Shown here piece by piece: positions 1 through 64,000 of a stretch of 64,000 bases of DNA. Below the pieces are notes generated by a model. The model saw only the letters and a list, made by a program, of their open reading frames with translations. It was not told the DNA's origin and did not search any database. The stretch's first letter is position 1, and each line of letters begins with the position of its first letter. A program made the position numbers and the translations under genes. Location: contig JASSKH010000025.1 in assembly GCA_031763025.1 (NCBI GenBank), forward strand, positions 3,844,001 through 3,908,000, in the 5' to 3' direction. The DNA is from Macrocystis pyrifera (lineage: Eukaryota > Sar > Phaeophyceae > Laminariales > Laminariaceae).

Positions 1-371
1 CCGCCTCCTCTTGGACGCTGCCAAGCCACCCTCGCCGACGGCGAACGCGCCGACGCCGTGCCAAAAGGAGGGCCCGGGGTCGCCCGAGGTGCCCGCACCG
101 CTCGAGCCATGTGGTCGGGGAGCGGACGAAGCCGCACTACCGGCGCGGACGCACGCGTCGATCGCCGAAGCGCCACCGCCGGCGTGCCCACCCCTACCGC
201 GGCAAGTCTGTCGTGAAACGCGAGCGTGCCCAGTTGTCTGTCAGGCAGGCCCTCTTCCCCCGATGTCTGTAGGGAGACGGCGCCGCGGTGAGTCTGAGGG
301 ATACTATCTATAATGGCCCCAAGCAGCGAGGGTGCAGGGCGTGGGCGTGGTCTCGGTGTGCGTGTTTTCTG
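1..371. other. Left-edge stretch, no gene recognised
   Basis: GC-rich sequence beyond the end of the minus-strand retroelement. Short open frames exist on the plus strand but show no recognisable domain. An integrase would be expected here if the neighbouring Ty3/gypsy element were complete; no open integrase frame is visible on the minus strand. Confidence 0.4.
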
Positions 372-790
372 CTAGCATGGTTTGGTGGCGTGCGGCGTGA
401 TCACGACTCTCTTCTCGCGCATCCCTCTCGGGTCTACCACCCCTTCCTTCGACGGCTCGAGATCTCTCAAGGGGAAACCATTCAACACCGGCCCTTGCGG
501 CCCGACATACGCGTCGGGCTCGCCGGAGGTCGCGTCGTCGGGAAATGAATCATCGATGGGATTCGCGGTTGGACCTGGTCTGAGCAGACGAGATAATGCG
601 TCTGGAAGCTAGTGGGACGAGCCCGTCCTCCATCGTATGGTCATGTCATATTCGGCCAGCCGCAGCAACCAGCGGTACAGCTTGGTATTGAGGTTGCGGC
701 TACGGAACAGCCATGTGAGCGGGGAGCAGTCAGTGACGAGCTTGAACGGTCTACCCGCTAATACGGGCGAAAGTGTGCCACTGCTCACAG
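372..790 (-). pseudogene. RNase H C-terminal part of Ty3/gypsy element, in-frame TAG
   Basis: This continues the pol reading of the upstream RT block in another frame. It shows the late RNase H pattern (VTDCSPLTWL, then RWLLRLAEYDM) and ends in the conserved alanine-aspartate-alanine-leucine-serine-arginine region, here read as PDALSRL. A TAG stop at 609-611 sits immediately before that motif; the same frame then stays open to a stop at 372-374. A frameshift separates it from the RT block near 785. The element is therefore dead in this copy. No integrase follows. Confidence 0.7.
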
Positions 791-2149
791 TACCGCCGTG
801 CACTCCCGTTCCGTGGCCCCCCTCCGTGAATCGGTCGCCGACCACCGGTGTCTTGCGAAGGCGAGGGGTCGGTCCACACCCTCGTTCTCCTGCGTTAGGG
901 CGGCACCGCCCGCCGCGGCACTGGCATCCGTGTGCAGCACAAACGGCCTGTCCCAAATGGTGAAGGCTAGAATGGGGAACGACGTTAAGGCGGACTTGAG
1001 GGTCAGAAAAGCGTGCTGGTGAAGTTCCGACCACGGGATCAGGGAGCGTCGGGAGTGTTTGGAGGCAAAGGCCTTGTTGCGCAGTATGTCGGTTAGTGGC
1101 GCCGCTAAAACGCTGTATCCTTCTGCAAACTGCCCCAAGTAACCCGTGATGCCAAGGAACGCGCGCAACTCTTCGACCGTCGTGGGCGGGGAAAGCTCCG
1201 CCACCGCTGCAATCTTGGACTCCGCCGGTCTCACGCCGTGTCGGTCCACTACCATGCCCAAAAACTCCAAACTCGCGCAACACCACTTAGACTTCGCGAA
1301 GTTCACCGAAAGTCCCGCCCCTTGCAAACGGGCGAGCACCGCTTTTATGAGGGCAAGGTGGCGATCGAAATCCGCACTGTAGATCAGAATGTCGTCGAGA
1401 TCATTTTCCACTTCGTCACCCTTTAAATCTCCCAGCAAGTCAGCGACCATGCTAGCGAAGGCCGGTGGTAGTATCTTCAGGCCGAACCCGCACCGTTCAT
1501 ATTCCCAGAGCTGCCCGAACGCGTCCCGGAACGCTGTTTTATGGCGATCCGGCTCCGCGATTGTGAGCTGACAGAACCCGGACGCCAAGTCAATCGAAGT
1601 AAACAACCCACTACCGGCCAGTCGCTGAAAGATGCCCTGAATATTGCCCAAGCCACCACTAGCAGTCTTCATGCGGCTATTAAGGGGGCGGTAATCCTGG
1701 CACAGCCGCAAGGTGCCGTCCTTCTTACGAACAGTCACGCATCGAGCGGCCCACGCCGATGTGGATATGCGAATATTCCCCGCCTCCGCTAGCTTCTTAA
1801 CCTGTCTCTGAATGGCATCAGCCTGTTCTGGCGAGAAACGTTGTTGCTTTGTTGCGATGGGCGCACAATCTTCGTCAATCAGGGGAATTCGCAACACTCT
1901 CACCGTACAAGCCCGGACTCTCTTCGTATCCTCCGGGAAGAATCCCGCGACGTTCTGGGGCCTCAGCGCAGTCATCAGCTGTTTCTTCTGGCCCACACTC
2001 AGCTGACCGATGTTCGCATCGGCGAGCACCACCCCCCCGCTCGCCGGGGTCTCGTCGTCGTTCGGGTCGGCGAGAGGCGGGTGAATGTCGGACGGCTTCG
2101 GGAGTGGGTCAGGGGGGGGGGGGTTGGGGAGAACAGTGTGCGGAACCAA
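785..2149 (-). pseudogene. Ty3/gypsy reverse transcriptase and start of RNase H
   Basis: A 454-residue open frame carries the Ty3/gypsy RT order: a PLNSRM-type motif, SIDLASGFCQ (motif A Asp), a motif B region, NDLDDILIYS (motif C), FLGMVV and the thumb/connection helices, then RNase H beginning at VLHTDASAAAG. Motif C has Asp-Leu-Asp-Asp where the family normally has Tyr or Phe before xDD. The frame is lost near 785 and continues in the adjacent frame. It lies downstream of the protease block on the same strand, as expected for gag-PR-RT-RH. The sequence identifies the family clearly; activity is very unlikely. Confidence 0.85.
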
Positions 2150-2652
2150 TCTTCATCCCTTACGTTAATCGCGATGACCTTCGCAATCGGGTGCCCGCAT
2201 CGCACTACCACGGCCGCCCTTCCCGTGTTGACCGCCTTACAGTACAACGGCGTGCCCGGCTCCTACCATTGTACCCCCCTCGCCATCCCCATCACCGCTC
2301 CGCTGTCCGTGTCATACTTCGCCGCGGGCTGGATCAGGACTAGCTGTCGTTCGCTGGGCTTGGGGCTCTTTACATATCCCTCGACCGCTATTCCCCCAAA
2401 TCCCGCAACTTCCACCCGACGCGACAGTCGTAACTCCCATTGCAACGTCTCGTCATCCTCCCATGTTGTCTGGCCCACGGAACACGCCGGCAGCGATGGG
2501 GCTAACAAAGGGGAAGAGGCGGGTGTAAGTAAATCAACAGCGGGTTGCATTGCACAGTACCGGTCCCAAGAATTCTTCGTGGCCGCGCTCCGCGGCTGGA
2601 ACGGTACCCACGGGGCCCCGGGCGACGGCTGGAACCCCTTGCCTTCCCCGAG

Positions 2653-3048
2653 CTAAATGACGCTGTTGTGCGGCCGAAAAAAACTGGCCCCCAACATAAA
2701 AGCGTACGGCAAGTCCCGCACAATCCTTACCGAGATGTTCCGGACCTTATCCTCCGGGGGTAGCACAATGGGCAACACCGTCGACCCCTCGATTTCCATG
2801 CCGGGGACCTTGCTACCTGCCGGGTTCACAGCCTGCCGGGAACCCCTACCGCAATGGCTAAGCTTACGCCGTCCTGCGCTGCCCCCTATGACTGGACACT
2901 GCTCCAAAACGCCAGCGGAATGTAGTTGCCGCCCGCGGCGCCTGTGTCGATGAGTATTCCTACCGGGATGCGCCCCGCCACTCTCCGAGGGTCCCAGAGC
3001 CTGCCGTGGACCCACAACTGCTGTCCGTTCCGGAACGGACGCACCCAC
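2653..3048 (-). pseudogene. Retroelement aspartic protease remnant, frameshifted
   Basis: The 3' part (ISVRIVRDLPYAFMLGASFF) resembles the flap-to-C-terminal half of a retropepsin, ending in the hydrophobic LG-x-SFF-type motif. The catalytic DTGA tripeptide is encoded at 2940-2948 in the neighbouring frame (context GILIDTGAAGG), which runs into a stop shortly afterwards. The active site and C-terminal half are thus in different frames in this copy. The block sits between gag and RT on the minus strand, the normal position. Confidence 0.6.
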
Positions 3049-3086
3049 CTTGTTCCCCGGGGCGAGTGCTTCCCCGGGGCGTGCCT

Positions 3087-4394
3087 TCAGGCGTCCCGCG
3101 CGTCATCGCCCTCGCCGCCTGCCGATTCCATGTCCTCGTCGGAGTATGCGGCTACAAGGTCGACCTGTTCGTCGGACAGGGCGTACAACCTGCGTTTAGG
3201 GCGCGACACCTCGCGTCCCCCCTCGATCTGGCTCATAGCACGCTTCTTGCTGGCGTGAGCCTTGAAGTAGCCCACGGGGATCAGGGATTCATCACGGTTA
3301 AACGGACAGTTGTGGCGGGGGCAGCCTCCCTGGAATGCAAATGCGAACCAAATCATATGCCGCGACAGGAACGCGGCACGCTCCTGGCGTGGGGCGTCTG
3401 CCCGTGGCAACCCCGATGGCCCCGCGGAACCGGTGCTCCACTCCTTTCCCGTACCTTGATTGCTCCGCCGGGGCGGCCCCTGCACGCGGGGGGGGGGCGC
3501 AGAGGGACCCTCCTTCCCAAAGGACACCCCGTGCTGACCCGGCGTAGAGGGTGTCTGGTTGGTGATCACGGCTCCGTGGCTCCACTCGTCGAAGCCGTTC
3601 TCGTACTGGCCCATCGCGGACAACCCGTCCTTGCTCTTTCCCTTGGGAGGTGCCCTCCCAAGGAGCGCGGCTATATCGGCGCGCGACTGGCGGAAACGGT
3701 GCCGCGTACTTGCCATTGACTCGGCACCTACGGATGCGAAGCGCTGTGTCGTCCCGAAGCTTCCCCTTAGTGAATCGCGGGGGGGCTGCTGGTACCACGA
3801 GCGGCGAGTGGACACGATGGCGACCATTCCCACATAAAACTCCTCGGTCGTCTCGCCCCTAGACACCATGGGAGAACCCAAGGGGTTCAAGAAATCTACC
3901 TGCAGCGGCCGGATCTCTTCATGTATACGCAGGAATCGCTCGTGCACCACCCCCTGCAAGCCGGACTGGTCGAACGCGCTCGGTAACAATAGTTGGGCCA
4001 GGCGCTCCAGGAGGTCCGTCAGCTGTGCCTCCGTGATATATCTCCAAGCAAATGTCGCTTCTGACATGTGAGGACGGACCGGGTCGGCCGTGAAAGCCCG
4101 GTATAGCACTACCAGCCGGCGCGCGGCGGCCTTGCACACCTCCGTGCCATCTACCGTCACGGCGTGCAGCGCCGCTTCGGCTGCTACCTTGGATCCCGAC
4201 TGCTGTAACCCGTCGCGTGCTAATTTTCTCAGCCATTCAGTCGCGGATACCTTCCTGGCCTCGATTTGAATAAAAGAGCCGTCTATGGTCGGCACCTCGA
4301 ACAGTTCGGTGGACAAAAGTTCATCATACGTGCCCAAATGGTCGCCTAGGACGTCCTGCAACAATTCCCTGCGCAGCGGCGTCATGTGGTCCAA
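3087..4394 (-). CDS. Ty3/gypsy gag-like protein
   Basis: A 435-residue frame, mostly helical in its first half and basic/Pro-Gly-rich in its second. Near the C-terminus (about residues 340-385) is a Cys-His cluster of the form C-x4-C followed by a His after about 17 residues, which could be a degenerate nucleic-acid-binding knuckle. An acidic tail (SDEDMESAGGEGDD) follows. It precedes protease and RT on the same strand, so gag is inferred mainly from position. A frameshift near 4390 separates it from an Ala/Pro-rich upstream frame. No specific gag family is recognised. Confidence 0.6.
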   Translation of the reverse strand: MDHMTPLRRELLQDVLGDHLGTYDELLSTELFEVPTIDGSFIQIEARKVSATEWLRKLARDGLQQSGSKVAAEAALHAVTVDGTEVCKAAARRLVVLYRAFTADPVRPHMSEATFAWRYITEAQLTDLLERLAQLLLPSAFDQSGLQGVVHERFLRIHEEIRPLQVDFLNPLGSPMVSRGETTEEFYVGMVAIVSTRRSWYQQPPRDSLRGSFGTTQRFASVGAESMASTRHRFRQSRADIAALLGRAPPKGKSKDGLSAMGQYENGFDEWSHGAVITNQTPSTPGQHGVSFGKEGPSAPPPRVQGPPRRSNQGTGKEWSTGSAGPSGLPRADAPRQERAAFLSRHMIWFAFAFQGGCPRHNCPFNRDESLIPVGYFKAHASKKRAMSQIEGGREVSRPKRRLYALSDEQVDLVAAYSDEDMESAGGEGDDARDA

Positions 4395-4951
4395 TGAGGG
4401 GCGGTGATGCGACAGGTAGGGCGGTCTGGCGTGAGCGCCCAGACCCCACCGTCCGTCGTGCTGAGCACCTTCGCTAGCTTGTCTTGAAACAGGACCGCGT
4501 TATTGGCAATCAACAGCACCTCCTGGGACGCCCCCGTGTAGATGGGCCCCGTGATTTTGCTGTGCATCTTGCCCCGAATTCGCTTGATTGCCTTGTTGGG
4601 ATCTTGCAACCCCCTTGGCACGCGCATCTCACCTGCCCCCATCGGCGCGGCGTGTGCCGCTGGTGCCGCTGGTGCTGCTGGTGCTGCTGGCGCTGGTACG
4701 CCGTAGTGGGCCAGGAGTTGCTGCACCTCTAGAGGCACTTGCTGAGGAAACGTTTGTGCTGTGAGGAGGGGCAAAGGCGGCGTGCCCTGCGGTAGGGAGG
4801 CTGCCACTGCTGTGGCGGGGCCTGCGGTAGAGGAGACTGCCCCTGCTGCGGCGGGTCCTGTGGTAGGGGAGGCTGCCACTTCTCCGGCGGGTCCTGCGGT
4901 AGGGGAGGCTGCCGCTGCTGTGGTGGGTCCTGCGATAAGGGAGGCTGCCAC
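4382..4951 (-). CDS. Ala/Pro-rich N-terminal gag region with 12-residue repeats
   Basis: A 189-residue frame whose first 50 residues are a low-complexity array of about four 12-residue units (consensus like SPTAGPAxxxAA), encoded by 36-bp tandem repeats at about 4793-4970. A helical segment follows (PLEVQQLLAHYGV, then an RIRGKMHSKITGPIYTGA-type region). It overlaps the main gag frame by a few bases in a different frame, probably because of an indel. It is probably the amino-terminal part of the same gag. Confidence 0.45.
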   Translation of the reverse strand: MAASLIAGPTTAAAASPTAGPAGEVAASPTTGPAAAGAVSSTAGPATAVAASLPQGTPPLPLLTAQTFPQQVPLEVQQLLAHYGVPAPAAPAAPAAPAAHAAPMGAGEMRVPRGLQDPNKAIKRIRGKMHSKITGPIYTGASQEVLLIANNAVLFQDKLAKVLSTTDGGVWALTPDRPTCRITAPHWTT

Positions 4952-4970
4952 TGCTACTGTGGAGGTCCCT
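4793..4970 (-). repeat. 36-bp tandem repeat
   Basis: About five imperfect copies of a 36-bp unit beginning GTAGGGGAGGCTGCC on the plus strand. The unit is a multiple of three, so the array stays open and codes for the 12-residue Ala/Pro repeats described for the overlapping gag region. Confidence 0.8.
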
Positions 4971-5080
4971 GGTGAAGCGGGGGTTGCGCCTGGCCGGGAG
5001 GCGGCCCGTAGTAGGGCCCCTGCGGCGGTGGTCTCGGAGGAAGAGGGGGCTGCACGGGGCCCCCTGTCGTCAAATTGATC

Positions 5081-5780
5081 GGGACAAGGAACGCAGACGT
5101 GGTCAGTAGCGGTGGTCAGCAGTGATTTACCTAATAACGAAACGTACCCACTAAGTGCTAGCGCTCGCCCCCCCCCCCCCGTTACTCTGTGGTCGAGTCA
5201 GGTAAGAGTTAGGCGATCCGCGTCATGAAACGTCTTGGTGCTGTTTCGGTGCTATGGCTAAAATCAGAATTTATCGATACTCACCACCCCCCTTTGTGCA
5301 CTACCTGCGCAAGGAAGAGCACGCATATGCTGTACCCGTTGTGGCCTATCCACGTATGATAATATGCGACTTACCCTGTCTCGATCAGCTACAAATTCTA
5401 ACAACTACAAGCCCACTGCTAAACCGGAGTTCAATCAGCCCGCCTCAGTTTACTATAACAATAACACAAACTATACACAGGTCGGCACATCTGCAAAGAT
5501 CTGTACCTCATGCAGGTGCCGTGTTGAAAAATAGTCTACAGAATAACATCACGCAGGACAGGGGAACAATATAGTTATCGCGCGTTGAGCAGTTCTGGCG
5601 GAGGTGAAGCAACAAGGCATCGCAAACATGGCTGCCACGGTTCCAAGCTGCGGTCCCAGATGGGGAGGCACCTCAGACAAGGCAGCACCGCATGGAAATG
5701 TGTGCGTGCGGGGTGTAGTCGATACGATGAGGCAACTTTTCCATTACACTGGGAACAAGCAATACTGATAATATATATAT
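5081..5780. other. No gene seen
   Basis: Sequence upstream of the minus-strand gag. It would hold the 5' UTR/LTR of that element, but I found no matching terminal repeat inside the window. A C10 run is at 5170-5180. No recognisable coding sequence. Confidence 0.4.
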
Positions 5781-6080
5781 GCAGCACGCCGGTACGTAGC
5801 TGAGTGTTCGTGCAGCATGCCGGCACAGATGAAGCAGTGCAGCCTTACATGCTCGCCAATCAGTGCAGCATGCCGGAATAGGTCGGCGGACCGTGCAACA
5901 TCGGACGTTTGTTGAACGATTGCGTAGCATGCCGGTTCCTTGTAGAGAAAAGTCAATCCTAAATCGCACCCTCGGCGAACAAATTCTACGCACGTTAGTA
6001 CATTGTCGAATGTTCGTACCGCCCGCCGGTACATCATTGTAAATGCAGTACTACCTTGCGTATAGCATGCCCGTACATGT
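5780..6080. repeat. Degenerate array with recurring GCATGCCGG motif
   Basis: The core GCAGCATGCCGG or close variants recurs near 5781, 5814, 5867, 5929, 6029 and 6065, spaced irregularly at about 35-100 bp with diverged sequence between. It looks like an old, decayed tandem array. No coding potential is recognised. Confidence 0.55.
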
Positions 6081-6279
6081 CAGAGGAAAAGAGTACCCCT
6101 GGACTACGGCAAATATCTACAAGAGGTGAAAGACTAGACCGCGCACGCGGCTGACTAGTTCTCACCACGAAAGTTGACAAAATACGCCGAGCCCTATTAA
6201 TACTACTGCTGCACAGTCGATGCGTACCCGGACGAACCCCGAGCATACCTACCCGCGTGTCTACATGACCGTCAAACAT

Positions 6280-6675
6280 CGAATCACTAAAACGAGCAAG
6301 CGACATCGACCCGTCCTTGCAGCAGTAGTATACCTAAGTACCGCGACAAGGTATCTCGCATGCCACGGGTTCCTGTACGACTGCATGCGCTTCTATATAC
6401 GCGTGGGCCATCGCGTTCATACGGTAGGTGGTGCCGTCAGCAGCGTATCTTATATACGAATTACTGAAACAAGCTAGCGACAGCGAGTTGTACTCGCAGC
6501 CGTATGCTATCTACATACTGAGATCAGGTATCTCGCATACTGCAGGTTCCTGTACGACTACACACGCTTCCTGGTACGAGTGGGCATCGAGCATGTATAC
6601 GAAATTTGTAGCTTGTGGACGGGGTTAGCGACATTCATGCGGTAGGTAGTGCCGTCAGCAGCGAATCTTATGCGT
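6280..6675. repeat. Divergent direct duplication of about 180-220 bp
   Basis: Two adjacent copies (about 6280-6457 and 6458-6675) share ordered blocks: GAATYACTRAAAC, AGGTATCTCGCAT, GGTTCCTGTACGACT and GCGGTAGGTRGTGCCGTCAG. The second copy is longer by an inserted segment. No protein family is recognised. Confidence 0.7.
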
Positions 6676-7173
6676 CTCTTCTCACCCCCCGCTTTTCTTT
6701 GCGGGCCCTCTGGCGAGCAAACCGGCGGTACGGCCTTTCACCAACTCCTCTCACCTCCCTGCCCTGTCCCCTCTGTCTCCCGCGGGCGTATGGAGGGGGC
6801 TGCTCTCATGGCACGTGTGCGAATATTGCCTCGCGTAGTTGCTGATTAGCGTAATATTAATAGGGATTTTGTTGTATAAATTGCCGTTGTATTGAATACG
6901 GTGCCTGTATTATTAATGAGCGTGTGGTTCACAGCTCGGGTGCTGTCTTCTCCTTATGTTTAATACCCGGTATATATGATTTAATATGACCCGTATGGGG
7001 GACATTATTTTGTCTAGCGGGGCATCGCGACTAGCCCCCCCTCCCTCGCCTGAGTTTGCAAAGCTCACATGTGGCGAGAGGTGGGTGCTGCACACTAATA
7101 CGAGACTATGTGCCGCGGCAGACTGCAAGATACCTCCATCCACGAAACAGACCTGCGTTGAACACATCAAATG

Positions 7174-7740
7174 AGTGTGTGGGGCTACTACACTCACGCA
7201 TACCGAAGCTCAGCAGAGTACGGACTCCGCTAAACGAGGCCTAAGCCACCCCCCCTCGCGGGGGGACGGAGTCAGCTCTCGTTCACCCACACTGAACCTC
7301 CCACGGCGTGCAGCAGACAGACTCACACGGTGCCCGCCCGTGGTCCCGCTTGGGGACCGTGGTGCTAATCGATCGTGACGTACCGAAGATTCCTCTGAAC
7401 GACGGACTCAGCCACGACCTCCCCGCTGCACGTACCGCCGAACTCTTTGCTCAAAGCTAGGGTTCACTACTGCTGTTTACGCTGTGGTTACTCTCCGCGT
7501 CTATGAGCGTATTAGACTAGGATTCGGCATAGGGAACCAAGAGCAACCTCGCCCCCGTCTGAATCAATCAGAGAGGGCTTGGTGCCGAAACACGGCGCAG
7601 AAATATGATGCGATACACGGGATGCCGGAAAAATCCATCGAACAGAATCCCGTCGGACGCGTGTGAGATGTGCGTGAGACTACTACACTCGTTCATACCG
7701 AAGCTCGGCAGAGGACGGACTCTGCTGAACGATTCCTACC
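7174..7740. repeat. Direct repeat pair 495 bp apart
   Basis: Blocks at 7174-7245 and 7669-7740 share CTACTACACTC, CATACCGAAGCTC and CGGACTC-GCT-AACGA in the same order. A shorter related block lies near 7376. They could be ends of a small unrecognised element or a decayed duplication. No matching short terminal motif was found. Confidence 0.55.
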
Positions 7741-8129
7741 ACGCGGCCCTATCTCGAAGGGTGTTGACTCAGCCCTCGCTCACTCGTGCTACACCTCTCT
7801 CACAGCACAGCCTACGGGATCGGGGCTAGCCATCGCCTCTGCGGTGGCCACCCTCCGTGGGTACTGTGCTATCATATCTTCTGTGAAAATTCGGGAACCA
7901 CGGCGCCGAGCGACACGCGGATGGGGAGAAAACCCGCCGCATGCCGGAGGCCGCCGTGGCCGATTGCCCGCTCCACCATGTCCCATTCGTGGGTGTATTG
8001 TTTCTCTGGTGGCGTCGCTGCTTATCGGCTGTAGTGTATTGAGAGATACCCGGTACGAGTCTACACAGTATGGTGATCAAGGTCAGAAGGAAAGTCCCCA
8101 AGAACCCCCTCACACTTCAGGAGAAACCC

Positions 8130-8190
8130 CGACCAGCAGGTGCAACATCAACCAGCAGGAGCAACATCAATCAGGAGGAGCAACATATAT
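8130..8190. repeat. 18-bp tandem repeat x3
   Basis: Three copies of an AGCAGGWGCAACATCAAYC-type unit in tandem. Confidence 0.7.
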
Positions 8191-8857
8191 TAGAATGTCT
8201 GCAAAAAGGTTCTCCTTTAGCCGCTTACGGTCGTTTGCAGACACAGAATATGCTACCGGATTGGTTACCATGCCATAGAGTCGGGCGGTGCGCGTGTCAT
8301 GCATGATGGCGTAATCTCGCCGGGCTCTCCGGCCGAGATAGCTTATGTTCCTCGAAACGCTGTTCAGATATAACCACCTTCCAAACACCATGTATTATTT
8401 CGTTCTCAGAACAACCAGGGCCGTAGGCCGCCCGGCACACATGCACACACTCAAGATCTTTCAGTTCATTGCAAAGACTGCTACCTGCATTCCCGTCGTT
8501 CCACCCAGCTTGCGAAACACACGCCTGAGCCATCTCCTAGTTGTCTCAATCGATACTCCTCTGGTGTAGGGGAACACTGCCGGCAACAGGATGATCTATA
8601 AGAAGCTGAAGGGGTGGAAAGGGGTTGTGACCGTCTGCTCACATCCCTACAGTCTCCGGGTTTAATTCGCATTGCCCCCTTTGCCTACATGCCGTGTCCA
8701 CTTCTGGAAACCCCTCGGATCCTTGGAATACCACCGTAACACAAGCTGTCCTAAATTCCTCTTATCTGATGTACGCCTACAGAACTTTCCTATGGCTACC
8801 GGTCGTTCTTCTGCTAATATAAGAACTTCTCACTTCGTGGTCCTATCTGCGTTGAGG
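8190..8857. other. No gene seen
   Basis: AT/GC-mixed sequence with only short open frames lacking recognisable motifs. Confidence 0.35.
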
Positions 8858-8935
8858 AACATTACTCTCGTCTAACGGGATATCCGCCCTAGGGAACATT
8901 CCCAAAAGAACGTTACTCTCGACTAATATCCGCCG
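8858..8935. repeat. Short tandem duplication
   Basis: The blocks CGTTACTCTCG-CTAA and ATATCCGCC occur twice in order, about 50 bp apart. Confidence 0.5.
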
Positions 8936-9085
8936 GGTTAATCTATTCTTCGGCTTATTGTCGAATTCGTGAGACTACAAGACTGCAACATATTATCTAT
9001 ATCTATAGCCTATGAATACTCCACTCATATCACAAGTAATTACGGCAGGTCTTCTCTGCGGCAGTATTACGGAAACATGATAATT

Positions 9086-9285
9086 CTTCTATTCTCAGCC
9101 TAATGCTACGTACTGCTCTCATGGGAAACAATTCTCGCTGCTGCTCAGAAGTATATAATTATTCGCACTCGGCAGTCGTTTGTTCATTCTGAGCCTATCG
9201 CTACGTACTGCGCTAATTGAACAACTCTCACTGTCGCTCAGAAGTATTGAATTTTACGTACTCGGTAGTAGGTGTTTGTTCGTGT
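9086..9285. repeat. Tandem duplication, unit about 98 bp
   Basis: Two copies share CTGAGCCTA-CGCTACGTACTG, CTCAGAAGTAT and the CACTCGGYAGTMG-TGTTTGTTC end. No coding potential is recognised. Confidence 0.65.
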
Positions 9286-9574
9286 TAAGAGTGCAGTTAC
9301 GGAAATGCAGCACATTTGCAGTACGTGCCCAACAGCACATTGACAATAACTTACGTTACCATATAAGTAATTACGTACCAAATGTATGTCTGATCTGCAG
9401 ATCCCCGGTACGTATAGCAAGCACTTGAGCCGGAACGAGCCGCATTCACTAGGACGCACGAGAGGGGGGGATTTCGATATGCCGAACGTGGGTCGCGTCT
9501 AAGGACGTTGGAGAGGCCAGGATTCGGAAATGGTGAACGTAAATAACTTACTTATGTTTACAAGGGCCCTTCGT

Positions 9575-10060
9575 CGAGAGGCCTTCAAAGGGCCTCCGAC
9601 AAAGCCAAGGGCCGCAGGCAACGCTAAAGCGCCAAAAGGCAACCTACAGTTAACGGCTAAGGCATGTCAGTTTACGATGCCAAGGGACCGTTGGTGCAGA
9701 GACGCAACGATCAGTGCTCGAAATAAGTCCCGCAAACTGGTTCTATATTGTTGTTCCCTCACGTAAAGCATGATGAAAATGAGGCCCGTGACATCGAAAG
9801 TGACGGGCCGCCGCCGAAGCCAATGCCCGCACGGAACGAACAGCTAACATCCTGAAAACAGCAGTTTACGATGCCAAGGGTCCGTTTGAGATGAAATGAT
9901 ACGAACTGTTCAAACAATATGTCTCCCTGTCTAAAATATTAATGATCCCTGACACATTGGACAATGCCTTCAAAGGGCCTCCGACGAAGCTAAGGCCCGC
10001 AGGCAACGCTAAGGCACCCACCCGCAGGCAACCTACAGTTAACGGCTAAGGCACGTCCCC
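9575..10060. repeat. Direct repeat pair containing GGCCTTCAAAGGGCCTCCGA
   Basis: Blocks at about 9578-9667 and 9964-10057 match closely, sharing CCTTCAAAGGGCCTCCGAC, GCAGGCAACGCTAA and CCTACAGTTAACGGCTAAGG. A second pair of blocks beginning CAGTTTACGATGCCAAGGG is at about 9668 and 9863. The arrangement suggests duplication of a segment of about 390 bp, since diverged. Confidence 0.7.
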
Positions 10061-10550
10061 CTGCGACAAATCGAAGAAAGCCAAAGCCAAGAAGTAATAT
10101 ATACCGTTCGAGGGAGGGTATGCTATTTTATCGTCCGATACAACCCACGGCAGGTAAAACAGACTAATCTACGCTCTGCGGCACGACAGGTAATGGAGAA
10201 AGCATCTACGCACTCAGGCTACAAAGCGAAAGTAAACAGAAAAACTCTGGTTTCCAATTGTCCCCTGAAACACAACAAACAGTGCTCTTCAGCAAAAACG
10301 CCAAAAACAGAAACTTTGTTTCAAAGCACCGTAATTTCGTCGGAAAGAAACACCGACAACGAAAGCCCCAGAAAAAATAAACGGGCGTATGCGGGCAGGT
10401 TACAACAACAGTGGTGTCATCCAACCTGATGAATATTTGAGCATCGAAACCCGGAGCAACCCTCACCCGTTAAACGAATGTGACGACTTTGAGACAAAGC
10501 ATCAACAAACCCAAAGAGGAAAATACACAACAAAACACACAAAAATACTC

Positions 10551-10662
10551 CAGTTTTGGGGACAAACCACTTTAATTTCATGTGGTTTGTCTCCAAAATG
10601 GGAATTCATTGTGGGAATTCATGTGGTTCGTCCCCAAAACCTGACGACTGCAGTAGTAGTAC
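10551..10662. mobile_element. Palindromic MITE-like sequence related to the TTAA element at 29.8 kb
   Basis: Contains CAGTTTTGGGGACAAACCAC followed by its imperfect inverted copy GTGGTTTGTCTCCAAAATGG, then a second inverted segment TGGTTCGTCCCCAAAACCTGACGACTGCAG. The same GGGGACAAA...TTTGTCCCC core and CTGACTGCAG-like ends occur in the compact element at 29765-29853. No clear TTAA flanks are present here, so this copy is probably decayed or rearranged. Confidence 0.55.
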
Positions 10663-11969
10663 AAGAAGAGTTTATCTCGCCCCAAAACATCCCCCCGCTT
10701 GTTATATATATTTTATATTGGTTGGGTTGGCGCCGGTTGGCAACGACACTGTAAAACATGCCACTCACTACGTGAGCTAGGCATCCAGGGTGCCGTTTTT
10801 TTTGTGTTTTTTTTTGCGGTCGCCCACAGCTGGTCGTCGAGTTAAATCATTTGTGCGAAGTAAAGAACCTTTACTCTGCACAAGGGAATTGATCGTATCA
10901 CGTACGGTAGTGTTCAAGGTAAGGCACCCGAGAGGCAGTTACATAGTGCTCCTATTACTGTCTCTGGAAGTGGCTACACCGGAAATTAAACGAACTCATT
11001 GAAGCTTGTCATCTATATGCAAGTCCGCCTCACAAGCGATTCTTAGTAGGATGCAGCTCGCCCTTCATGCGACTCGCCGGACACCTCACGGCGCTTCGCG
11101 CTTGGTGCAAGCAATGTCTGCCTGGTCAGTGAAAACCCGACATGCTCCGTCGCGGCATTGTAGGGATGCGAGGGTCTATGGTCATACGACTACGGCCATG
11201 CATGAGATCGAGTACATCTCTCCTATCGAGAACACCCCCCAAAACATAACACGCAGGACGTCATCAAAGGAATAACACACCACCAGCGAGTGTATCTATC
11301 TGCTGATGTACTGGTAGTATTACGGGGGTCCATAGTTAACGGGACCAAATTTTGTTAGTAAAAATAGGCAAATACAAGGCTTTCCTTCGGAGTGGGTATT
11401 CCGTCGTTTCGTGTACATATATATAACTGCAATTAATTGGCGACATAGCCCGAAGCCAACCAAACTAAATGTATTTGTTTAAGAAACGGTAAAGGATGTA
11501 ATAATCGCGTTTATTTATGAATGTAATGTGAAACGTAAGATCGGGTGACGCAAGAGTAAGAATGACATTCGTCTAATAATAAGAAAAAATATTTCATCAG
11601 TGTGGGGAGAGAGTGGAGTAGTGCTTGGCATGTGGATGATATACAACGTACAGGCTGTTGTTTAAAGGAAGGTTTGGGACAGGAGAGAAAGCAGCAGTGC
11701 CGGCAACGACAACGGTTATGGAAATGTTGTTGCTGGGCGGCCGCGATTTCGATGTAGCCAGCATAGGAGTTTGGATGAAACATGATATGTAAATAGTCTT
11801 CCAGGCTGATGTAGTAACGAGGCGGGAGGCCCAGAATGTGGATCTGTTCGCTGTTGAACCCGTTGGATATGTGTAGGAAGAAATAATCGTGATTTTGGGA
11901 AATGTGGGAAACAATTTGTTTCCTTTCGTTCGTCCTGGATGGCGACAATCTGCTTGGCGTACTGCTTCG

Positions 11970-12088
11970 GAATTCCGCGAAGCCCTGGAGCAGGCGAAAT
12001 GGAAGGGAGTATTTTCGCGCTTGATGATGATGTCTCCGTCTTTGATGGTAGAGTCCGTCAGGCGGCAGTTGTAGCACTTGCCACGGAC
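11970..12088 (-). CDS. Candidate exon, CxxC...HxxC zinc-binding module
   Basis: A pyrimidine-rich tract ending in CAG (acceptor at 12090-12089) is followed by an open segment reading VRGKCYNCRLTDSTIKDG and then FHFAC, i.e. C-x2-C ... I-x2-G ... F-H-x2-C. This spacing resembles PARP-type or other treble-clef zinc fingers. Downstream coding-like segments continue in neighbouring frames (for example KQIVAIQDERK near 11950), so further introns or indels are likely. It lies inside the 3.67-kb TIR element and may be captured host-gene sequence. Family assignment is tentative. Confidence 0.35.
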
Positions 12089-12228
12089 CTGGTCGAAGTA
12101 AACACATAGGGTGCGCGGGGCGGGAGTGGCGTGCAGGGAATGGCGGGGGAGGGGGAAGGAGGGGGGGGGGCAGAGTTCATTATTTGTACTACTCTACAGC
12201 GGCACAACAGCAGTACGTAATCATACCG

Positions 12229-12305
12229 GCGTCCCCGGTGGCTTGGTAGGTGGTCCGCGAGCCTATCAAGATCAATTTCGTGAGTTCGAGTCTCACCGAG
12301 TGCAT
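12229..12305 (+). ncRNA. tRNA-like sequence (pol III A and B boxes)
   Basis: TGGCTTGGTAGG matches an A box / D-arm, with a 4-bp D stem GGCT/AGCC. Downstream, GTGAG-TTCGAGT-CTCAC forms a perfect 5-bp T stem with a 7-base loop and matches the B box. A T5 run follows at 12318. The 5' end does not pair with CGAGTGC after the T stem and no anticodon stem forms, so this is not a functional tRNA. A tRNA-derived SINE head or a decayed tRNA is more likely. It lies within the 3.67-kb element. Confidence 0.4.
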
Positions 12306-12599
12306 GCTCATAGGGACTTTTTCTTGCATAAAATTGATTAGCGGAAAGAGCGAGAGCGTGAGTTAGCTGTACATTCGATGCAAATCGACGAGCAGTGGGA
12401 ATGCTGAACCCTATGCGCGATAAAAACTAAAAGCACGTACCGGGGGGGAGAAGGGACGACACCTGTGACCACGGCTTGTCCAGAAGATCGTCGAGGGTAA
12501 AACCTCCTACGAGTGGGCTGGAAAGTAAAAGTGATGATGAAAAAAAAAAAAAAAAAAAATCGCTGGCTATACGACGGCAGCAGCAGCAGCAGAAGCAGC

Positions 12600-13820
12600 A
12601 AGTACGTAATTTCATTGACGATACAGAAACATGTAGACACACAAGTGTAGTACAGTACACACACAAATCACGTCCAGCATGATGTACGGCAACAACGCAG
12701 CAGCACCACAAAAAAAATCATTGACGATACAGAAATATGTACACACGCACAAGTTTAAGTGTAATAGACACACAAATCATGTCCAGCATGATGTACGACA
12801 ACAACGCAGCAGCGCCACAAAACGACCAGGAAACACAATTATCCGAGTACATACAAACATTCAGTGAATATTGCGGCAGCACTAAAAGCAGAGCAGCAGC
12901 AGCAGCAGAAGCAGCAACGGATCGCCACAGCGTTGGCAGCAGCAGCATACCAGGTAGCAACGATATGAAAAGAAGGGAGAAAAAAAGTATGTACCCCGAG
13001 GCCGTCCGAAAAGTATTTTTGGTACCTCACTATAGACCCACCTCCGCATGCTGTACGGCAACAACGCAGCAGCAGCATAGCAACAATACGAAATACGAGA
13101 AAAAGTAGTACGTACCCAAAATGCAGGAGCAAAACGACCAAAATATTTTTTTTACGTATCAAAAAAACCATTTGGGTACAAAAATGGCCAATAAAACAAT
13201 AATCCGCGTTGGCAGCAGCGGCAGAGCAACGATATGAAAATAAGGAAGAAAAAAAGTGAGTACCCTGGTATGCCGCAATCGCAAAACCTACGGAATTTCA
13301 TTGACGATACCGAAATATGTACACACACAAGTGCAGCATGATATACGGCAACAACGCAGCAGCACCACAGCAGCAGCATAGCAACGATATATATGAAAAT
13401 AAGCAAGCCAAAAACGAGAAATTGCGGTACGTACGCAAAATGCAGGAGCAAAACGGCAAAAATATTTTTTCACGTATCAAAAGGAACCATTTGGGTACAA
13501 AAACGACCAAGAAAAACAGTAATCCGAGTACATACGAACATTCAGTGGATATTGCGGCAGCAGATTAGCAGCAGCAGCAGCAGAAGCAGCTACAGCATTA
13601 GCAGCAGCAGAAGCTGCAACGAATCGCCGCAGCGTAGGCAGCAGCGGTGGCAGCAGCAGCAGCAGTAGCAGCAGCATAGCAACGATATGAAAATAAGGAA
13701 GAAAAAAAGCATGTACCCTCGTATGCCGCCATCGCAAAACCTACGGAATTGACGATCCGAAAATATGTACGCTTCCAGCATGATGCACGGCAACAACGCA
13801 GCAGCACTACATACAGCAGC
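12600..13820. repeat. Nested CAG-rich repeat cluster
   Basis: A module containing ATTGACGATACAGAAAYATGTA-CACACAAGT and CAGCATGATGTACGGCAACAACGCAGCAGCAC recurs near 12613, 12719, 13298 and 13748. A second module (GCAACGATATGAAAATAAGGAAGAAAAAAAG) recurs near 12957, 13224 and 13677. A third (ACGTATCAAAA-GAACCATTTGGGTACAAAAA) occurs at about 13154 and 13472. Short CAG runs lie between, and an A19 run is at 12541-12559. Open frames here are mostly poly-Gln/Ala artefacts of the CAG runs. Confidence 0.7.
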
Positions 13821-14332
13821 AGCAATTGCACAGGAGCAGCAGGTGCACAGCACGGCGACAACGCAGCAGCACTACAGCAGCAGCGAGTGCACAGGAGAAA
13901 CAGGTGCACAGCAGCAGCAGCACTCATGGCGTGGCGCTGACAGCTGCAGCAGCACAGCAGCAGCGGCAACCGAAAACGAGCAAAAAATGAGTACGTGGGG
14001 TCACCCAAACATGTACACACAGAAATCGTGTGCATGCACCGAAAATGCGCCACAGTAGCAGCAGCACTCACGTCGTTCGGTGCAGCGGTGACGGCGACAG
14101 CTGAATCCTCCGTTCCTTCGTTCACGTCCCTCAAACAGTTGTGCATGTGCGCGTTCGCGTGCACTGTGTGTAAGAGGAGCCGACGCAACGCACGAAGGGG
14201 AAAGAACGAGCATGGATGAGTAACAAAAAAAAAAAACGCTTTGACGTAAGTTTGCATGAAAAAAGGCAATTGAGAACCCCCCAAAAACGTACTGGCAACA
14301 TACAGCATGCACAATAGACATAAGACACTCAC

Positions 14333-14560
14333 CACTGTCAGCAGTCTCGAGGGAGTACGAGACAGTCCCTTCCTTGATCGGGCGAGCACAGAACTCGCAG
14401 TCGGTTGCCCTGTCAGGATGATCCCGGCACCACGCACGTGAGATCCTTGCAGGTGGCGAAGCCCACGTTTTTGCCACCAGGTGCGGAGTTCTTGACCAAG
14501 TAAGTGCTGGTCCGTGCACTGGTCGCAAACAACAGCCGGCACCAGGTCGGTCTTTGTCGT
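14333..14560 (-). CDS. Candidate exon, CxxC zinc-binding half-motif with GTGAGT donor
   Basis: The open segment ends TDCEFCARPIKEGTVSYS...TADSG, immediately followed by a strong splice donor GTGAGT (14332-14327). C-x2-C-x3-I-x2-G matches the first half of the module seen in the exon candidate at 12.0 kb on the same strand. Upstream, LVKNSAPGGKNVGFATCKD looks coding but is in another frame, so an indel or unseen intron lies near 14425. Probably part of the same captured or resident multi-exon gene, now damaged. No known protein is recognised. Confidence 0.35.
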
Positions 14561-15321
14561 TGCCGCTCTCTTGCCAGAGGGCGAGGACCACGCGCCTCTC
14601 GACGAGGGGGAGGTGAGCTTAGGGTGCGTGGAGAAGGGAGAGGCGGGGGTTGCAGCACCAGCAGGTTGGCCACCGACAGCAGCAGCTTGGCGGCCGACAG
14701 CTGCACCTATCTATGCCGTTCGTGTCGTCGAAGGCGAGACGCCTCTTGTAGGCGCCGTGCGAAGAGCTGTCTATTGGTTGGCAGTTTGCGGAAGAAGAAA
14801 GAAGAAAGTTTGTTTGGCTGTTCGGCTGTTTCAAAGAAGAAGGGCTGTTTGCGAAGAGCTGTCTATCAGTCGGTCTGTCTGCCAAGAGCTAGCAAGTGAC
14901 AACGACCTCGAAAATCGTAATTATAGTTGTATCTATATAGGTTTTTATGTACACCATAGGTCCTGTTAACTATGGACCCCCGTAATAGTAATAATGCACA
15001 CCAGGCCGTGTGTTCCTTTTTATACTTCACAACAGCGGGGAGGCGGGGGGAGAACCTGCTCTATGACCGACCCCGGATTTAGGTTATATAAGATGCCTCC
15101 CAGAAGGGAGCACAAAAAAAAGGGAGCAAAAAAAATAGGGCGAATGAATATAAATAATGGGTTGTGTGCGAAAGATCGGGGGAAAAAAAATGTTAAAAAG
15201 CCGAAGTGCAGAATGCAGGGAGAGGATACAAAAAAATAATATCTCTCCGAAGTGAACAAAAAGATTGTTTCGCCTTGTATTCTATCTGGTATAGTCTTCA
15301 GCAGTGAAATATGTTCTATTA

Positions 15322-15427
15322 TCTATGGGGGTTCATAGTATGTAGGACCTAGGGTATACACAAAAAACCATATACTTCCCTATTTTTACCAACAATAGTT
15401 GGTCCTATTTACTATGGCCCCCCGTAA
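15322..15427. mobile_element. Diverged copy of the TTACGGGGG MITE
   Basis: Starts CTATGGGGGTTCATAG and ends CTATGGCCCCCCGTAA followed by TA. The internal ACCATATACTTCCCTATTTTTACCAACAA corresponds to the centre of the 105-bp copy at 31642-31746. The left TIR has accumulated substitutions. Confidence 0.75.
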
Positions 15428-15550
15428 TATTAATATTTATAATATCCGTTTGGCAGTATGAGAGCCTGCTACGGCAGGCGGAACTTGGTCGCCGGGTGGG
15501 AGACTGCTCTAATGGAGCGCCAACAGCTTGCCTCCAAGACCGGTACAACG

Positions 15551-15625
15551 GAGGAGACGTCTATACACCAGGTGCCTGCTACTGTAGTAGTGTCGTCTTG
15601 TTGTACAAGAGTGGCGATGAATGCA
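15551..15625 (-). repeat. Dispersed repeat, inverted relative to tandem pair at 51.2 kb
   Basis: GAGACGTCTATACACCAG, GGTGCCTGCTACTGT and GTACAAGAGTGGCGATG appear here, and as reverse complements in both tandem copies at 51167-51388. Confidence 0.65.
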
Positions 15626-15825
15626 GAGTATGTACGTCGAACACTGCTGCTGTAGACTTTTCCTCCGACCTACCAGGTACCAGGCACAGCCGTACGTACC
15701 TGGTACAAGGTGCGTGTACTGCTGTGCGGACTCTACCTCTTGGTGCGCTACTACTTGGGCAGGATTGACCCCTATTGCCTGCACCCTACAAGCTTCGCCT
15801 ATTTTTCTGGACTCACACCTTACCC

Positions 15826-15849
15826 CACAGCAGCAGCAGCAGCAGCAGC
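15826..15849 (+). repeat. (CAG)7 microsatellite
   Basis: Seven consecutive CAG units. Confidence 0.95.
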
Positions 15850-15959
15850 TGTGTGTTGTTGTAGCTATGCCTGGTACTGATGTGCAGCTCGAATATGTAA
15901 CCCGGTACCGTTCTGAGCGGATAATATAGGTAGCGTGTACACATTAATATGGATACGAA

Positions 15960-17998
15960 AAAATCCTTATATTTCCGTTCAGAGTGGTATGTAGAGCTAC
16001 AGCCCAGTAATACTACAGCAGTAGTATTAACAGCTGTAATACGAACTGCCTGCGAGGTACCTCTTGGCCTCATTGCGACACGCACCCGGCGGTGCACCGG
16101 TTTTGACTTGCGCAGCAGTCCACCCAACACATATCGCAGTTATTGGGCACCACACTGGCTATATATGTACCTACAGCAGCAGCACTGACAGGAGCAGTGA
16201 TCGGTACCATTTTCGCGCTGTACGTTTTGGTATGATTGGTCGAACGATGAATGGCGTTTGAAATCTTGATGAGGGCAATGCGGAGGGGTGGTGGTACTGG
16301 CAGCACTGATGACACTGACCATGTAACACCTTTTGTTCGTTTTCTCTTCCTGTTCACGTCTCTCTTTCACTGTAGAAATAGTCCAACACCAGGCGGTATG
16401 CTGACACCAGAGAAAACAACTACAGTACGCGACAGGAGTTTATAGCTTCAGACTCGAGATTTGGACAAAGATAAGGATGTGGCATTGTTTACACTGGTAG
16501 TTGAGTAGTACACACTCCGTCTCACATGAAACGAAAATAGAGCCTGACCCGAAATAAGAAAATAAGATATGCTAAAGTGGTGTCGCATACGTGCAGCATA
16601 CACGTGGTGTTTGTCGTGCGATTGTCTTACACGCAGCCGAAAGCGATACCCTTGCAGCGGCGGCGACGGTGGAGAGGGAGCAGGAGGGCCCAACACATGC
16701 GTTGCTTGCTGAAAGAGTCAACTCGCTGACGGAAGACTACAAACGAACCAGTAGCAAGCAATAGTCGTGCATGAGAGTCGGCGCAACGAGCAGGTCCGCC
16801 GGGTGAGGGTGGTGATGGTTGTACGCTCAACCCCATGGCAAGACCCAAGTCCGGAACCGCACGCCGTGGTGAAAACGCCAACGGCAAAGGTGCTCGTCTT
16901 GGCGGACAGGAAAGGACACCACACCTGCCCGGCGCGGCGAGTGAGCTACGTGCGACGGAGATGGGGCAGAGGGAACTCGCCTCGCCGCCGGATTCACTTC
17001 CTGGGTGAAACACTGCACTGTACCGTAGCTCTCAGCGCTGAATCCACACCCGTCGTAGCAGGTGTGGAGGTGGGGCGAGGGCGGGGGAGCAGGCGTGCAC
17101 GATGGGTGAATCCCGAACGGCGACGGAGAGCAAGGGCCCATTGGTGTTAACGCGAACGCCGGCGTTTTCCATGAAGAGGGTAAGGGGGAAACCTCGATTC
17201 AGGTGAGCAGCACTGGGACTAAGTAGCCACCGGCACTTATTTTCGTCGCCGTTTTTGCGCACTTTGCATCAAGCTTTGGGGGTATGTTAGCCATTTGATT
17301 TTCCCCCAACCTCTACCTACTGTCCGTGGTGACTGACGCTGCACACCACCTCTGTGAGCTATAAGCCTACCGTTGTGCCTTCTCGTGCCGTGCCAAAGCA
17401 GTAGGTAGGGTGCGGCAGGTTGTGCCGTTTATGGTTCAGCAGTACCAACGATATGGGTGTAGTTTTTGTTGTACTGAGTGCCGTGTTAAAAGTACCATGA
17501 CTCTTGTTTCCCGTGCCACCGCCATCGGCCGGAGTGTGCATGCGCCTAGAGGTTTCCATGCGATTCAGTATCCTGTTTTGCCACGGCGCCTGCAGTAGTA
17601 TGCATGTTTTAGGATTGGCGAATAGCTATTTTCCAAACTTCCGTGCAGAAGACTTCGCGGAGGCGACCCTTCGCCATAAACCTTCGCGGTAGTGGAACAG
17701 CCCCTCCGCCAGTAGGGCAAGACGATGTAGATATAACACTGGAACGGGACGGGTGTCGCTATGTTAACACGTGCCGGAGGATAGCTGCAATGGTGCCAAA
17801 ACTGAAGGAGAACGATGTCGTCGTGGATATGGAAGCGGTAAAGAACGTCGTTGTCCCCAGTTTGAGCAACAAGGCCGGCCACCTCGAGGCGTACTGTTAA
17901 AACAGCAAGTCAAACCCAACCCGTTTTCGTGTTTTAAAGTTTCGGATGCTCGAGTGAGGGCCTGTACAACTCCGGTAATTTTCTTGCGGCATTTGGGC
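15960..17998. other. No gene recognised
   Basis: Mixed sequence with several open frames of 60-130 residues on both strands, none carrying a recognisable domain. A plus-strand frame at 17643-17900 (85 residues, including RDGCRYVNTCRRIAAMVPKL) is the most protein-like in composition, but has no known match. Confidence 0.35.
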
Positions 17999-18187
17999 TA
18001 AGGGCCGTTCTAATCGAAGCGTCAAAATTTCCTAATTTTCCAAATTCTTGATCTGGATTTCCTGAAAAATGCGATGGGCATTCTTATCGAGGGCGGAGTT
18101 GTTTTGTCGTGATTTTCCATATTTTTTTTAAAACGACCCCCACTACCACACAACACCAGCCGGCACTCTCGTCGTCACAGAGAAAGC

Positions 18188-18829
<642 letters not shown>

Positions 18830-19286
18830 ATTTCTGTTGTAAAGCTGCTGCACATGCAGCTGCTAGAGCAGGTTCATTTTTGTTGCTGCTAGCCACGTAC
18901 GGGTTCTAACGCTGCTGTCGTACGAGTACAGCTGGGTTCGAGCGACAGCGCGAAGGTTACACACAACTCACACACACCTGGTATACAGAAACGGGGTTTC
19001 ATACCACGTTTACGTGTATCAGGTTTCACGACTTCTAGCTTTGCCGCACAACGTTTCACAGTGTCAGGTGGCGTGCAAGGTGCTCGTAGTGCGTCCAGAT
19101 TGTATACAGCACCAGTTGCGGTGCAAGATACCAGAGACACCCAAACTACTACACACGGAGACTATGCTAGATGAAAGTCGACCCAAGACAGCGATAACGA
19201 CGATAACTGAGAGGTGAGCAAGAAGTGGCGCCAGCGCGCTACAAGGAAAGCACAACACACACACGAAACAGTCGTATCACGCTCAC

Positions 19287-19647
19287 GTCCATAGTGCTCG
19301 TCTTTTTCAAGGACTGGGCGGAGCAAGTCGGCGAGCTTCGCGAAACTCTCTTCAGGCATCCGAAAAGTCCTCCGGAAAGCTTTCCGGCGACGGAGGTCTT
19401 CCCTCAGCTCTGCCCACGAGAGCCGGTACGGCGCATGGATCGGCGATCGTCTCTTGGGAACATGTGGTGTAGCTCCTGCTGTCATGAACATGCCCAGCAC
19501 GACGAGAGCAGCAGCGTCGTCGTGCTGGATCGCCTTCAGCATGTTTCTGCGCCTCGCTTCTGGAAAATTATAGGGGTTGAATCGTTGTCTCGTACGACTC
19601 AATGACGAGTCCTCCGGAGACCCGGACCGCTTCCTTCCACCTTCCAT
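19287..19647 (-). pseudogene. Harbinger-like transposase, N-terminal exon only
   Basis: The ATG at 19647 starts MEGGRKRSGSPEDS, followed by a helical region. The typical HARBI1/PIF N-terminal signature follows: WAELREDLRRRKAFRRTFRM, PEESFAKLADLLRPVLEKDE. A consensus splice donor GTGAGC follows HYG at 19286-19281. The catalytic DDE part expected further along the minus strand is absent, because the rest of the element is the CAG-rich segment. This start is chosen because the in-frame ATG at 19917 lies inside the terminal repeat. Confidence 0.6.
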
Positions 19648-20207
19648 AATATGTGACCTCCCTGGACAACGTCTCAAGCTACCCGCTTGTCCCAGCGTCG
19701 AGCGACGGCGCGGGTTGGAACACTGCCTTGAATATCGTGAAAATCGTGAAAGGTGTGATTGGTTTTCCAAAATTTGGAACGGGAACACTTCGTTATTTTT
19801 CAGGGGCTGAAGAATTTCCAAAATTACGACAGAACGCCTCCGTATCTTTATACAGATTTCCAATATTTGGAAAATTTGGAAAAAAAAGACATCGATTAGA
19901 ACGGCCCTAAATGACACGTTCTTCCCGCTTTCGACGTCTCACGGGTGGTTACGCAGGCATCACGGCCACATCAACACCAGGGAACCGCTCAGGACTGTTT
20001 GCGCCAAAGGTGCACCCATCAAGACCAACTGCCGCGCTTTCGTCGGTAGTGCAGGCCCCATAAGTACCACTCGTGGCAAAGGCTTTGCTTGAATCGCTGA
20101 TGACGTTCAGTTTGAGCCGATAGTATGCAGAACATCAAGCTGCCCGAGATCAGGGGGGGGCAGAGGGTAGCTGTGCTGTCGTCAATGCCATCCAGATTTT
20201 CGCGCGT

Positions 20208-20558
20208 TTGCCAGGGGGTCTGAGATGGCAGTGGGGGTATAGAAAGGCCATCATCATCACTTTTGGCGGCAGCATCAAGGTGGAAGGTGTATTAAGTGCT
20301 GTGCACCCGACGAGCTTTCCCGGGACTTTTAAGCATCCGAAGGAGACAAACGAAAATTGGAAATTCAGTGGGGAGTGCGAGTTGTATGCGCCCGAGACGA
20401 AATGTGTCAGGCGGGCAATTCTAGCCCACGATGATGGCGCACGTCGAGTGTGGGCGGCCCGAATAATACTGTTCAGATTAAGCCTTGTGGCGTACGATGC
20501 GTTCAGCATGTGCACTGTATCAATATGCTTCAGGGATAGATTCTGCCACCGCTTGTAG
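20208..20558 (+). CDS. Unrecognised open frame
   Basis: A 116-residue frame. A short stretch, IIITFGGSIKVEG followed by VHPTSF, faintly recalls the nucleophile-loop/HPSF region of dienelactone-hydrolase-type proteins, but the catalytic Cys-containing loop is not present. A single decayed exon or chance are both possible. The surrounding 19911-20967 shows nothing else recognisable. Confidence 0.15.
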   Translation: MPGGLRWQWGYRKAIIITFGGSIKVEGVLSAVHPTSFPGTFKHPKETNENWKFSGECELYAPETKCVRRAILAHDDGARRVWAARIILFRLSLVAYDAFSMCTVSICFRDRFCHRL

Positions 20559-20967
20559 GCGACGTTTTTACTCCGTTGATGTTACGAGGATGGTTGTGTT
20601 CTTGTGTTGGGCATTCTGTTAATCAACGTATGGTTCACGTGTCTCGATTATTCCACAAGAAATGTAGCATGCTGTGCTTGCAAACTACATCCGACACTTA
20701 CGGGCGGTGCACAGCTTCTGAGACGTAATGCGTTTGAGATATATGCGAAGAACGTATTGGGTTTATATGTTTCGGGAGGCGGAAGGAGCAGCGACCGACG
20801 AAGAATGTTTCTGCGCGTTGCCCCCAACGAGGGCTCACGAGCGTAATAAAAATACGTTTTGTTTGAGAAACTACTCGATTTAGGTGCAAGAGAAGATACG
20901 ATGCGCAAACCTGTAAACCCGGTGATGACTTCCCATGGGCACGTTCTTCCACCTGCACGTAGTAAAT

Positions 20968-21257
20968 AATTATTGACTTCACCCGGCCGGGCTAGCTGCT
21001 TACTCACGGTAAGTAAGTGCTCGTGGAATTATCATAGGCAAACTGAACCGGTCGCTGCAGAAAAACATCGTCTGACCTATTGAAAATATCCAGAGGAAAG
21101 GCGAGAAGAATGAAAATTATTGACTTCACCCGGCCGGGCTAGCTGCTTACTCACGGTAAGTACGTGCTCGTGGAATTATCATAGGCAAACTGAACCGGTC
21201 GCTGCAGAAAAACATCGTCTGACCTATTGAAAATATCCAGAGGAAAGGCGAGAAGAA
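20968..21257. repeat. Near-perfect 147-bp tandem duplication
   Basis: Copies at 20968-21114 and 21115-21257 differ at one site (GTAAGTAAGTG versus GTAAGTACGTG) plus their last few bases. The near identity indicates a recent event or an assembly artefact. Confidence 0.95.
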
Positions 21258-21679
21258 AGAAGTGTATCCAATAGATGGAGAACATCATAGCAAACGTACC
21301 CAGCATCTGTGTTGTGGACAAGTCTAAACAGACCCAAAAGCTGTAGTACTCGTACTGTCGGCCAGTACCAGTAGATAGATAGAGAAAGCGAGTTTGTCTG
21401 TTACATGCCGTAGGCCGTGTGCGTTCACAGCGAACGAAGTCAAACTACAAACGAAATAGTCCCGCCCCCAAAACATCACCAAGACCATAGCAGCACGGCG
21501 ACAGTGAACAACTCGAGACAACTTGTGCAGCGAAACAAGCTCCACCACGCGTTAGCCCATGATCGTCCACTTCTGTAGATGTCGAGTGTGCGGAAATCGG
21601 TCAGGTACAGCTCTCGTAATCAGTATTACAAAAACACAACTGTAGTTACAGGCAGACGAAGCCTGTACCCACCGCTATA

Positions 21680-21722
21680 CGAAATATTTTTTTTCGCCTA
21701 AACGAAATATTTTTTTCGCCTA
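21680..21722. repeat. CGAAATATTTTTTTCGCCTA tandem pair
   Basis: Two adjacent copies of a 20-22 bp AT-rich unit, followed by an inverted TCGGCGAAAAGG segment. Confidence 0.7.
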
Positions 21723-21749
21723 TCGGCGAAAAGGCCAAAAAATCTGTGG

Positions 21750-23900
21750 TCGGTTTGCTCCCTCGTTTTTGGCGCTTCGCGCGCCAACTAAATTTAATTG
21801 CCGGCTACAGGTAAGACCATGGGCGTGCGGCCCAGAAAGGATAGCTACTGTACGTATCAAATCGATTAATAGTATATATAAACCTGTCTATGCAACTCGT
21901 ACCACAAACTGCTGCGGCTGTTGTGCTTCGGTTTGCCTACTACTTCCTTGGTCTTACTCTGTTTAGTATAGCACGTGTCGTAATATTATTTATTTAGTTG
22001 GTTCTTGTGTTATCTGCCATATCTCCTGGGGGGTCGCACGCCAGGTATTATACACTATGCCGGGTATGTATTTCCAGATGCGTGCGAAATAGGGTCGTTT
22101 TATTACGTTGACCTGTTCGGTCTCGACAACCATATTTCGCCTCTATTCGGATCGCATAACCTTGAATCAGCCACACAGCTCTGGCCCCGGGGTAATGGGA
22201 CCTGAATTAGGTAAATCCCTAGCTACACTATATAGTCAACAAACTCGCACCCTAGGAATGCTGTAGCAGCATGAACTACGGTAGTTTATGCCTGCGATTA
22301 TTAATATATAGTGGCAAATAGTTATCAAGTACCGGTATGTATGAAGTGCAGCAGTATTCACCTACGAATAAGAAAACGTGCTTCGAGCGCCACACTAAAA
22401 CCTACACAGTAGTCAACACCTAAACGAGTACCAGGTATGAGCGGACATGTTGCCCTGCTGGACGGACCGTACAAAGATATTATGATAAATTACATACAGT
22501 ACTACCACTACGAACTGGGCCAGCAACGGGGGGGGGGGAGATTACATCCAAGGTAAGGGGATTACTGCTGTCAACCCAACCTTTGCCAGAGGATGTCTTA
22601 GACAAGGGGACTACTGTACTTTGGGCGGTCAACCCAACCCGGGGTTGAGTCGCTCCTACCTACGATGAAAACGCGGATCTACTTGAAGGATATCCGGGGT
22701 ATGGATTTCTGTGAGCAGTCGTGGCGTTCCCCTACGAGGAAGAGTTTAATAGGTTAATCAACACCAAGATAAATGGGTGATTCAGGAAGCGGATAATCGA
22801 CCCCGAGGTGAAGACGTTGGAATTAATAAAACAATCGACTCCAAAAGCATATAGGGAAAAATCATGGAAGGCGGCTCTATGAGTTAATTCAGTGCCACAA
22901 CCCTTGAGAAATACGGGAGTGTGATCAACGTCGCGAAACCAGAAGGCTTTTTAACTGTGTGCCACTCTTGAGGCAAACTAGGAGGGTCATCAATGAGACA
23001 GAAAGGCTATTGGATCCGGAAGTATGACGGGTGTAGCAAAGAAGGTAAGTAGAGTCAAGCCCAACGAAACCGGAGTTAAAGATAACCGGCCCCAGAGCCA
23101 CCCTGGGTACTACCAAGGAGGTAACAGAGTCACGTCCAACGAAGTCAGAGAGAACGGTAACTGGCTGATAAACGGCGCCCAACGCTAAGAATAGACCGGC
23201 GTGTCTCGACAACTATTTGCATGAGTGGGAGTGGTCAATTCAGGGGTAAGTCCATAACACTCCAAGATCAACGCTATGCTCAACTTGCTCAGGCCAACGT
23301 ACTGGGAAAGATGAACCCCTTGGTTAGCGTGGCTTGGTACCGGTGAGCATGTGCCTCAACACCGGCCACTAGCGTAACGACCGAACCTGTCCCGGCCTGT
23401 CAGAAACGTCCAACACATGCAAGTGATTGAGAACAAAGAAAGGGTCTCGCCAGGTACACACGAACTCCGAACGGGTCATCGAGTGTACTGCCGCCTTGAG
23501 TCAATGAGGCAATGCTGGGTGGTCGTCCGCGCCACAGGAGATGAGTACGGTTTGTGGTCGGTGAACTGATTGAGACCGTATGCCTGGCGAAGGGAGTTGC
23601 CCGTCGTCGACTCGGCTGTTCGAAAGTCAGAGACTTTCCAGTATGCGGCGCAGAAGAGATCTACGATTCACCGAATGTCACCTGCTCCCGAATACACTGT
23701 CAAGGCTGGCGATTCCACTCCTCCAAGTCTTCTTCCCATTTCCAGCCAGACCCACCGCTTGAACAAACGGTTTAGGCTGAAGTTGTCGCCAGCTGCTTCC
23801 TTTGGTTTAGACTTGACGATCGAACTGCTATCAATCTTCATCTGGACACCCCACTCGCCGCTATTAATGGCTGGCGTCGTACACTTCTTCGATGAACGTT
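21750..23900. other. No gene recognised; short imperfect repeats
   Basis: Scattered GTCAACCCAACC direct repeats near 22570 and 22629. An imperfect repeat pair of about 80 bp at 23050-23170 has the units GAGTCAAGCCCAACGAAACC and GAGTCACGTCCAACGAAGTC. A G10 run is at 22530. Plus-strand frames at 23554-23947 have no recognisable domain. Confidence 0.35.
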
Positions 23901-23910
23901 TGCCGCCTTC

Positions 23911-24350
23911 AAACGGCTGGAAACTCCCTCCGGACCTTGGTATCTAGCCGGTGTACCACGCTCGCTACTCTGGAAGCTGTTTCTCGCTCTTCCCTTATTG
24001 GCATCTCCGGCGGGCGAGAACGACAGTCTGAACCCTGGTGCAGTCCATACAAGGCGTGAAATCTATACAGCTGCCTGGAAGTGAAACCTGTACTCACCTC
24101 ACCCGGATCCCATTGGGGACTACTCCCACACTTACGTGTCTCCACCAGGAATACGTGCAGCTGCAGCTGAGTAATACTCTCGAAGATTCCCGTCAAGCCA
24201 GTTAAAACGTACTCGCATACTCACGTGTTTGCGACGTCCTTCGAGAGCTTGCGATCGGTCATCGTGTACAACGGTTTCCGCCAAAGTGTACTTCTCGGCA
24301 AGTTTTCTATCCGATCCCCCGACCAGGTGCGCGAGCCATATCGACGGCAT
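23911..24350 (-). CDS. Candidate small-intron gene fragment
   Basis: An open segment on the minus strand ending SQALEGRRKH is followed by GTGAGT (donor near 24220). A second donor GTAAGTGTG lies near 24137, and a pyrimidine-rich acceptor TTTCACTTCCAG near 24080 opens into QLYRFHALYGLHQG, which runs to a stop near 23911. Implied introns are only about 60 bp. No family is recognised; the exon boundaries are inferred from consensus only. Confidence 0.25.
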
Positions 24351-25180
24351 TGCCAGGTCGGAGCATTAATGAAATGTCTTGATGCCCACTGCGAAAACCG
24401 TCTTCCTCTGGGTTTGGCAATGCACCCGTCCACGTACATTTTGTCAAACGTCCATGACAGGCATCACAATAATCAATGACAGACATGACAAACGTTTAGC
24501 CTCGGCCTGATACCCATCAGTGACAGGCCTGACTAACGTCAACGGAACGCATGGTGGGTGAAGATCTGGGGTGAAACGCCGAATCCATCACTCAGAGTAC
24601 TTCTTCGTTTCACTGAGGAGGCGAAGACTTGCAGAGTCCCGATAATGCTTTCTGTAGCCACTCTCGCATAGTTCGACAGATCCCTGCCCCCGGGTGTGGT
24701 TGACGAGACCGTAGCACACCGACTCTTTTAGCGACTAGCACAGGGGGTTCACGGCTGTAAACTTCCCCCCTGCATTGCCCCGGACCAACAATAGCGATTC
24801 CGACACGCACATCGCTCAGTGTGAGGCTTTACCGCGAGTGCCTCCTTCGACGGCACAGGACACGTGAGCAAAGGATGTGCTCGCTTCTTCCACCAAGGAC
24901 AACACAAACTCGAACCTATTACCTGTTTGCATCCCCTGCTTAAGGTCTGATATGTACATCTCAGGGACCTTCCACGATTGTAGGGTGCCAGTGAGTAATA
25001 CTGTCACTTGCGTGGTCACCCATTTGCTACTCCTGCGCTTATATAAGAGCACATACCTCCTTGGCTAGCGTGGGCTACTTACACTTGCCCTGGGTCAGAA
25101 AAGTTGGGTATGCCACGCCCGGACCACCAAACGTGTTGCGAACCAAGGCGAACAACTCCGATATCATTGCCACCGATGTA

Positions 25181-25893
25181 GGGTCTTGGGGGGATCCGCG
25201 GGAGGTGTACCGTCGTCATGCACGGGGATGTTGTCGTGCAGGGCGTGAACGTCGATAACAGCTGAGGCCGGAGGTGACGTTGCGCGGAGACCTTGCAGTG
25301 CTGAGACCGGAATTTATATGAGGGGAGAGGAGGAAGTCCCCAGAAGGTCGCCTGGTTCAAGATCAATGAATCTCGAGAGCGGGATATTTTTGTAGCCGAT
25401 GGCGACGAAGATTTCGGTTTCGGAGTCAAGGCCGTCGCGGGGAATCATGTCAACGAGGTAGTGGCCGGAGGGTGCCGGAATGCCGGAGAGACGCACCAGA
25501 TTAACCTGGACGAGAGACGGCGTAGCCGAAAGTGAGACTGCGTGAGCGCCGGCGAACTCGAGGTGTAGGGTGTCGGGAGAAGGTCGGTTGTCTTGGATGA
25601 AAGTGGAGAGGCCATTCGCGTAAGAAGTAGTTAGGGAGAGCTCGTCAAAGAGCGGTCGCGAGGGGAGGCGAGGCAAGGGTTGCGTACGTGCGTTGTTCGA
25701 ACCGCATCCAGCTATCGCGTCCCAGTAGAACGGGGTGTTGCATAGCTCCATGTGGCACGATGCACGCCCATACGGCGATCTCGGCGGAGGGAGTGCTGTC
25801 GTGCAAGAACCGGATGCTGAGTCGGACGGAAATCGAGGAGCGGAGCGGATTTACCAAAGCCGCCCAAGGAACGAGGGAGAGCGTGTTGTTCAC
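25181..25893 (-). pseudogene. Protease C-terminal region / pol linker, copy A
   Basis: Continues the protease after the NADAR-protease frame stops, in two further frames (about 25893-25645, then 25751-25314). The second frame ends in a stop within a segment that stays open in copy B (GDLLGTSSSPLI region). Near-identical to the beginning of the 1,031-residue pol frame at 37232. Truncated at the arm boundary, so copy A has no RT. Confidence 0.75.
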
Positions 25894-25930
25894 AGATGCC
25901 CGACGCAGCGTTGTTGCGCTTCATACGGGC

Positions 25931-27496
25931 TCAAGCTTCAGCGGAGATGAAGGTCCGGGGGGAGCCGGTGTCCAAGATAGCTACAAGGCCGTAGCGTTTG
26001 TATGCGGAGGGTCCACTGTGTACTCTAATCCTGGTCGTGAAGAAGGCGTCGTCGACGGTAACGATACCGCTCGAGAGGCCTGGTCCGTGTTCGGCAATGA
26101 GGGAGGAGAGCGCAGGAGGGAGAGCAGCTCCGGACGAAATATCAGAGACCAGTGCGTGCGGAGGGGTGGCTGAAGGGAAGGAAAGGGGGCAGTAGGCGAT
26201 CCAGCGTGGAGTGCGGTGTAGAAGCTGGAACGTTTGCGCTGATCTCGTGGATCCCATTTTCGGAGGGTGAGACGCGAGAGGCGCGGAGGGGGCGGGCGGG
26301 AGTGGAGGGGGGGAGGCAAGCTGGTGGTGGATCTTCATGAGGATGTCGCCCAACAGGTTGAGTCCCGGCCAATGTGGAGGCTGTAAGGCTCGTGTATCGT
26401 CACACCTGAAGCCGATGCCCCAGACGAGGTCGTAAGGACTTGCTTCGGCGAGGAACTTGTCGCTGGTGTGTACGAGCTGTTGTGGTAAAGGGGGAGCCGA
26501 AAACTTGGCGAGGTTGCCCTTGAAAACGATGTCGTACCTATGCTGTATCCAAAGCTCTTGATTACAATTGGAGACGGAGCGGCCGAGGCGTTTTTGTTGT
26601 GCGGGATTCGGAGAGGACATGATCTTCCGGCGAGTTGCTGTGTCGCCGAAAAGCTTGGCCTTTTCCGACATCATGTACTGTTCCGCACAGTTGTAGTGCT
26701 CGTTGTCTACGGTGAACGTCGAAGGGTACCACTGGGAAAAGACCGAGGAATGAACCCAAACAAAAAGAATTTGGGAGGGGCTCAGGGTCGAGGGGAGTGG
26801 AGAGGGGGACGTTGTGTGGGACGTTGTCGGGGAAGGCGTGGGTGAGACGACTTCGATCCCCGAAAACGTGTGGGGTAAGGTCGATTGCGACGAAGCCCCG
26901 GGAGGATGTACGTGACGGCGAGACGCTCGTGACGGAGCACCCTGGGAGTCCCTGCTATCAGCATTTAACGTATGCGGAGGGGGGAGTAGCTCGGAAGAAA
27001 ATGCGGTACCTGTAGTTGTCCGTGACCGGGGCGTGGGTGTCGGTACAGGTGGCTCCTGGCATATTCTTGGTGACTTGGTCGAGTCTTCCGCGGTTGAATC
27101 CGCGGGAAAACCGTCCCTTGGGCCCAGGGAGAGTGGTGTGGTCAGCACGGGGCGGGCAGCTACGAGTCCGGGAGATCCTGCAGAACCAACGGAGGTCGAA
27201 GTGTGTGCTGTCCGGGGTCGACGGACGCCGGTTGACGTGTGCCGATAACATCGTTCGTCAGAGGACGTAGATGAGTTGGGGGTCGATGGCCCTGGGAGAC
27301 GATCAGAGCCGGAGAGGGAGTAGATACCGCTGTTGGCCGTTGTTGTCGGGTCGCCCACAAGATTGGCAAGATCTGCAGACATTTCGGTAATGTTGGTCAA
27401 GGTGCGGCGTCGCGCATCGACTGGGGACACCGAGGGAAGCATTGAGGGAGTGCTCGGTGTGCCCTCCTCCTGCCACTCACACCTCAAACCAACCAT
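25931..27496 (-). CDS. NADAR-domain/aspartic-protease pol segment, copy A
   Basis: A 521-residue frame. Residues 1-240 are a Ser/Thr/Pro-rich linker. Residues about 244-393 form a NADAR (YbiA-like, DUF1768) domain: FSQWYPSTFTVDNEHYNCAE at about 253-272, the QYMM..KAKLFGD helix, NLAKFS, the EASPYDLVWGIGF signature at 351-363 and a GLNLLGDILM motif at 378-387. After about 110 residues comes a retropepsin active site, LVAILDTGSPRTFIS (DTG at 509-511, 25972-25964). NADAR proteins act on ADP-ribose or related N-glycosides: E. coli YbiA on riboflavin-pathway intermediates, and DarT1-partner NADARs on ADP-ribosylated guanine. The pol frame is -1 relative to gag and has no conserved requirement for the Met at 27496. 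The frame ends by a lesion just after DTG. The domain call is confident; its role in the element is inference. Confidence 0.85.
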   Translation of the reverse strand: MVGLRCEWQEEGTPSTPSMLPSVSPVDARRRTLTNITEMSADLANLVGDPTTTANSGIYSLSGSDRLPGPSTPNSSTSSDERCYRHTSTGVRRPRTAHTSTSVGSAGSPGLVAARPVLTTPLSLGPRDGFPADSTAEDSTKSPRICQEPPVPTPTPRSRTTTGTAFSSELLPPPHTLNADSRDSQGAPSRASRRHVHPPGASSQSTLPHTFSGIEVVSPTPSPTTSHTTSPSPLPSTLSPSQILFVWVHSSVFSQWYPSTFTVDNEHYNCAEQYMMSEKAKLFGDTATRRKIMSSPNPAQQKRLGRSVSNCNQELWIQHRYDIVFKGNLAKFSAPPLPQQLVHTSDKFLAEASPYDLVWGIGFRCDDTRALQPPHWPGLNLLGDILMKIHHQLASPPPLPPAPSAPLASHPPKMGSTRSAQTFQLLHRTPRWIAYCPLSFPSATPPHALVSDISSGAALPPALSSLIAEHGPGLSSGIVTVDDAFFTTRIRVHSGPSAYKRYGLVAILDTGSPRTFISAEA

Positions 27497-27594
27497 TTGA
27501 ACAAGGGAGCCAACCCTAGATCGAGGGGTTGATCTTGAAGATAGGTTAGAAGGGGGGGAAAAAGAGGGGGAGGGGTCGGGAGAGCCGACGGCTC

Positions 27595-29046
27595 CTAAAC
27601 AATACGCTGCCCGAGGGTCCAGAGAGGTCCTCGGCGCGGTCGCGTGTAGTGCCGTTGGTGAAGTCGCGAGCGGTTCTTCACCATCGGCTGGTCAGCTAGT
27701 ACGGAAGGTGCCCAGTTGCCGGGAGGTTTGATTGACTCCGTGTTGTGAAGAACCGAGGCGCATGCTGTTGGGATAGTGGGGGTCTGGGTTGTCGGACCGG
27801 TTACGGTGAGGGCAGATGAGGGAGGTCCTGGAGGGGAGGGGGGGGTGAGCTTTGGTGCCGAATTATCCCGAAAGTGGTGGTTGTTAGGAGAGTAGTTTGT
27901 CCACTGAGAGCCTGCAGTACGGTGGGAGTTGCCGTGGGAGCGCCAGTTTTTAGAATGGGAGTTGGACCGGCGGTTGTTATTGGAATTGCCGGCAGAGTTG
28001 TGTCCGCTCGAGTTGGAACGGTTGGAAAAAGAGTTCGAGTTCCGATGAGCATGGCGTTCATATTGTTCCCGACGGTATGAGAGCACACGTTGTTGCCACT
28101 GTTGCAAAACGTAGCCTCTGTCGTTGAGCTGGCCGAGCCGAGAATTGAGCACACCTGACTTGTTTATGAAGGGACTCTGACACGTCTTTACGCTGTGGTC
28201 CTGCCCACCACAGGGGAGGCATACGCCACGCCATGTGCGAAGAGCAGTCGCTCTGGCAGTAGCGCCAAGGAGAGGGCTCCAGAGGGGGGGGTCGGAGGTC
28301 AAAAACGTGGTGGACACCATGTACACTTCGTCGAAGTGTTCGAGAGACTGGTGGTCGTAACCCAGAGTGAAAGGGTCAATGTCTGGGGACGTAGATACGT
28401 TAATGACATAGGGGTTGCGTTGGGAGCCTTGTTGGTTTGGGTTGGAATAATTGCGCGAATGCGTCTGCTGAGCAGGAGCCGATGACGGCGGGGACGACGA
28501 AAACGTCGTGCGGCCTCCTGGGGAGGTATAGGAAATATATGTTTCGCCATTTATTGCAGGTGTGTTATTCGTAGCGCACACTTCATGAGCCTGCCACATG
28601 GCCGAGGCCGAAGGGAAAGGTTTCACCGCAGTCATCAATTCACCCGGGTACACAACCGGAGTCAAAGCAGGAAACTGTCTACTAATACTGGTCCGCACTA
28701 CCTCTAAGACCATGGCGTCGCTAGGCTTAAAGACCTTTTCAGAACCTTGTACCACGGATGTCAACTGCCTCAAAGCCCGCAAAAGTGTTGAATACACCGT
28801 GCCCGTTGGTACTCCAAACGTTTGAAGCTTCTCGAATGCGCGGCCTTGGTCGCCGTGGTCGAAGCGCGTGCTGAGCAGACGCAAGAGTAAGCGAAAGGCA
28901 GATGGGCCGGCGTTGTCCTTCTCCCGAAGGTGATCGCGCACCTGCTTAAAACGTTGTTGATGAAGAGGGACATCGGGGAGTTGGTTCCTGTCTTGATTGC
29001 TTTCCGGAAACACCGGTGACGCGGGGTGATCCATCCTGGTGACCAA
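27595..29046 (-). CDS. Gag C-terminal region with CCHC zinc knuckle, copy A
   Basis: 483 residues. A helical capsid-like region (about 30-150, including FRLLLRLLSTRFDHGDQGRA and VFKPSDAMVLEVVRT) is followed by a Ser/Pro linker, a classical C-x2-C-x4-H-x4-C knuckle (Cys276, Cys279, His284, Cys289) and an Asn/Ser-rich, basic nucleocapsid-like tail. The stop at 27595 is followed by a pyrimidine-rich spacer before the Met of the NADAR frame. It is joined to the preceding gag part by a frameshift near 29040. Confidence 0.8.
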   Translation of the reverse strand: MVTRMDHPASPVFPESNQDRNQLPDVPLHQQRFKQVRDHLREKDNAGPSAFRLLLRLLSTRFDHGDQGRAFEKLQTFGVPTGTVYSTLLRALRQLTSVVQGSEKVFKPSDAMVLEVVRTSISRQFPALTPVVYPGELMTAVKPFPSASAMWQAHEVCATNNTPAINGETYISYTSPGGRTTFSSSPPSSAPAQQTHSRNYSNPNQQGSQRNPYVINVSTSPDIDPFTLGYDHQSLEHFDEVYMVSTTFLTSDPPLWSPLLGATARATALRTWRGVCLPCGGQDHSVKTCQSPFINKSGVLNSRLGQLNDRGYVLQQWQQRVLSYRREQYERHAHRNSNSFSNRSNSSGHNSAGNSNNNRRSNSHSKNWRSHGNSHRTAGSQWTNYSPNNHHFRDNSAPKLTPPSPPGPPSSALTVTGPTTQTPTIPTACASVLHNTESIKPPGNWAPSVLADQPMVKNRSRLHQRHYTRPRRGPLWTLGQRIV

Positions 29047-29760
29047 CGGAGGGAGTCTAGAGTACCGTTCGGGGAGTCGTCACGGCGTGAGAGAATATCC
29101 GCTAAGACAAGTTTGGCGCTAGCTATGAGTTGTTGAACTCCTACACAGTCGTCGGTTCCCGCAGGAAAAGGGAGTGGGTCGATGAGCTCCAATTTTCGAG
29201 AGTCCAAGTCGATGTACTTGCGGTTGACTTCAAAGTCGTGGGTACTAGCTGCAGTGATTTGGGGCGTAGTGGGAGTTGCGGCAGGGGGGACCGGTGCGGG
29301 AGTGGGGGTGACCGGAGTGGAAGTGGGTGCGACTGGGTGTTGAGGGAGTACCGATGTAGTGAGGATCGTGCTGTTTGGGAGAGGTGTTGGAGCCTGCACT
29401 GGCGCAATGGGGATTGCGAGACCGGGCGCGGTAGGAGGCGAAGGGGCCTGAGCTGCGACGGTGGTTGCATGGCTGAGCAGGGGGGTGAGGGTCGCTGGAT
29501 ACTGTGGAGGTACTGGTGCAATGGAGATTGCGTTGTTGTGGGTGGTGGCGGGAGCCGGCAACGGTGCAATAGAGATTGTTCGACCGGGCGCCGCGGGATA
29601 AGGGAGGGTCAGGGCCGCAACGGAAGCTGTATTGGAAGGCAGTGGGGGGGGAGCTACTTGATACCGTGGTGGTAGCGGTGTAATGGAGGCTGTGTTTGGA
29701 GGCAGTGACGAGAGAGGCCCTGAATACTGAGGTGGTAGCTGTGTAGTGGGAGTTGCGGTA
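28770..29760 (-). CDS. Gag middle region, Pro/Ala-rich, copy A
   Basis: In the same frame as the N-terminal gag but separated from it by the TTAA-flanked insertion. Dominated by Pro/Ala/Thr repeats of the type SIAPxPPQYPA, an oligoproline-like linker. It then leads into a helical stretch (NRKYIDLDSRKLELIDPLPF...). This segment is missing from copy B. The frame runs past the real reading into an overlap with the C-terminal gag because of an indel near 29040. Confidence 0.65.
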
Positions 29761-29764
29761 TTAA

Positions 29765-29853
29765 TCCCTTTAGTACCGCAGTCCCGATTTGGGGACAAAC
29801 CAGTCTAATTCCAAGTGATTTGTCCCCAAAACTGGACTGCGGTACTAAAATGG
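29765..29853. mobile_element. 89-bp MITE with TTAA target duplication
   Basis: Imperfect TIRs (TTTAGTACCGCAGTCC / GGACTGCGGTACTAAAA) enclose a second inverted pair, TTTGGGGACAAA/TTTGTCCCCAAA. The element is flanked by TTAA at 29761-29764 and 29854-29857, the signature of piggyBac-type insertion. Insert plus one TTAA is 93 bp, a multiple of three, so the gag frame is the same on both sides and the only damage is a stop codon inside the MITE. Confidence 0.8.
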
Positions 29854-29857
29854 TTAA

Positions 29858-31370
<1,513 letters not shown>

Positions 31371-31641
31371 TGTTGCTGTTGGCAGAAGCCGACGACAAGA
31401 GAGCGAAGGGAGGGGGGGAGGGAGGGGAGAGGAACAGGTATGAGCCCTAGGAGATCATGCCATGTGGCGTAGCGAGCGGGGTGTGGGGGTGTGGGGGGGG
31501 GGGGGGGGGGGCTTGGGAGTGCTGTCATCCATGTGCGAGCAAGGTTTATAGTGGCCGGTCGCGGTGATGGAGTGTGTTCGTGTGCGCCCTCCGTCCGCCT
31601 GAGTGTACTGAAGATTCGTTTGGCGGTCTGGTTTAAGCCTA

Positions 31642-31746
31642 TTACGGGGGTCCATAGTTAACAGGACCTATGGTATACATAAAAACCTATATACTTACCT
31701 ATTTTCACCAACAAAATTTGGTCCCGTTAACTATGGACCCCCGTAA
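31642..31746. mobile_element. 105-bp MITE, TIR TTACGGGGGTCCATAGTTAA, TA duplication
   Basis: Perfect terminal inverted repeats of 22 bases flanked by TA (31640-31641 and 31747-31748). The asymmetric interior, AGGACCTATGGTATACATAAAAACC on one side and CACCAACAAAATTTGGTCCC on the other, matches the two ends of the 3.67-kb element at 11320-14985. It sits between the gag start and the 5' region of retroelement copy A. Confidence 0.9.
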
Positions 31747-31749
31747 TAG

Positions 31750-33243
31750 ATATATTTGGGCTCTGGTAGCCCCGCTCGTGTCCCGTGATGGAAGGAGGTA
31801 TAGAGATACGACCTTGTAGACCCGTCTGAAGATAAAGTGTAGAGACACTTCTGCGCACTAGGCTGTAGTAACGGAGTGTAGAGACACTCCGTTTGTTCGC
31901 AACAGTATTTGAATTTCTTGAACGACGCCAGCTGACTCGGGGGTTTCGTACTGGGAGGGGTGGAAAAGAGACCCGTGCCCGGGTTGGTTTGGGAAGGTGG
32001 GAGTCATATACCCGGGAGAGGAAGGGGAGGGAAAAACCGAACAACAATAAAAAAGAATGCAAAAGCCCGGAGGAAGGTGGTCACGGGAAGGTGGTGTCCG
32101 TCGAACGGGTGGAAGAGGGTACCCTACCAATCATGTACTTGACTCGCTTTGTGATTTTAAAGACAAAACTCTCGGTAAAATCATCATCCAATTGTTGACT
32201 CTGTGTCTGAAGACCGCTGTGGGTTGCTGTCCGATTGAGAGACCGAATAATAGTACTGGTATTCGCGTCTTCTACGTCGCGAAATGTGTTAGTAGTCGTC
32301 AACGGTTCGGCTGAATTTTTATCCGGAAAAGAATTTCCATCAGCACGGCCCAAACTCCCAGTCGCACCGTCTAAAATTCCGTCGCATTTATTCAAGGCTG
32401 CAAAACGTGCAAATCGAGGAAGAAAATGCTATTAGGATTGCTCAAAATTTCTCTCGCATCGCCGAAGATTCCACTATATTCATCCAAAACTGTACAAATG
32501 TGCACGTCTGGAAAAATATGCGATTATGCCTGTCCAAAATGAGTGGTGTATCGTTGAAAATTTCGTCATAGTTTTCCAAAGCTGCAAAAGTGTGCAAATC
32601 TGGGAAAACAATGCGATTAGAACTACGACGAAATGTTCAACGTTTCACCACTCATTGTAGACAGGCATAATCGTAATTGTTTGTGCAGTTTTGGATGAAT
32701 ATAGTGGAACCTTCGGCGATGCGAGAGAAAGTTTGAGCAGTCCTAATGGCGTTTTCTTCCTCGATTTGCACGTTTTTGCAGCCTTGAATAAATGTGACGG
32801 AATTTTAGACGGTGCGACTGGGATTTTGGGCCGTGCTGATGGAAATTATTTTCCGGATAAAAATTCAGCCGAACCTTTGACGACTACTAACACATTTCGC
32901 GACGTAGAAGACGCGAATACCAGTACTATTATTCGGTCTCTCAATCGGACAGCAACCCACAGCGGTCTTCAGACACAGAGTCATCAATTGGATGATGATT
33001 TTACCGAGAGTTTTGCCTTTGAATCACAAAGCGAGTCAAGTACATGGTTGGTAGGGTACCCTCTTCCACCCGTTCGACGGACACCACCTTCCCATGCCCA
33101 CCTTCCTCCGGAATATTGCATTATATTTTATTGTTTTTCGGTATTTCCCTCCCCTTCCTCTCCCGGGTATATGACTCCCACTTTCCCAAACCAACCCGGG
33201 CACGGGTCCCTTTGCCACCCCTCCCAGTACGAAACCCCCGAGT
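31750..33243. other. Facing 5' regions (LTR/leader) of the two retroelement copies
   Basis: About 31934-32573 and 32621-33240 are mirror images and lie upstream of gag in each copy, so they should hold the LTR/5' leader. Open frames here (for example plus 32691-33476) are probably not coding upstream of about 33240: their conserved parts, such as TGTGACGGAATTTTAGACGG, are simply shared DNA. The spacer between arms is 32574-32620 (47 bp). I found no copy of this sequence downstream of pol, so an LTR cannot be demonstrated. Confidence 0.5.
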
Positions 33244-34070
33244 CGAGGGAGCGGGACGAGATCGATCGCGCCGAGAAACTGGTGGCCTCACTGCGGGCCA
33301 AACATGCCCTGACTCTGGCCTCTCAAGGCCTCGACCCCACTCCCTTCCACGCGGTTTCGGCCGCTGCCTCGACTTCCGGCCTCGGTCCTACTCCCCCTCG
33401 CACGGACCCGGCTACTACCCCCCCCCTTCCACTGGGTCTCTTTCTCCTACCCCGACAACTCTGGGCTTCGTCCTAGAATTTACGGACATCGCGTTCATCC
33501 ATACCACGATACGTCAACTAATATCGTCACAATATGTCCCGGAGGCCAGTCGGGCAGCCATCTCCTCGGCCGCCTCGGCCATCAAAGGATACTATCGTTC
33601 AGGAATCACCACCCTCCAGCAGGCCCTTGAGACTCTTCCGAACGTAATTAACTTCAGCGTTCGAACCAAACTCCTCAGGCTGGTAGAAATTTTGAAGACT
33701 TTCCACTCCTCCACCCACCATACCTGGCCGCCCGTTGCAGAATATAGCGCCTCCCGCGGTCAGCGCCAACAGCGGACGATGGGTTGCTCGGATGGTCGTC
33801 TCCCGGTCACCCGCAGGCGCCCGGACGACGACCATGATCGCGACAGCGACGACAACAACCCCAACAACCGTACCTCCGACATCTCAGCCCGCCGCGCGTC
33901 ATAGGTCAGCTCGACAATACGCCCCCGGTCCGGCAACAGCGGACCTTCCCCTCCGCCTGAACAACGCCCACGGAAGCACAGTGATGGCGACTATTTTTCT
34001 CCTCGTCAACCGACGAGGACCACATCTCCGAGGCCAACAGGTGCGCGATCACTTTCGGGAGAAGGACAAC
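33243..34070 (+). pseudogene. Gag N-terminal/middle region, copy B, deleted
   Basis: Begins abruptly in the coiled-coil-like helix (SRERDEIDRAEKLVASLRAK) joined to leader DNA. It lacks the ATG, the SAP-like region and the Gly tract. The capsid-like part (FTDIAFIHTTIRQLISSQYV) is split between frames. A second deletion near 34039 joins it to the C-terminal gag. Alignment to copy A is obvious throughout. Confidence 0.75.
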
Positions 34071-35386
34071 GCCGGCCCATCTGCCTTTCGCTTACTCTTG
34101 CGTCTGCTCAGCACGCACTTCGACCACGGCGACCAAGGCCGCGCATTCGAGAAGCTTCAGGCGTTCGGAGTACCAACGGGCACGGTGTATTCAACACTTT
34201 TGCGGGCTTTGAGGCAGTTGACATCCGTGGTACAAGGTTCTGAAAAGGTCTTTAAGCCTAGCGACGCCATGGTCTTAGAGGTAGTGCGGACCAGTATTAG
34301 TAGACAGTTTCCTGCTTTGACTCCGGTTGTGTACCCGGGTGAATTGATGACTGCGGTGAGACCTTTCCCTTCGGCCTCGGCCATGTGGCAGGCTCATGAA
34401 GCGTACGCTACGAATAACACACCTGCAATAAATGGCGAAAATAATTTTCCTATACCTCCCCAGGAGGCCGCACGACGTTTTCGTCGTCCCCGCCGTCATC
34501 GGCTCCTGCTCAGCAGACGCATTCGCGCAACTATTCCAACCCAAACCAACAAGGCTCCCAACGCAACCCCTATGTCATTAACGTATCTACGTCCCCAGAC
34601 ATTGACCCTTTCACTCTGAGTTACGACCACCGGTCTCTCGAACACTTCGACGAAGTGTACATGGTGTCCACCACGTTTTTGACCACCGACCCCCCCCTCT
34701 GGAGCCCTCTCCTTGGCGCTACTGCCAGAGCGACTGCTCTTCGCACATGGCGTGGCGTATGCCTCAACTGCGACGGACAGGACGACAGCGTAAAGATGTG
34801 TCAGAGTCCCTTCATAAACAAGTCAGGTGTGCTCAATTCTCGGCTCGGCCAGCTCAACGACGGAGGCTACGTTTTGCAACAGTGGCAACAACGTGTGCTC
34901 TCATACCGTCGGGAACAATATGAACGCCATACTCATCGGAACTCGAACTCTTATTCCAACCGTTCCAACTCGAGCGGACACAACTCTGCCGGCAATTCCA
35001 ATAACAACCGCCGGTCCAACTCCCATTCTAAAAACGAGCGCTCCCACGGCAACTCCCACCGTACTGCAGGCTCTCAGTGGACAAACTACTCTCCCAACAA
35101 CCACCACTTTCGGGATAATTCGGCACCAAAGCTCAACCCCCCCTCCCCTCCAGGACCTCCCTCATCTCCCCTCACCGTAACCGGTCCGACAACCCAGACC
35201 CCCACTACCCCAACAGCATGCTCCTCGGTCCTTGACAACACGGAGTCAATCAAACCTCCCGGCAACCGGGCACCTTCCGTACTAGCTGACCAGCCGATGG
35301 TGAAGAACCGCTCGCGACTTCACCAACGGCACTACACGCGACCGCGCCGGGGACCTCTCTGGACCCTCGGGCAGCGTATTGTTTAG
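34039..35386 (+). pseudogene. Gag C-terminal region, copy B, altered zinc knuckle
   Basis: Carried in two frames (33735-34619, then 34655-35386) with an indel near 34440-34620. The capsid-like helices match copy A. The knuckle reads C-x2-C-x4-D-x4-C: the zinc-binding His of copy A is Asp here. The Asn/Ser-rich tail and the terminal LGQRIV-stop are conserved. The stop is followed by GAGCCGTCGGCTC and a C/T-rich spacer, as in copy A. Confidence 0.75.
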
Positions 35387-35484
35387 GAGCCGTCGGCTCT
35401 CCCGACCCCTCCCCCTCTTTTTCCCCCCCTTCTAACCTATCTTCAAGATCAGCCCCTGGATCTAGGGTTGGCTCCCTTGTTCAA
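35387..35484 (+). promoter_or_regulatory. Gag/pol junction, -1 frame overlap
   Basis: Pyrimidine-rich stretch between the gag stop and the first pol Met. The pol frame is open across it and back into the gag 3' end for at least 60 nt, in the -1 frame relative to gag. The same offset exists in copy A (27497-27594). The inverted GAGCCG/CGGCTC directly after the stop could form a small stem. This is consistent with programmed -1 frameshifting or reinitiation. I could not identify a slippery heptamer. Confidence 0.4.
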
Positions 35485-36836
35485 ATGGTTGGTTTGAGGT
35501 GTGGGCGGCAGGAGGCGGGCACACCGAGCACTCCCTCAATGCTTCCCTCGGTGTCCCCAGTCGATGCGCGACGCCGCACCTTGCCCAACATTACCGAAAT
35601 GTCTGCAGATCTTGCCAGTCTTGTGGGCGACCCGACAACAACGGCCAACAGCGGTATCTACTCCCTCTCCGGCTCTGTTCCTCCCCCAGGGCCATCGACT
35701 CCCAACTCATCTACGTCCTCTGACGAACGATGTTATCGGCACACGTCAACCGGCGTCCGTCGACCCCGGACAGCACATACTTCGACCTCCGTTGGTTCTG
35801 CAGGATCTCCCGGACTCGTAGCTGCCCCCCCGTGCTGACCACACCACTCTCCCTGGGCCCAAGGGACGGTTTTCCCGCGGATTCAACCGCGGAAGACTCG
35901 ACCAAGTCACCAAGAATATGCCAGGAGCCACCTGTACCGACACCCACGCCCCGGTCACGGACAACTACAGGTACCGCATTTTCTTCCGAGCTGCTCCCCC
36001 CTCCGCATACGTTAAATGCTGATAGCAGGGACCCCCAGGGTGCTCCGTCACGAGCGTCTCGCCGTCATGTACATCCTCCCGGGGCCTCGTCGCAATCGAC
36101 CTTACCCCACACGTTTTCGGGGATCGAAGTCGTCTCACCCACGCCTTCCCCGACAACGTCCCACACAACGTCCCCCTCTCCACTCCCCTCGACCCTGACC
36201 CCCTCCCAAATTCGTTTTGTTTGGGTTCATTCCTCGGTATTTTCCCAGTGGTACCCTTCGACGTTCACCGTAGACAACGAGCACTACAACTGTGCGGAAC
36301 AGTACATGATGTCGGAAATGACCAAGCTTTTCGGCGACATAGCAACTCGCCGGAAGATCATGTCCTCTCCGAATCCCGCACAACAAAAACGCCTCGGCCG
36401 CTCCGTCTCCAATTGTAATCAAGAGCTTTGGATACAGCATAGGTACGACATCGTTTTCAAGGGCAACCTCGCCAAGTTTTCGGCTCCCCCTTTACTACAA
36501 CAGCTCGTACACACCAGCGACAAGTTCCTCGCCGAAGCAAGTCCTTACGACCTCGTCTGGGGCATCGGCTTCAGGTGTGACGATACACGAGCCTTACAGC
36601 CTCCACATTGGCCGGGACTCAACCTGTTGGGCGACATCCTCATGAAGATCCACCACCAGCTTGCCTCCCCCCCTCCACTCCCGCCCGCCCTCCGCGCGTC
36701 TCGCGTCTCACCCTCCGAAAATGGGATCCAGGAGATCAGCGCAAACGTTCCAGCTTCTACACCGCACTCCACGCTGGATCGCCTACTGCCCCCTTTCCTT
36801 CCCTTCAGCCACCCCTCCGCACGCACTGGTCTCTGA
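35485..36836 (+). CDS. NADAR domain segment of pol, copy B
   Basis: The Ser/Thr/Pro-rich linker begins at 35485 and changes frame near 35825. The frame at 35730-36836 carries the NADAR domain at about 36213-36662. All signatures of copy A are retained: the CAEQYMMSE helix, KRLGRSVSNC, the FKGNLAKFS strand, EASPYDLVWGIGF and GLNLLGDILMKIHHQL. I count about five amino-acid differences from copy A over roughly 150 residues (for example KAKLFGDTA versus MTKLFGDIA), none in those signatures. A 2-nt deletion just after the domain shifts the protease into the next frame. Confidence 0.85.
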
Positions 36837-37231
36837 TATTTCGTCCGGAGCTGCTCTCCCTCCTGCGCTCCCCTCCCTCATTGCCGAACACCGACCAGGC
36901 CTCTCGAGCGGTATCGTTACCGTCGACGACGCCTTCTTCACGACCAGGATTAGAGTACACAGTGGACCCTCCGCACACAAACGCTACGGCCTTGTAGCTA
37001 TCTTGGACACCGGCTCCCCCCAGACCTTCATCTCCGCTGAATCTTGGGCCCGTATGAAGCGCAACAACGCTGCGTCGGACATCTGTGAACGACACGCTCT
37101 CCCTCGTTCGTGGGGCGGCTTAGGTAAATCCGCTCCGCTCCTCACGTCGATTTCCGTCCGACTCAGCATCCGGTTCTTGCGCGACAGCACTCCCTCCGCC
37201 GAGATCGCCGTATGGGCGTGCATCGTGCCAC
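36661..37231 (+). CDS. Aspartic protease segment, copy B
   Basis: Frame 36661-37482 carries VTVDDAFFTTRIRVHSG and then LVAILDTGSPQTFIS, a retropepsin active site with DTG at 37006-37014. Pol continues in a different frame from 37232, so another indel lies in the overlap. Position between NADAR and RT matches copy A. Confidence 0.75.
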
Positions 37232-39587
37232 ATGGGACTATGCAACACCCCGTTCTACTGGGACGCGATAGCTGGATGCGGTTCGAACAACGCACGTACG
37301 CAACCCTTGCCTCGCCTCCCCTCGCGACCGCTCTTTGGAGAGCTTTCCCTAACCGCTTCTTGCAAGCCTCGCCTCTCCACTTTCATCCAAGACAACCGAC
37401 CTTCTCCCGACACTCTACACCTCGAGTTCGCCGGCGCTCACGCAGTCTCACTTTCGGCTACGCCGTCTCTCGTCCAGGTTAATCTGGTGCGTCCCTCCGG
37501 CATTCCGGCACCCTCCGGCCACTACCTCGTTGGCATGCTTCCCCGCGACGGCCTTGACTCCGAAACCGAAATCTTCGTCGCCAACGGCTACCAGAACATC
37601 CCGCTCTCGAGATTCATTGATCTTAAACCAGGCGACCTTCTAGGGACTTCCTCCTCTCCCCTCATACTAATTCCGGTCTCAGCACTGCAAGGTCTCCGCG
37701 CAACGTCACCTCCGGCCTCAGCTGTTATCGACGTTCACTCCCTGCACGACAACATCCCCGTGCATGACGACGGTACACTCCCCGCGGATCTCCCCAAGAC
37801 CCCTTGCCCCAAACTCCTGGAACGCCTAACTGCCGACCAACGGACAAGCTTCCTCCGCCTCTGGGACCGACGTCCGCTATACTTTCGTGAAATATCCTTC
37901 GACCTCCGCGGTTCTGGTTGGTCCCCTTCGGTCATCACAGCTCTGGGGGACGTTCTTTGCGAGTTTCCCGACGTTTTCTCCACGTCCAAAACCGACTTCG
38001 GCTCGTGCTCCCTTATTCCGTTCAAGATTTCCGTCCCCCCGGATGGCGCCCCCGTCTTTTCCCGCCCTTACCGCATCAACCCTATCCTCGCCAAAACGGC
38101 CGACGCTGTGCTCGACCAATATCTGGCTGCCGGTCTGATCCAACACTCCACTTCCCCATACGCCAGCCCTATGGTCGCCATTCCCAAGAAAGACGGCAAT
38201 GTTCGGATAACCGTGAACTTCAAAAAGCTTAACACCATCAGCTCCCTGGGCCAACTGCCCATCCCCCGCGTCGACGAGGTTCTCGGCCCCCTCGGTAAAC
38301 GCCGCATCTTCTCCCTGTTCGATCTCGTGTCTTCGTTCCACCAAATCAACATCGACAAGGACACCATCTTCTGCACGCCCACCCGACTCTTCGAGTGGCT
38401 TGTCATGCCCCAAGACAGAAGCACCGCGCCCGGCTGGTTTGCCAAGGTCATCAACGAGGTCATCAAAGACCTTGACCGCGTAGCGGCCTACCTCGACGAC
38501 GTCATAGTTTTCAACCCCGACCTCGCGGCCCACGTCGCCAATATCCGCTCCCTTTTCGAACGCCTGCGAAAACACAACCTCAAGCTATCCCCGTCCAAAG
38601 CCAAGCTTGGCGCTACCAGCGCCGACTTTTTGGGACACACCATTTCCTCCTCCGGCGTTAGCCCTAACGCCGACAAAGTTGCCACCCTAACTCAGATGCC
38701 CATGCCTACGAACACCAAGCAAGTGCGCTCACTCCTCGGAGGCATTGGATACTACCGTACATTCCTGAAGAATCTCTCCACTCGGCTCCGACGCATTAGC
38801 ACCCTGCTCAAACAAGGCGTTAAGTTCGTTTTCACCCCGGAAATGGAAACTATCGTTGGCCAGATCCTCCACGAACTCGCTACCCCTCCGATCTTGGTAT
38901 ACCCAGACTGGGATGCTGTTGCCGACAACTCCCGACCTTTTCGCCTCTACTGCGACGCCAGCATCGACGGCTTTGGCGCGACTCTCGAACAAGAACAACT
39001 CGACGCTTCCGTCCGTCCCATCGTCTTTATCAGCCGCACCACTCGCGACAACGAACGATCTTGGACCCCCCTCGACCTCGAAGCCGGTAGCATCGTTTGG
39101 GCCATGAAACGCCACCTCGGGTCCACCAAGTTCCACATCTACTCTGACCACAAGACACTTGAGAGTATCGCTAACGCCCGTGAACACAATGCTCGCGTCC
39201 AACGCTGGCTGGAATTCCTCTCCGCCTACTCCTACACCTTGGAGTACCGGAAAGGCTCAGCTAATGGTAATGCCGACTTTCTGTCGCGACTTCCACGACC
39301 AGCGACCGATCTCGACCGCACCGGACCCAACCGCCTCACTCCTCCCGACACCATCGGTATCTACCATATCCAAGCCTGCGGTTTTACTCCGATCGACCCC
39401 TTCACCCCGGGCATCGGTTTGGGTGGGCTTGTCCCACCCTCAACCGCTCCCTGGGACACCATCCCACCACTCCCTTGCACCGAAAACGACTTTGGCGATT
39501 TCCGCCGACACGGACCACGGATGGACAACTCGGACTTGGTTCTTACCCCCTGCTCTACTATGACTTCTACCGCCGTTCAAGATCTCG
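37232..39587 (+). CDS. Ty3/gypsy reverse transcriptase and RNase H (NADAR element)
   Basis: First part of a 1,031-residue frame. After the protease tail comes RT: RPYRINPILAKTADAVLDQY entry, PKKDGNVRITVNFKKLN, motif A FDLVSSFHQI, a motif B-type region, motif C AYLDDVIVF with both Asp present, FLGHTISSSG and YYRTFLKNLS connection. RNase H follows with its acidic residues: LYCDASIDGFG, DLEAGSIVWA, IYSDHKTLE and NADFLSRLP. This is the best-preserved RT in the window. The first third shares the inverted repeat with copy A up to 37801. Confidence 0.9.
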
Positions 39588-40181
39588 CCGCTGGATCACC
39601 TCGCAGTCTTCCCGCCGGCCCCCGCTTTGCCCAAGACACTGCCGCTGGATCGCCTCGCAGCCTTCCCGCCGGCCCCCGCTTTGCCCAAGACACTGCCGCT
39701 GGATCGCCTGACAGCCCTCTCGCCGGCCTCCGCCTTGCTCAAGCTCCCGCCGCTGGTCCTCCTCACAGCCCTCCCGCCGGCCCCCGCCTTGCTCAAGATC
39801 CCGCCGCTGGACCGCCTCGTAGCCTTCCCGCCGGCCCCCGCCTTGCTCAAGATCCCGCCGCTGGACCGCCTCGTAGCCTTCCCGCCGGCCCCCGCCTTGC
39901 TCAAGATCCCGCCGCTGGACCGCCTCACAGCCCTCCCCCCGGCCTCCGCCTTGCTCAAGATCCCGCCGCTGGACCGTCTCGCAGCCCTCCCGCCGGCCTT
40001 CGCTTTGCTCAAGATCCCGCTGCTGGACCGCCTGGCAGCCCTCCCGCCGGCCTTCGCCTTGCTCAAGATCCCGCTGCTGGACCGCCTCGCAGCCCTCCCG
40101 TCGGCCCCTTCCTTGCTCAGAACCCCGCCGCCGGTCCGCCTCGCAGTCTGTCCACCACCCCCCGCTTTGCTCAAGACCCCA
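39588..40181 (+). repeat. 54-bp tandem repeat x11 coding 18-residue units
   Basis: Eleven 18-residue units of the type AAGPPRSLPAGPRLAQDP between RNase H and integrase, in frame with both. The 594-bp array has no stop in several frames, which explains long spurious open frames on both strands. Unit-to-unit variation (S/P, R/H/D/G, L/F) shows it has been diverging, not freshly amplified. Confidence 0.95.
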
Positions 40182-40327
40182 CCGTCAACTCGCTTCGCAG
40201 CGCCTTCGTCGGTCACCTCTCTATCCTCGACTCCATCGCCGAATCGCCTTTCAGCTCCGAGAAAGCCGCCGTGACCGCTGGCGCTCCTGCTGGTGTGGCG
40301 TTCAGGCCACCCTTCGTCCCCCCATAG
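40182..40327 (+). CDS. End of RT-RNase H frame, in-frame TAG before integrase
   Basis: The frame ends in TAG at 40325-40327. The integrase frame beginning at 40334 is the same frame, so only this one stop separates the two parts of pol. It may be a simple lesion; suppression cannot be judged from one copy because copy A lacks this region. Confidence 0.6.
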
Positions 40328-40333
40328 CCCACC

Positions 40334-41830
40334 TTGGGCGTCTCACCTTCGTCCACTCCTCGTACCTCGTCAAGCCTAATTTCTTCTCGGACCCGTCGCC
40401 GTTCTGCCGCTGCTGCAGGGACCCCCCTTACTCCTACAGACTACGGATTTGGCCGTCGATCGTCAACTACGGCAGTCACAAGGCCTTCACCAACCCACCG
40501 CCGTCCACCTGCCGTCGCACCCAGGCCACTGCCTCGGCGACCGGATGCAGTTCGTCGCGGCGCTGCTCAAGACTCGCCCTCACCAGCGACTCCAGCCGGC
40601 GCTATGCCACCAGTGCCCCTGCCACCACCACAGTCCACCGCCCCAGGGCCTTTTCCCCCGCCCTCCCCTACTGAGTCACTCCCACTACCTGAACCCGTTG
40701 TCCGGTCTGCTGACGACCTACACCTTAGTTCCTGCGTTGAGCGTTATACCTCCACCGATTGGGCGCGCGAACAACGCACCGAACCCCTTTGCTCAGCTAC
40801 CATACGATATCTTTCCTTGGGCTCACCTTCACCACCACCGGGCGACCTCTCAGACTACATTCCCTCGACCCGTCGCCAACTTTTCTCGAAGGTCCTCGCC
40901 TTCGCCGCGAAATGCCAGCTGCATAAAACCGACGACGAATCAGTCCTTCTCGTTTCTCGGACACTCAGCAAGCTTATGCGGTTCTACTGGTGGATCGGCG
41001 TGGACATCTCCACCCCCTGGTGGCTCCGCCGCTGGCTCAAGCGTCAGGCGCGAAAGTCTTCGCGCCAAACAATTCGTTGGCCCACCCTCTCCCTGCCGCT
41101 ACCTAACGGCCCCGGTATACTCGTCAGCGTCGACTATTTCGGGTCCTTACCCATCACGCCTCGGGGCAACGCCTACGTCCTGCTTTTCACCGACCGTTTC
41201 AGCCGCCGCGCCGACATGTACGCCACTCCTGAAGCCGAGTTCACAGCATCCGGCACGGCCGACATGCTCGTCGATCGCTACATCCCTCTCTGGGGATACC
41301 CCGTCACTCTCCTTTCTAACAACGGCTTTCAATTCTGCGCCAAACTCTCCCGTGCCCTCTACGAACGCCTCGGCATTTACAAAATCTCCACGAGTTCCTA
41401 CCACCCATGCACCAACGGCGGTGTCGAACGCGTCAACCACATCATGGCCTTGATGCTCGCCATGGTCGGCAACGAACTAAAAACCGATTGGGACTTGCAT
41501 CTCCCTCACATCGAAAACACCTACAACAACTCCGTCAGCGCCGCGACCGGGCTGGCCCCCAACGAAGTACACATTGGCCGACTGCCACGCCTCCCCCTCT
41601 CCGTGTTCGACTCTCCCAACATTGGCAGACATCAAAGCCTCAACCGGGACCAGCTCGCTTACATTGACCTCGCTACTGCTCGCCAGCAACGCGCCTACCG
41701 CGCCGTCCGGGAACTCCACGCGGTCTACGTCTCACGCCTCGACTGCCGCAACGCCCCCATCATGGACGCCCTCCGCCTTTCCCCTCCGTTCTCTGTCGAC
41801 GGTTGGACATGGATCTACAACACCGCTGCT
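40334..41830 (+). pseudogene. Retroelement integrase with altered catalytic and zinc residues
   Basis: A Pro/Ser-rich leader of about 130 residues is followed by the integrase zinc-binding region and core. The HHCC module is degraded: the expected Cys pair before QARK is replaced by Trp and Arg. The core reads VSVDYFG (first Asp), LLSNNGFQF where the second Asp should be (Asn codon at 41318-41320), and NGGVERVNH (Glu). It continues NTYNNSVSAATGLAPNEVHIG, typical of Ty3/gypsy integrases. The frame is lost near 41830. This copy is unlikely to integrate. Confidence 0.85.
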
Positions 41831-42775
41831 ACTATTTGCAGGCACCGACGCCACCGTTCTCAAGACCAAACTCTCCTTCAGCTGGATTGGCCCGTTCAAC
41901 ATTCTTGCCGTGGGCCCAGCACCAGCCTCAGCCGTTCCGGATGGACGGCCCCTTCACGACAAGCCCCTTTACTTCGACCTTCCCCCGGACATGCCGGGGC
42001 GAGACTCCGAGCACCGCGTCTCCGTTCTCCGCTGCAAACCCTGCCGGAACCCCGACGACATCGACGATCTCCCCAAACACCTACCGGCCGACCTAACTAA
42101 GTACGTGCTCAGCTCCTTCTCCATCAAGTCCCCGCCCTTCCACGTTAACTTCGACGACATCTCTCCACCGCCCGAACGCCTCGAGGTCGATCAGATCTCG
42201 AGACACCAACTCGTTCGTGGCCGGGGAGGCGTTCTCGCCGTGATGTACGAAACACACTGGGCCGCACTCCTTAGCCCTTCTTGGGAACACGAACGAGCCC
42301 TACAGCTCCACCGATTCCACATCCTCCGCTATTGGTCGGGCACCCGTTCACAGCACCGTCAGACCAACCGTTTATACCGCCAGATGCGCATCGGGACCGC
42401 TCACCGTGAACGTTCGCGGTCCCGGGGTGAAATCGTCCTCGCTCCCGGGTACAGCCTCGTACCACGCACACTCTGGCTTCACCGTTTCATCCCGGGGCAC
42501 ACCTCTGGTACAAGGCCCGCGATGGTCTCTGGTGGTTGGGCAAAGTTGCCCCGCGCCCCTCGACCGACACCTCCTCCGCTCATTCCTACATCGCCCACTT
42601 CCTCGACGACCCGGGCCCGATCAAGATCACACTCCTTCCGTCCCTCTACACCACTTCACGGAGCGCGACTCAAGGATCCTGGTGCCTTCAGCGTCATCAG
42701 GCCCGAGGACTAGCACGCGGAGTACTACGAAATGCTAATGCACCCCCCCCACCACTCATCCGACCGATTAGCTAA
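41760..42775 (+). CDS. Integrase C-terminal region with chromodomain-like tail
   Basis: Reading 41574-42713 carries the GPY/F-like segment (TKLSFSWIGPFNILAVGP) and a basic linker (RVSVLRCKPCRNPDD). Then comes VDQISRHQLVRGRGG...THWAALLSPSWEHERAL...FHILRYW, a chromodomain-like pattern as in chromoviruses. After another frame change, the last part (WWLGKVAP, FLDDPGPIKITL, GSWCLQRH; 42536-42775) looks like a second small chromatin- or RNA-binding module of unknown type. Assignment to chromovirus-like Ty3/gypsy is reasonable but not proven. Confidence 0.6.
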
Positions 42776-44030
42776 CCGTAGCTGATGGTCGGTGGATGGG
42801 TTAGATTGTCGTATACTAGTTTCGGGCCGGGATGTTCTGTGCGTTCGCTGTCTGGGACAAGCGTTCGTCTTGTGTGTTGATTCCATCTAGCACCCCACGT
42901 TCAGTTTGCTTCACTAGGACGCAATTCACAACAAAAAGTGTTATTGTACCTCCAGGGTCTACCTTTCTGTTGCACCTCATTTTTGCCTTGCCTTAAGGGT
43001 GGTCTTTCGGTCTGCTGGTCTTTCTTATTTTCCTCATTTCTTCTTTTTCTTTCCTTGTTGTCTCTCGTTCTTTTTCTTTTCTTTCTTCCCTTTCTTCTTT
43101 GTTCCTTTTCTTCGTTTTCTTTTTGTTTTGGTTAAAAACACCTAGCTAGAGACCTTGTTGTGTCCTTCTCGCTTTAGCTTCATGTGGACGTCGTCCCGCA
43201 TCAAGTCTGTTGCCGGCTTTTCCATTAGCTTCCTAGTTCGTGCCTTACCTTGCTCGATCTCTCCCGCCTTTCTCATAGGCCTACAACGCGGATAGCCACG
43301 AGGTTTTTCTATCGGGCCTACAGTAGCCGACCACCCCTTTGGCGTTCCTCGTATTCTACCACGGCCGACACCCTTTTCTGTCGTTGCTCTTTCGTTTCCT
43401 TCGCATTTTCCTTCTCTAGCACGAATGCTACCTGCCAGAGGCGTCTTGGCCTCATTTACGAGGTGTGGGTTGGTCTATGGTCTCATTGGGTTGTCGTTTG
43501 TTTTGAATAGCAGTATCTTCGACCCCCTCTTCCGAATTTCTAATGTCTAAGTAGCCATTTCTGTATCGTCGTGGGATCTGCATCTACGGCTATTCAGGGT
43601 GGGCTAATGTGATTGTTATTGCCCTCGATGAAATGCGTTCGAGCGCTGTTCTCAGTTTGCTTGTCTCTTTTTTTGTGAAGTCGCAGTGTAGTTGTTGAGA
43701 GCGACAGGAGAGGCCAGTCGGGACCAGCACAGACGGAACCCCAGAGTACTGTGTTTGGCTCAGGCAGAGCGTCTACTTGTTGACTATCGGTACCACTTGT
43801 TATCGTACTCGGCAGGGACATATATCCAGCAGCAGCACACGAAGACGGCACGAGCACCCGCACCAGTACCACAGCAATGGGACCGATATCATTGAGGTGT
43901 AATTGGGGTTTCAGGGCTAAATACAAGACTGTTGGCCAATGAAAAACGAAACATGAACGGGGAGAGAACTCCAACAATCAGGCAGAAAGCTGACGACTCT
44001 CTCTTAGCCAAAGCAAAACATGTCGGTTGT
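42776..44030. other. Downstream of NADAR element, no gene; polypyrimidine tract
   Basis: A strong T/C tract at about 43005-43130 (TTTCTTCTTTTTCTTTCC-like). No purine-rich PPT and no copy of the 5' leader sequence could be found by eye, so the 3' LTR of the element is not identified. Short open frames lack domains. Confidence 0.4.
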
Positions 44031-44317
44031 TTATTACAACAAGTAAACTACAGATTGACCAGAGATCTCTGTACCGCGAATAGTTGTTGTTGGCGAAATG
44101 AGAACTGAGGTGGATGCATGCTCTGGGGGGCAAGAGCTTGCCGCCGGCGTCCTACGGTATCCTCCCAAACCTGAAAAAAAGCCCATTTTTTTGTTGTGTG
44201 TTGTTACACATTCGACCGATTGACGTATTTTCAACTGCCGGATTATTTTTGCGAGTACCGAAACCTTCGATGAGAATCGCAAAATACAAATAAAGGCGAA
44301 AAGTATAAAGTAAAAAA
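44030..44317. repeat. Dispersed repeat module (A then B) upstream of Copia element
   Basis: Module A (44108-44193; GGTGGATGCATGCTCT, GGCAAGAGCTTGCC, CGGTATCCTCCCAAACCTGA) is shared with 50285, 50705 and 50975. Module B (44195-44315; TTGTTACACATTCGACCGATTGAC, GAGTACCGAAAC, AAATAAAGGCGA) is shared with 49790-49905. Confidence 0.75.
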
Positions 44318-44342
44318 CATCCAGGCTTGGACTCTACGAACA
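44318..44342 (+). repeat. 25-bp direct repeat bounding Copia element (5' copy)
   Basis: Begins CATCCAGGCTTGGACTC and ends GAACA. An identical 25-mer is at 49741-49765. Probably the 3' end of the LTR; in the 5' position the rest of the LTR is missing. Confidence 0.65.
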
Positions 44343-44387
44343 CACTAGTGTACTTGAACGTTTGAGGTCCGGCACAAGAAGCCCACG

Positions 44388-45639
44388 ATGCCCTCGAAGG
44401 GATCGGCTCAAGAAGAGCACGACTCTCCGAGTGACGTTGAAACGCTGCGGCGCGAGATCAAGCTGACGTTGGAGCAGAGGCAGGCATCGATGATGTATGC
44501 CATGAGGAGCATGATGGCCGAGTTCATGAGGAACAACGGTCGATTGGAGCCAGGCAGCGCTGAAGACAGCGTTGCTGTAGGAGAGAGTCCAGCAGAGGTA
44601 GGCACCACTGCTGTAGGGGAAAGCCCAAGAGAGGCAGTACCCACTGCTGAAATACGAGAGACTACTGCTGCTGTTGAAGCAGGCCTTGGTCGATCGGAGT
44701 CCGACAGCGCTGAGGGTAGCGCTGCTGTAGGGGAGAGCCCACAAGGGACAGTACCCAATGCTGTGAGAGAGATCCATGCTGCTGCTGTAGGCATGGCAAG
44801 GGATATTGCAGCAGAACAAGAGACAAATTTGCGTGTGAGGCGTCTCGCCAGATTTGGGAACAACTGGACGCGGAGGAACTGCGTTGCCTGTCGAGGTTGG
44901 CCCACCGAGGGGTCAGCCAGACCAGTATGGGAGGACAGGAGGATGGGGTGCATACCCTGGCGCTGAATACAAGGTGGGGGCTCGGAACCTGGCATCACGT
45001 GACAACATCATCAAGGCTGTGCGAGAACGGCATCACCGACTTTCTGGAAACAAGAAGAAGGGGTCCAACGCTGGCCACGCAGGCCATGCTATGTGCGCCG
45101 GCGGCGGCGGTGGCGGTGGTCGCGGGAAAGGTGGAGGAAATGGCAAAGACAAAGGTGGACGACGGGGTCACGGACGAGGTGGTAGAGGCACCAACGAGGA
45201 CGGTGGTGGCTCGGCCGCGGCTGCTGGTGGCAATGGCAGCAACGCCAAAGCCGCCAGCGGAAGTACTCCAGTGGGCAAGTGTCATAGGTGTGGCAAGAAA
45301 GGCCATTGGAGGAGCGAGTGCACGGCGAAGCTATGCAGTCGATGCCAGGGACGCGGGCACTCTGCCGATGCCTGTCCCACGTCCACGGATCGATGCAGTC
45401 CATGCAACGGGCTGGGGCACGCTGCTGATGTCTGCCCCTCATCGAAAGAAGAAGCTGTCATGGCGGTGACGAGCAAGGATGGGGCAAGAGACGACGACCA
45501 AGAAAAAGGTACGGTCCAGGCCTCAGCTTTCAAGGCAGAAGAAACAGGCAAGTGCAGCTATGGTTCGGGGAAAGGGGAGTCTGCTTGGCAGGTAGGAGAC
45601 GAGGCCTGGATATGCGAAGTGGTGCGTCTACTCACATGA
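44388..45639 (+). pseudogene. Copia gag with three zinc knuckles
   Basis: The N-terminal frame (44388-44966) has a helical start followed by repeated VGESPxxxVPTA-type units. A frame change near 44880 leads to 44854-45639, with a Gly/Arg-rich stretch and then three consecutive C-x2-C-x4-H-x4-C knuckles: CHRCGKKGHWRSEC, CSRCQGRGHSADAC and CSPCNGLGHAADVC (about 45280-45435). Three knuckles in tandem is unusual for Copia gag, which normally has one. Confidence 0.75.
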
Positions 45640-46640
45640 CGCCCTCCGCAGACTGCATGATCAACTATAGAGAATGAAACTTGACTTTCCGAATCGCTGA
45701 CGGATCCACCCGAGCGATCGAAGGTTACGGTGACGTGAGCGTTGTGTTTCGGTCCGGAAACGGTCCCGTGCAAGTGCTGCTTACGAACGTTGCGCACGTG
45801 CCGGATCTCCGCTACCACTTATTTTCCCTGCCCACTCTCGTCAAAAACGGCCAGACTTTCGAAAGGCGCCCCACGGGGGTTGTAGTCAGGCTCAAGTCAG
45901 AGCGTTCGATCGTGTTTTCGTTGAGTGGGACCCTCTGCAGCCTGTACGGCTACCGGGTCGACCGCAGTTGTGGGGAAAATGCCTGTGCTGTACTCGCCCC
46001 GGGGCAACTGCCCAACAAGTCTGCGATAAACATCAACGATTTCCACTGCGCTGCTGGACACTCCCACGAGGTACTACTTCGCAAGACCGCGGAGCAGCAA
46101 GGAATTGTCCTCGAGGGAGAGCTGCTGGAGTGCAAAGGGTGCTCCATGGAAAAGGGTCTCCGCAAAGGTATCAAGCAGTCCACACACACACGAGCAGATA
46201 AGAAGCTCGGGAGGGTTTTTGTGGATTTGAGTGGACCAAAGGTGGTCGAGTCTCTCGGGCGGAAGCGGTATACTCTCATCGTGCGCGACGAGTTTTCACG
46301 ATATACATGGGTGTACTTTGTGCGCCACACGTCGGACGCCGCGGAAATGATAGAGCAGTTCCTTGTGGATTTTCGTGCAGACGGTGTCCCTTCTACGGTG
46401 GTAATCGTCCGATCTGATGGGGGTGGTTAATTCCGCGGGGGAAAGTTTGGCGACCTGTGTCGATCACGAGGGATCAAGCAGGAATTCACGACGGCCGACA
46501 GTCCCCAATTCAATGGAGTAGCAGAGCGCGCGCTAGGTTTGATAGAGACGGCCGCAATGGCGGGCCGAATCCAGGCTCAAGAGCTTTTCCCTGGCGCGAA
46601 AATCCCGGCCACGACGTCGTTGTGGGCGGAGCGTCCTACT
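45600..46640 (+). pseudogene. Copia protease and integrase, with lesions
   Basis: The protease active-site region is at about 45610-45660 (SGASTHMTPS readable in one frame). A one-base deficit near 45615-45618 disrupts the catalytic Asp codon and shifts the frame. The frame from 45681 carries the protease C-terminal half (FRIADGSTRAIEGYGDV, NVAHVPDLRYHLFSL) and GAG-pre-integrase/HHCC (FHCAAGHSHEV, CKGCSMEKG). The integrase core follows: VFVDLSGP, then IVRSDGGG, then a TAA stop at 46428-46430, where Copia integrases normally have Glu. The same frame continues FRGGKFGDLC and SPQFNGVAERALGL. Confidence 0.85.
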
Positions 46641-46843
46641 GGGCGTGTAACGCTCTGAACCGCACAGCAGCAACAGCTAACTCGCAGAGCAAGTCGCCGC
46701 ATGAGATGTGGCATGGTAGCCCCCCCCCGGTAGTACTGCTGCCCTTCCTTAAGCCTGGCTGCTGCAAGGTGAACAGGGAAAACAAGTCACAGGCGAAAGC
46801 ACAAGAGTGCTTTTACCTTGGCCCTGCAACAAACTACCCCTGA
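46640..46843 (+). pseudogene. Copia integrase C-terminal region
   Basis: In a new frame: ACNALNRTAATANSQSKSPH, EMWHGSPP, LLPFLKPGCCKVNR and AQECFYLGPATN, the usual Copia integrase tail leading to the G-x-x-x-x-Y-R segment. It ends by a stop at 46841-46843. Confidence 0.75.
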
Positions 46844-47006
46844 GACTCAGTACGAGTACTGACAAAGAAACACACTGTGCTAATCACGCGCAATGACACC
46901 TGGCAACGCGTGTCGCCTGCACCACCTGTACCTGCCGAGGCGAATGACTCCCTGTCTACGGAAAAGGTGGTGTCAGAGGCAGACGACGTGAGCACGTCGG
47001 ATCGAG

Positions 47007-47534
47007 GTGGTGGGGGGGGGGGGGGTGGTGGATGAGCTGGACGACGGTTTGGCTCGCTTGAACGACCTCGACGTGACGTGGGGTTTTGACCTGGACGCGT
47101 TTATGCAGGAGCGCGCAGAGCAGGCACTTACCGCCGGCAAGGCCGGCGGCGAAACACCCCAGACGATGGGTTCGTCTCAAGGGGGCGCCGTGGACGCCTC
47201 CTCGGTCCCGGCAGGGAGGGACGAAACAGCCGAGATGATGGATTCGTCTAAAGGGGGCGCCGTGGACGCCTCCTCGGTCCCGACAGGGACGGCCGGAAGC
47301 GACCCGGGCGCAGCATCAGCCTCCGACACCGGCCAAGGGGACGGTGAGGATCCCCCCGCGGTCCTGTCGGGGAGGCCAGCACACGAGCTCAGCAGCTGGG
47401 GCCGGCTCCCCCCGATAGTACGGGGCCGGACCCGGGGTCAGAGCCAATGCCTAGAGGGTGAACCTGCTGTGCACCAGGTAAGAATGGATGAAGGAGCCGC
47501 AGACGCGCTGCTTGCGGCAGCGTACGAATCGTAG
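47007..47534 (+). CDS. Copia integrase-RT linker, acidic
   Basis: 175 residues, low complexity, acidic and Ala/Ser-rich. It contains a 24-residue tandem duplication (unit GGAVDASSVP-), encoded by repeats of 72 bp at about 47180 and 47252. A G14 run precedes it at about 47011. No domain; typical of the hypervariable linker between Copia integrase and RT. Confidence 0.5.
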   Translation: MVGGGGVVDELDDGLARLNDLDVTWGFDLDAFMQERAEQALTAGKAGGETPQTMGSSQGGAVDASSVPAGRDETAEMMDSSKGGAVDASSVPTGTAGSDPGAASASDTGQGDGEDPPAVLSGRPAHELSSWGRLPPIVRGRTRGQSQCLEGEPAVHQVRMDEGAADALLAAAYES

Positions 47535-47554
47535 ACGAAGCGAAGCCTGGGAGT

Positions 47555-48907
47555 ATGCTGAATCGTACGTCCTGGACGACGGAGGACGCAGTGGCTTTGA
47601 TGGCTGGAGGACCTGCTGTCGAGAACAAATGGGAGTTGAGCGTGTGCATGCCGAGTGGTTTCCCGGAAGACGTAGAACCGCCCCCACAGTCCGTAGCAGA
47701 TGTAGAGCGTTCTCAATACAAAGCGGCGTGGCACGAGGCCATGAAAATTGAATTGGACGGTCACAAAACGACCGGTACGTACGAAGCCGCGACACCGCCA
47801 AAAGGGCGGAAACCTGTAGGTGCGAAGTGGGTGTTTACCTGCAAGACGGATAAGGATGGCTTGATAGTAAAGAAAAAGGCCAGACTTGTGGCTAAGGATT
47901 TTAGCCAGGTGCAGGACGTAGATTATTTTCAAACGGTTGCACCAACTCCCTCGTCAGCGTCAGTTAACCTTCTGGCGGCTGTTGCAAATGAACATGGTTT
48001 AAAGATTTTTCATCTAGACGTCGCACTATCTTTTGTTCGCGCGAAACTGGACGCCGAGATATACATGAAACTGCCCGGTGGGTGTGGTGACATGCCAGGA
48101 ACGATCGTCCGCCTAAACAGATCACTGTATGGTCTAAAGCAGAGCGGACGGCAGTGGGCCGGATTATTGGTAGAGACCGTGGTAGAGTACGGAATGGAGC
48201 AGTGTAGGTATGACCCGTGTGTGTTTCGCATGGTTGTGGACGGCAAAGTAGAACTGATCATGGCCGTTCATGTAGATGGCATCGTGATCGCAGGATCGGA
48301 TGAGACATGCAGAGATTTCCATGCCGCGCTAGCTATGAAATTTCCCACGAATAACCTCGGCAAACTGACTTGGTACACTGGTTGTGCTTTCAAACGCGAC
48401 TGGGAACTGGGGACATTGGAGATTACGCAGAAGGCGTTCATTGAGAGCATGCTGAATCGTTTTGGTGTTACTTCATCCTCTGTTATCCCCGTGACCCCCA
48501 GTGTGGAACTAGGTCCAAGAGAGGAGGGCGAACTTGGAGGAGACTGGCCGTACAGGGAGGCTGTGGGCAGCTTGATGTGGCTGTCGACCATGACGAGGCC
48601 GGACATCTCGAACGCCGTGCGTGCTGTGGCGCGCCACTCCCACAACCCAACGGAGAGGCACTGGAAGGCAGTTTTGAAGATTATGGCTTACCTCCGCGGG
48701 ACCAGGTTTATGGGATTGACTTTTGTGCGGGGCTCGGGATTGGATTTCACTGCGTATAGTGATGCTGAATATGCGGATAAGTCGAACGATAGGCGCTCGG
48801 TATTGGGGACGGTAATTACCCTAGGGGGTTCTGCCGTCAGTTGGGCAAGTAGTGTGTTACGTTGTCGACCGCAGAAGCAGAGTATGTCGCTCTGGGTGAA
48901 GGGGTGA
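47555..48907 (+). pseudogene. Copia reverse transcriptase/RNase H with HVDG motif
   Basis: 450-residue frame, RVT_2 type: WHEAMKIELDGH, GAKWVFTCKTDKDG, ARLVAKDFSQVQDVDYFQT, FHLDVALSFVRAKLDAEIYM, LNRSLYGLKQSGRQW, then VHVDGIVIAG. The catalytic Y-V-D-D is replaced by His-Val-Asp-Gly (48269-48280). RNase H begins FTAYSDAEYADKSNDRRSVLG and is frameshifted near 48860; the STAEAEYVAL motif lies in the next frame. Confidence 0.9.
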
Positions 48908-49210
48908 AGGAAGCTTTGTTACGAGCGCGGTGTTGTCGTTTATCTGTCCAGAGCTAAGCGGATCATGTGTCTGGGTTTTCGGGGATAACCAGCCATAGCA
49001 TTGGCTGAAAACCCTCTTAGTTCTGCTCGGAGTAAGCATATCGACGTGCGTTTTCATTTTGTCAGAGAGCTACTTCGTGCTAAGAAGATCAACATTCAGT
49101 TCGTAGTTTCGGAAGAGCAGCACGCGGATATTTTGACGAAATCCCTTGCTGCGACCCCTTTTAAGTCTCACCGTAGGTTCTTGTTGAATCTGCCTTTGGA
49201 GGGTGAGTAA
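48860..49210 (+). pseudogene. Copia RNase H C-terminal region
   Basis: After the frameshift, STAEAEYVALGEGVKEALL is followed by a broken DNQP motif near 48990. Frame 49001-49210 then carries SSARSKHIDVRFHFVRELL and QHADILTKSLA, the conserved end of Copia pol, with a stop at 49208-49210. Confidence 0.85.
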
Positions 49211-49309
49211 GGGGGTATGAGCATTATTCAATGAGTACCATGTTTGAGCGATGCGAGGAATAATTTGTCAGGTCGCCAACCCTGCGCTACTTTGAGGGGC
49301 ATGGGGGAG

Positions 49310-49765
49310 TAGGGTACCGCTTGGCATTTTATTTTCTGGCCACAGTCATCGTTTGGAATGCGGCCGTTGTTTCAATTGCAATGGTTTGGAGTATATGTGT
49401 TATACAAGGATACAGGGGGTTTTGACCCGGTGGCCGGGTTTCCTCCTGCGGGACTGTCGTTGGCTGTTCTTAGGTCCTAGCAATTCTTGAATGTCTTTTC
49501 GGTCTCGTCACTGCTGTGAGTATCGTTCCAGCAGCGACGGTTACAAGTTGTAGAGGGTTGCGTATATCTTCGCAGGCGTTATTATGAATCATGCCGTGTG
49601 TTCACGAGGAGAGTTTGAGCACTCCGTTCTCTGGTCCGTTCTCTGCTCCGAGCTACGAGCTAGGCTCCGCTCTCTCTCCCCTCCTCTCTGTCCTCTAATA
49701 CAACGACTATAAAGACACTCATCAGACCACGTGGTTAGGGCATCCAGGCTTGGACTCTACGAACA
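49310..49765 (+). mobile_element. Probable 3' LTR of Copia element
   Basis: Starts after the purine tract GAGGGGCATGGGGGAG (49293-49308, PPT-like) and ends with the 25-bp repeat also found before gag at 44318. A TATAAAGACACTC element lies at about 49708. Only the last 25 bp is matched upstream, so the 5' LTR is almost entirely lost or replaced by modules A/B. Confidence 0.5.
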
Positions 49766-49789
49766 TGTTGGCCAATGAAAAACATTTTG

Positions 49790-51065
49790 TGGGTTGTTAC
49801 ACGTTCGACAGATTGACATTTATTTTCAACTGTGGCGGGTTATTATATGCGAGTACCGAAACATATGATGACGATCGCAAACAAATAAAGGCGACAAGTA
49901 GAAAGTAATCCACTGCAGCTGCCGGTGGCGTGCTGCGGTATCCCCCCAAACCTGAAAAAAAGCCCATGTTTTCATTTTTTGCCTTTCGCTGCTGTAAAAG
50001 ACCTGCGACAGTATGCATTTTCTTTTCCTTTCGAGACAAACATCACAGTAGTACTCGTACATAATTTTGCTGTGGCACAAAAAGCAATCCACTCCTGTTG
50101 TTGTACTGCTTTAAAAGACCTGCTATTGTATGCGAATGGAAACGCGAAGTACACAAGAAAATAAGTATCATTTCAGCTCGTGCCAAGATACACGATAGAC
50201 GCTCGATCTCGACAGAGACTCAGCCCACGGACAACCCGCGCGGTTGCGGGCAAGATCAACTAGTATAGATGACGGGCTCGAAGGAATGAGGTGGATGCAT
50301 GCTCTAGGGGGCAAGAGCTTGCCGGCGACGTCCAACGGTATCCTCCCAAAACTGAAAAAAAAACATATTTTGCCATTCGAGACATTGTTGTACTAATGTA
50401 CTGATAGACGAAATGCGTTTTTTTTTGCCATTCTGTTATGATACTGCTTGGATACAGCACTCTGCAGTACAGCAGTACTCGTCGATAATTTTGCTGTGGC
50501 ACGAAAAGCAACCCACTCCTGCTGTTGCATTGTTTGTAAAATACCTGCTATGGTATGCGAATGGAAACGCGAAGTCCACCAAAAAAGCATTATTTCAGCT
50601 CGTGCCAAGATACACGATAGACGCTCGATCTCGACAGAGACTCAGCCCACGGGCAACCCGCGCGGTGACGGGAAAGATCAACTAGTACAGATGACGGGCT
50701 CGAAGGAATGAGATGGATACATGCTCTAGGGGGCAAGAGCTTGCCGGCGGCGTCCAACGGTATCCTCCTAAACCTGAAAAGAAGCCCATTTTTTGCCATT
50801 CGACACCTTTGTGTACCGCTGCAAAAAATACCTGCTCGTGCGACGATAGACGATAGACGTTTGTTGTACAGTAACTGTATAAGATCGCTCGATCTCGGCA
50901 GAGACTCAGCCCACGGGCAACCCGCTCGGTGGCGGGAAAGGTCAACTTGTATAGATGACGCAGGCTCGAAGAAATGAGGTGGATGCATGCTCTAGGGGGC
51001 AAGAGCCAGCCGGCGGCGTCCTACGGTATCCTCCCGAACCTGAGTAAAAAGCCCATGTTTTGCCA
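49790..51065 (+). repeat. Tandem array of module A/B units
   Basis: Four module A copies (about 49910, 50285, 50705, 50975) carry the CGGTATCCTCCCAAACCTGA segment. Between them lie copies of GCTCGTGCCAAGATACACGA, CTCGATCTCG-CAGAGACTCAGCCCAC and GGGAAAGATCAACTAGTA. Spacing is about 375, 420 and 270 bp. No coding capacity is recognised. The same modules flank the 5' side of the Copia element. Confidence 0.8.
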
Positions 51066-51166
51066 TTTGAGACGGATACAGCAGTAGTAGTAGTACTCGT
51101 AGCTAATGTTTTCATCTATTTCGTGCACACCAGCGGCCAATGCACTGCACTGAGCGTGGGACCCAA

Positions 51167-51388
51167 GCGTCTGAGCCAACTCTCACTCTTGTATCCATCG
51201 CCACCCTTGCACAACAAGACAGCACTACAACAGTAGCAGGCACCTGGTCTGGTGTATAGACGTCTCCCCTCGGTATGGGCGTCTGAGCCAACTCTTGTAT
51301 TCATCTCCACCCTTGCACAACTAGACGGCACTCTAGCAGTAGCAGGCACCTGGTCTGGTATATAGACATCTCCCCAACTCGGTATGCG
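51167..51388 (+). repeat. 112-bp tandem duplication
   Basis: Two copies begin GCGTCTGAGCCAACTC and contain CACCCTTGCACAAC-AGAC and GCAGGCACCTGGTCTGGT. The reverse complement of this unit occurs once at 15551-15625. Confidence 0.85.
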
Positions 51389-51660
51389 ATATGGGATATG
51401 TTGGTTGTATGGTATATGGGAATATGGAATATGGGATATGTGTTGGTGGTATGGTATATGAGAATATGGGATATGTTGGTGGTATGGTATATGGGAATAT
51501 GGGAAAAAGCACCGTATGTGGTATGGTATGTGTTGACGGTATGGTACGGGAAAACCACAGTATATGGTATGGTACGTTTGCGGTATGGTACCATGGTACG
51601 ATGTCGTGGATGTATTATATGGCTAAATTTGCCTGGTGTTATGGTATGTTTCAGTATATA
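51388..51660 (+). repeat. ATGGTATATGGGAATATGGG minisatellite
   Basis: Irregular tandem repeats of GGTATGGTATATGGGAATAT-GGGATATGTTG, degrading to GGTATGGTACG at the 3' end. Confidence 0.9.
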
Positions 51661-51752
51661 AGGTCCGTAAGGGTCGAAAACATCGTACGAATATCATCTG
51701 TAAGGAGCTTATATATCGGCCATTGGAAAGTGTTTGAAAATATAAACCTTGC

Positions 51753-51783
51753 GGACAGACAGACAGACAGACAGACAGACAGA
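51753..51783 (+). repeat. (ACAG)n microsatellite
   Basis: About seven and a half perfect GACA units. Confidence 0.95.
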
Positions 51784-51900
51784 TTTGCATTTACCAAAAC
51801 AGAGACTCAGTTCTACAAACTGATAATAGAATACCCTGGTTTATAGTATATAGACCAACCACCAGTAGGGACCGTTAGATACTATTCTAGTGATTGGATC

Positions 51901-52110
51901 TTATTCCTTTTACCGTCTGGAATAAGACGTCTTGTATTTGTAATACCGGTGCGCAGGTTAGTATTCTTCCGTACACGTATCCCTTGTACCGTCTGGAATA
52001 AGATATTTCGTATTTGTAGTATCCGGTACGCCGGCTAGTATTCCTCGTACACGTACGTACCCCGTCTGGATTAAGATATTTGTATTTGCCGAAATGATAC
52101 GCAGACTAGC
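51901..52110 (+). repeat. Tandem repeat, unit about 70 bp, x3
   Basis: Three degenerate units share ACCGTCTGGAATAAGA, TTGTATTTGTA and GTATTC-TCGTACACGTA. A second short tandem pair (GAAGTYGAGG-GCATGCACCC, unit about 56 bp) follows at 52180-52262. Confidence 0.8.
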
Positions 52111-52769
52111 ATCTGAGTAGTCGAGGAGGCAGAGATGTACGCAGGTGGTATGTGCGTACGTCAGGTTCTACGAGGTGTTGTACTGTTGAAGTCGAGGGTA
52201 ACGCATGCACCCCTACGGGGTGTTGCACTATTGAAGTTGAGGATGTAGCATGCACCCTTGCCAGTAGATTATAGCCGGTTGAAGTCAGATGATACTTCTG
52301 GCTTCAAAAAGCATCTGCTTTCCCCCCCCTCCCTTCTCACTCTTCTCACTTGCCCCTTTTGAGCAAGCCTCTCCAATAAGAACTAGGTCTGAGTTTGACC
52401 AAGCACAGACACCTGGTGTCACACTTCTTCTGTGGATCATCTTCCCTTGGAACCCTTACTGCTCTCCCACATCACATTCGGGCGCCTTCAAATTTTTATT
52501 ATTAATAGTTCATGTGCCAGGTATCAGGTACCTGGTAAGTCACTATTTATTACCTTGTACCAGGTACCTGGTATCCGGTAACTCGTATGCGTCCAAAAAA
52601 AATGTTTGTTTCATTAAAAAAAAGAAATGCATGGTTGTAGTTGCGTCAACGTTACCTTCTTGTGACTGTCTGCACGAGCTGGGTTCACCACTTTGTAGAT
52701 ACAATAGTTTTCGAGGCACATTCCTATGCTCTGTACATGCTTGTACGTACAAGCCTAAAGATAAGGTGG

Positions 52770-52905
52770 AGGGGGTGGGGGGGGTGGACTGTGATATAGC
52801 TCCCCGGTCTATGGTGCCAAACACCATGATGATGTCGATTTTTCTTGGAGGGGGAGGGCGGCGGGTGGACTATGATATAGCTCCGTGGTCTATGGCGCCC
52901 AACAC
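52770..52905 (+). repeat. 87-bp tandem duplication
   Basis: GGTGGACTGTGATATAGCTCC-GGTCTATGGTGCC and GGTGGACTATGATATAGCTCC-GGTCTATGGCGCC are in tandem with G-rich leaders. Confidence 0.8.
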
Positions 52906-53849
52906 CTCGTGCCATTATTTCGATGCTGGGTTAAATTCCCGGGTTGCGACGCTTTTTCCTTCCTTTTTTGCATTGGGCGATTCTTGACCGTTTACGGTTC
53001 GTGCTTTGCGCTCGACGAGTTCTACAACTGAGGTAGCACATTTCCGCTAAACTGATTTCTGAATAGCGGGGCTCCTTAACCCAAAATCGTTGGAATGCCA
53101 ATCTTGCTTCGAAAAATGACGCCATTGTATACTTAGGACCATGGGATTATTCATCGGGATGCAATTCGATTTTTGCTGATAAAGTCATTTTTCGGGTGAA
53201 GTGTGGAGCTCCTCAATGTGAGGAGCCCCAAAAAAATAAGGGTGAACGTCTATCATCGTAGAACACCTCGATCACGGCCCCCGGCGGCTCCTGCGGAGGG
53301 TTAATTATATTTCGCACTTTGTGGGCGGGAGCAGTGTGCCAAATGGGATCGCCATCCGTGTGGGATCAGGTCCGGGTGGGATCAGGGGAGCCAAACAGGG
53401 ACCTGTTTTGTTTTCTCGCTTTAATGGAGAATATTTCTTGGAAACATATTTATCTACAGCATGGAGAAGATCTCTGGTCTGTTCGACTCAAACAGCGTAA
53501 TGTACCTGCCATAGGTTGTTGTATCCATATCAGCGTTCTGTATGGACCCACGATTAATACTCGTATTATTAGTACCTGGTACAGCGCAACTCCTTGTTGC
53601 GCTGCTGTACCGAGTATGTATTTCTGCCCCCCCCTACTCGCCCACCTTTGTTTTCTATTCGAATAGACGACTGATATGCATGTATGTGTATATGAATTTA
53701 ATATTTGTAGTTTTTCAAGTGTTGTTGATGCTGTTGTTAATAACATTGATTTTTACTTTTTATTTTTGGGAACAATATTACATGCTACTGCGGAAGTAAA
53801 TATATCCTCATCCCCTCCCAGCCCACCCCCCCCAATATACCAGGTACAA

Positions 53850-54225
53850 GTTGTTTTCGCTGACGCGCACTGTTCATCACCAAAATGTGTTGTTGGTGGG
53901 GGGGTGTTGTTGTTGGTGGGACCAACCAGTCCACGCACCAACAGACGCATCCAGCAACGCACTCACCCACCTACACACTTATCGACCTGTGCGTACGCAC
54001 CTACCGACCCACCATGCACGTTTTTTTGTGCTGACGCGCATCGCTTAACATTTTAAATGCTTGTGGTGGATGGTGATGTTGTTGGTGGTGGGGGGTTAAC
54101 CAGCCCACGCACCAACCGACGCACCCAGCAACCCACTTTCCCAGCACGAACCCACACCCACCACCCACCCATACCAACCCAGTCACGACACGAGGTTTCA
54201 GCGTTGACGCGCATCTCGTCGCATT
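53850..54225 (+). repeat. Tandem duplication around GCTGACGCGCA
   Basis: The 11-mer recurs near 53858 and 54030, and as GTTGACGCGCA near 54205. The first two are followed by GTTGTTGGTGG-rich and CCAGYCCACGCACCAAC-GACGCA segments. Open frames reflect Thr/Pro/His-rich simple sequence. Confidence 0.75.
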
Positions 54226-54239
54226 GAAAGTGAAGCCCA

Positions 54240-54966
54240 AGGCTAAGGCTGAGACACAGTAACAGTGGAAGACCCGCCAATGCAGTAGCTAAATGCAGTT
54301 TAGTAGCGCGCCCCTCATTCATATCCTCCTTGTCGTTTGAGTCTTACCGACGACGAGGCCAATTAGGGTGGACGGTCATCAAGGTCGTGCGACGGTTTGT
54401 CTCGGGGCACACGCTTAATGTCGGCAATGCAGTTCGAGGACCGGGAGCAAGCAATCGAGATACCGTACACTCACACCGCCTGCCTTACCAGTTGGTTTTT
54501 GGAAATTGTGCATTCCGTCGCTTGCCCCTTGGTGGTTCGGTCGGCGTGAAATACCTAAAGGAAAACCCAAGCAGTATGATGGACGGCCTTGGTCGTCGTC
54601 GTTGTCACAGAAGTACACCGCAGATGTTACTGCCGAAACGGCGTGGGGCGTTTACGGTCGAAACAAGGCCGTGTCAGCAGTTGTTTGCGTTTGAGACCAG
54701 TGCGTACCGCTCAACGTAAGACAACCTGCACAACAGTCGAGACTGGTGGATCTCCTGACACGGGCGTAGTCCCAACACGCCAATCATGCACGTTCGAATC
54801 GACCGTCGACCCTTCGACACACGGTTCCTCTCGAGTGGGCCAACCTGAACACGCTGATTTCAATCTATCACCAGGTCACAACATCGTGCGTGGACAAAAC
54901 AATACTGCCGTTTTTATTGTCTCGTGGACAAATCGATACAGCATTATTTGATGGGCATGGTCTACT
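54240..54966. other. No gene recognised
   Basis: Overlapping plus-strand frames of 60-130 residues (54330-54951) without recognisable motifs. It lies upstream of the second Copia remnant, so decayed gag is possible but unsupported. Confidence 0.3.
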
Positions 54967-55085
54967 ACTACAGGGGACCATCATACAGTAGTAAATAGGA
55001 CCAAATATTGTTGTTAAAAATAAGTAAATACATAGTTTTTTTTCTGTACCGTAACGTAGGTCCTATTTACTATGATCCCCCGTAA
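54967..55085. mobile_element. Diverged TTACGGGGG-family MITE
   Basis: The right end TTTACTATGATCCCCCGTAA is followed by TA. The left end, CTACAGGGGACCATCATACAG...AATAGGACCAAA, is decayed. The interior TTGTTGTTAAAAATAAGTAAATA matches the left subterminal region of the 3.67-kb element. Confidence 0.7.
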
Positions 55086-55635
55086 TATTAATATATGAAG
55101 ACAGACTCCAATACCTGATACCGGCAGCGGCGATAGCTTCAGGACCATAAGCAAATGGAGCGTCAGCATAGACGGCGGCGGTGGCAGCGGCGGCAAAATT
55201 AGGTCGATTCTACGAGTGCGGCCACGGCGTCTGCCGACTGGTTCCGCATACGATGTGTGGGAGGCTCCGCTAGGGGGAGACCTCCCCGGGGGAGGTGACA
55301 CAGTACCAGGAGGCGCAAGGTAGCCTGGATCCACTCGTCATGCGCAATGGTGATGCATACGTCCGAATTAGTTGCAGTTCTGCCATCGCTCACGAGGGTT
55401 AGCCCCACGCATCGGCGGCTGACTGCCAATTGGACGGGGGAGGTTCGGCGGGTACCGGAAATAGTCGTAGCCGCCGGAAAGGGGGGTTACGGAATCAGAC
55501 GTCTCCCCCTATCCCCAACTCCTTGCGCACGACCGCCTCAACATCTTCCTCTGCCTCCCCTGCCGCCGGGCTGTCTGCCTCCAGTTTCCCACGGCCGCAA
55601 CGCTCCGTTCCAACCGCGACCACCCCGACCGTTGG

Positions 55636-55717
55636 CGTGCTGCTGCTGCTGCTGCTGCTGCGGCTGCGGCTGCGGCTGCGGCTGCGGCTGCGGCTGCGGC
55701 TGCGGCTGCGGCTGGTG
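55636..55717 (+). repeat. (CTG)7 plus (CGGCTG)9 repeat
   Basis: A perfect trinucleotide run merges into a hexanucleotide run. Forward frames read poly-Leu/Arg; reverse frames read Gln-Pro or Ser-Arg. Confidence 0.95.
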
Positions 55718-55829
55718 CTCCGGTTTCTGCTGGTACAGACGGTAGTTGTCGGTGGTGGTGGTGCTGCTGTACATCCCGTTAGGAAAACTTGCACAAGGAA
55801 AGAACCCGACAACGTTCAACAGACTCCAC

Positions 55830-56085
55830 CACCACACCCTTCGAACTGGTCTACACCGACCTCGGCGGGAGTTTCAAGCCAACGCCAAGGGCGGCTCACA
55901 GTACATCAGTATATTCACCGATCTTCATAAAGGTGGAGAGCAGTCTATCTCGTTCGTTCCGAGGATAAGGCAATTTACAACCTGTCGTACTTCGTTCAAG
56001 ACTACGCCATACCTCCGGGGATGAGAATACAACGGTTAAGGTGCGATAAAGGAAGATAATACACTGGGGGATACTTCAGGGATTT
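55830..56085 (+). pseudogene. Copia integrase core remnant (second Copia)
   Basis: Read over two frames: PFELVYTDLGGSF (first catalytic Asp region), AKGGSQYISIFTDLHKGGEQ, then RLRCDKGR, a stop, and TGGYFRDF. This matches the core around the second Asp of Copia integrases with two in-frame stops (near 56060 and 56088). Confidence 0.7.
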
Positions 56086-56099
56086 TTAAAACTGGTAAG

Positions 56100-56530
56100 T
56101 ATAGAGCAAGAACTTGCCGCAACCAATACCCACCAGCAAAACAGGACGTCCGAACGCGACGGTAGAACCATCATGCGTAGTGTGCGTTGTACACTAGTGG
56201 ACACCGGCATGCCAAAATTCCTATAGAGAGAAATCTGTGAGACAATCACCTGCATCGTCAACCGTCCTCCGCACCGGGCGCGAGAAGGAAAAAATTCCTT
56301 ACGCTAAGCTGCACAGCAGTAATCCAGACTTGTGATCACTGCGTATAGTTGATACTCACGAGTTTGCGCTCAAAGAAAAGCGTAAACACAAGCGAGATCA
56401 GAAGGCTTGGGAAGGACTGACGATTGGATGCAGGAAGGACAGTCGTTCGAACCGCATTTACAGTCCACAATTACGGAGGATCACTGAAAGTCGGCAACAT
56501 TACCCTCGTTGTTGCCCATGGCACGTCACC
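56100..56530 (+). pseudogene. Copia integrase C-terminal remnant
   Basis: Contains QQNRTSERDGRTIMRSVRC and LVDTGMPKFL, then a stop, then REICETITCIVNRPPHRA. KIPYAKLHSSNPDL and FALKEKRKHKRDQKAWEGLT follow after further stops. Clear Copia integrase order from the catalytic-Glu region to the G-x-x-Y segment, broken by several stops and indels. Confidence 0.75.
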
Positions 56531-57079
56531 CGCTGAACACGACACATTCCTCGAGACGGACGAGGAAGGTCTGCACGAGGAAGAAACTCACCACTGGGCT
56601 TTTTTTGGATACCTGCCGCTACTAAGCTTCCCTGGCCAAGACCAAGACGCAAGGAAAACGTCTTCTGCAATACCCAGTTTATCTTGAAATCAGGAACGCA
56701 CAATGAAGTGCACCAAGATCCTCGGCACCTGATTCAGAGGGCGGATTCAGTTAAATGAGATCATAATCCGTCGCACCCAGTAGCGCTGGATCCAGCTGGG
56801 GCGTCACATGTACGAAGAACATGAGCACAACCAACTACTCCGTAGACAGGATCATTACGATCGACAGGACCAGTGCGCGATACTAACAGCGGAGGTTTCG
56901 GCTCAAGGTCGTTGCGAGAATAGCACCGCCTAGATCCTTCCAACGAAAAACCAACACGTGACTATGCACACGAGCTAGAATACGCTTGAACCGTTGAGTA
57001 CGCTTACATCACACAGACAGGAGTTCAATCCAGTCCGGACCCAGCAGCCATTGCTCTACCTAACATCTTTGAAGATGCT

Positions 57080-57592
57080 ATGGCATCTCAACATGCAGAT
57101 AAATGGAAGCAAGCAAAGGATCGAGAAGTAGGAAGATTGCAGGAGAACGACGTTTACGACCTCATCTCAAGGGCTGCTATGCCCTTCAACCACAAAGTGA
57201 TAGGGACTCGCTGGATTTACAAAGTGAAAAGCAACTGTACTGTGAAAGCAAGACTTGTGGTGCCGGGATGGTCTCAACGACCTGGCATTGGCTGCGAAGC
57301 AACGTTTGCACCAGTATGTCGAATCAAACGCCAACGTCTACTCTTGGCCATCTACACTCGACGTGACTGGGACACCCATAAGTTATATATAAAGAACAGG
57401 TTCTTCCAAAGTGAATTCGACGAGGAAGTTCTCGTCAACCCCCAGCTCCAGGTTACGGGATACTGGAAGCTACAACAAGAATACCAATGGTCATTAAGGT
57501 CTAGCCTACGGACTGAGGACCGCCAGACGCGTTTGGCACCTCGCCCTGAACAAAACATTAAAGACCATCGGCTTCACCTTCACGAGAAGTGA
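57080..57592 (+). pseudogene. Copia RT N-terminal remnant
   Basis: MASQHADKWKQAKDREVGRL, NHKVIGTRWIYKVK, KARLVVPGWSQRPGIGCEAT and FAPVCRIKRQRLLLAI match the RVT_2 fingers; motif A follows in degraded form (THKLYIKNRFFQSEFDEEVL). The rest of RT (57593-57940) is in other frames: IYADGILTPGS at about 57639 is motif C with Asp-Gly instead of Asp-Asp. A G9 run at about 57615 marks an indel. Confidence 0.8.
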
Positions 57593-57939
57593 CCCATGCA
57601 TGTACATCAACGAAAGGGGGGGGTATGCTCTGTGAAAAATTTACGCTGATGGCATATTAACCCCTGGATCGGTCAAAAATATACTTGGAAACTCAAAGAA
57701 ACGCTCATGGTGCTTTGAATGATAACGGATTCGAGAAAAGTCTCACTCATCTTGGGAATGAAATTACACGCAACCGGAATAAGCGGACACTTTGCATCAA
57801 CCAAACGGACTACACAAGCTCCATCTTAGATCGTTTCAACATGAAGGACTGAAATCCAGTAAATACACCTAGCAAGGGCACCTGCACTATCGCTGGATCA
57901 ACCAACTGGCACTCTGCTCGATACAAAAGGACCCAAGCT

Positions 57940-58566
57940 ATAGCAACCAATGAGAGGGAACCTTCTATACCTTTCAAGCCCCACACGATGGGACATATCG
58001 TATGCAGTACTACCACTAACAAGGACAACCAGCAAACCCTCAACGGCTCAACGAATAGAGACGAAGCACGTTTTGAGGTACCTCGAAAGACATCGAGAAG
58101 TCGACATCATTTACAGGAGCGTACAAAGCTTCAGGAATCCGCAGATGCAAGCGGAGACAATTGTTTTCTTTTCGGAGCAGCCATCTCATCATGGACATCA
58201 TCTCTTCAATCACTCACGACGTTAAGCACGTTCGATTGTGAACTTGTCGCAATCACAATTTGCATGAAGGGAGCTTTGCCGAATTCAAGACCTCCTACGA
58301 GAGCTCAAGTTCTACGGATTCGAAACAATTGGGATCGGAAACGATTTGGCAGGAGCCCTCTCCGACGTTTCTACAAACGGATACACATCGCGGACCAAGC
58401 ATCTACATCTACGCAAATGGTTCTGCACAGAGATGATCGAGTGTGGACGAATTCGCGCCCATCTTGTACCGACGGGCATACTACTAGCAGGCATCTTCAG
58501 CAAGACAACTACGAAACCTATTCACCGGAAACTGGTGAAGCTCATACAATATTTTTTAACGTGAAG
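57940..58566 (+). pseudogene. Copia RT end and RNase H remnant
   Basis: MRGNLLYLSSPTRWDISYAV and RIETKHVLRYLERHREVDII match the end of Copia RT/connection. RNase H is spread over frames. The terminal frame 58346-58564 reads DVSTNGYTSRTKHLHLRKWF and GILLAGIFSKTTTKPIHRKL, the usual end of Copia pol. Confidence 0.8.
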
Positions 58567-58672
58567 ATCTAAACAAAAATACTGCGGAAGGAGTTACTTT
58601 TCAGCAAACAACTGTTCAGTTGGCACTTTTCAGGCATCGGTATTTTGTTTAGTACACGACAGCTGCAAGATT

Positions 58673-59220
58673 GTGAGATCGAGCACGAAACGTTTGGCTT
58701 CAGAGATCCAAGAACTACAGCTACAAAGGCACAACTTGCAAGATAGCGAAAAGGGCAACAAGGGCACAAGCCCGCGCCCTATCACTCATCTATCGCATCC
58801 TTCCCCACCTCCTCTCTTACCCCCTCTTCAACAAGCTCCAACTCCACCTTCATCTACACCATAATTAACAAGATCAACATAGCGTTCCTCACCACCAACG
58901 AGCACCTAAACGTAGGGGACCTCATGTCTCCCACCATCAACAGTGTCATAAGCGAGTTGACCAGTCATGCCCAACAAGCTTGTTTCACGGACCAAGAGGA
59001 CATGGCGGACATCGAACTACCTCTTCATGACGACCCTTTACAGCCACCTCTCCGGAATGACCAGTTGAAACGATTTCAGCTATCAAGTATACCAGCCAAG
59101 AAACGCATTGCTAGCAGCACCCCTCCTACACGCTATATCAAGATCAAGCCCACGGTTCTAGTTCGCGGGTATGATGGAGGAAAGCGTAGAAGAACTCATG
59201 CCCAGCAGCTGGCCACCTAG
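58673..59220 (+). CDS. Unrecognised open frames after Copia remnant
   Basis: Two plus-strand frames (58673-58864, Pro-rich; 58924-59220, 98 residues starting MSPTINSVISELTSHAQQAC). They could be a Copia gag of an adjacent copy or unrelated. No motif allows a call. Confidence 0.25.
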
Positions 59221-59651
59221 ACGTCTATGCAAAGTATCATGCAGTATGTACCCATTGAGTCGGGTATGTTTGAGTTGGTGTTCAACACACTGATAACCCT
59301 GGGTTGGACTACTCTTCGCCCTTGGATTTCGTGACGAAATTGAATATGTCGTAGCCAGCATCGAAATGATGAAAGGCTTGCTCATACGCACTGTGGAACA
59401 CCATACAGTAGGTCAAGCTTGGGTGATCACAGACCACACTTGTCAGGTGCCCACGCAAACTCAAGCCACCTTAACGGACCAATCAGAACCCCGATCAAGT
59501 ACAGATTTGGTATTGTGTCGGAACGCCCTATTACACTCGAAATATTTTGTCTATTATTCAAGTAACTAGGGTTTTGAGTACATTTCATTTCAATAGAATT
59601 ACGAAAGCAATTTTATATACACTCAACGTGTGCGAACGAGATGAAAAATAT

Positions 59652-61666
59652 GAGAAATGGTCACATAGGGGTATACCCCCCAACGTTTAGCCAAATGGGG
59701 GTATAGGCAAAACGCGCCCGCGGGAGGCGTTCCCACGTGCCCTAACCGGCTCCGAATTCAGTTAGGACGCTCTGGCAAGGTGCCCGCAGTCCATGCCGAG
59801 CGCGCCCGTATTTTTGTTATTTTTTCGGGCACATTGTTGGGGCTAACGGCATTGCTGCAAAGGAAGAGTCTAACGAAATCCCCTTTTGAACCAAATAATG
59901 CGGGAGTATTCCCTCGAAATTCTACTAAATATATGTAATACCCCCGCGTGACCACCATCTTAACCCTCTTAGACCGAGTCCACTACCCCGCGATGACCAC
60001 TTGTCACAGCCCCAGAAACAGATATGAGCACTTGTACACGTCACCCTATTCAACAGCCCGAACAGCCCAAGGGCGGAACATCCAGCAGTTGCGAGCAGTC
60101 TCCATCCAAAATTGAGGAAAAACACACGGGGCAAGAAATTACATGTAAAATCAAATCTTCATATTCTACAATAATATTCAAGTCTTTGGAGTGGGTCGTT
60201 TGTGTACCGTGTACCAGGTCTAGAATTGCCTGTAGTTAGTTACCTTCTTCGTGTTGCCGTCCCCCACAAATGAACACCACAGACTTTACTGCAGGTGCGT
60301 GTCGTAATCAACGTGCAAATACTTTCCGCCCGTAGTAAATGCAAAAACGTAAGAACATACAACACCAAACCGAGAAAGGAAGACCAACGACGACCACAAC
60401 CACGGAAAGCAACAGCATCCATTCCTCCTTCCACCGAACACATGCATACATGGGCAGGAGGAGAAGCGACGAAAGCTCCAACACACGAGGAAAGACAAGG
60501 GGAAAACAGACAGACCGATAACAAACAAGAACAACAACAGAGGCCGCGAACAAGGAAGACTAAACCTAACTGAATAGTACAGACAGCAAGCGGCGGCGCC
60601 ACTACTCTCGTACGAAAAACGTCGCCATCTTTTCAGAATTTTCCCCCCGTGTCTTTTCGTTCTCTTTCGTTATGGCCCTTTCCTTATATTATTCGTATTG
60701 CGCTGAGCGCAGTCAGTGCCTCATTGTAGACCTGGTACACACAAAGTTTTGTTCGTTTATGTATAAGTTTTAAGATTTGATTTTGCATGTCATGTTTTTT
60801 TATTTATTGCCCCGTGTGTTTTTCCTCAATCGATGAAGACTGCTTCCAACTGTTGGATGTTCCGCCCTTGGGCTGTTTGGGCAGTATATTTACCAATTGT
60901 TATCCCAATTTGGCTATGATAGACATGTTGTGGAGGAGAAGACCTGTTGAGGAGGAGATGACCTGCTTGGCAGGCGTGCACGCTCGAAGCCGCTGGGTAC
61001 CCGTATTCTGTTCGCTGTTGCCGGATGTGCTAGTTCGCTGCATTGCTTGGTTTCTGGTCTGTGGCTGTCTGCTAATAGTGCCTCGTCATAGACCTGGCAG
61101 ATACACGGTACACAAACGACCCACTCCAGAGACTTATATACTTAAGTAGAATATGAAGATTTGACTTTGCATGTCATTTGCTGCCCCGTGTGTTTTTCCT
61201 CAAATTTGGATGGAGATTGCTGGCAACTGCTGGATGTTCCGCCCTTGGGATGTTCGGGCTGTTGAATGGGGTGACGTGTACAAGCGGTCATACCTGTTTC
61301 TGCGGCTGTGACAAGTGGTCATCGCGGGGTAGTGGACTCGGTCAAAGTGGGTTACGATGGTGGTCACGCGGGGGTACTACATACATTTAGTAGAATTGCG
61401 GGGGGATACCCACACAATATTTGGTCTAAAAGGGGATTTTGTTAGACCGCTTCTTCGCGGCCGTGCCGTTAGCCCCAACAACTTGCCCGAACATTCAACA
61501 AAAAGGCGGGCGTGCTCGGCATGAGCTGCGGGCACCTTGCCAGCGCGTCATAATTGAATACGGAGCCGGTTGGGACATGCGGGAACGCCTGCTGCGGGCG
61601 CGTTTTGCCTCTACCCCCCCATAAGGCTAAACCGTCGAGAGTTATACCCCCATATGACCATTTCCC
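59652..61666. mobile_element. Fold-back element with arms of about 575 bp
   Basis: Left arm about 59652-60223 and right arm about 61089-61666 are inverted copies. The ends read GAGAAATGGTCACATAGGGG and, reverse-complemented from the right, GGGAAATGGTCATATGGGGG. Arms share AAACACACGGGGCA, CCAAGGGCGGAACATCCAGCAG and GTGGTCA-CGCGGGGGTA. The loop (60224-61088) contains a further direct partial copy of the inner arm at about 60726-60880. No target duplication was resolved and no transposase recognised. Small open frames inside the arms (about 70 residues, mirrored) are conserved because the DNA is. Confidence 0.8.
60240..60602 (-). CDS. Unrecognised open frame in fold-back loop
   Basis: 120 residues, hydrophobic and Cys-rich (SCLLSVCLFSPCLSSCVGAF). 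Overlapping plus-strand frames are equally long and Arg/Lys/Thr-rich. Composition-driven; no family recognised. Confidence 0.15.
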   Translation of the reverse strand: MAPPLAVCTIQLGLVFLVRGLCCCSCLLSVCLFSPCLSSCVGAFVASPPAHVCMCSVEGGMDAVAFRGCGRRWSSFLGLVLYVLTFLHLLRAESICTLITTRTCSKVCGVHLWGTATRRR

Positions 61667-62690
61667 TTGAAAAGCGTACCAGGTACGTAAGCAATTTTTG
61701 CTCTTGTTCCCACAGGAAACACCTCTCTGATTGATTGTACCGTAGCACGAGACTTATTTTCTCGGCCACATTAATAAGAACCACGGTTTTTCTGATGGAT
61801 GTTATTCAGTTGAAACATGCCATGATACACAGGAAAATAACATGTAGGAACTACCAGTACGTAGAGGGGCTGATGATAATAATTTTCACGAGACTTCAGA
61901 TAGAGCGATAGTACAACAGGTGTGCAATACAAATAGTATTGGGTTTCTTGTATATGTATGTGGGACATGTTCAATCATACCTATGAGTTCGAGACGAGCA
62001 TATCCCTCACAGGTAATTGCATATCGGGTATGGTGCTTTATAAATTACTGTTCTGCTAATTGAGAAGGCCTGTTGAAATTTAGTATTACGCATAGCTCGT
62101 AGAGTAACGGACGACTGGTACGACTGCTGCTGTACGTCTCAAGTGTCATGCATGTATCATACAAAATAACAATATCGCACTACTGGTATATAATATCCTA
62201 GTGCACGCTTCGTCGAAGACTAGCTTTGTTGCCGGTAGGCTACATACATTGCATGAGAATCTTCTACGTAGATCTTGAACGGAAATAATGCGAATGTACG
62301 TAACGTGAGCTCAAGCTGTTCAGCTAAAACGAACTTACTCTAGGGGCAAGTACATACAGGTATATGTAAGTCAAACTCAATATACCGTACGCATAAACGT
62401 AGCAGCGACCAGTTAAAGCTATAGATACTTGATGTCTACGTGGTACGGACCAATTGAAAAAAGTACGTGCGTGCTGTACACGGGATAGGATATTTGATGA
62501 TGCTGTGTACGTAGCAGGATCTTTGCAGATAACTGGTCATAAGTTGAAGTAAGGTTCCATGATTGTGTAACCTTTGATGTTAGGAAATCCCGCCCACCTC
62601 GCTCTTTCCTCTTTGCTACACCATCACCGATCTGAAAAGACCAGCAACAAATATATTCTGCAACGTATCTCCTGTCCTCTTCATCCAGGG
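61667..62690. other. No gene seen
   Basis: AT-leaning sequence with no recognised coding or repeat features on either strand. Confidence 0.4.
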
Positions 62691-62938
62691 TTTTAGCAGT
62701 CTTCTTTGACGCGCACGGAGATACAAGGACCCACGCCAAAACCACCATCCCCAAGAGTTCCAGGCCATTGATCGAAATATTGTTCTCGCCTGCGACGGCC
62801 TTGCTCGAGCGGCAGAAACGAGACTGATCGGCGGGGTCGAGCTCGTGGCGCCAGTACACCCCAGTTTCTAAAAGCGCACACCCCCCGATATCCGTCTAGA
62901 AGCACCCGAAAACAGAGTACATCAGGCTGGGCGCTCAA
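62690..62938 (-). pseudogene. DIRS-like RNase H remnant
   Basis: In one frame: a GGCALLETG-like strand; in the overlapping frame: VYWRHELDPADQSRFCRSSK and ENNISINGLELLGMVVLAWV. This is the RNase H beta-strand plus Glu-containing helix seen in DIRS-type (tyrosine-recombinase) retroelements. Downstream reading degrades after about 62690 and no tyrosine recombinase is seen. Confidence 0.6.
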
Positions 62939-62944
62939 GCAAGT

Positions 62945-63960
62945 TGATCATCGGAGCTGACAAGGTACCCCCCCCCGCACGCCAAGCCCCTGAGCAACGG
63001 ACCAACGCCAGAACTCGAGGTGCCCGTGGAACACCGCCCAGCGTTGGCGGCACGGCAGGCGAAGCCAGCGCCGGCGATGATGCGTGGCGTCCCCGCCGAG
63101 GGCAACATGCGCTGCACGAAGAACGATCCCGGACGGAAGGCACGATACGTTCATGAGGAAACCGACGAGCTTAGACACCTGCTTTGCGGAAGCTGGAACG
63201 GAGGCCATGCCGCGATACGTTCACGCAGCTTGCCTCCCTTTTGCAGCGGTAGCGTCACCGTAAGACCCTCAGTATCAACGATACAACCCAACATCTCCAA
63301 TATACTATTCCAGTTAGCGGTTTTACGGGCAGACCAAAGGGGATGGCCAAATGCTCTACGTTCGCCCAGCAGGCGAACGTGGTCCGACACGAGCGACTGC
63401 ATCACCCGCCGGCAACGGCGGCCGTTCGGCCAAGACTGTAACTCGACAAGGATGCCGTCTTCGACGTAGTGCCGTACGCAAAAACAACTACCGGTATTGC
63501 CCGCCGTGCCAGGCATGGGCTGACAATCCCCCAGGAGCGGGACGATCGAACTTCCCCACGGCGAGGCGAGTACGACGTGCGCGACGGCAGCCGCCCCTTG
63601 GGGGAACACTACTGCGTTTTGAAGTGTAGAACGAGCAGTGAAAATAATCTAGCGCCCTCGCCACCAACCCCTAACCCGGGGCTGTTTCGCCGCGCAAACT
63701 GCAACCGCAGGTCCACGACCACGTGACCGCCGGCCACACACCCACAGACCGGCGCCCCAACAGGGTCCACCGGAACCTGCCGAAAAGCGTATTTGACATC
63801 TACCCCGCCTGCGACTATAATAGCGTTCCTACCGTGTTTCTGACACATGAATAGAAACCGCAGCAATACATTGCGAAGCACGCTGCCGAGCTCGCAAGAC
63901 GGCGCGGGAGAAACGTTTTTGTCCTTATTAACGCTGGTACACCCGCCCGCGCGCGCAAAG
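62945..63960 (-). pseudogene. DIRS-like reverse transcriptase remnant
   Basis: Upstream frame (63881-63609): GGVDVKYAFRQVPVDPVGAP, motif A with Asp. The next frame (63609-63151) has YVEDGILVELQSWPNGRRC (motif C; Glu replaces the second Asp), RLLGERRAFGHPL, LEMLGCIVDTEGLTVTLP and KLRERIAAWPP. A third frame (63208-62948) continues SAKQVSKLVGFLMNVSC. This order and wording is the DIRS-like RT thumb/connection pattern. At least two frameshifts are present. The element continues beyond the right edge of the window. Confidence 0.7.
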
Positions 63961-64000
63961 TGAGATCGTGAACGATATGAAATCTGGGTTCCAGAACGAA

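What the first reader, a model, noticed from the sequence alone, without database searches (positions are those of the whole stretch)
25931..27496. NADAR (YbiA-like) domain built into an LTR-type retrotransposon polyprotein
Seen: between gag and the DTG protease, the pol-side frame encodes a complete NADAR domain (residues about 244-393) with the AEQYM helix, EASPYDLVWGIGF and GxNLLG motifs, in one uninterrupted frame with the protease. Established: NADAR proteins process ADP-ribose-type N-glycosides (YbiA; the antitoxin partner of DarT1, which removes ADP-ribose from guanine). Inference: the element carries its own de-ADP-ribosylation activity, plausibly to repair or shield its RNA/cDNA or to counter a NAD/ADP-ribose-based host defence. 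I cannot tell from memory whether such a fusion has been reported.
Basis: partly seen in the sequence, partly recalled or inferred. Interest (0 to 1): 0.95.

Follow-up and report, generated by a model that had tools for sequence, protein, structure and literature searches.

The report
ADP-ribose-removing domain inside algal retrotransposon
Two broken copies of a retrotransposon, most likely from a brown alga, carry inside their polymerase gene a complete domain of a family of enzymes that strip ADP-ribose from guanine; the domain is real and shared by related elements, but such elements were already described in 2025.

The parts
25181..32590 (-). Copy A of the element (gag side to just before RT; cut off at its 3' side near 25181); ends approximate
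   Evidence: Inverted-repeat arms to copy B; outer end is where similarity to copy B stops, inner end is the centre of the palindrome
28180..28221 (-). Gag CCHC zinc knuckle of copy A (CX2CX4HX4C)
   Evidence: Motif scan
27595..29079 (-). Gag-side open frame of copy A (stop to stop); the gag-side coding falls into this and two further frames, 28770-29804 and 29805-31454
   Evidence: no Pfam domain in 27595-29046 or 29805-31370; called gag from the knuckle and the position
25931..27691 (-). Pol-side open frame of copy A (stop to stop); overlaps the gag-side frame by 97 nt, in the -1 frame; first ATG at 27496
   Evidence: no X XXY YYZ heptamer in the overlap in either copy
26318..26752 (-). NADAR domain of copy A (residues 249-393 of the 521-aa ORF), with E272, K279, K302, E351, D356 present
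   Evidence: Pfam PF08719 E 6.3e-42; residue mapping to 8bau
25964..25972 (-). Protease DTG motif of copy A; stop codon at 25931-25933 truncates the protease
   Evidence: Sequence; alignment to P0001
32600..42770 (+). Copy B of the element (gag remnant to end of pol); ends approximate
36228..36662 (+). NADAR domain of copy B (K279M relative to copy A)
   Evidence: PF08719 E 7.8e-40
37006..37014 (+). Protease DTG motif of copy B, in another frame than its NADAR
   Evidence: tblastn of P0001, position counted from that alignment
38180..38644 (+). Reverse transcriptase domain of copy B (RVT_1)
   Evidence: PF00078 E 4.8e-19
38924..39229 (+). RNase H domain of copy B
   Evidence: PF17917 E 1.3e-24
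41105..41401 (+). Integrase core of copy B (below Pfam's own cut-off); 'SNNG' where P0135, P0139 and P0143 have 'SDNG' (that this is the second catalytic Asp is recalled)
   Evidence: PF00665 E 6e-6, 26.9 bits against cut-off 32.6; sequence print, relatives

Best explanation
The window holds two decayed, head-to-head copies of a Ty3/Gypsy-type element that belongs with the NADAR-bearing Gypsy lineage known from Ectocarpus. In relatives with long open frames NADAR sits at the N-terminal side of Pol, before the protease, so it would be made with Pol, enter the particle and be released or used there. I think it acts as an ADP-ribosyl hydrolase that takes ADP-ribose off guanines in the element's RNA or cDNA, either to undo a host-inflicted modification or to clear an obstacle to reverse transcription. 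Shown here: domain, fold, pocket residues, presence together with RT across several families, decay of these two copies. Inferred: catalytic activity, packaging, substrate, benefit to the element, and the brown-algal host.
Against: No activity was measured. I know of no guanine-ADP-ribosylating enzyme in brown algae and did not search for one. Between copies A and B the domain shows 1 synonymous and 5 non-synonymous differences, so these copies evolve without visible constraint. Of 17 listed relatives with at least 400 residues before RT, 5 have no NADAR (P0145, P0153, P0159, P0167, P0254), and three of them (P0145, P0153, P0159) lie among NADAR-bearing rows in the RT tree: loss, frameshift or gene-model error. 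Of 24 element NADARs whose residues were listed (13 RT-linked, 11 others) 15 keep all five (several of the rest are fragments or decayed). Element NADARs are no more alike to each other than to non-element ones: P0142 is 47% identical to copy A but 48-59% to eight non-element NADARs, so the similarity to RT's level partly reflects constraint common to all NADARs.
Confidence: 0.5

Rival explanations
1. Counter-defence on small molecules: the Pol-borne NADAR destroys diffusible ADP-ribose-type signals or NAD derivatives made by the host on sensing the element, as proposed for phage NADARs, and does not act on nucleic acid.
For: Passages of PMC9503650 propose low-molecular-weight substrates for phage NADARs; E. 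coli YbiA acts on riboflavin intermediates (PMC11543638 passage). The domain here is of the YbiA type (E351 aligned with E125).
Against: [quoted passage not shown] A domain tied to Pol in a particle is oddly placed for clearing a diffusible signal (inference).
Confidence: 0.2
2. RNA-processing role proposed by the discoverers: the domain helps to process the RNA intermediate of transposition, with no conflict with the host.
For: Stated as a possibility in PMC12477816. NADAR is associated with RNA-repair systems (PMC9503650 passage).
Confidence: 0.2
3. The domain is a passenger or a non-catalytic binding module (nucleotide or RNA binding), kept for structure only.
For: Both window copies are decayed; copy B has lost the essential lysine; no constraint is visible between A and B.
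Against: Four of the pocket positions are near invariant across 13 RT-linked relatives from families that differ by 33-45% in RT in the pairs compared (near-identical pair left aside). A passenger should not stay about as conserved as RT while its N-terminal flank diverges.
Confidence: 0.1

Closest known systems
NADAR-bearing Gypsy lineage of Ectocarpus sp. 7, e.g. Gypsy-12_Ec32 (Dinatale et al. 2025, PMC12477816; abstract, section 5 part 1 of 2, and passages seen)
   Same: YbiA-type NADAR at the N-terminal side of Pol of a Gypsy element; proteins of Ectocarpus sp. CCAP 1310/34 carry NADAR plus RT or RNase H in one chain (12 of the 24 NADAR-bearing RT relatives bear that name) and group with the window RT.
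   Different: A different family: window RT is 68% identical to the best named Ectocarpus relative P0139 and 78% to unnamed P0135; window NADAR is 47% identical to that of P0139.
YbiA-family NADAR of Phytophthora nicotianae (8bau) and E. coli YbiA (2b3w)
   Different: Not described as part of a retroelement Pol in the passages read; 32% and 28% identity in the structural alignments.
NADAR in Tx1 LINE ORF1 of the Pacific oyster (reported in PMC12477816) and protein P0014 here
   Same: NADAR carried by a retrotransposon protein.
   Different: Non-LTR element; NADAR at the C-terminal end of P0014 (residues 329-473), on a long separate branch. That P0014 is a LINE ORF1 is my reading from recalled features; no Pfam hit supports it.
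NADAR/macrodomain modules in polyproteins of eukaryotic positive-strand RNA viruses (PMC9503650 passages)
   Same: ADP-ribose-removing domain embedded in a replication polyprotein.
   Different: RNA viruses with an RNA-dependent RNA polymerase, other hosts.

Membership tests
NADAR (PF08719), YbiA subfamily | Profile match above the curated cut-off over nearly the whole domain | tested here: met
   144 bits against 35.1, profile 9-162 of 163
NADAR (PF08719), YbiA subfamily | YbiA fold | tested here: met
NADAR (PF08719), YbiA subfamily | Glutamate in the last strand (not Asp as in BC4488, not His as in phage) | tested here: met
   E351 aligned with 8bau E125; rule from PMC11543638 and PMC11125620 passages
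NADAR (PF08719), YbiA subfamily | Phosphate-binding lysine (K50 in P. nicotianae) | tested here: met
   K279 in copy A; replaced by M in copy B
NADAR (PF08719), YbiA subfamily | Hydrolysis of guanine-linked ADP-ribose | not testable with these tools
   Needs a bench assay
Ty3/Gypsy LTR retrotransposon | Gag with CCHC knuckle followed by pol | tested here: met
   Knuckle at 28180-28221 (-) in copy A; His to Asp at the matching place of copy B; no Pfam gag domain
Ty3/Gypsy LTR retrotransposon | Domain order PR-RT-RNase H-integrase | tested here: met
   Copy B: DTG 37006, RVT_1 38180, RNase H 38924, rve 41105; rve is below Pfam's cut-off
Ty3/Gypsy LTR retrotransposon | Long terminal repeats at both ends | tested here: inconclusive
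   No repeat pair between 31000-33300 and 42700-44400, nor with 24000-25300, nor in the self-comparison; both copies look incomplete
NADAR-Gypsy lineage of Ectocarpus | NADAR at the N-terminal side of Pol | tested here: met
NADAR-Gypsy lineage of Ectocarpus | RT groups with the lineage | tested here: met
   26-row group with NADAR-bearing RTs of Ectocarpus sp. CCAP 1310/34 such as P0139 and P0149, SH-aLRT 100 (quick tree, no bootstrap; Gypsy-12_Ec32 itself not included)
NADAR-Gypsy lineage of Ectocarpus | C-terminal chromodomain after the integrase (as in Gypsy-12_Ec32) | tested here: inconclusive
   No Pfam domain in 41574-42713 at E 0.1, where copy B is frame-broken

The most novel reading that the evidence does not exclude
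Brown algae have, or had, a guanine-directed ADP-ribosylation defence against retroelements, and this Gypsy lineage carries a particle-packaged NADAR as its counter-weapon. The window family may even have replaced its NADAR: its RT nests among Ectocarpus-type elements while its NADAR does not group with theirs in the free trees, though a common origin is not rejected.
Probability: 0.12. Interest if true: 0.85.

Novelty: new member of a known kind. Interest (0 to 1): 0.4.

Why it matters
The fusion makes a direct test possible of whether retrotransposons need to remove ADP-ribose from their nucleic acid, and of whether algae use nucleic-acid ADP-ribosylation as a defence.

Tried and rejected
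Chance match: rejected (E 6.3e-42 in one copy, 7.8e-40 in the other).

One-locus accident: rejected (24 of 120 listed RT relatives carry NADAR in the same protein; cluster P0156 stands for 415 sequences, P0160 for 126, P0198 for 89).

LTR pair: looked for and not found.

Classical slippery heptamer in the 97-nt gag/pol overlap and 60 nt before it: none in either copy; how pol is expressed stays open (another kind of recoding, or a separate start at the ATG at 27496).

Separate acquisition of the window NADAR: not shown. The free NADAR trees put the window type apart from Ectocarpus-type element NADARs. A single clade of all element NADARs is not rejected (p-AU 0.097, 0.078, 0.35 without the long-branched P0004). 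The clade expected from the 26-row RT group had p-AU 0.0498 with P0004 and 0.29 without it; that expected from the narrower 16-row RT group had 0.19. Dropping P0004 was decided; P0203, P0210 and P0219 were left out of both.

Viral and prokaryote collections: no confirmed RT relative (a single-protein query, which reaches close relatives only). The NADAR ORF found 60 IMG/VR loci whose matches lie mostly over the NADAR part, read only as a table.

Whole-genome copy number: could not be asked. The genome search 'own' was unreachable each time, so no statement is made on copies elsewhere in this genome.

Absence of the fusion from print: not claimed; it is in print. Literature searches.

Full report
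What was checked. The 521-aa frame at 25931-27496 (-) matches Pfam NADAR at E 6.3e-42 (144 bits, cut-off 35.1) over residues 249-393, that is 26318-26752 on the minus strand. A second copy on the plus strand, ORF 35730-36836, matches at E 7.8e-40, that is 36228-36662. The two copies are arms of one inverted repeat: 34038-37802 against 28944-25181 is 97% identical over 3.77 kb, with further arms (84% to 98%) reaching towards a centre near 32.59 kb; the innermost arms found end 181 nt apart.

The element. Copy A has a gag-side frame (27595-29079, with the CCHC knuckle CLPCGGQDHSVKTC at 28180-28221; two further gag-side frames lie before it), then a pol frame (25931-27691) that overlaps it by 97 nt in the -1 frame and holds, from its first ATG, about 240 residues of linker, NADAR, and a DTG protease motif. 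Similarity to copy B ends near 25181, before RT. Copy B holds, after NADAR, the protease motif, RT (PF00078 E 4.8e-19), RNase H (PF17917 E 1.3e-24) and an integrase core (PF00665 E 6e-6, below its cut-off), in the order of Ty3/Gypsy elements. No LTR pair was found, and no slippery heptamer lies in the overlap.

State of the copies. Both are broken. In copy A the protease frame stops 10 residues after DTG, and about 40 residues between NADAR and protease (about 402-442) do not match the nearest relative P0001; copy B matches P0001 there, but its NADAR and protease lie in different frames. Copy B also has the knuckle His changed to Asp, SNNG where relatives have SDNG in the integrase, and Met for the NADAR lysine 279. 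Copies A and B, compared in copy A's frame, differ by 5 synonymous and 10 non-synonymous codons in the linker (242 codons compared), 1 and 5 in NADAR (152 codons), 0 and 7 after it (125 codons, part of them in the doubtful stretch): decay without visible constraint since they split.

Relatives. In the RT search 277 proteins matched and 120 were listed; 24 of these 120 contain a NADAR match by phmmer, the same 24 that bear PF08719 in the listing. That the window is from a brown alga is inferred from this. Of 17 listed proteins with at least 400 residues before RT, 12 have NADAR; the other five are P0145, P0153, P0159, P0167 and P0254. Pfam confirms NADAR plus RT plus RNase H in P0142, P0147 and P0156. 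After dropping 11 of the 24 for covering under 75% of the domain, 13 remain: Glu272 in 12, Lys279 in 13, Glu351 in 12 (one gap), Asp356 in 13. All five residues are kept in 10 of these 13 and in 5 of 11 further element-like NADARs, several of them fragments or decayed. Among six NADAR-RT proteins, leaving aside the pair P0156-P0160 (85% and 94%), NADAR identity is 53-65% and RT-RNase H 55-67% in 14 pairs, while the flank before NADAR is 27-34% in the 5 of those pairs with at least 50 aligned columns. Against a strong reading of this: NADARs are well conserved everywhere, and element NADARs are about as close to non-element ones as to each other (P0142: 47% to copy A, 48-59% to eight non-element NADARs; copy A: 46-55% to nine).

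Trees. In the RT tree (72 rows with at least 80% RT coverage, quick method, midpoint root) the 17 NADAR-bearing rows that entered and the window lie in one 66-row group (SH-aLRT 98), the window inside a 26-row part with Ectocarpus rows (100). The six rows outside have no NADAR, but five of them are too short to tell. In NADAR trees the window type (with P0001, P0015-P0019, P0023) stands apart from the Ectocarpus-type element NADARs, which group with P0003, P0005, P0009 and two unnamed proteins (97/92; 93/90, not starred). One common clade of element NADARs is not rejected (p-AU 0.097, 0.078, 0.35). The clade expected from the RT tree is borderline with P0004 (p-AU 0.0498) and not rejected without it (0.29). 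So one capture with descent is compatible with the data and simplest; replacement is not shown. P0003 and P0005 (the latter from Pylaiella littoralis) have no RT domain in the protein; their genomic setting was not examined. Their place next to element NADARs means that a donor within eukaryotes, or movement from element to host, should be weighed beside the bacterial origin suggested in PMC12477816.

What is known. PMC12477816 (abstract, section 5 part 1 of 2, and passages of other sections; [quoted passage not shown] The present finding looks like a further family of that kind. PMC11833690 passages report that NADARs remove ADP-ribose from guanosine in RNA; [quoted passage not shown] the words retrotranspos- and retroelement do not occur in that paper.

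Working model. Intact relatives would make NADAR as part of Pol; particle packaging and release by the protease follow from the general biology of Gag-Pol and are not shown here. Pocket residues and conservation near RT's level favour an enzyme over a passenger. Substrate choice (guanine-ADP-ribose in element RNA or cDNA, small ADP-ribose derivatives, or an RNA-processing intermediate) cannot be settled from sequence; I favour the first because NADARs with this residue set act on it in vitro and because Pol meets nucleic acid in the particle (established knowledge).

Verdict. Real, shared by a lineage, probably functional in intact relatives, decayed here, and already reported as a kind.

Noticed in passing
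25181-37802, centre near 32590: The two copies form a near-palindrome; the innermost arms found end 181 nt apart (32498 and 32680). Copy A has about 0.9 kb (31019-31933) and a stretch coding for poly-glycine (about 30804-30938) that copy B lacks. Inverted duplication, two insertions or a fold-back assembly artefact were not told apart.
   Followed up: partly
39577-40184: Tandem 54-nt repeat inside copy B's pol frame between RNase H and integrase, giving proline-rich repeats of 18 residues.
   Followed up: no
45681-48907: A Ty1/Copia-type element (RVT_2 E 3.5e-48 in 47555-48907; Pol_BBD and a weak rve in 45681-46430).
   Followed up: no
561-2149 (-): A second Gypsy-type RT-RNase H, 27% identical to P0135; tblastn of P0001 at E 1e-3 finds no NADAR in the window outside copies A and B.
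   Followed up: partly
protein P0020: A 'NADAR family protein, partial' assigned to a Paracoccaceae MAG is 84% identical to the window NADAR over 65% of it; probably an algal contaminant contig in a bacterial bin (inference).
   Followed up: no
proteins P0003, P0005, P0009: NADAR proteins without an RT domain (P0005 from the brown alga Pylaiella littoralis; P0009 with PF09409 in the listing) group near Ectocarpus-type element NADARs; possible donors or domesticated copies.
   Followed up: partly
protein P0014: A 481-aa protein with NADAR at its C-terminal end and a LINE ORF1-like N-terminal part (recalled features, no Pfam hit); may be another retroelement class with NADAR.
   Followed up: no
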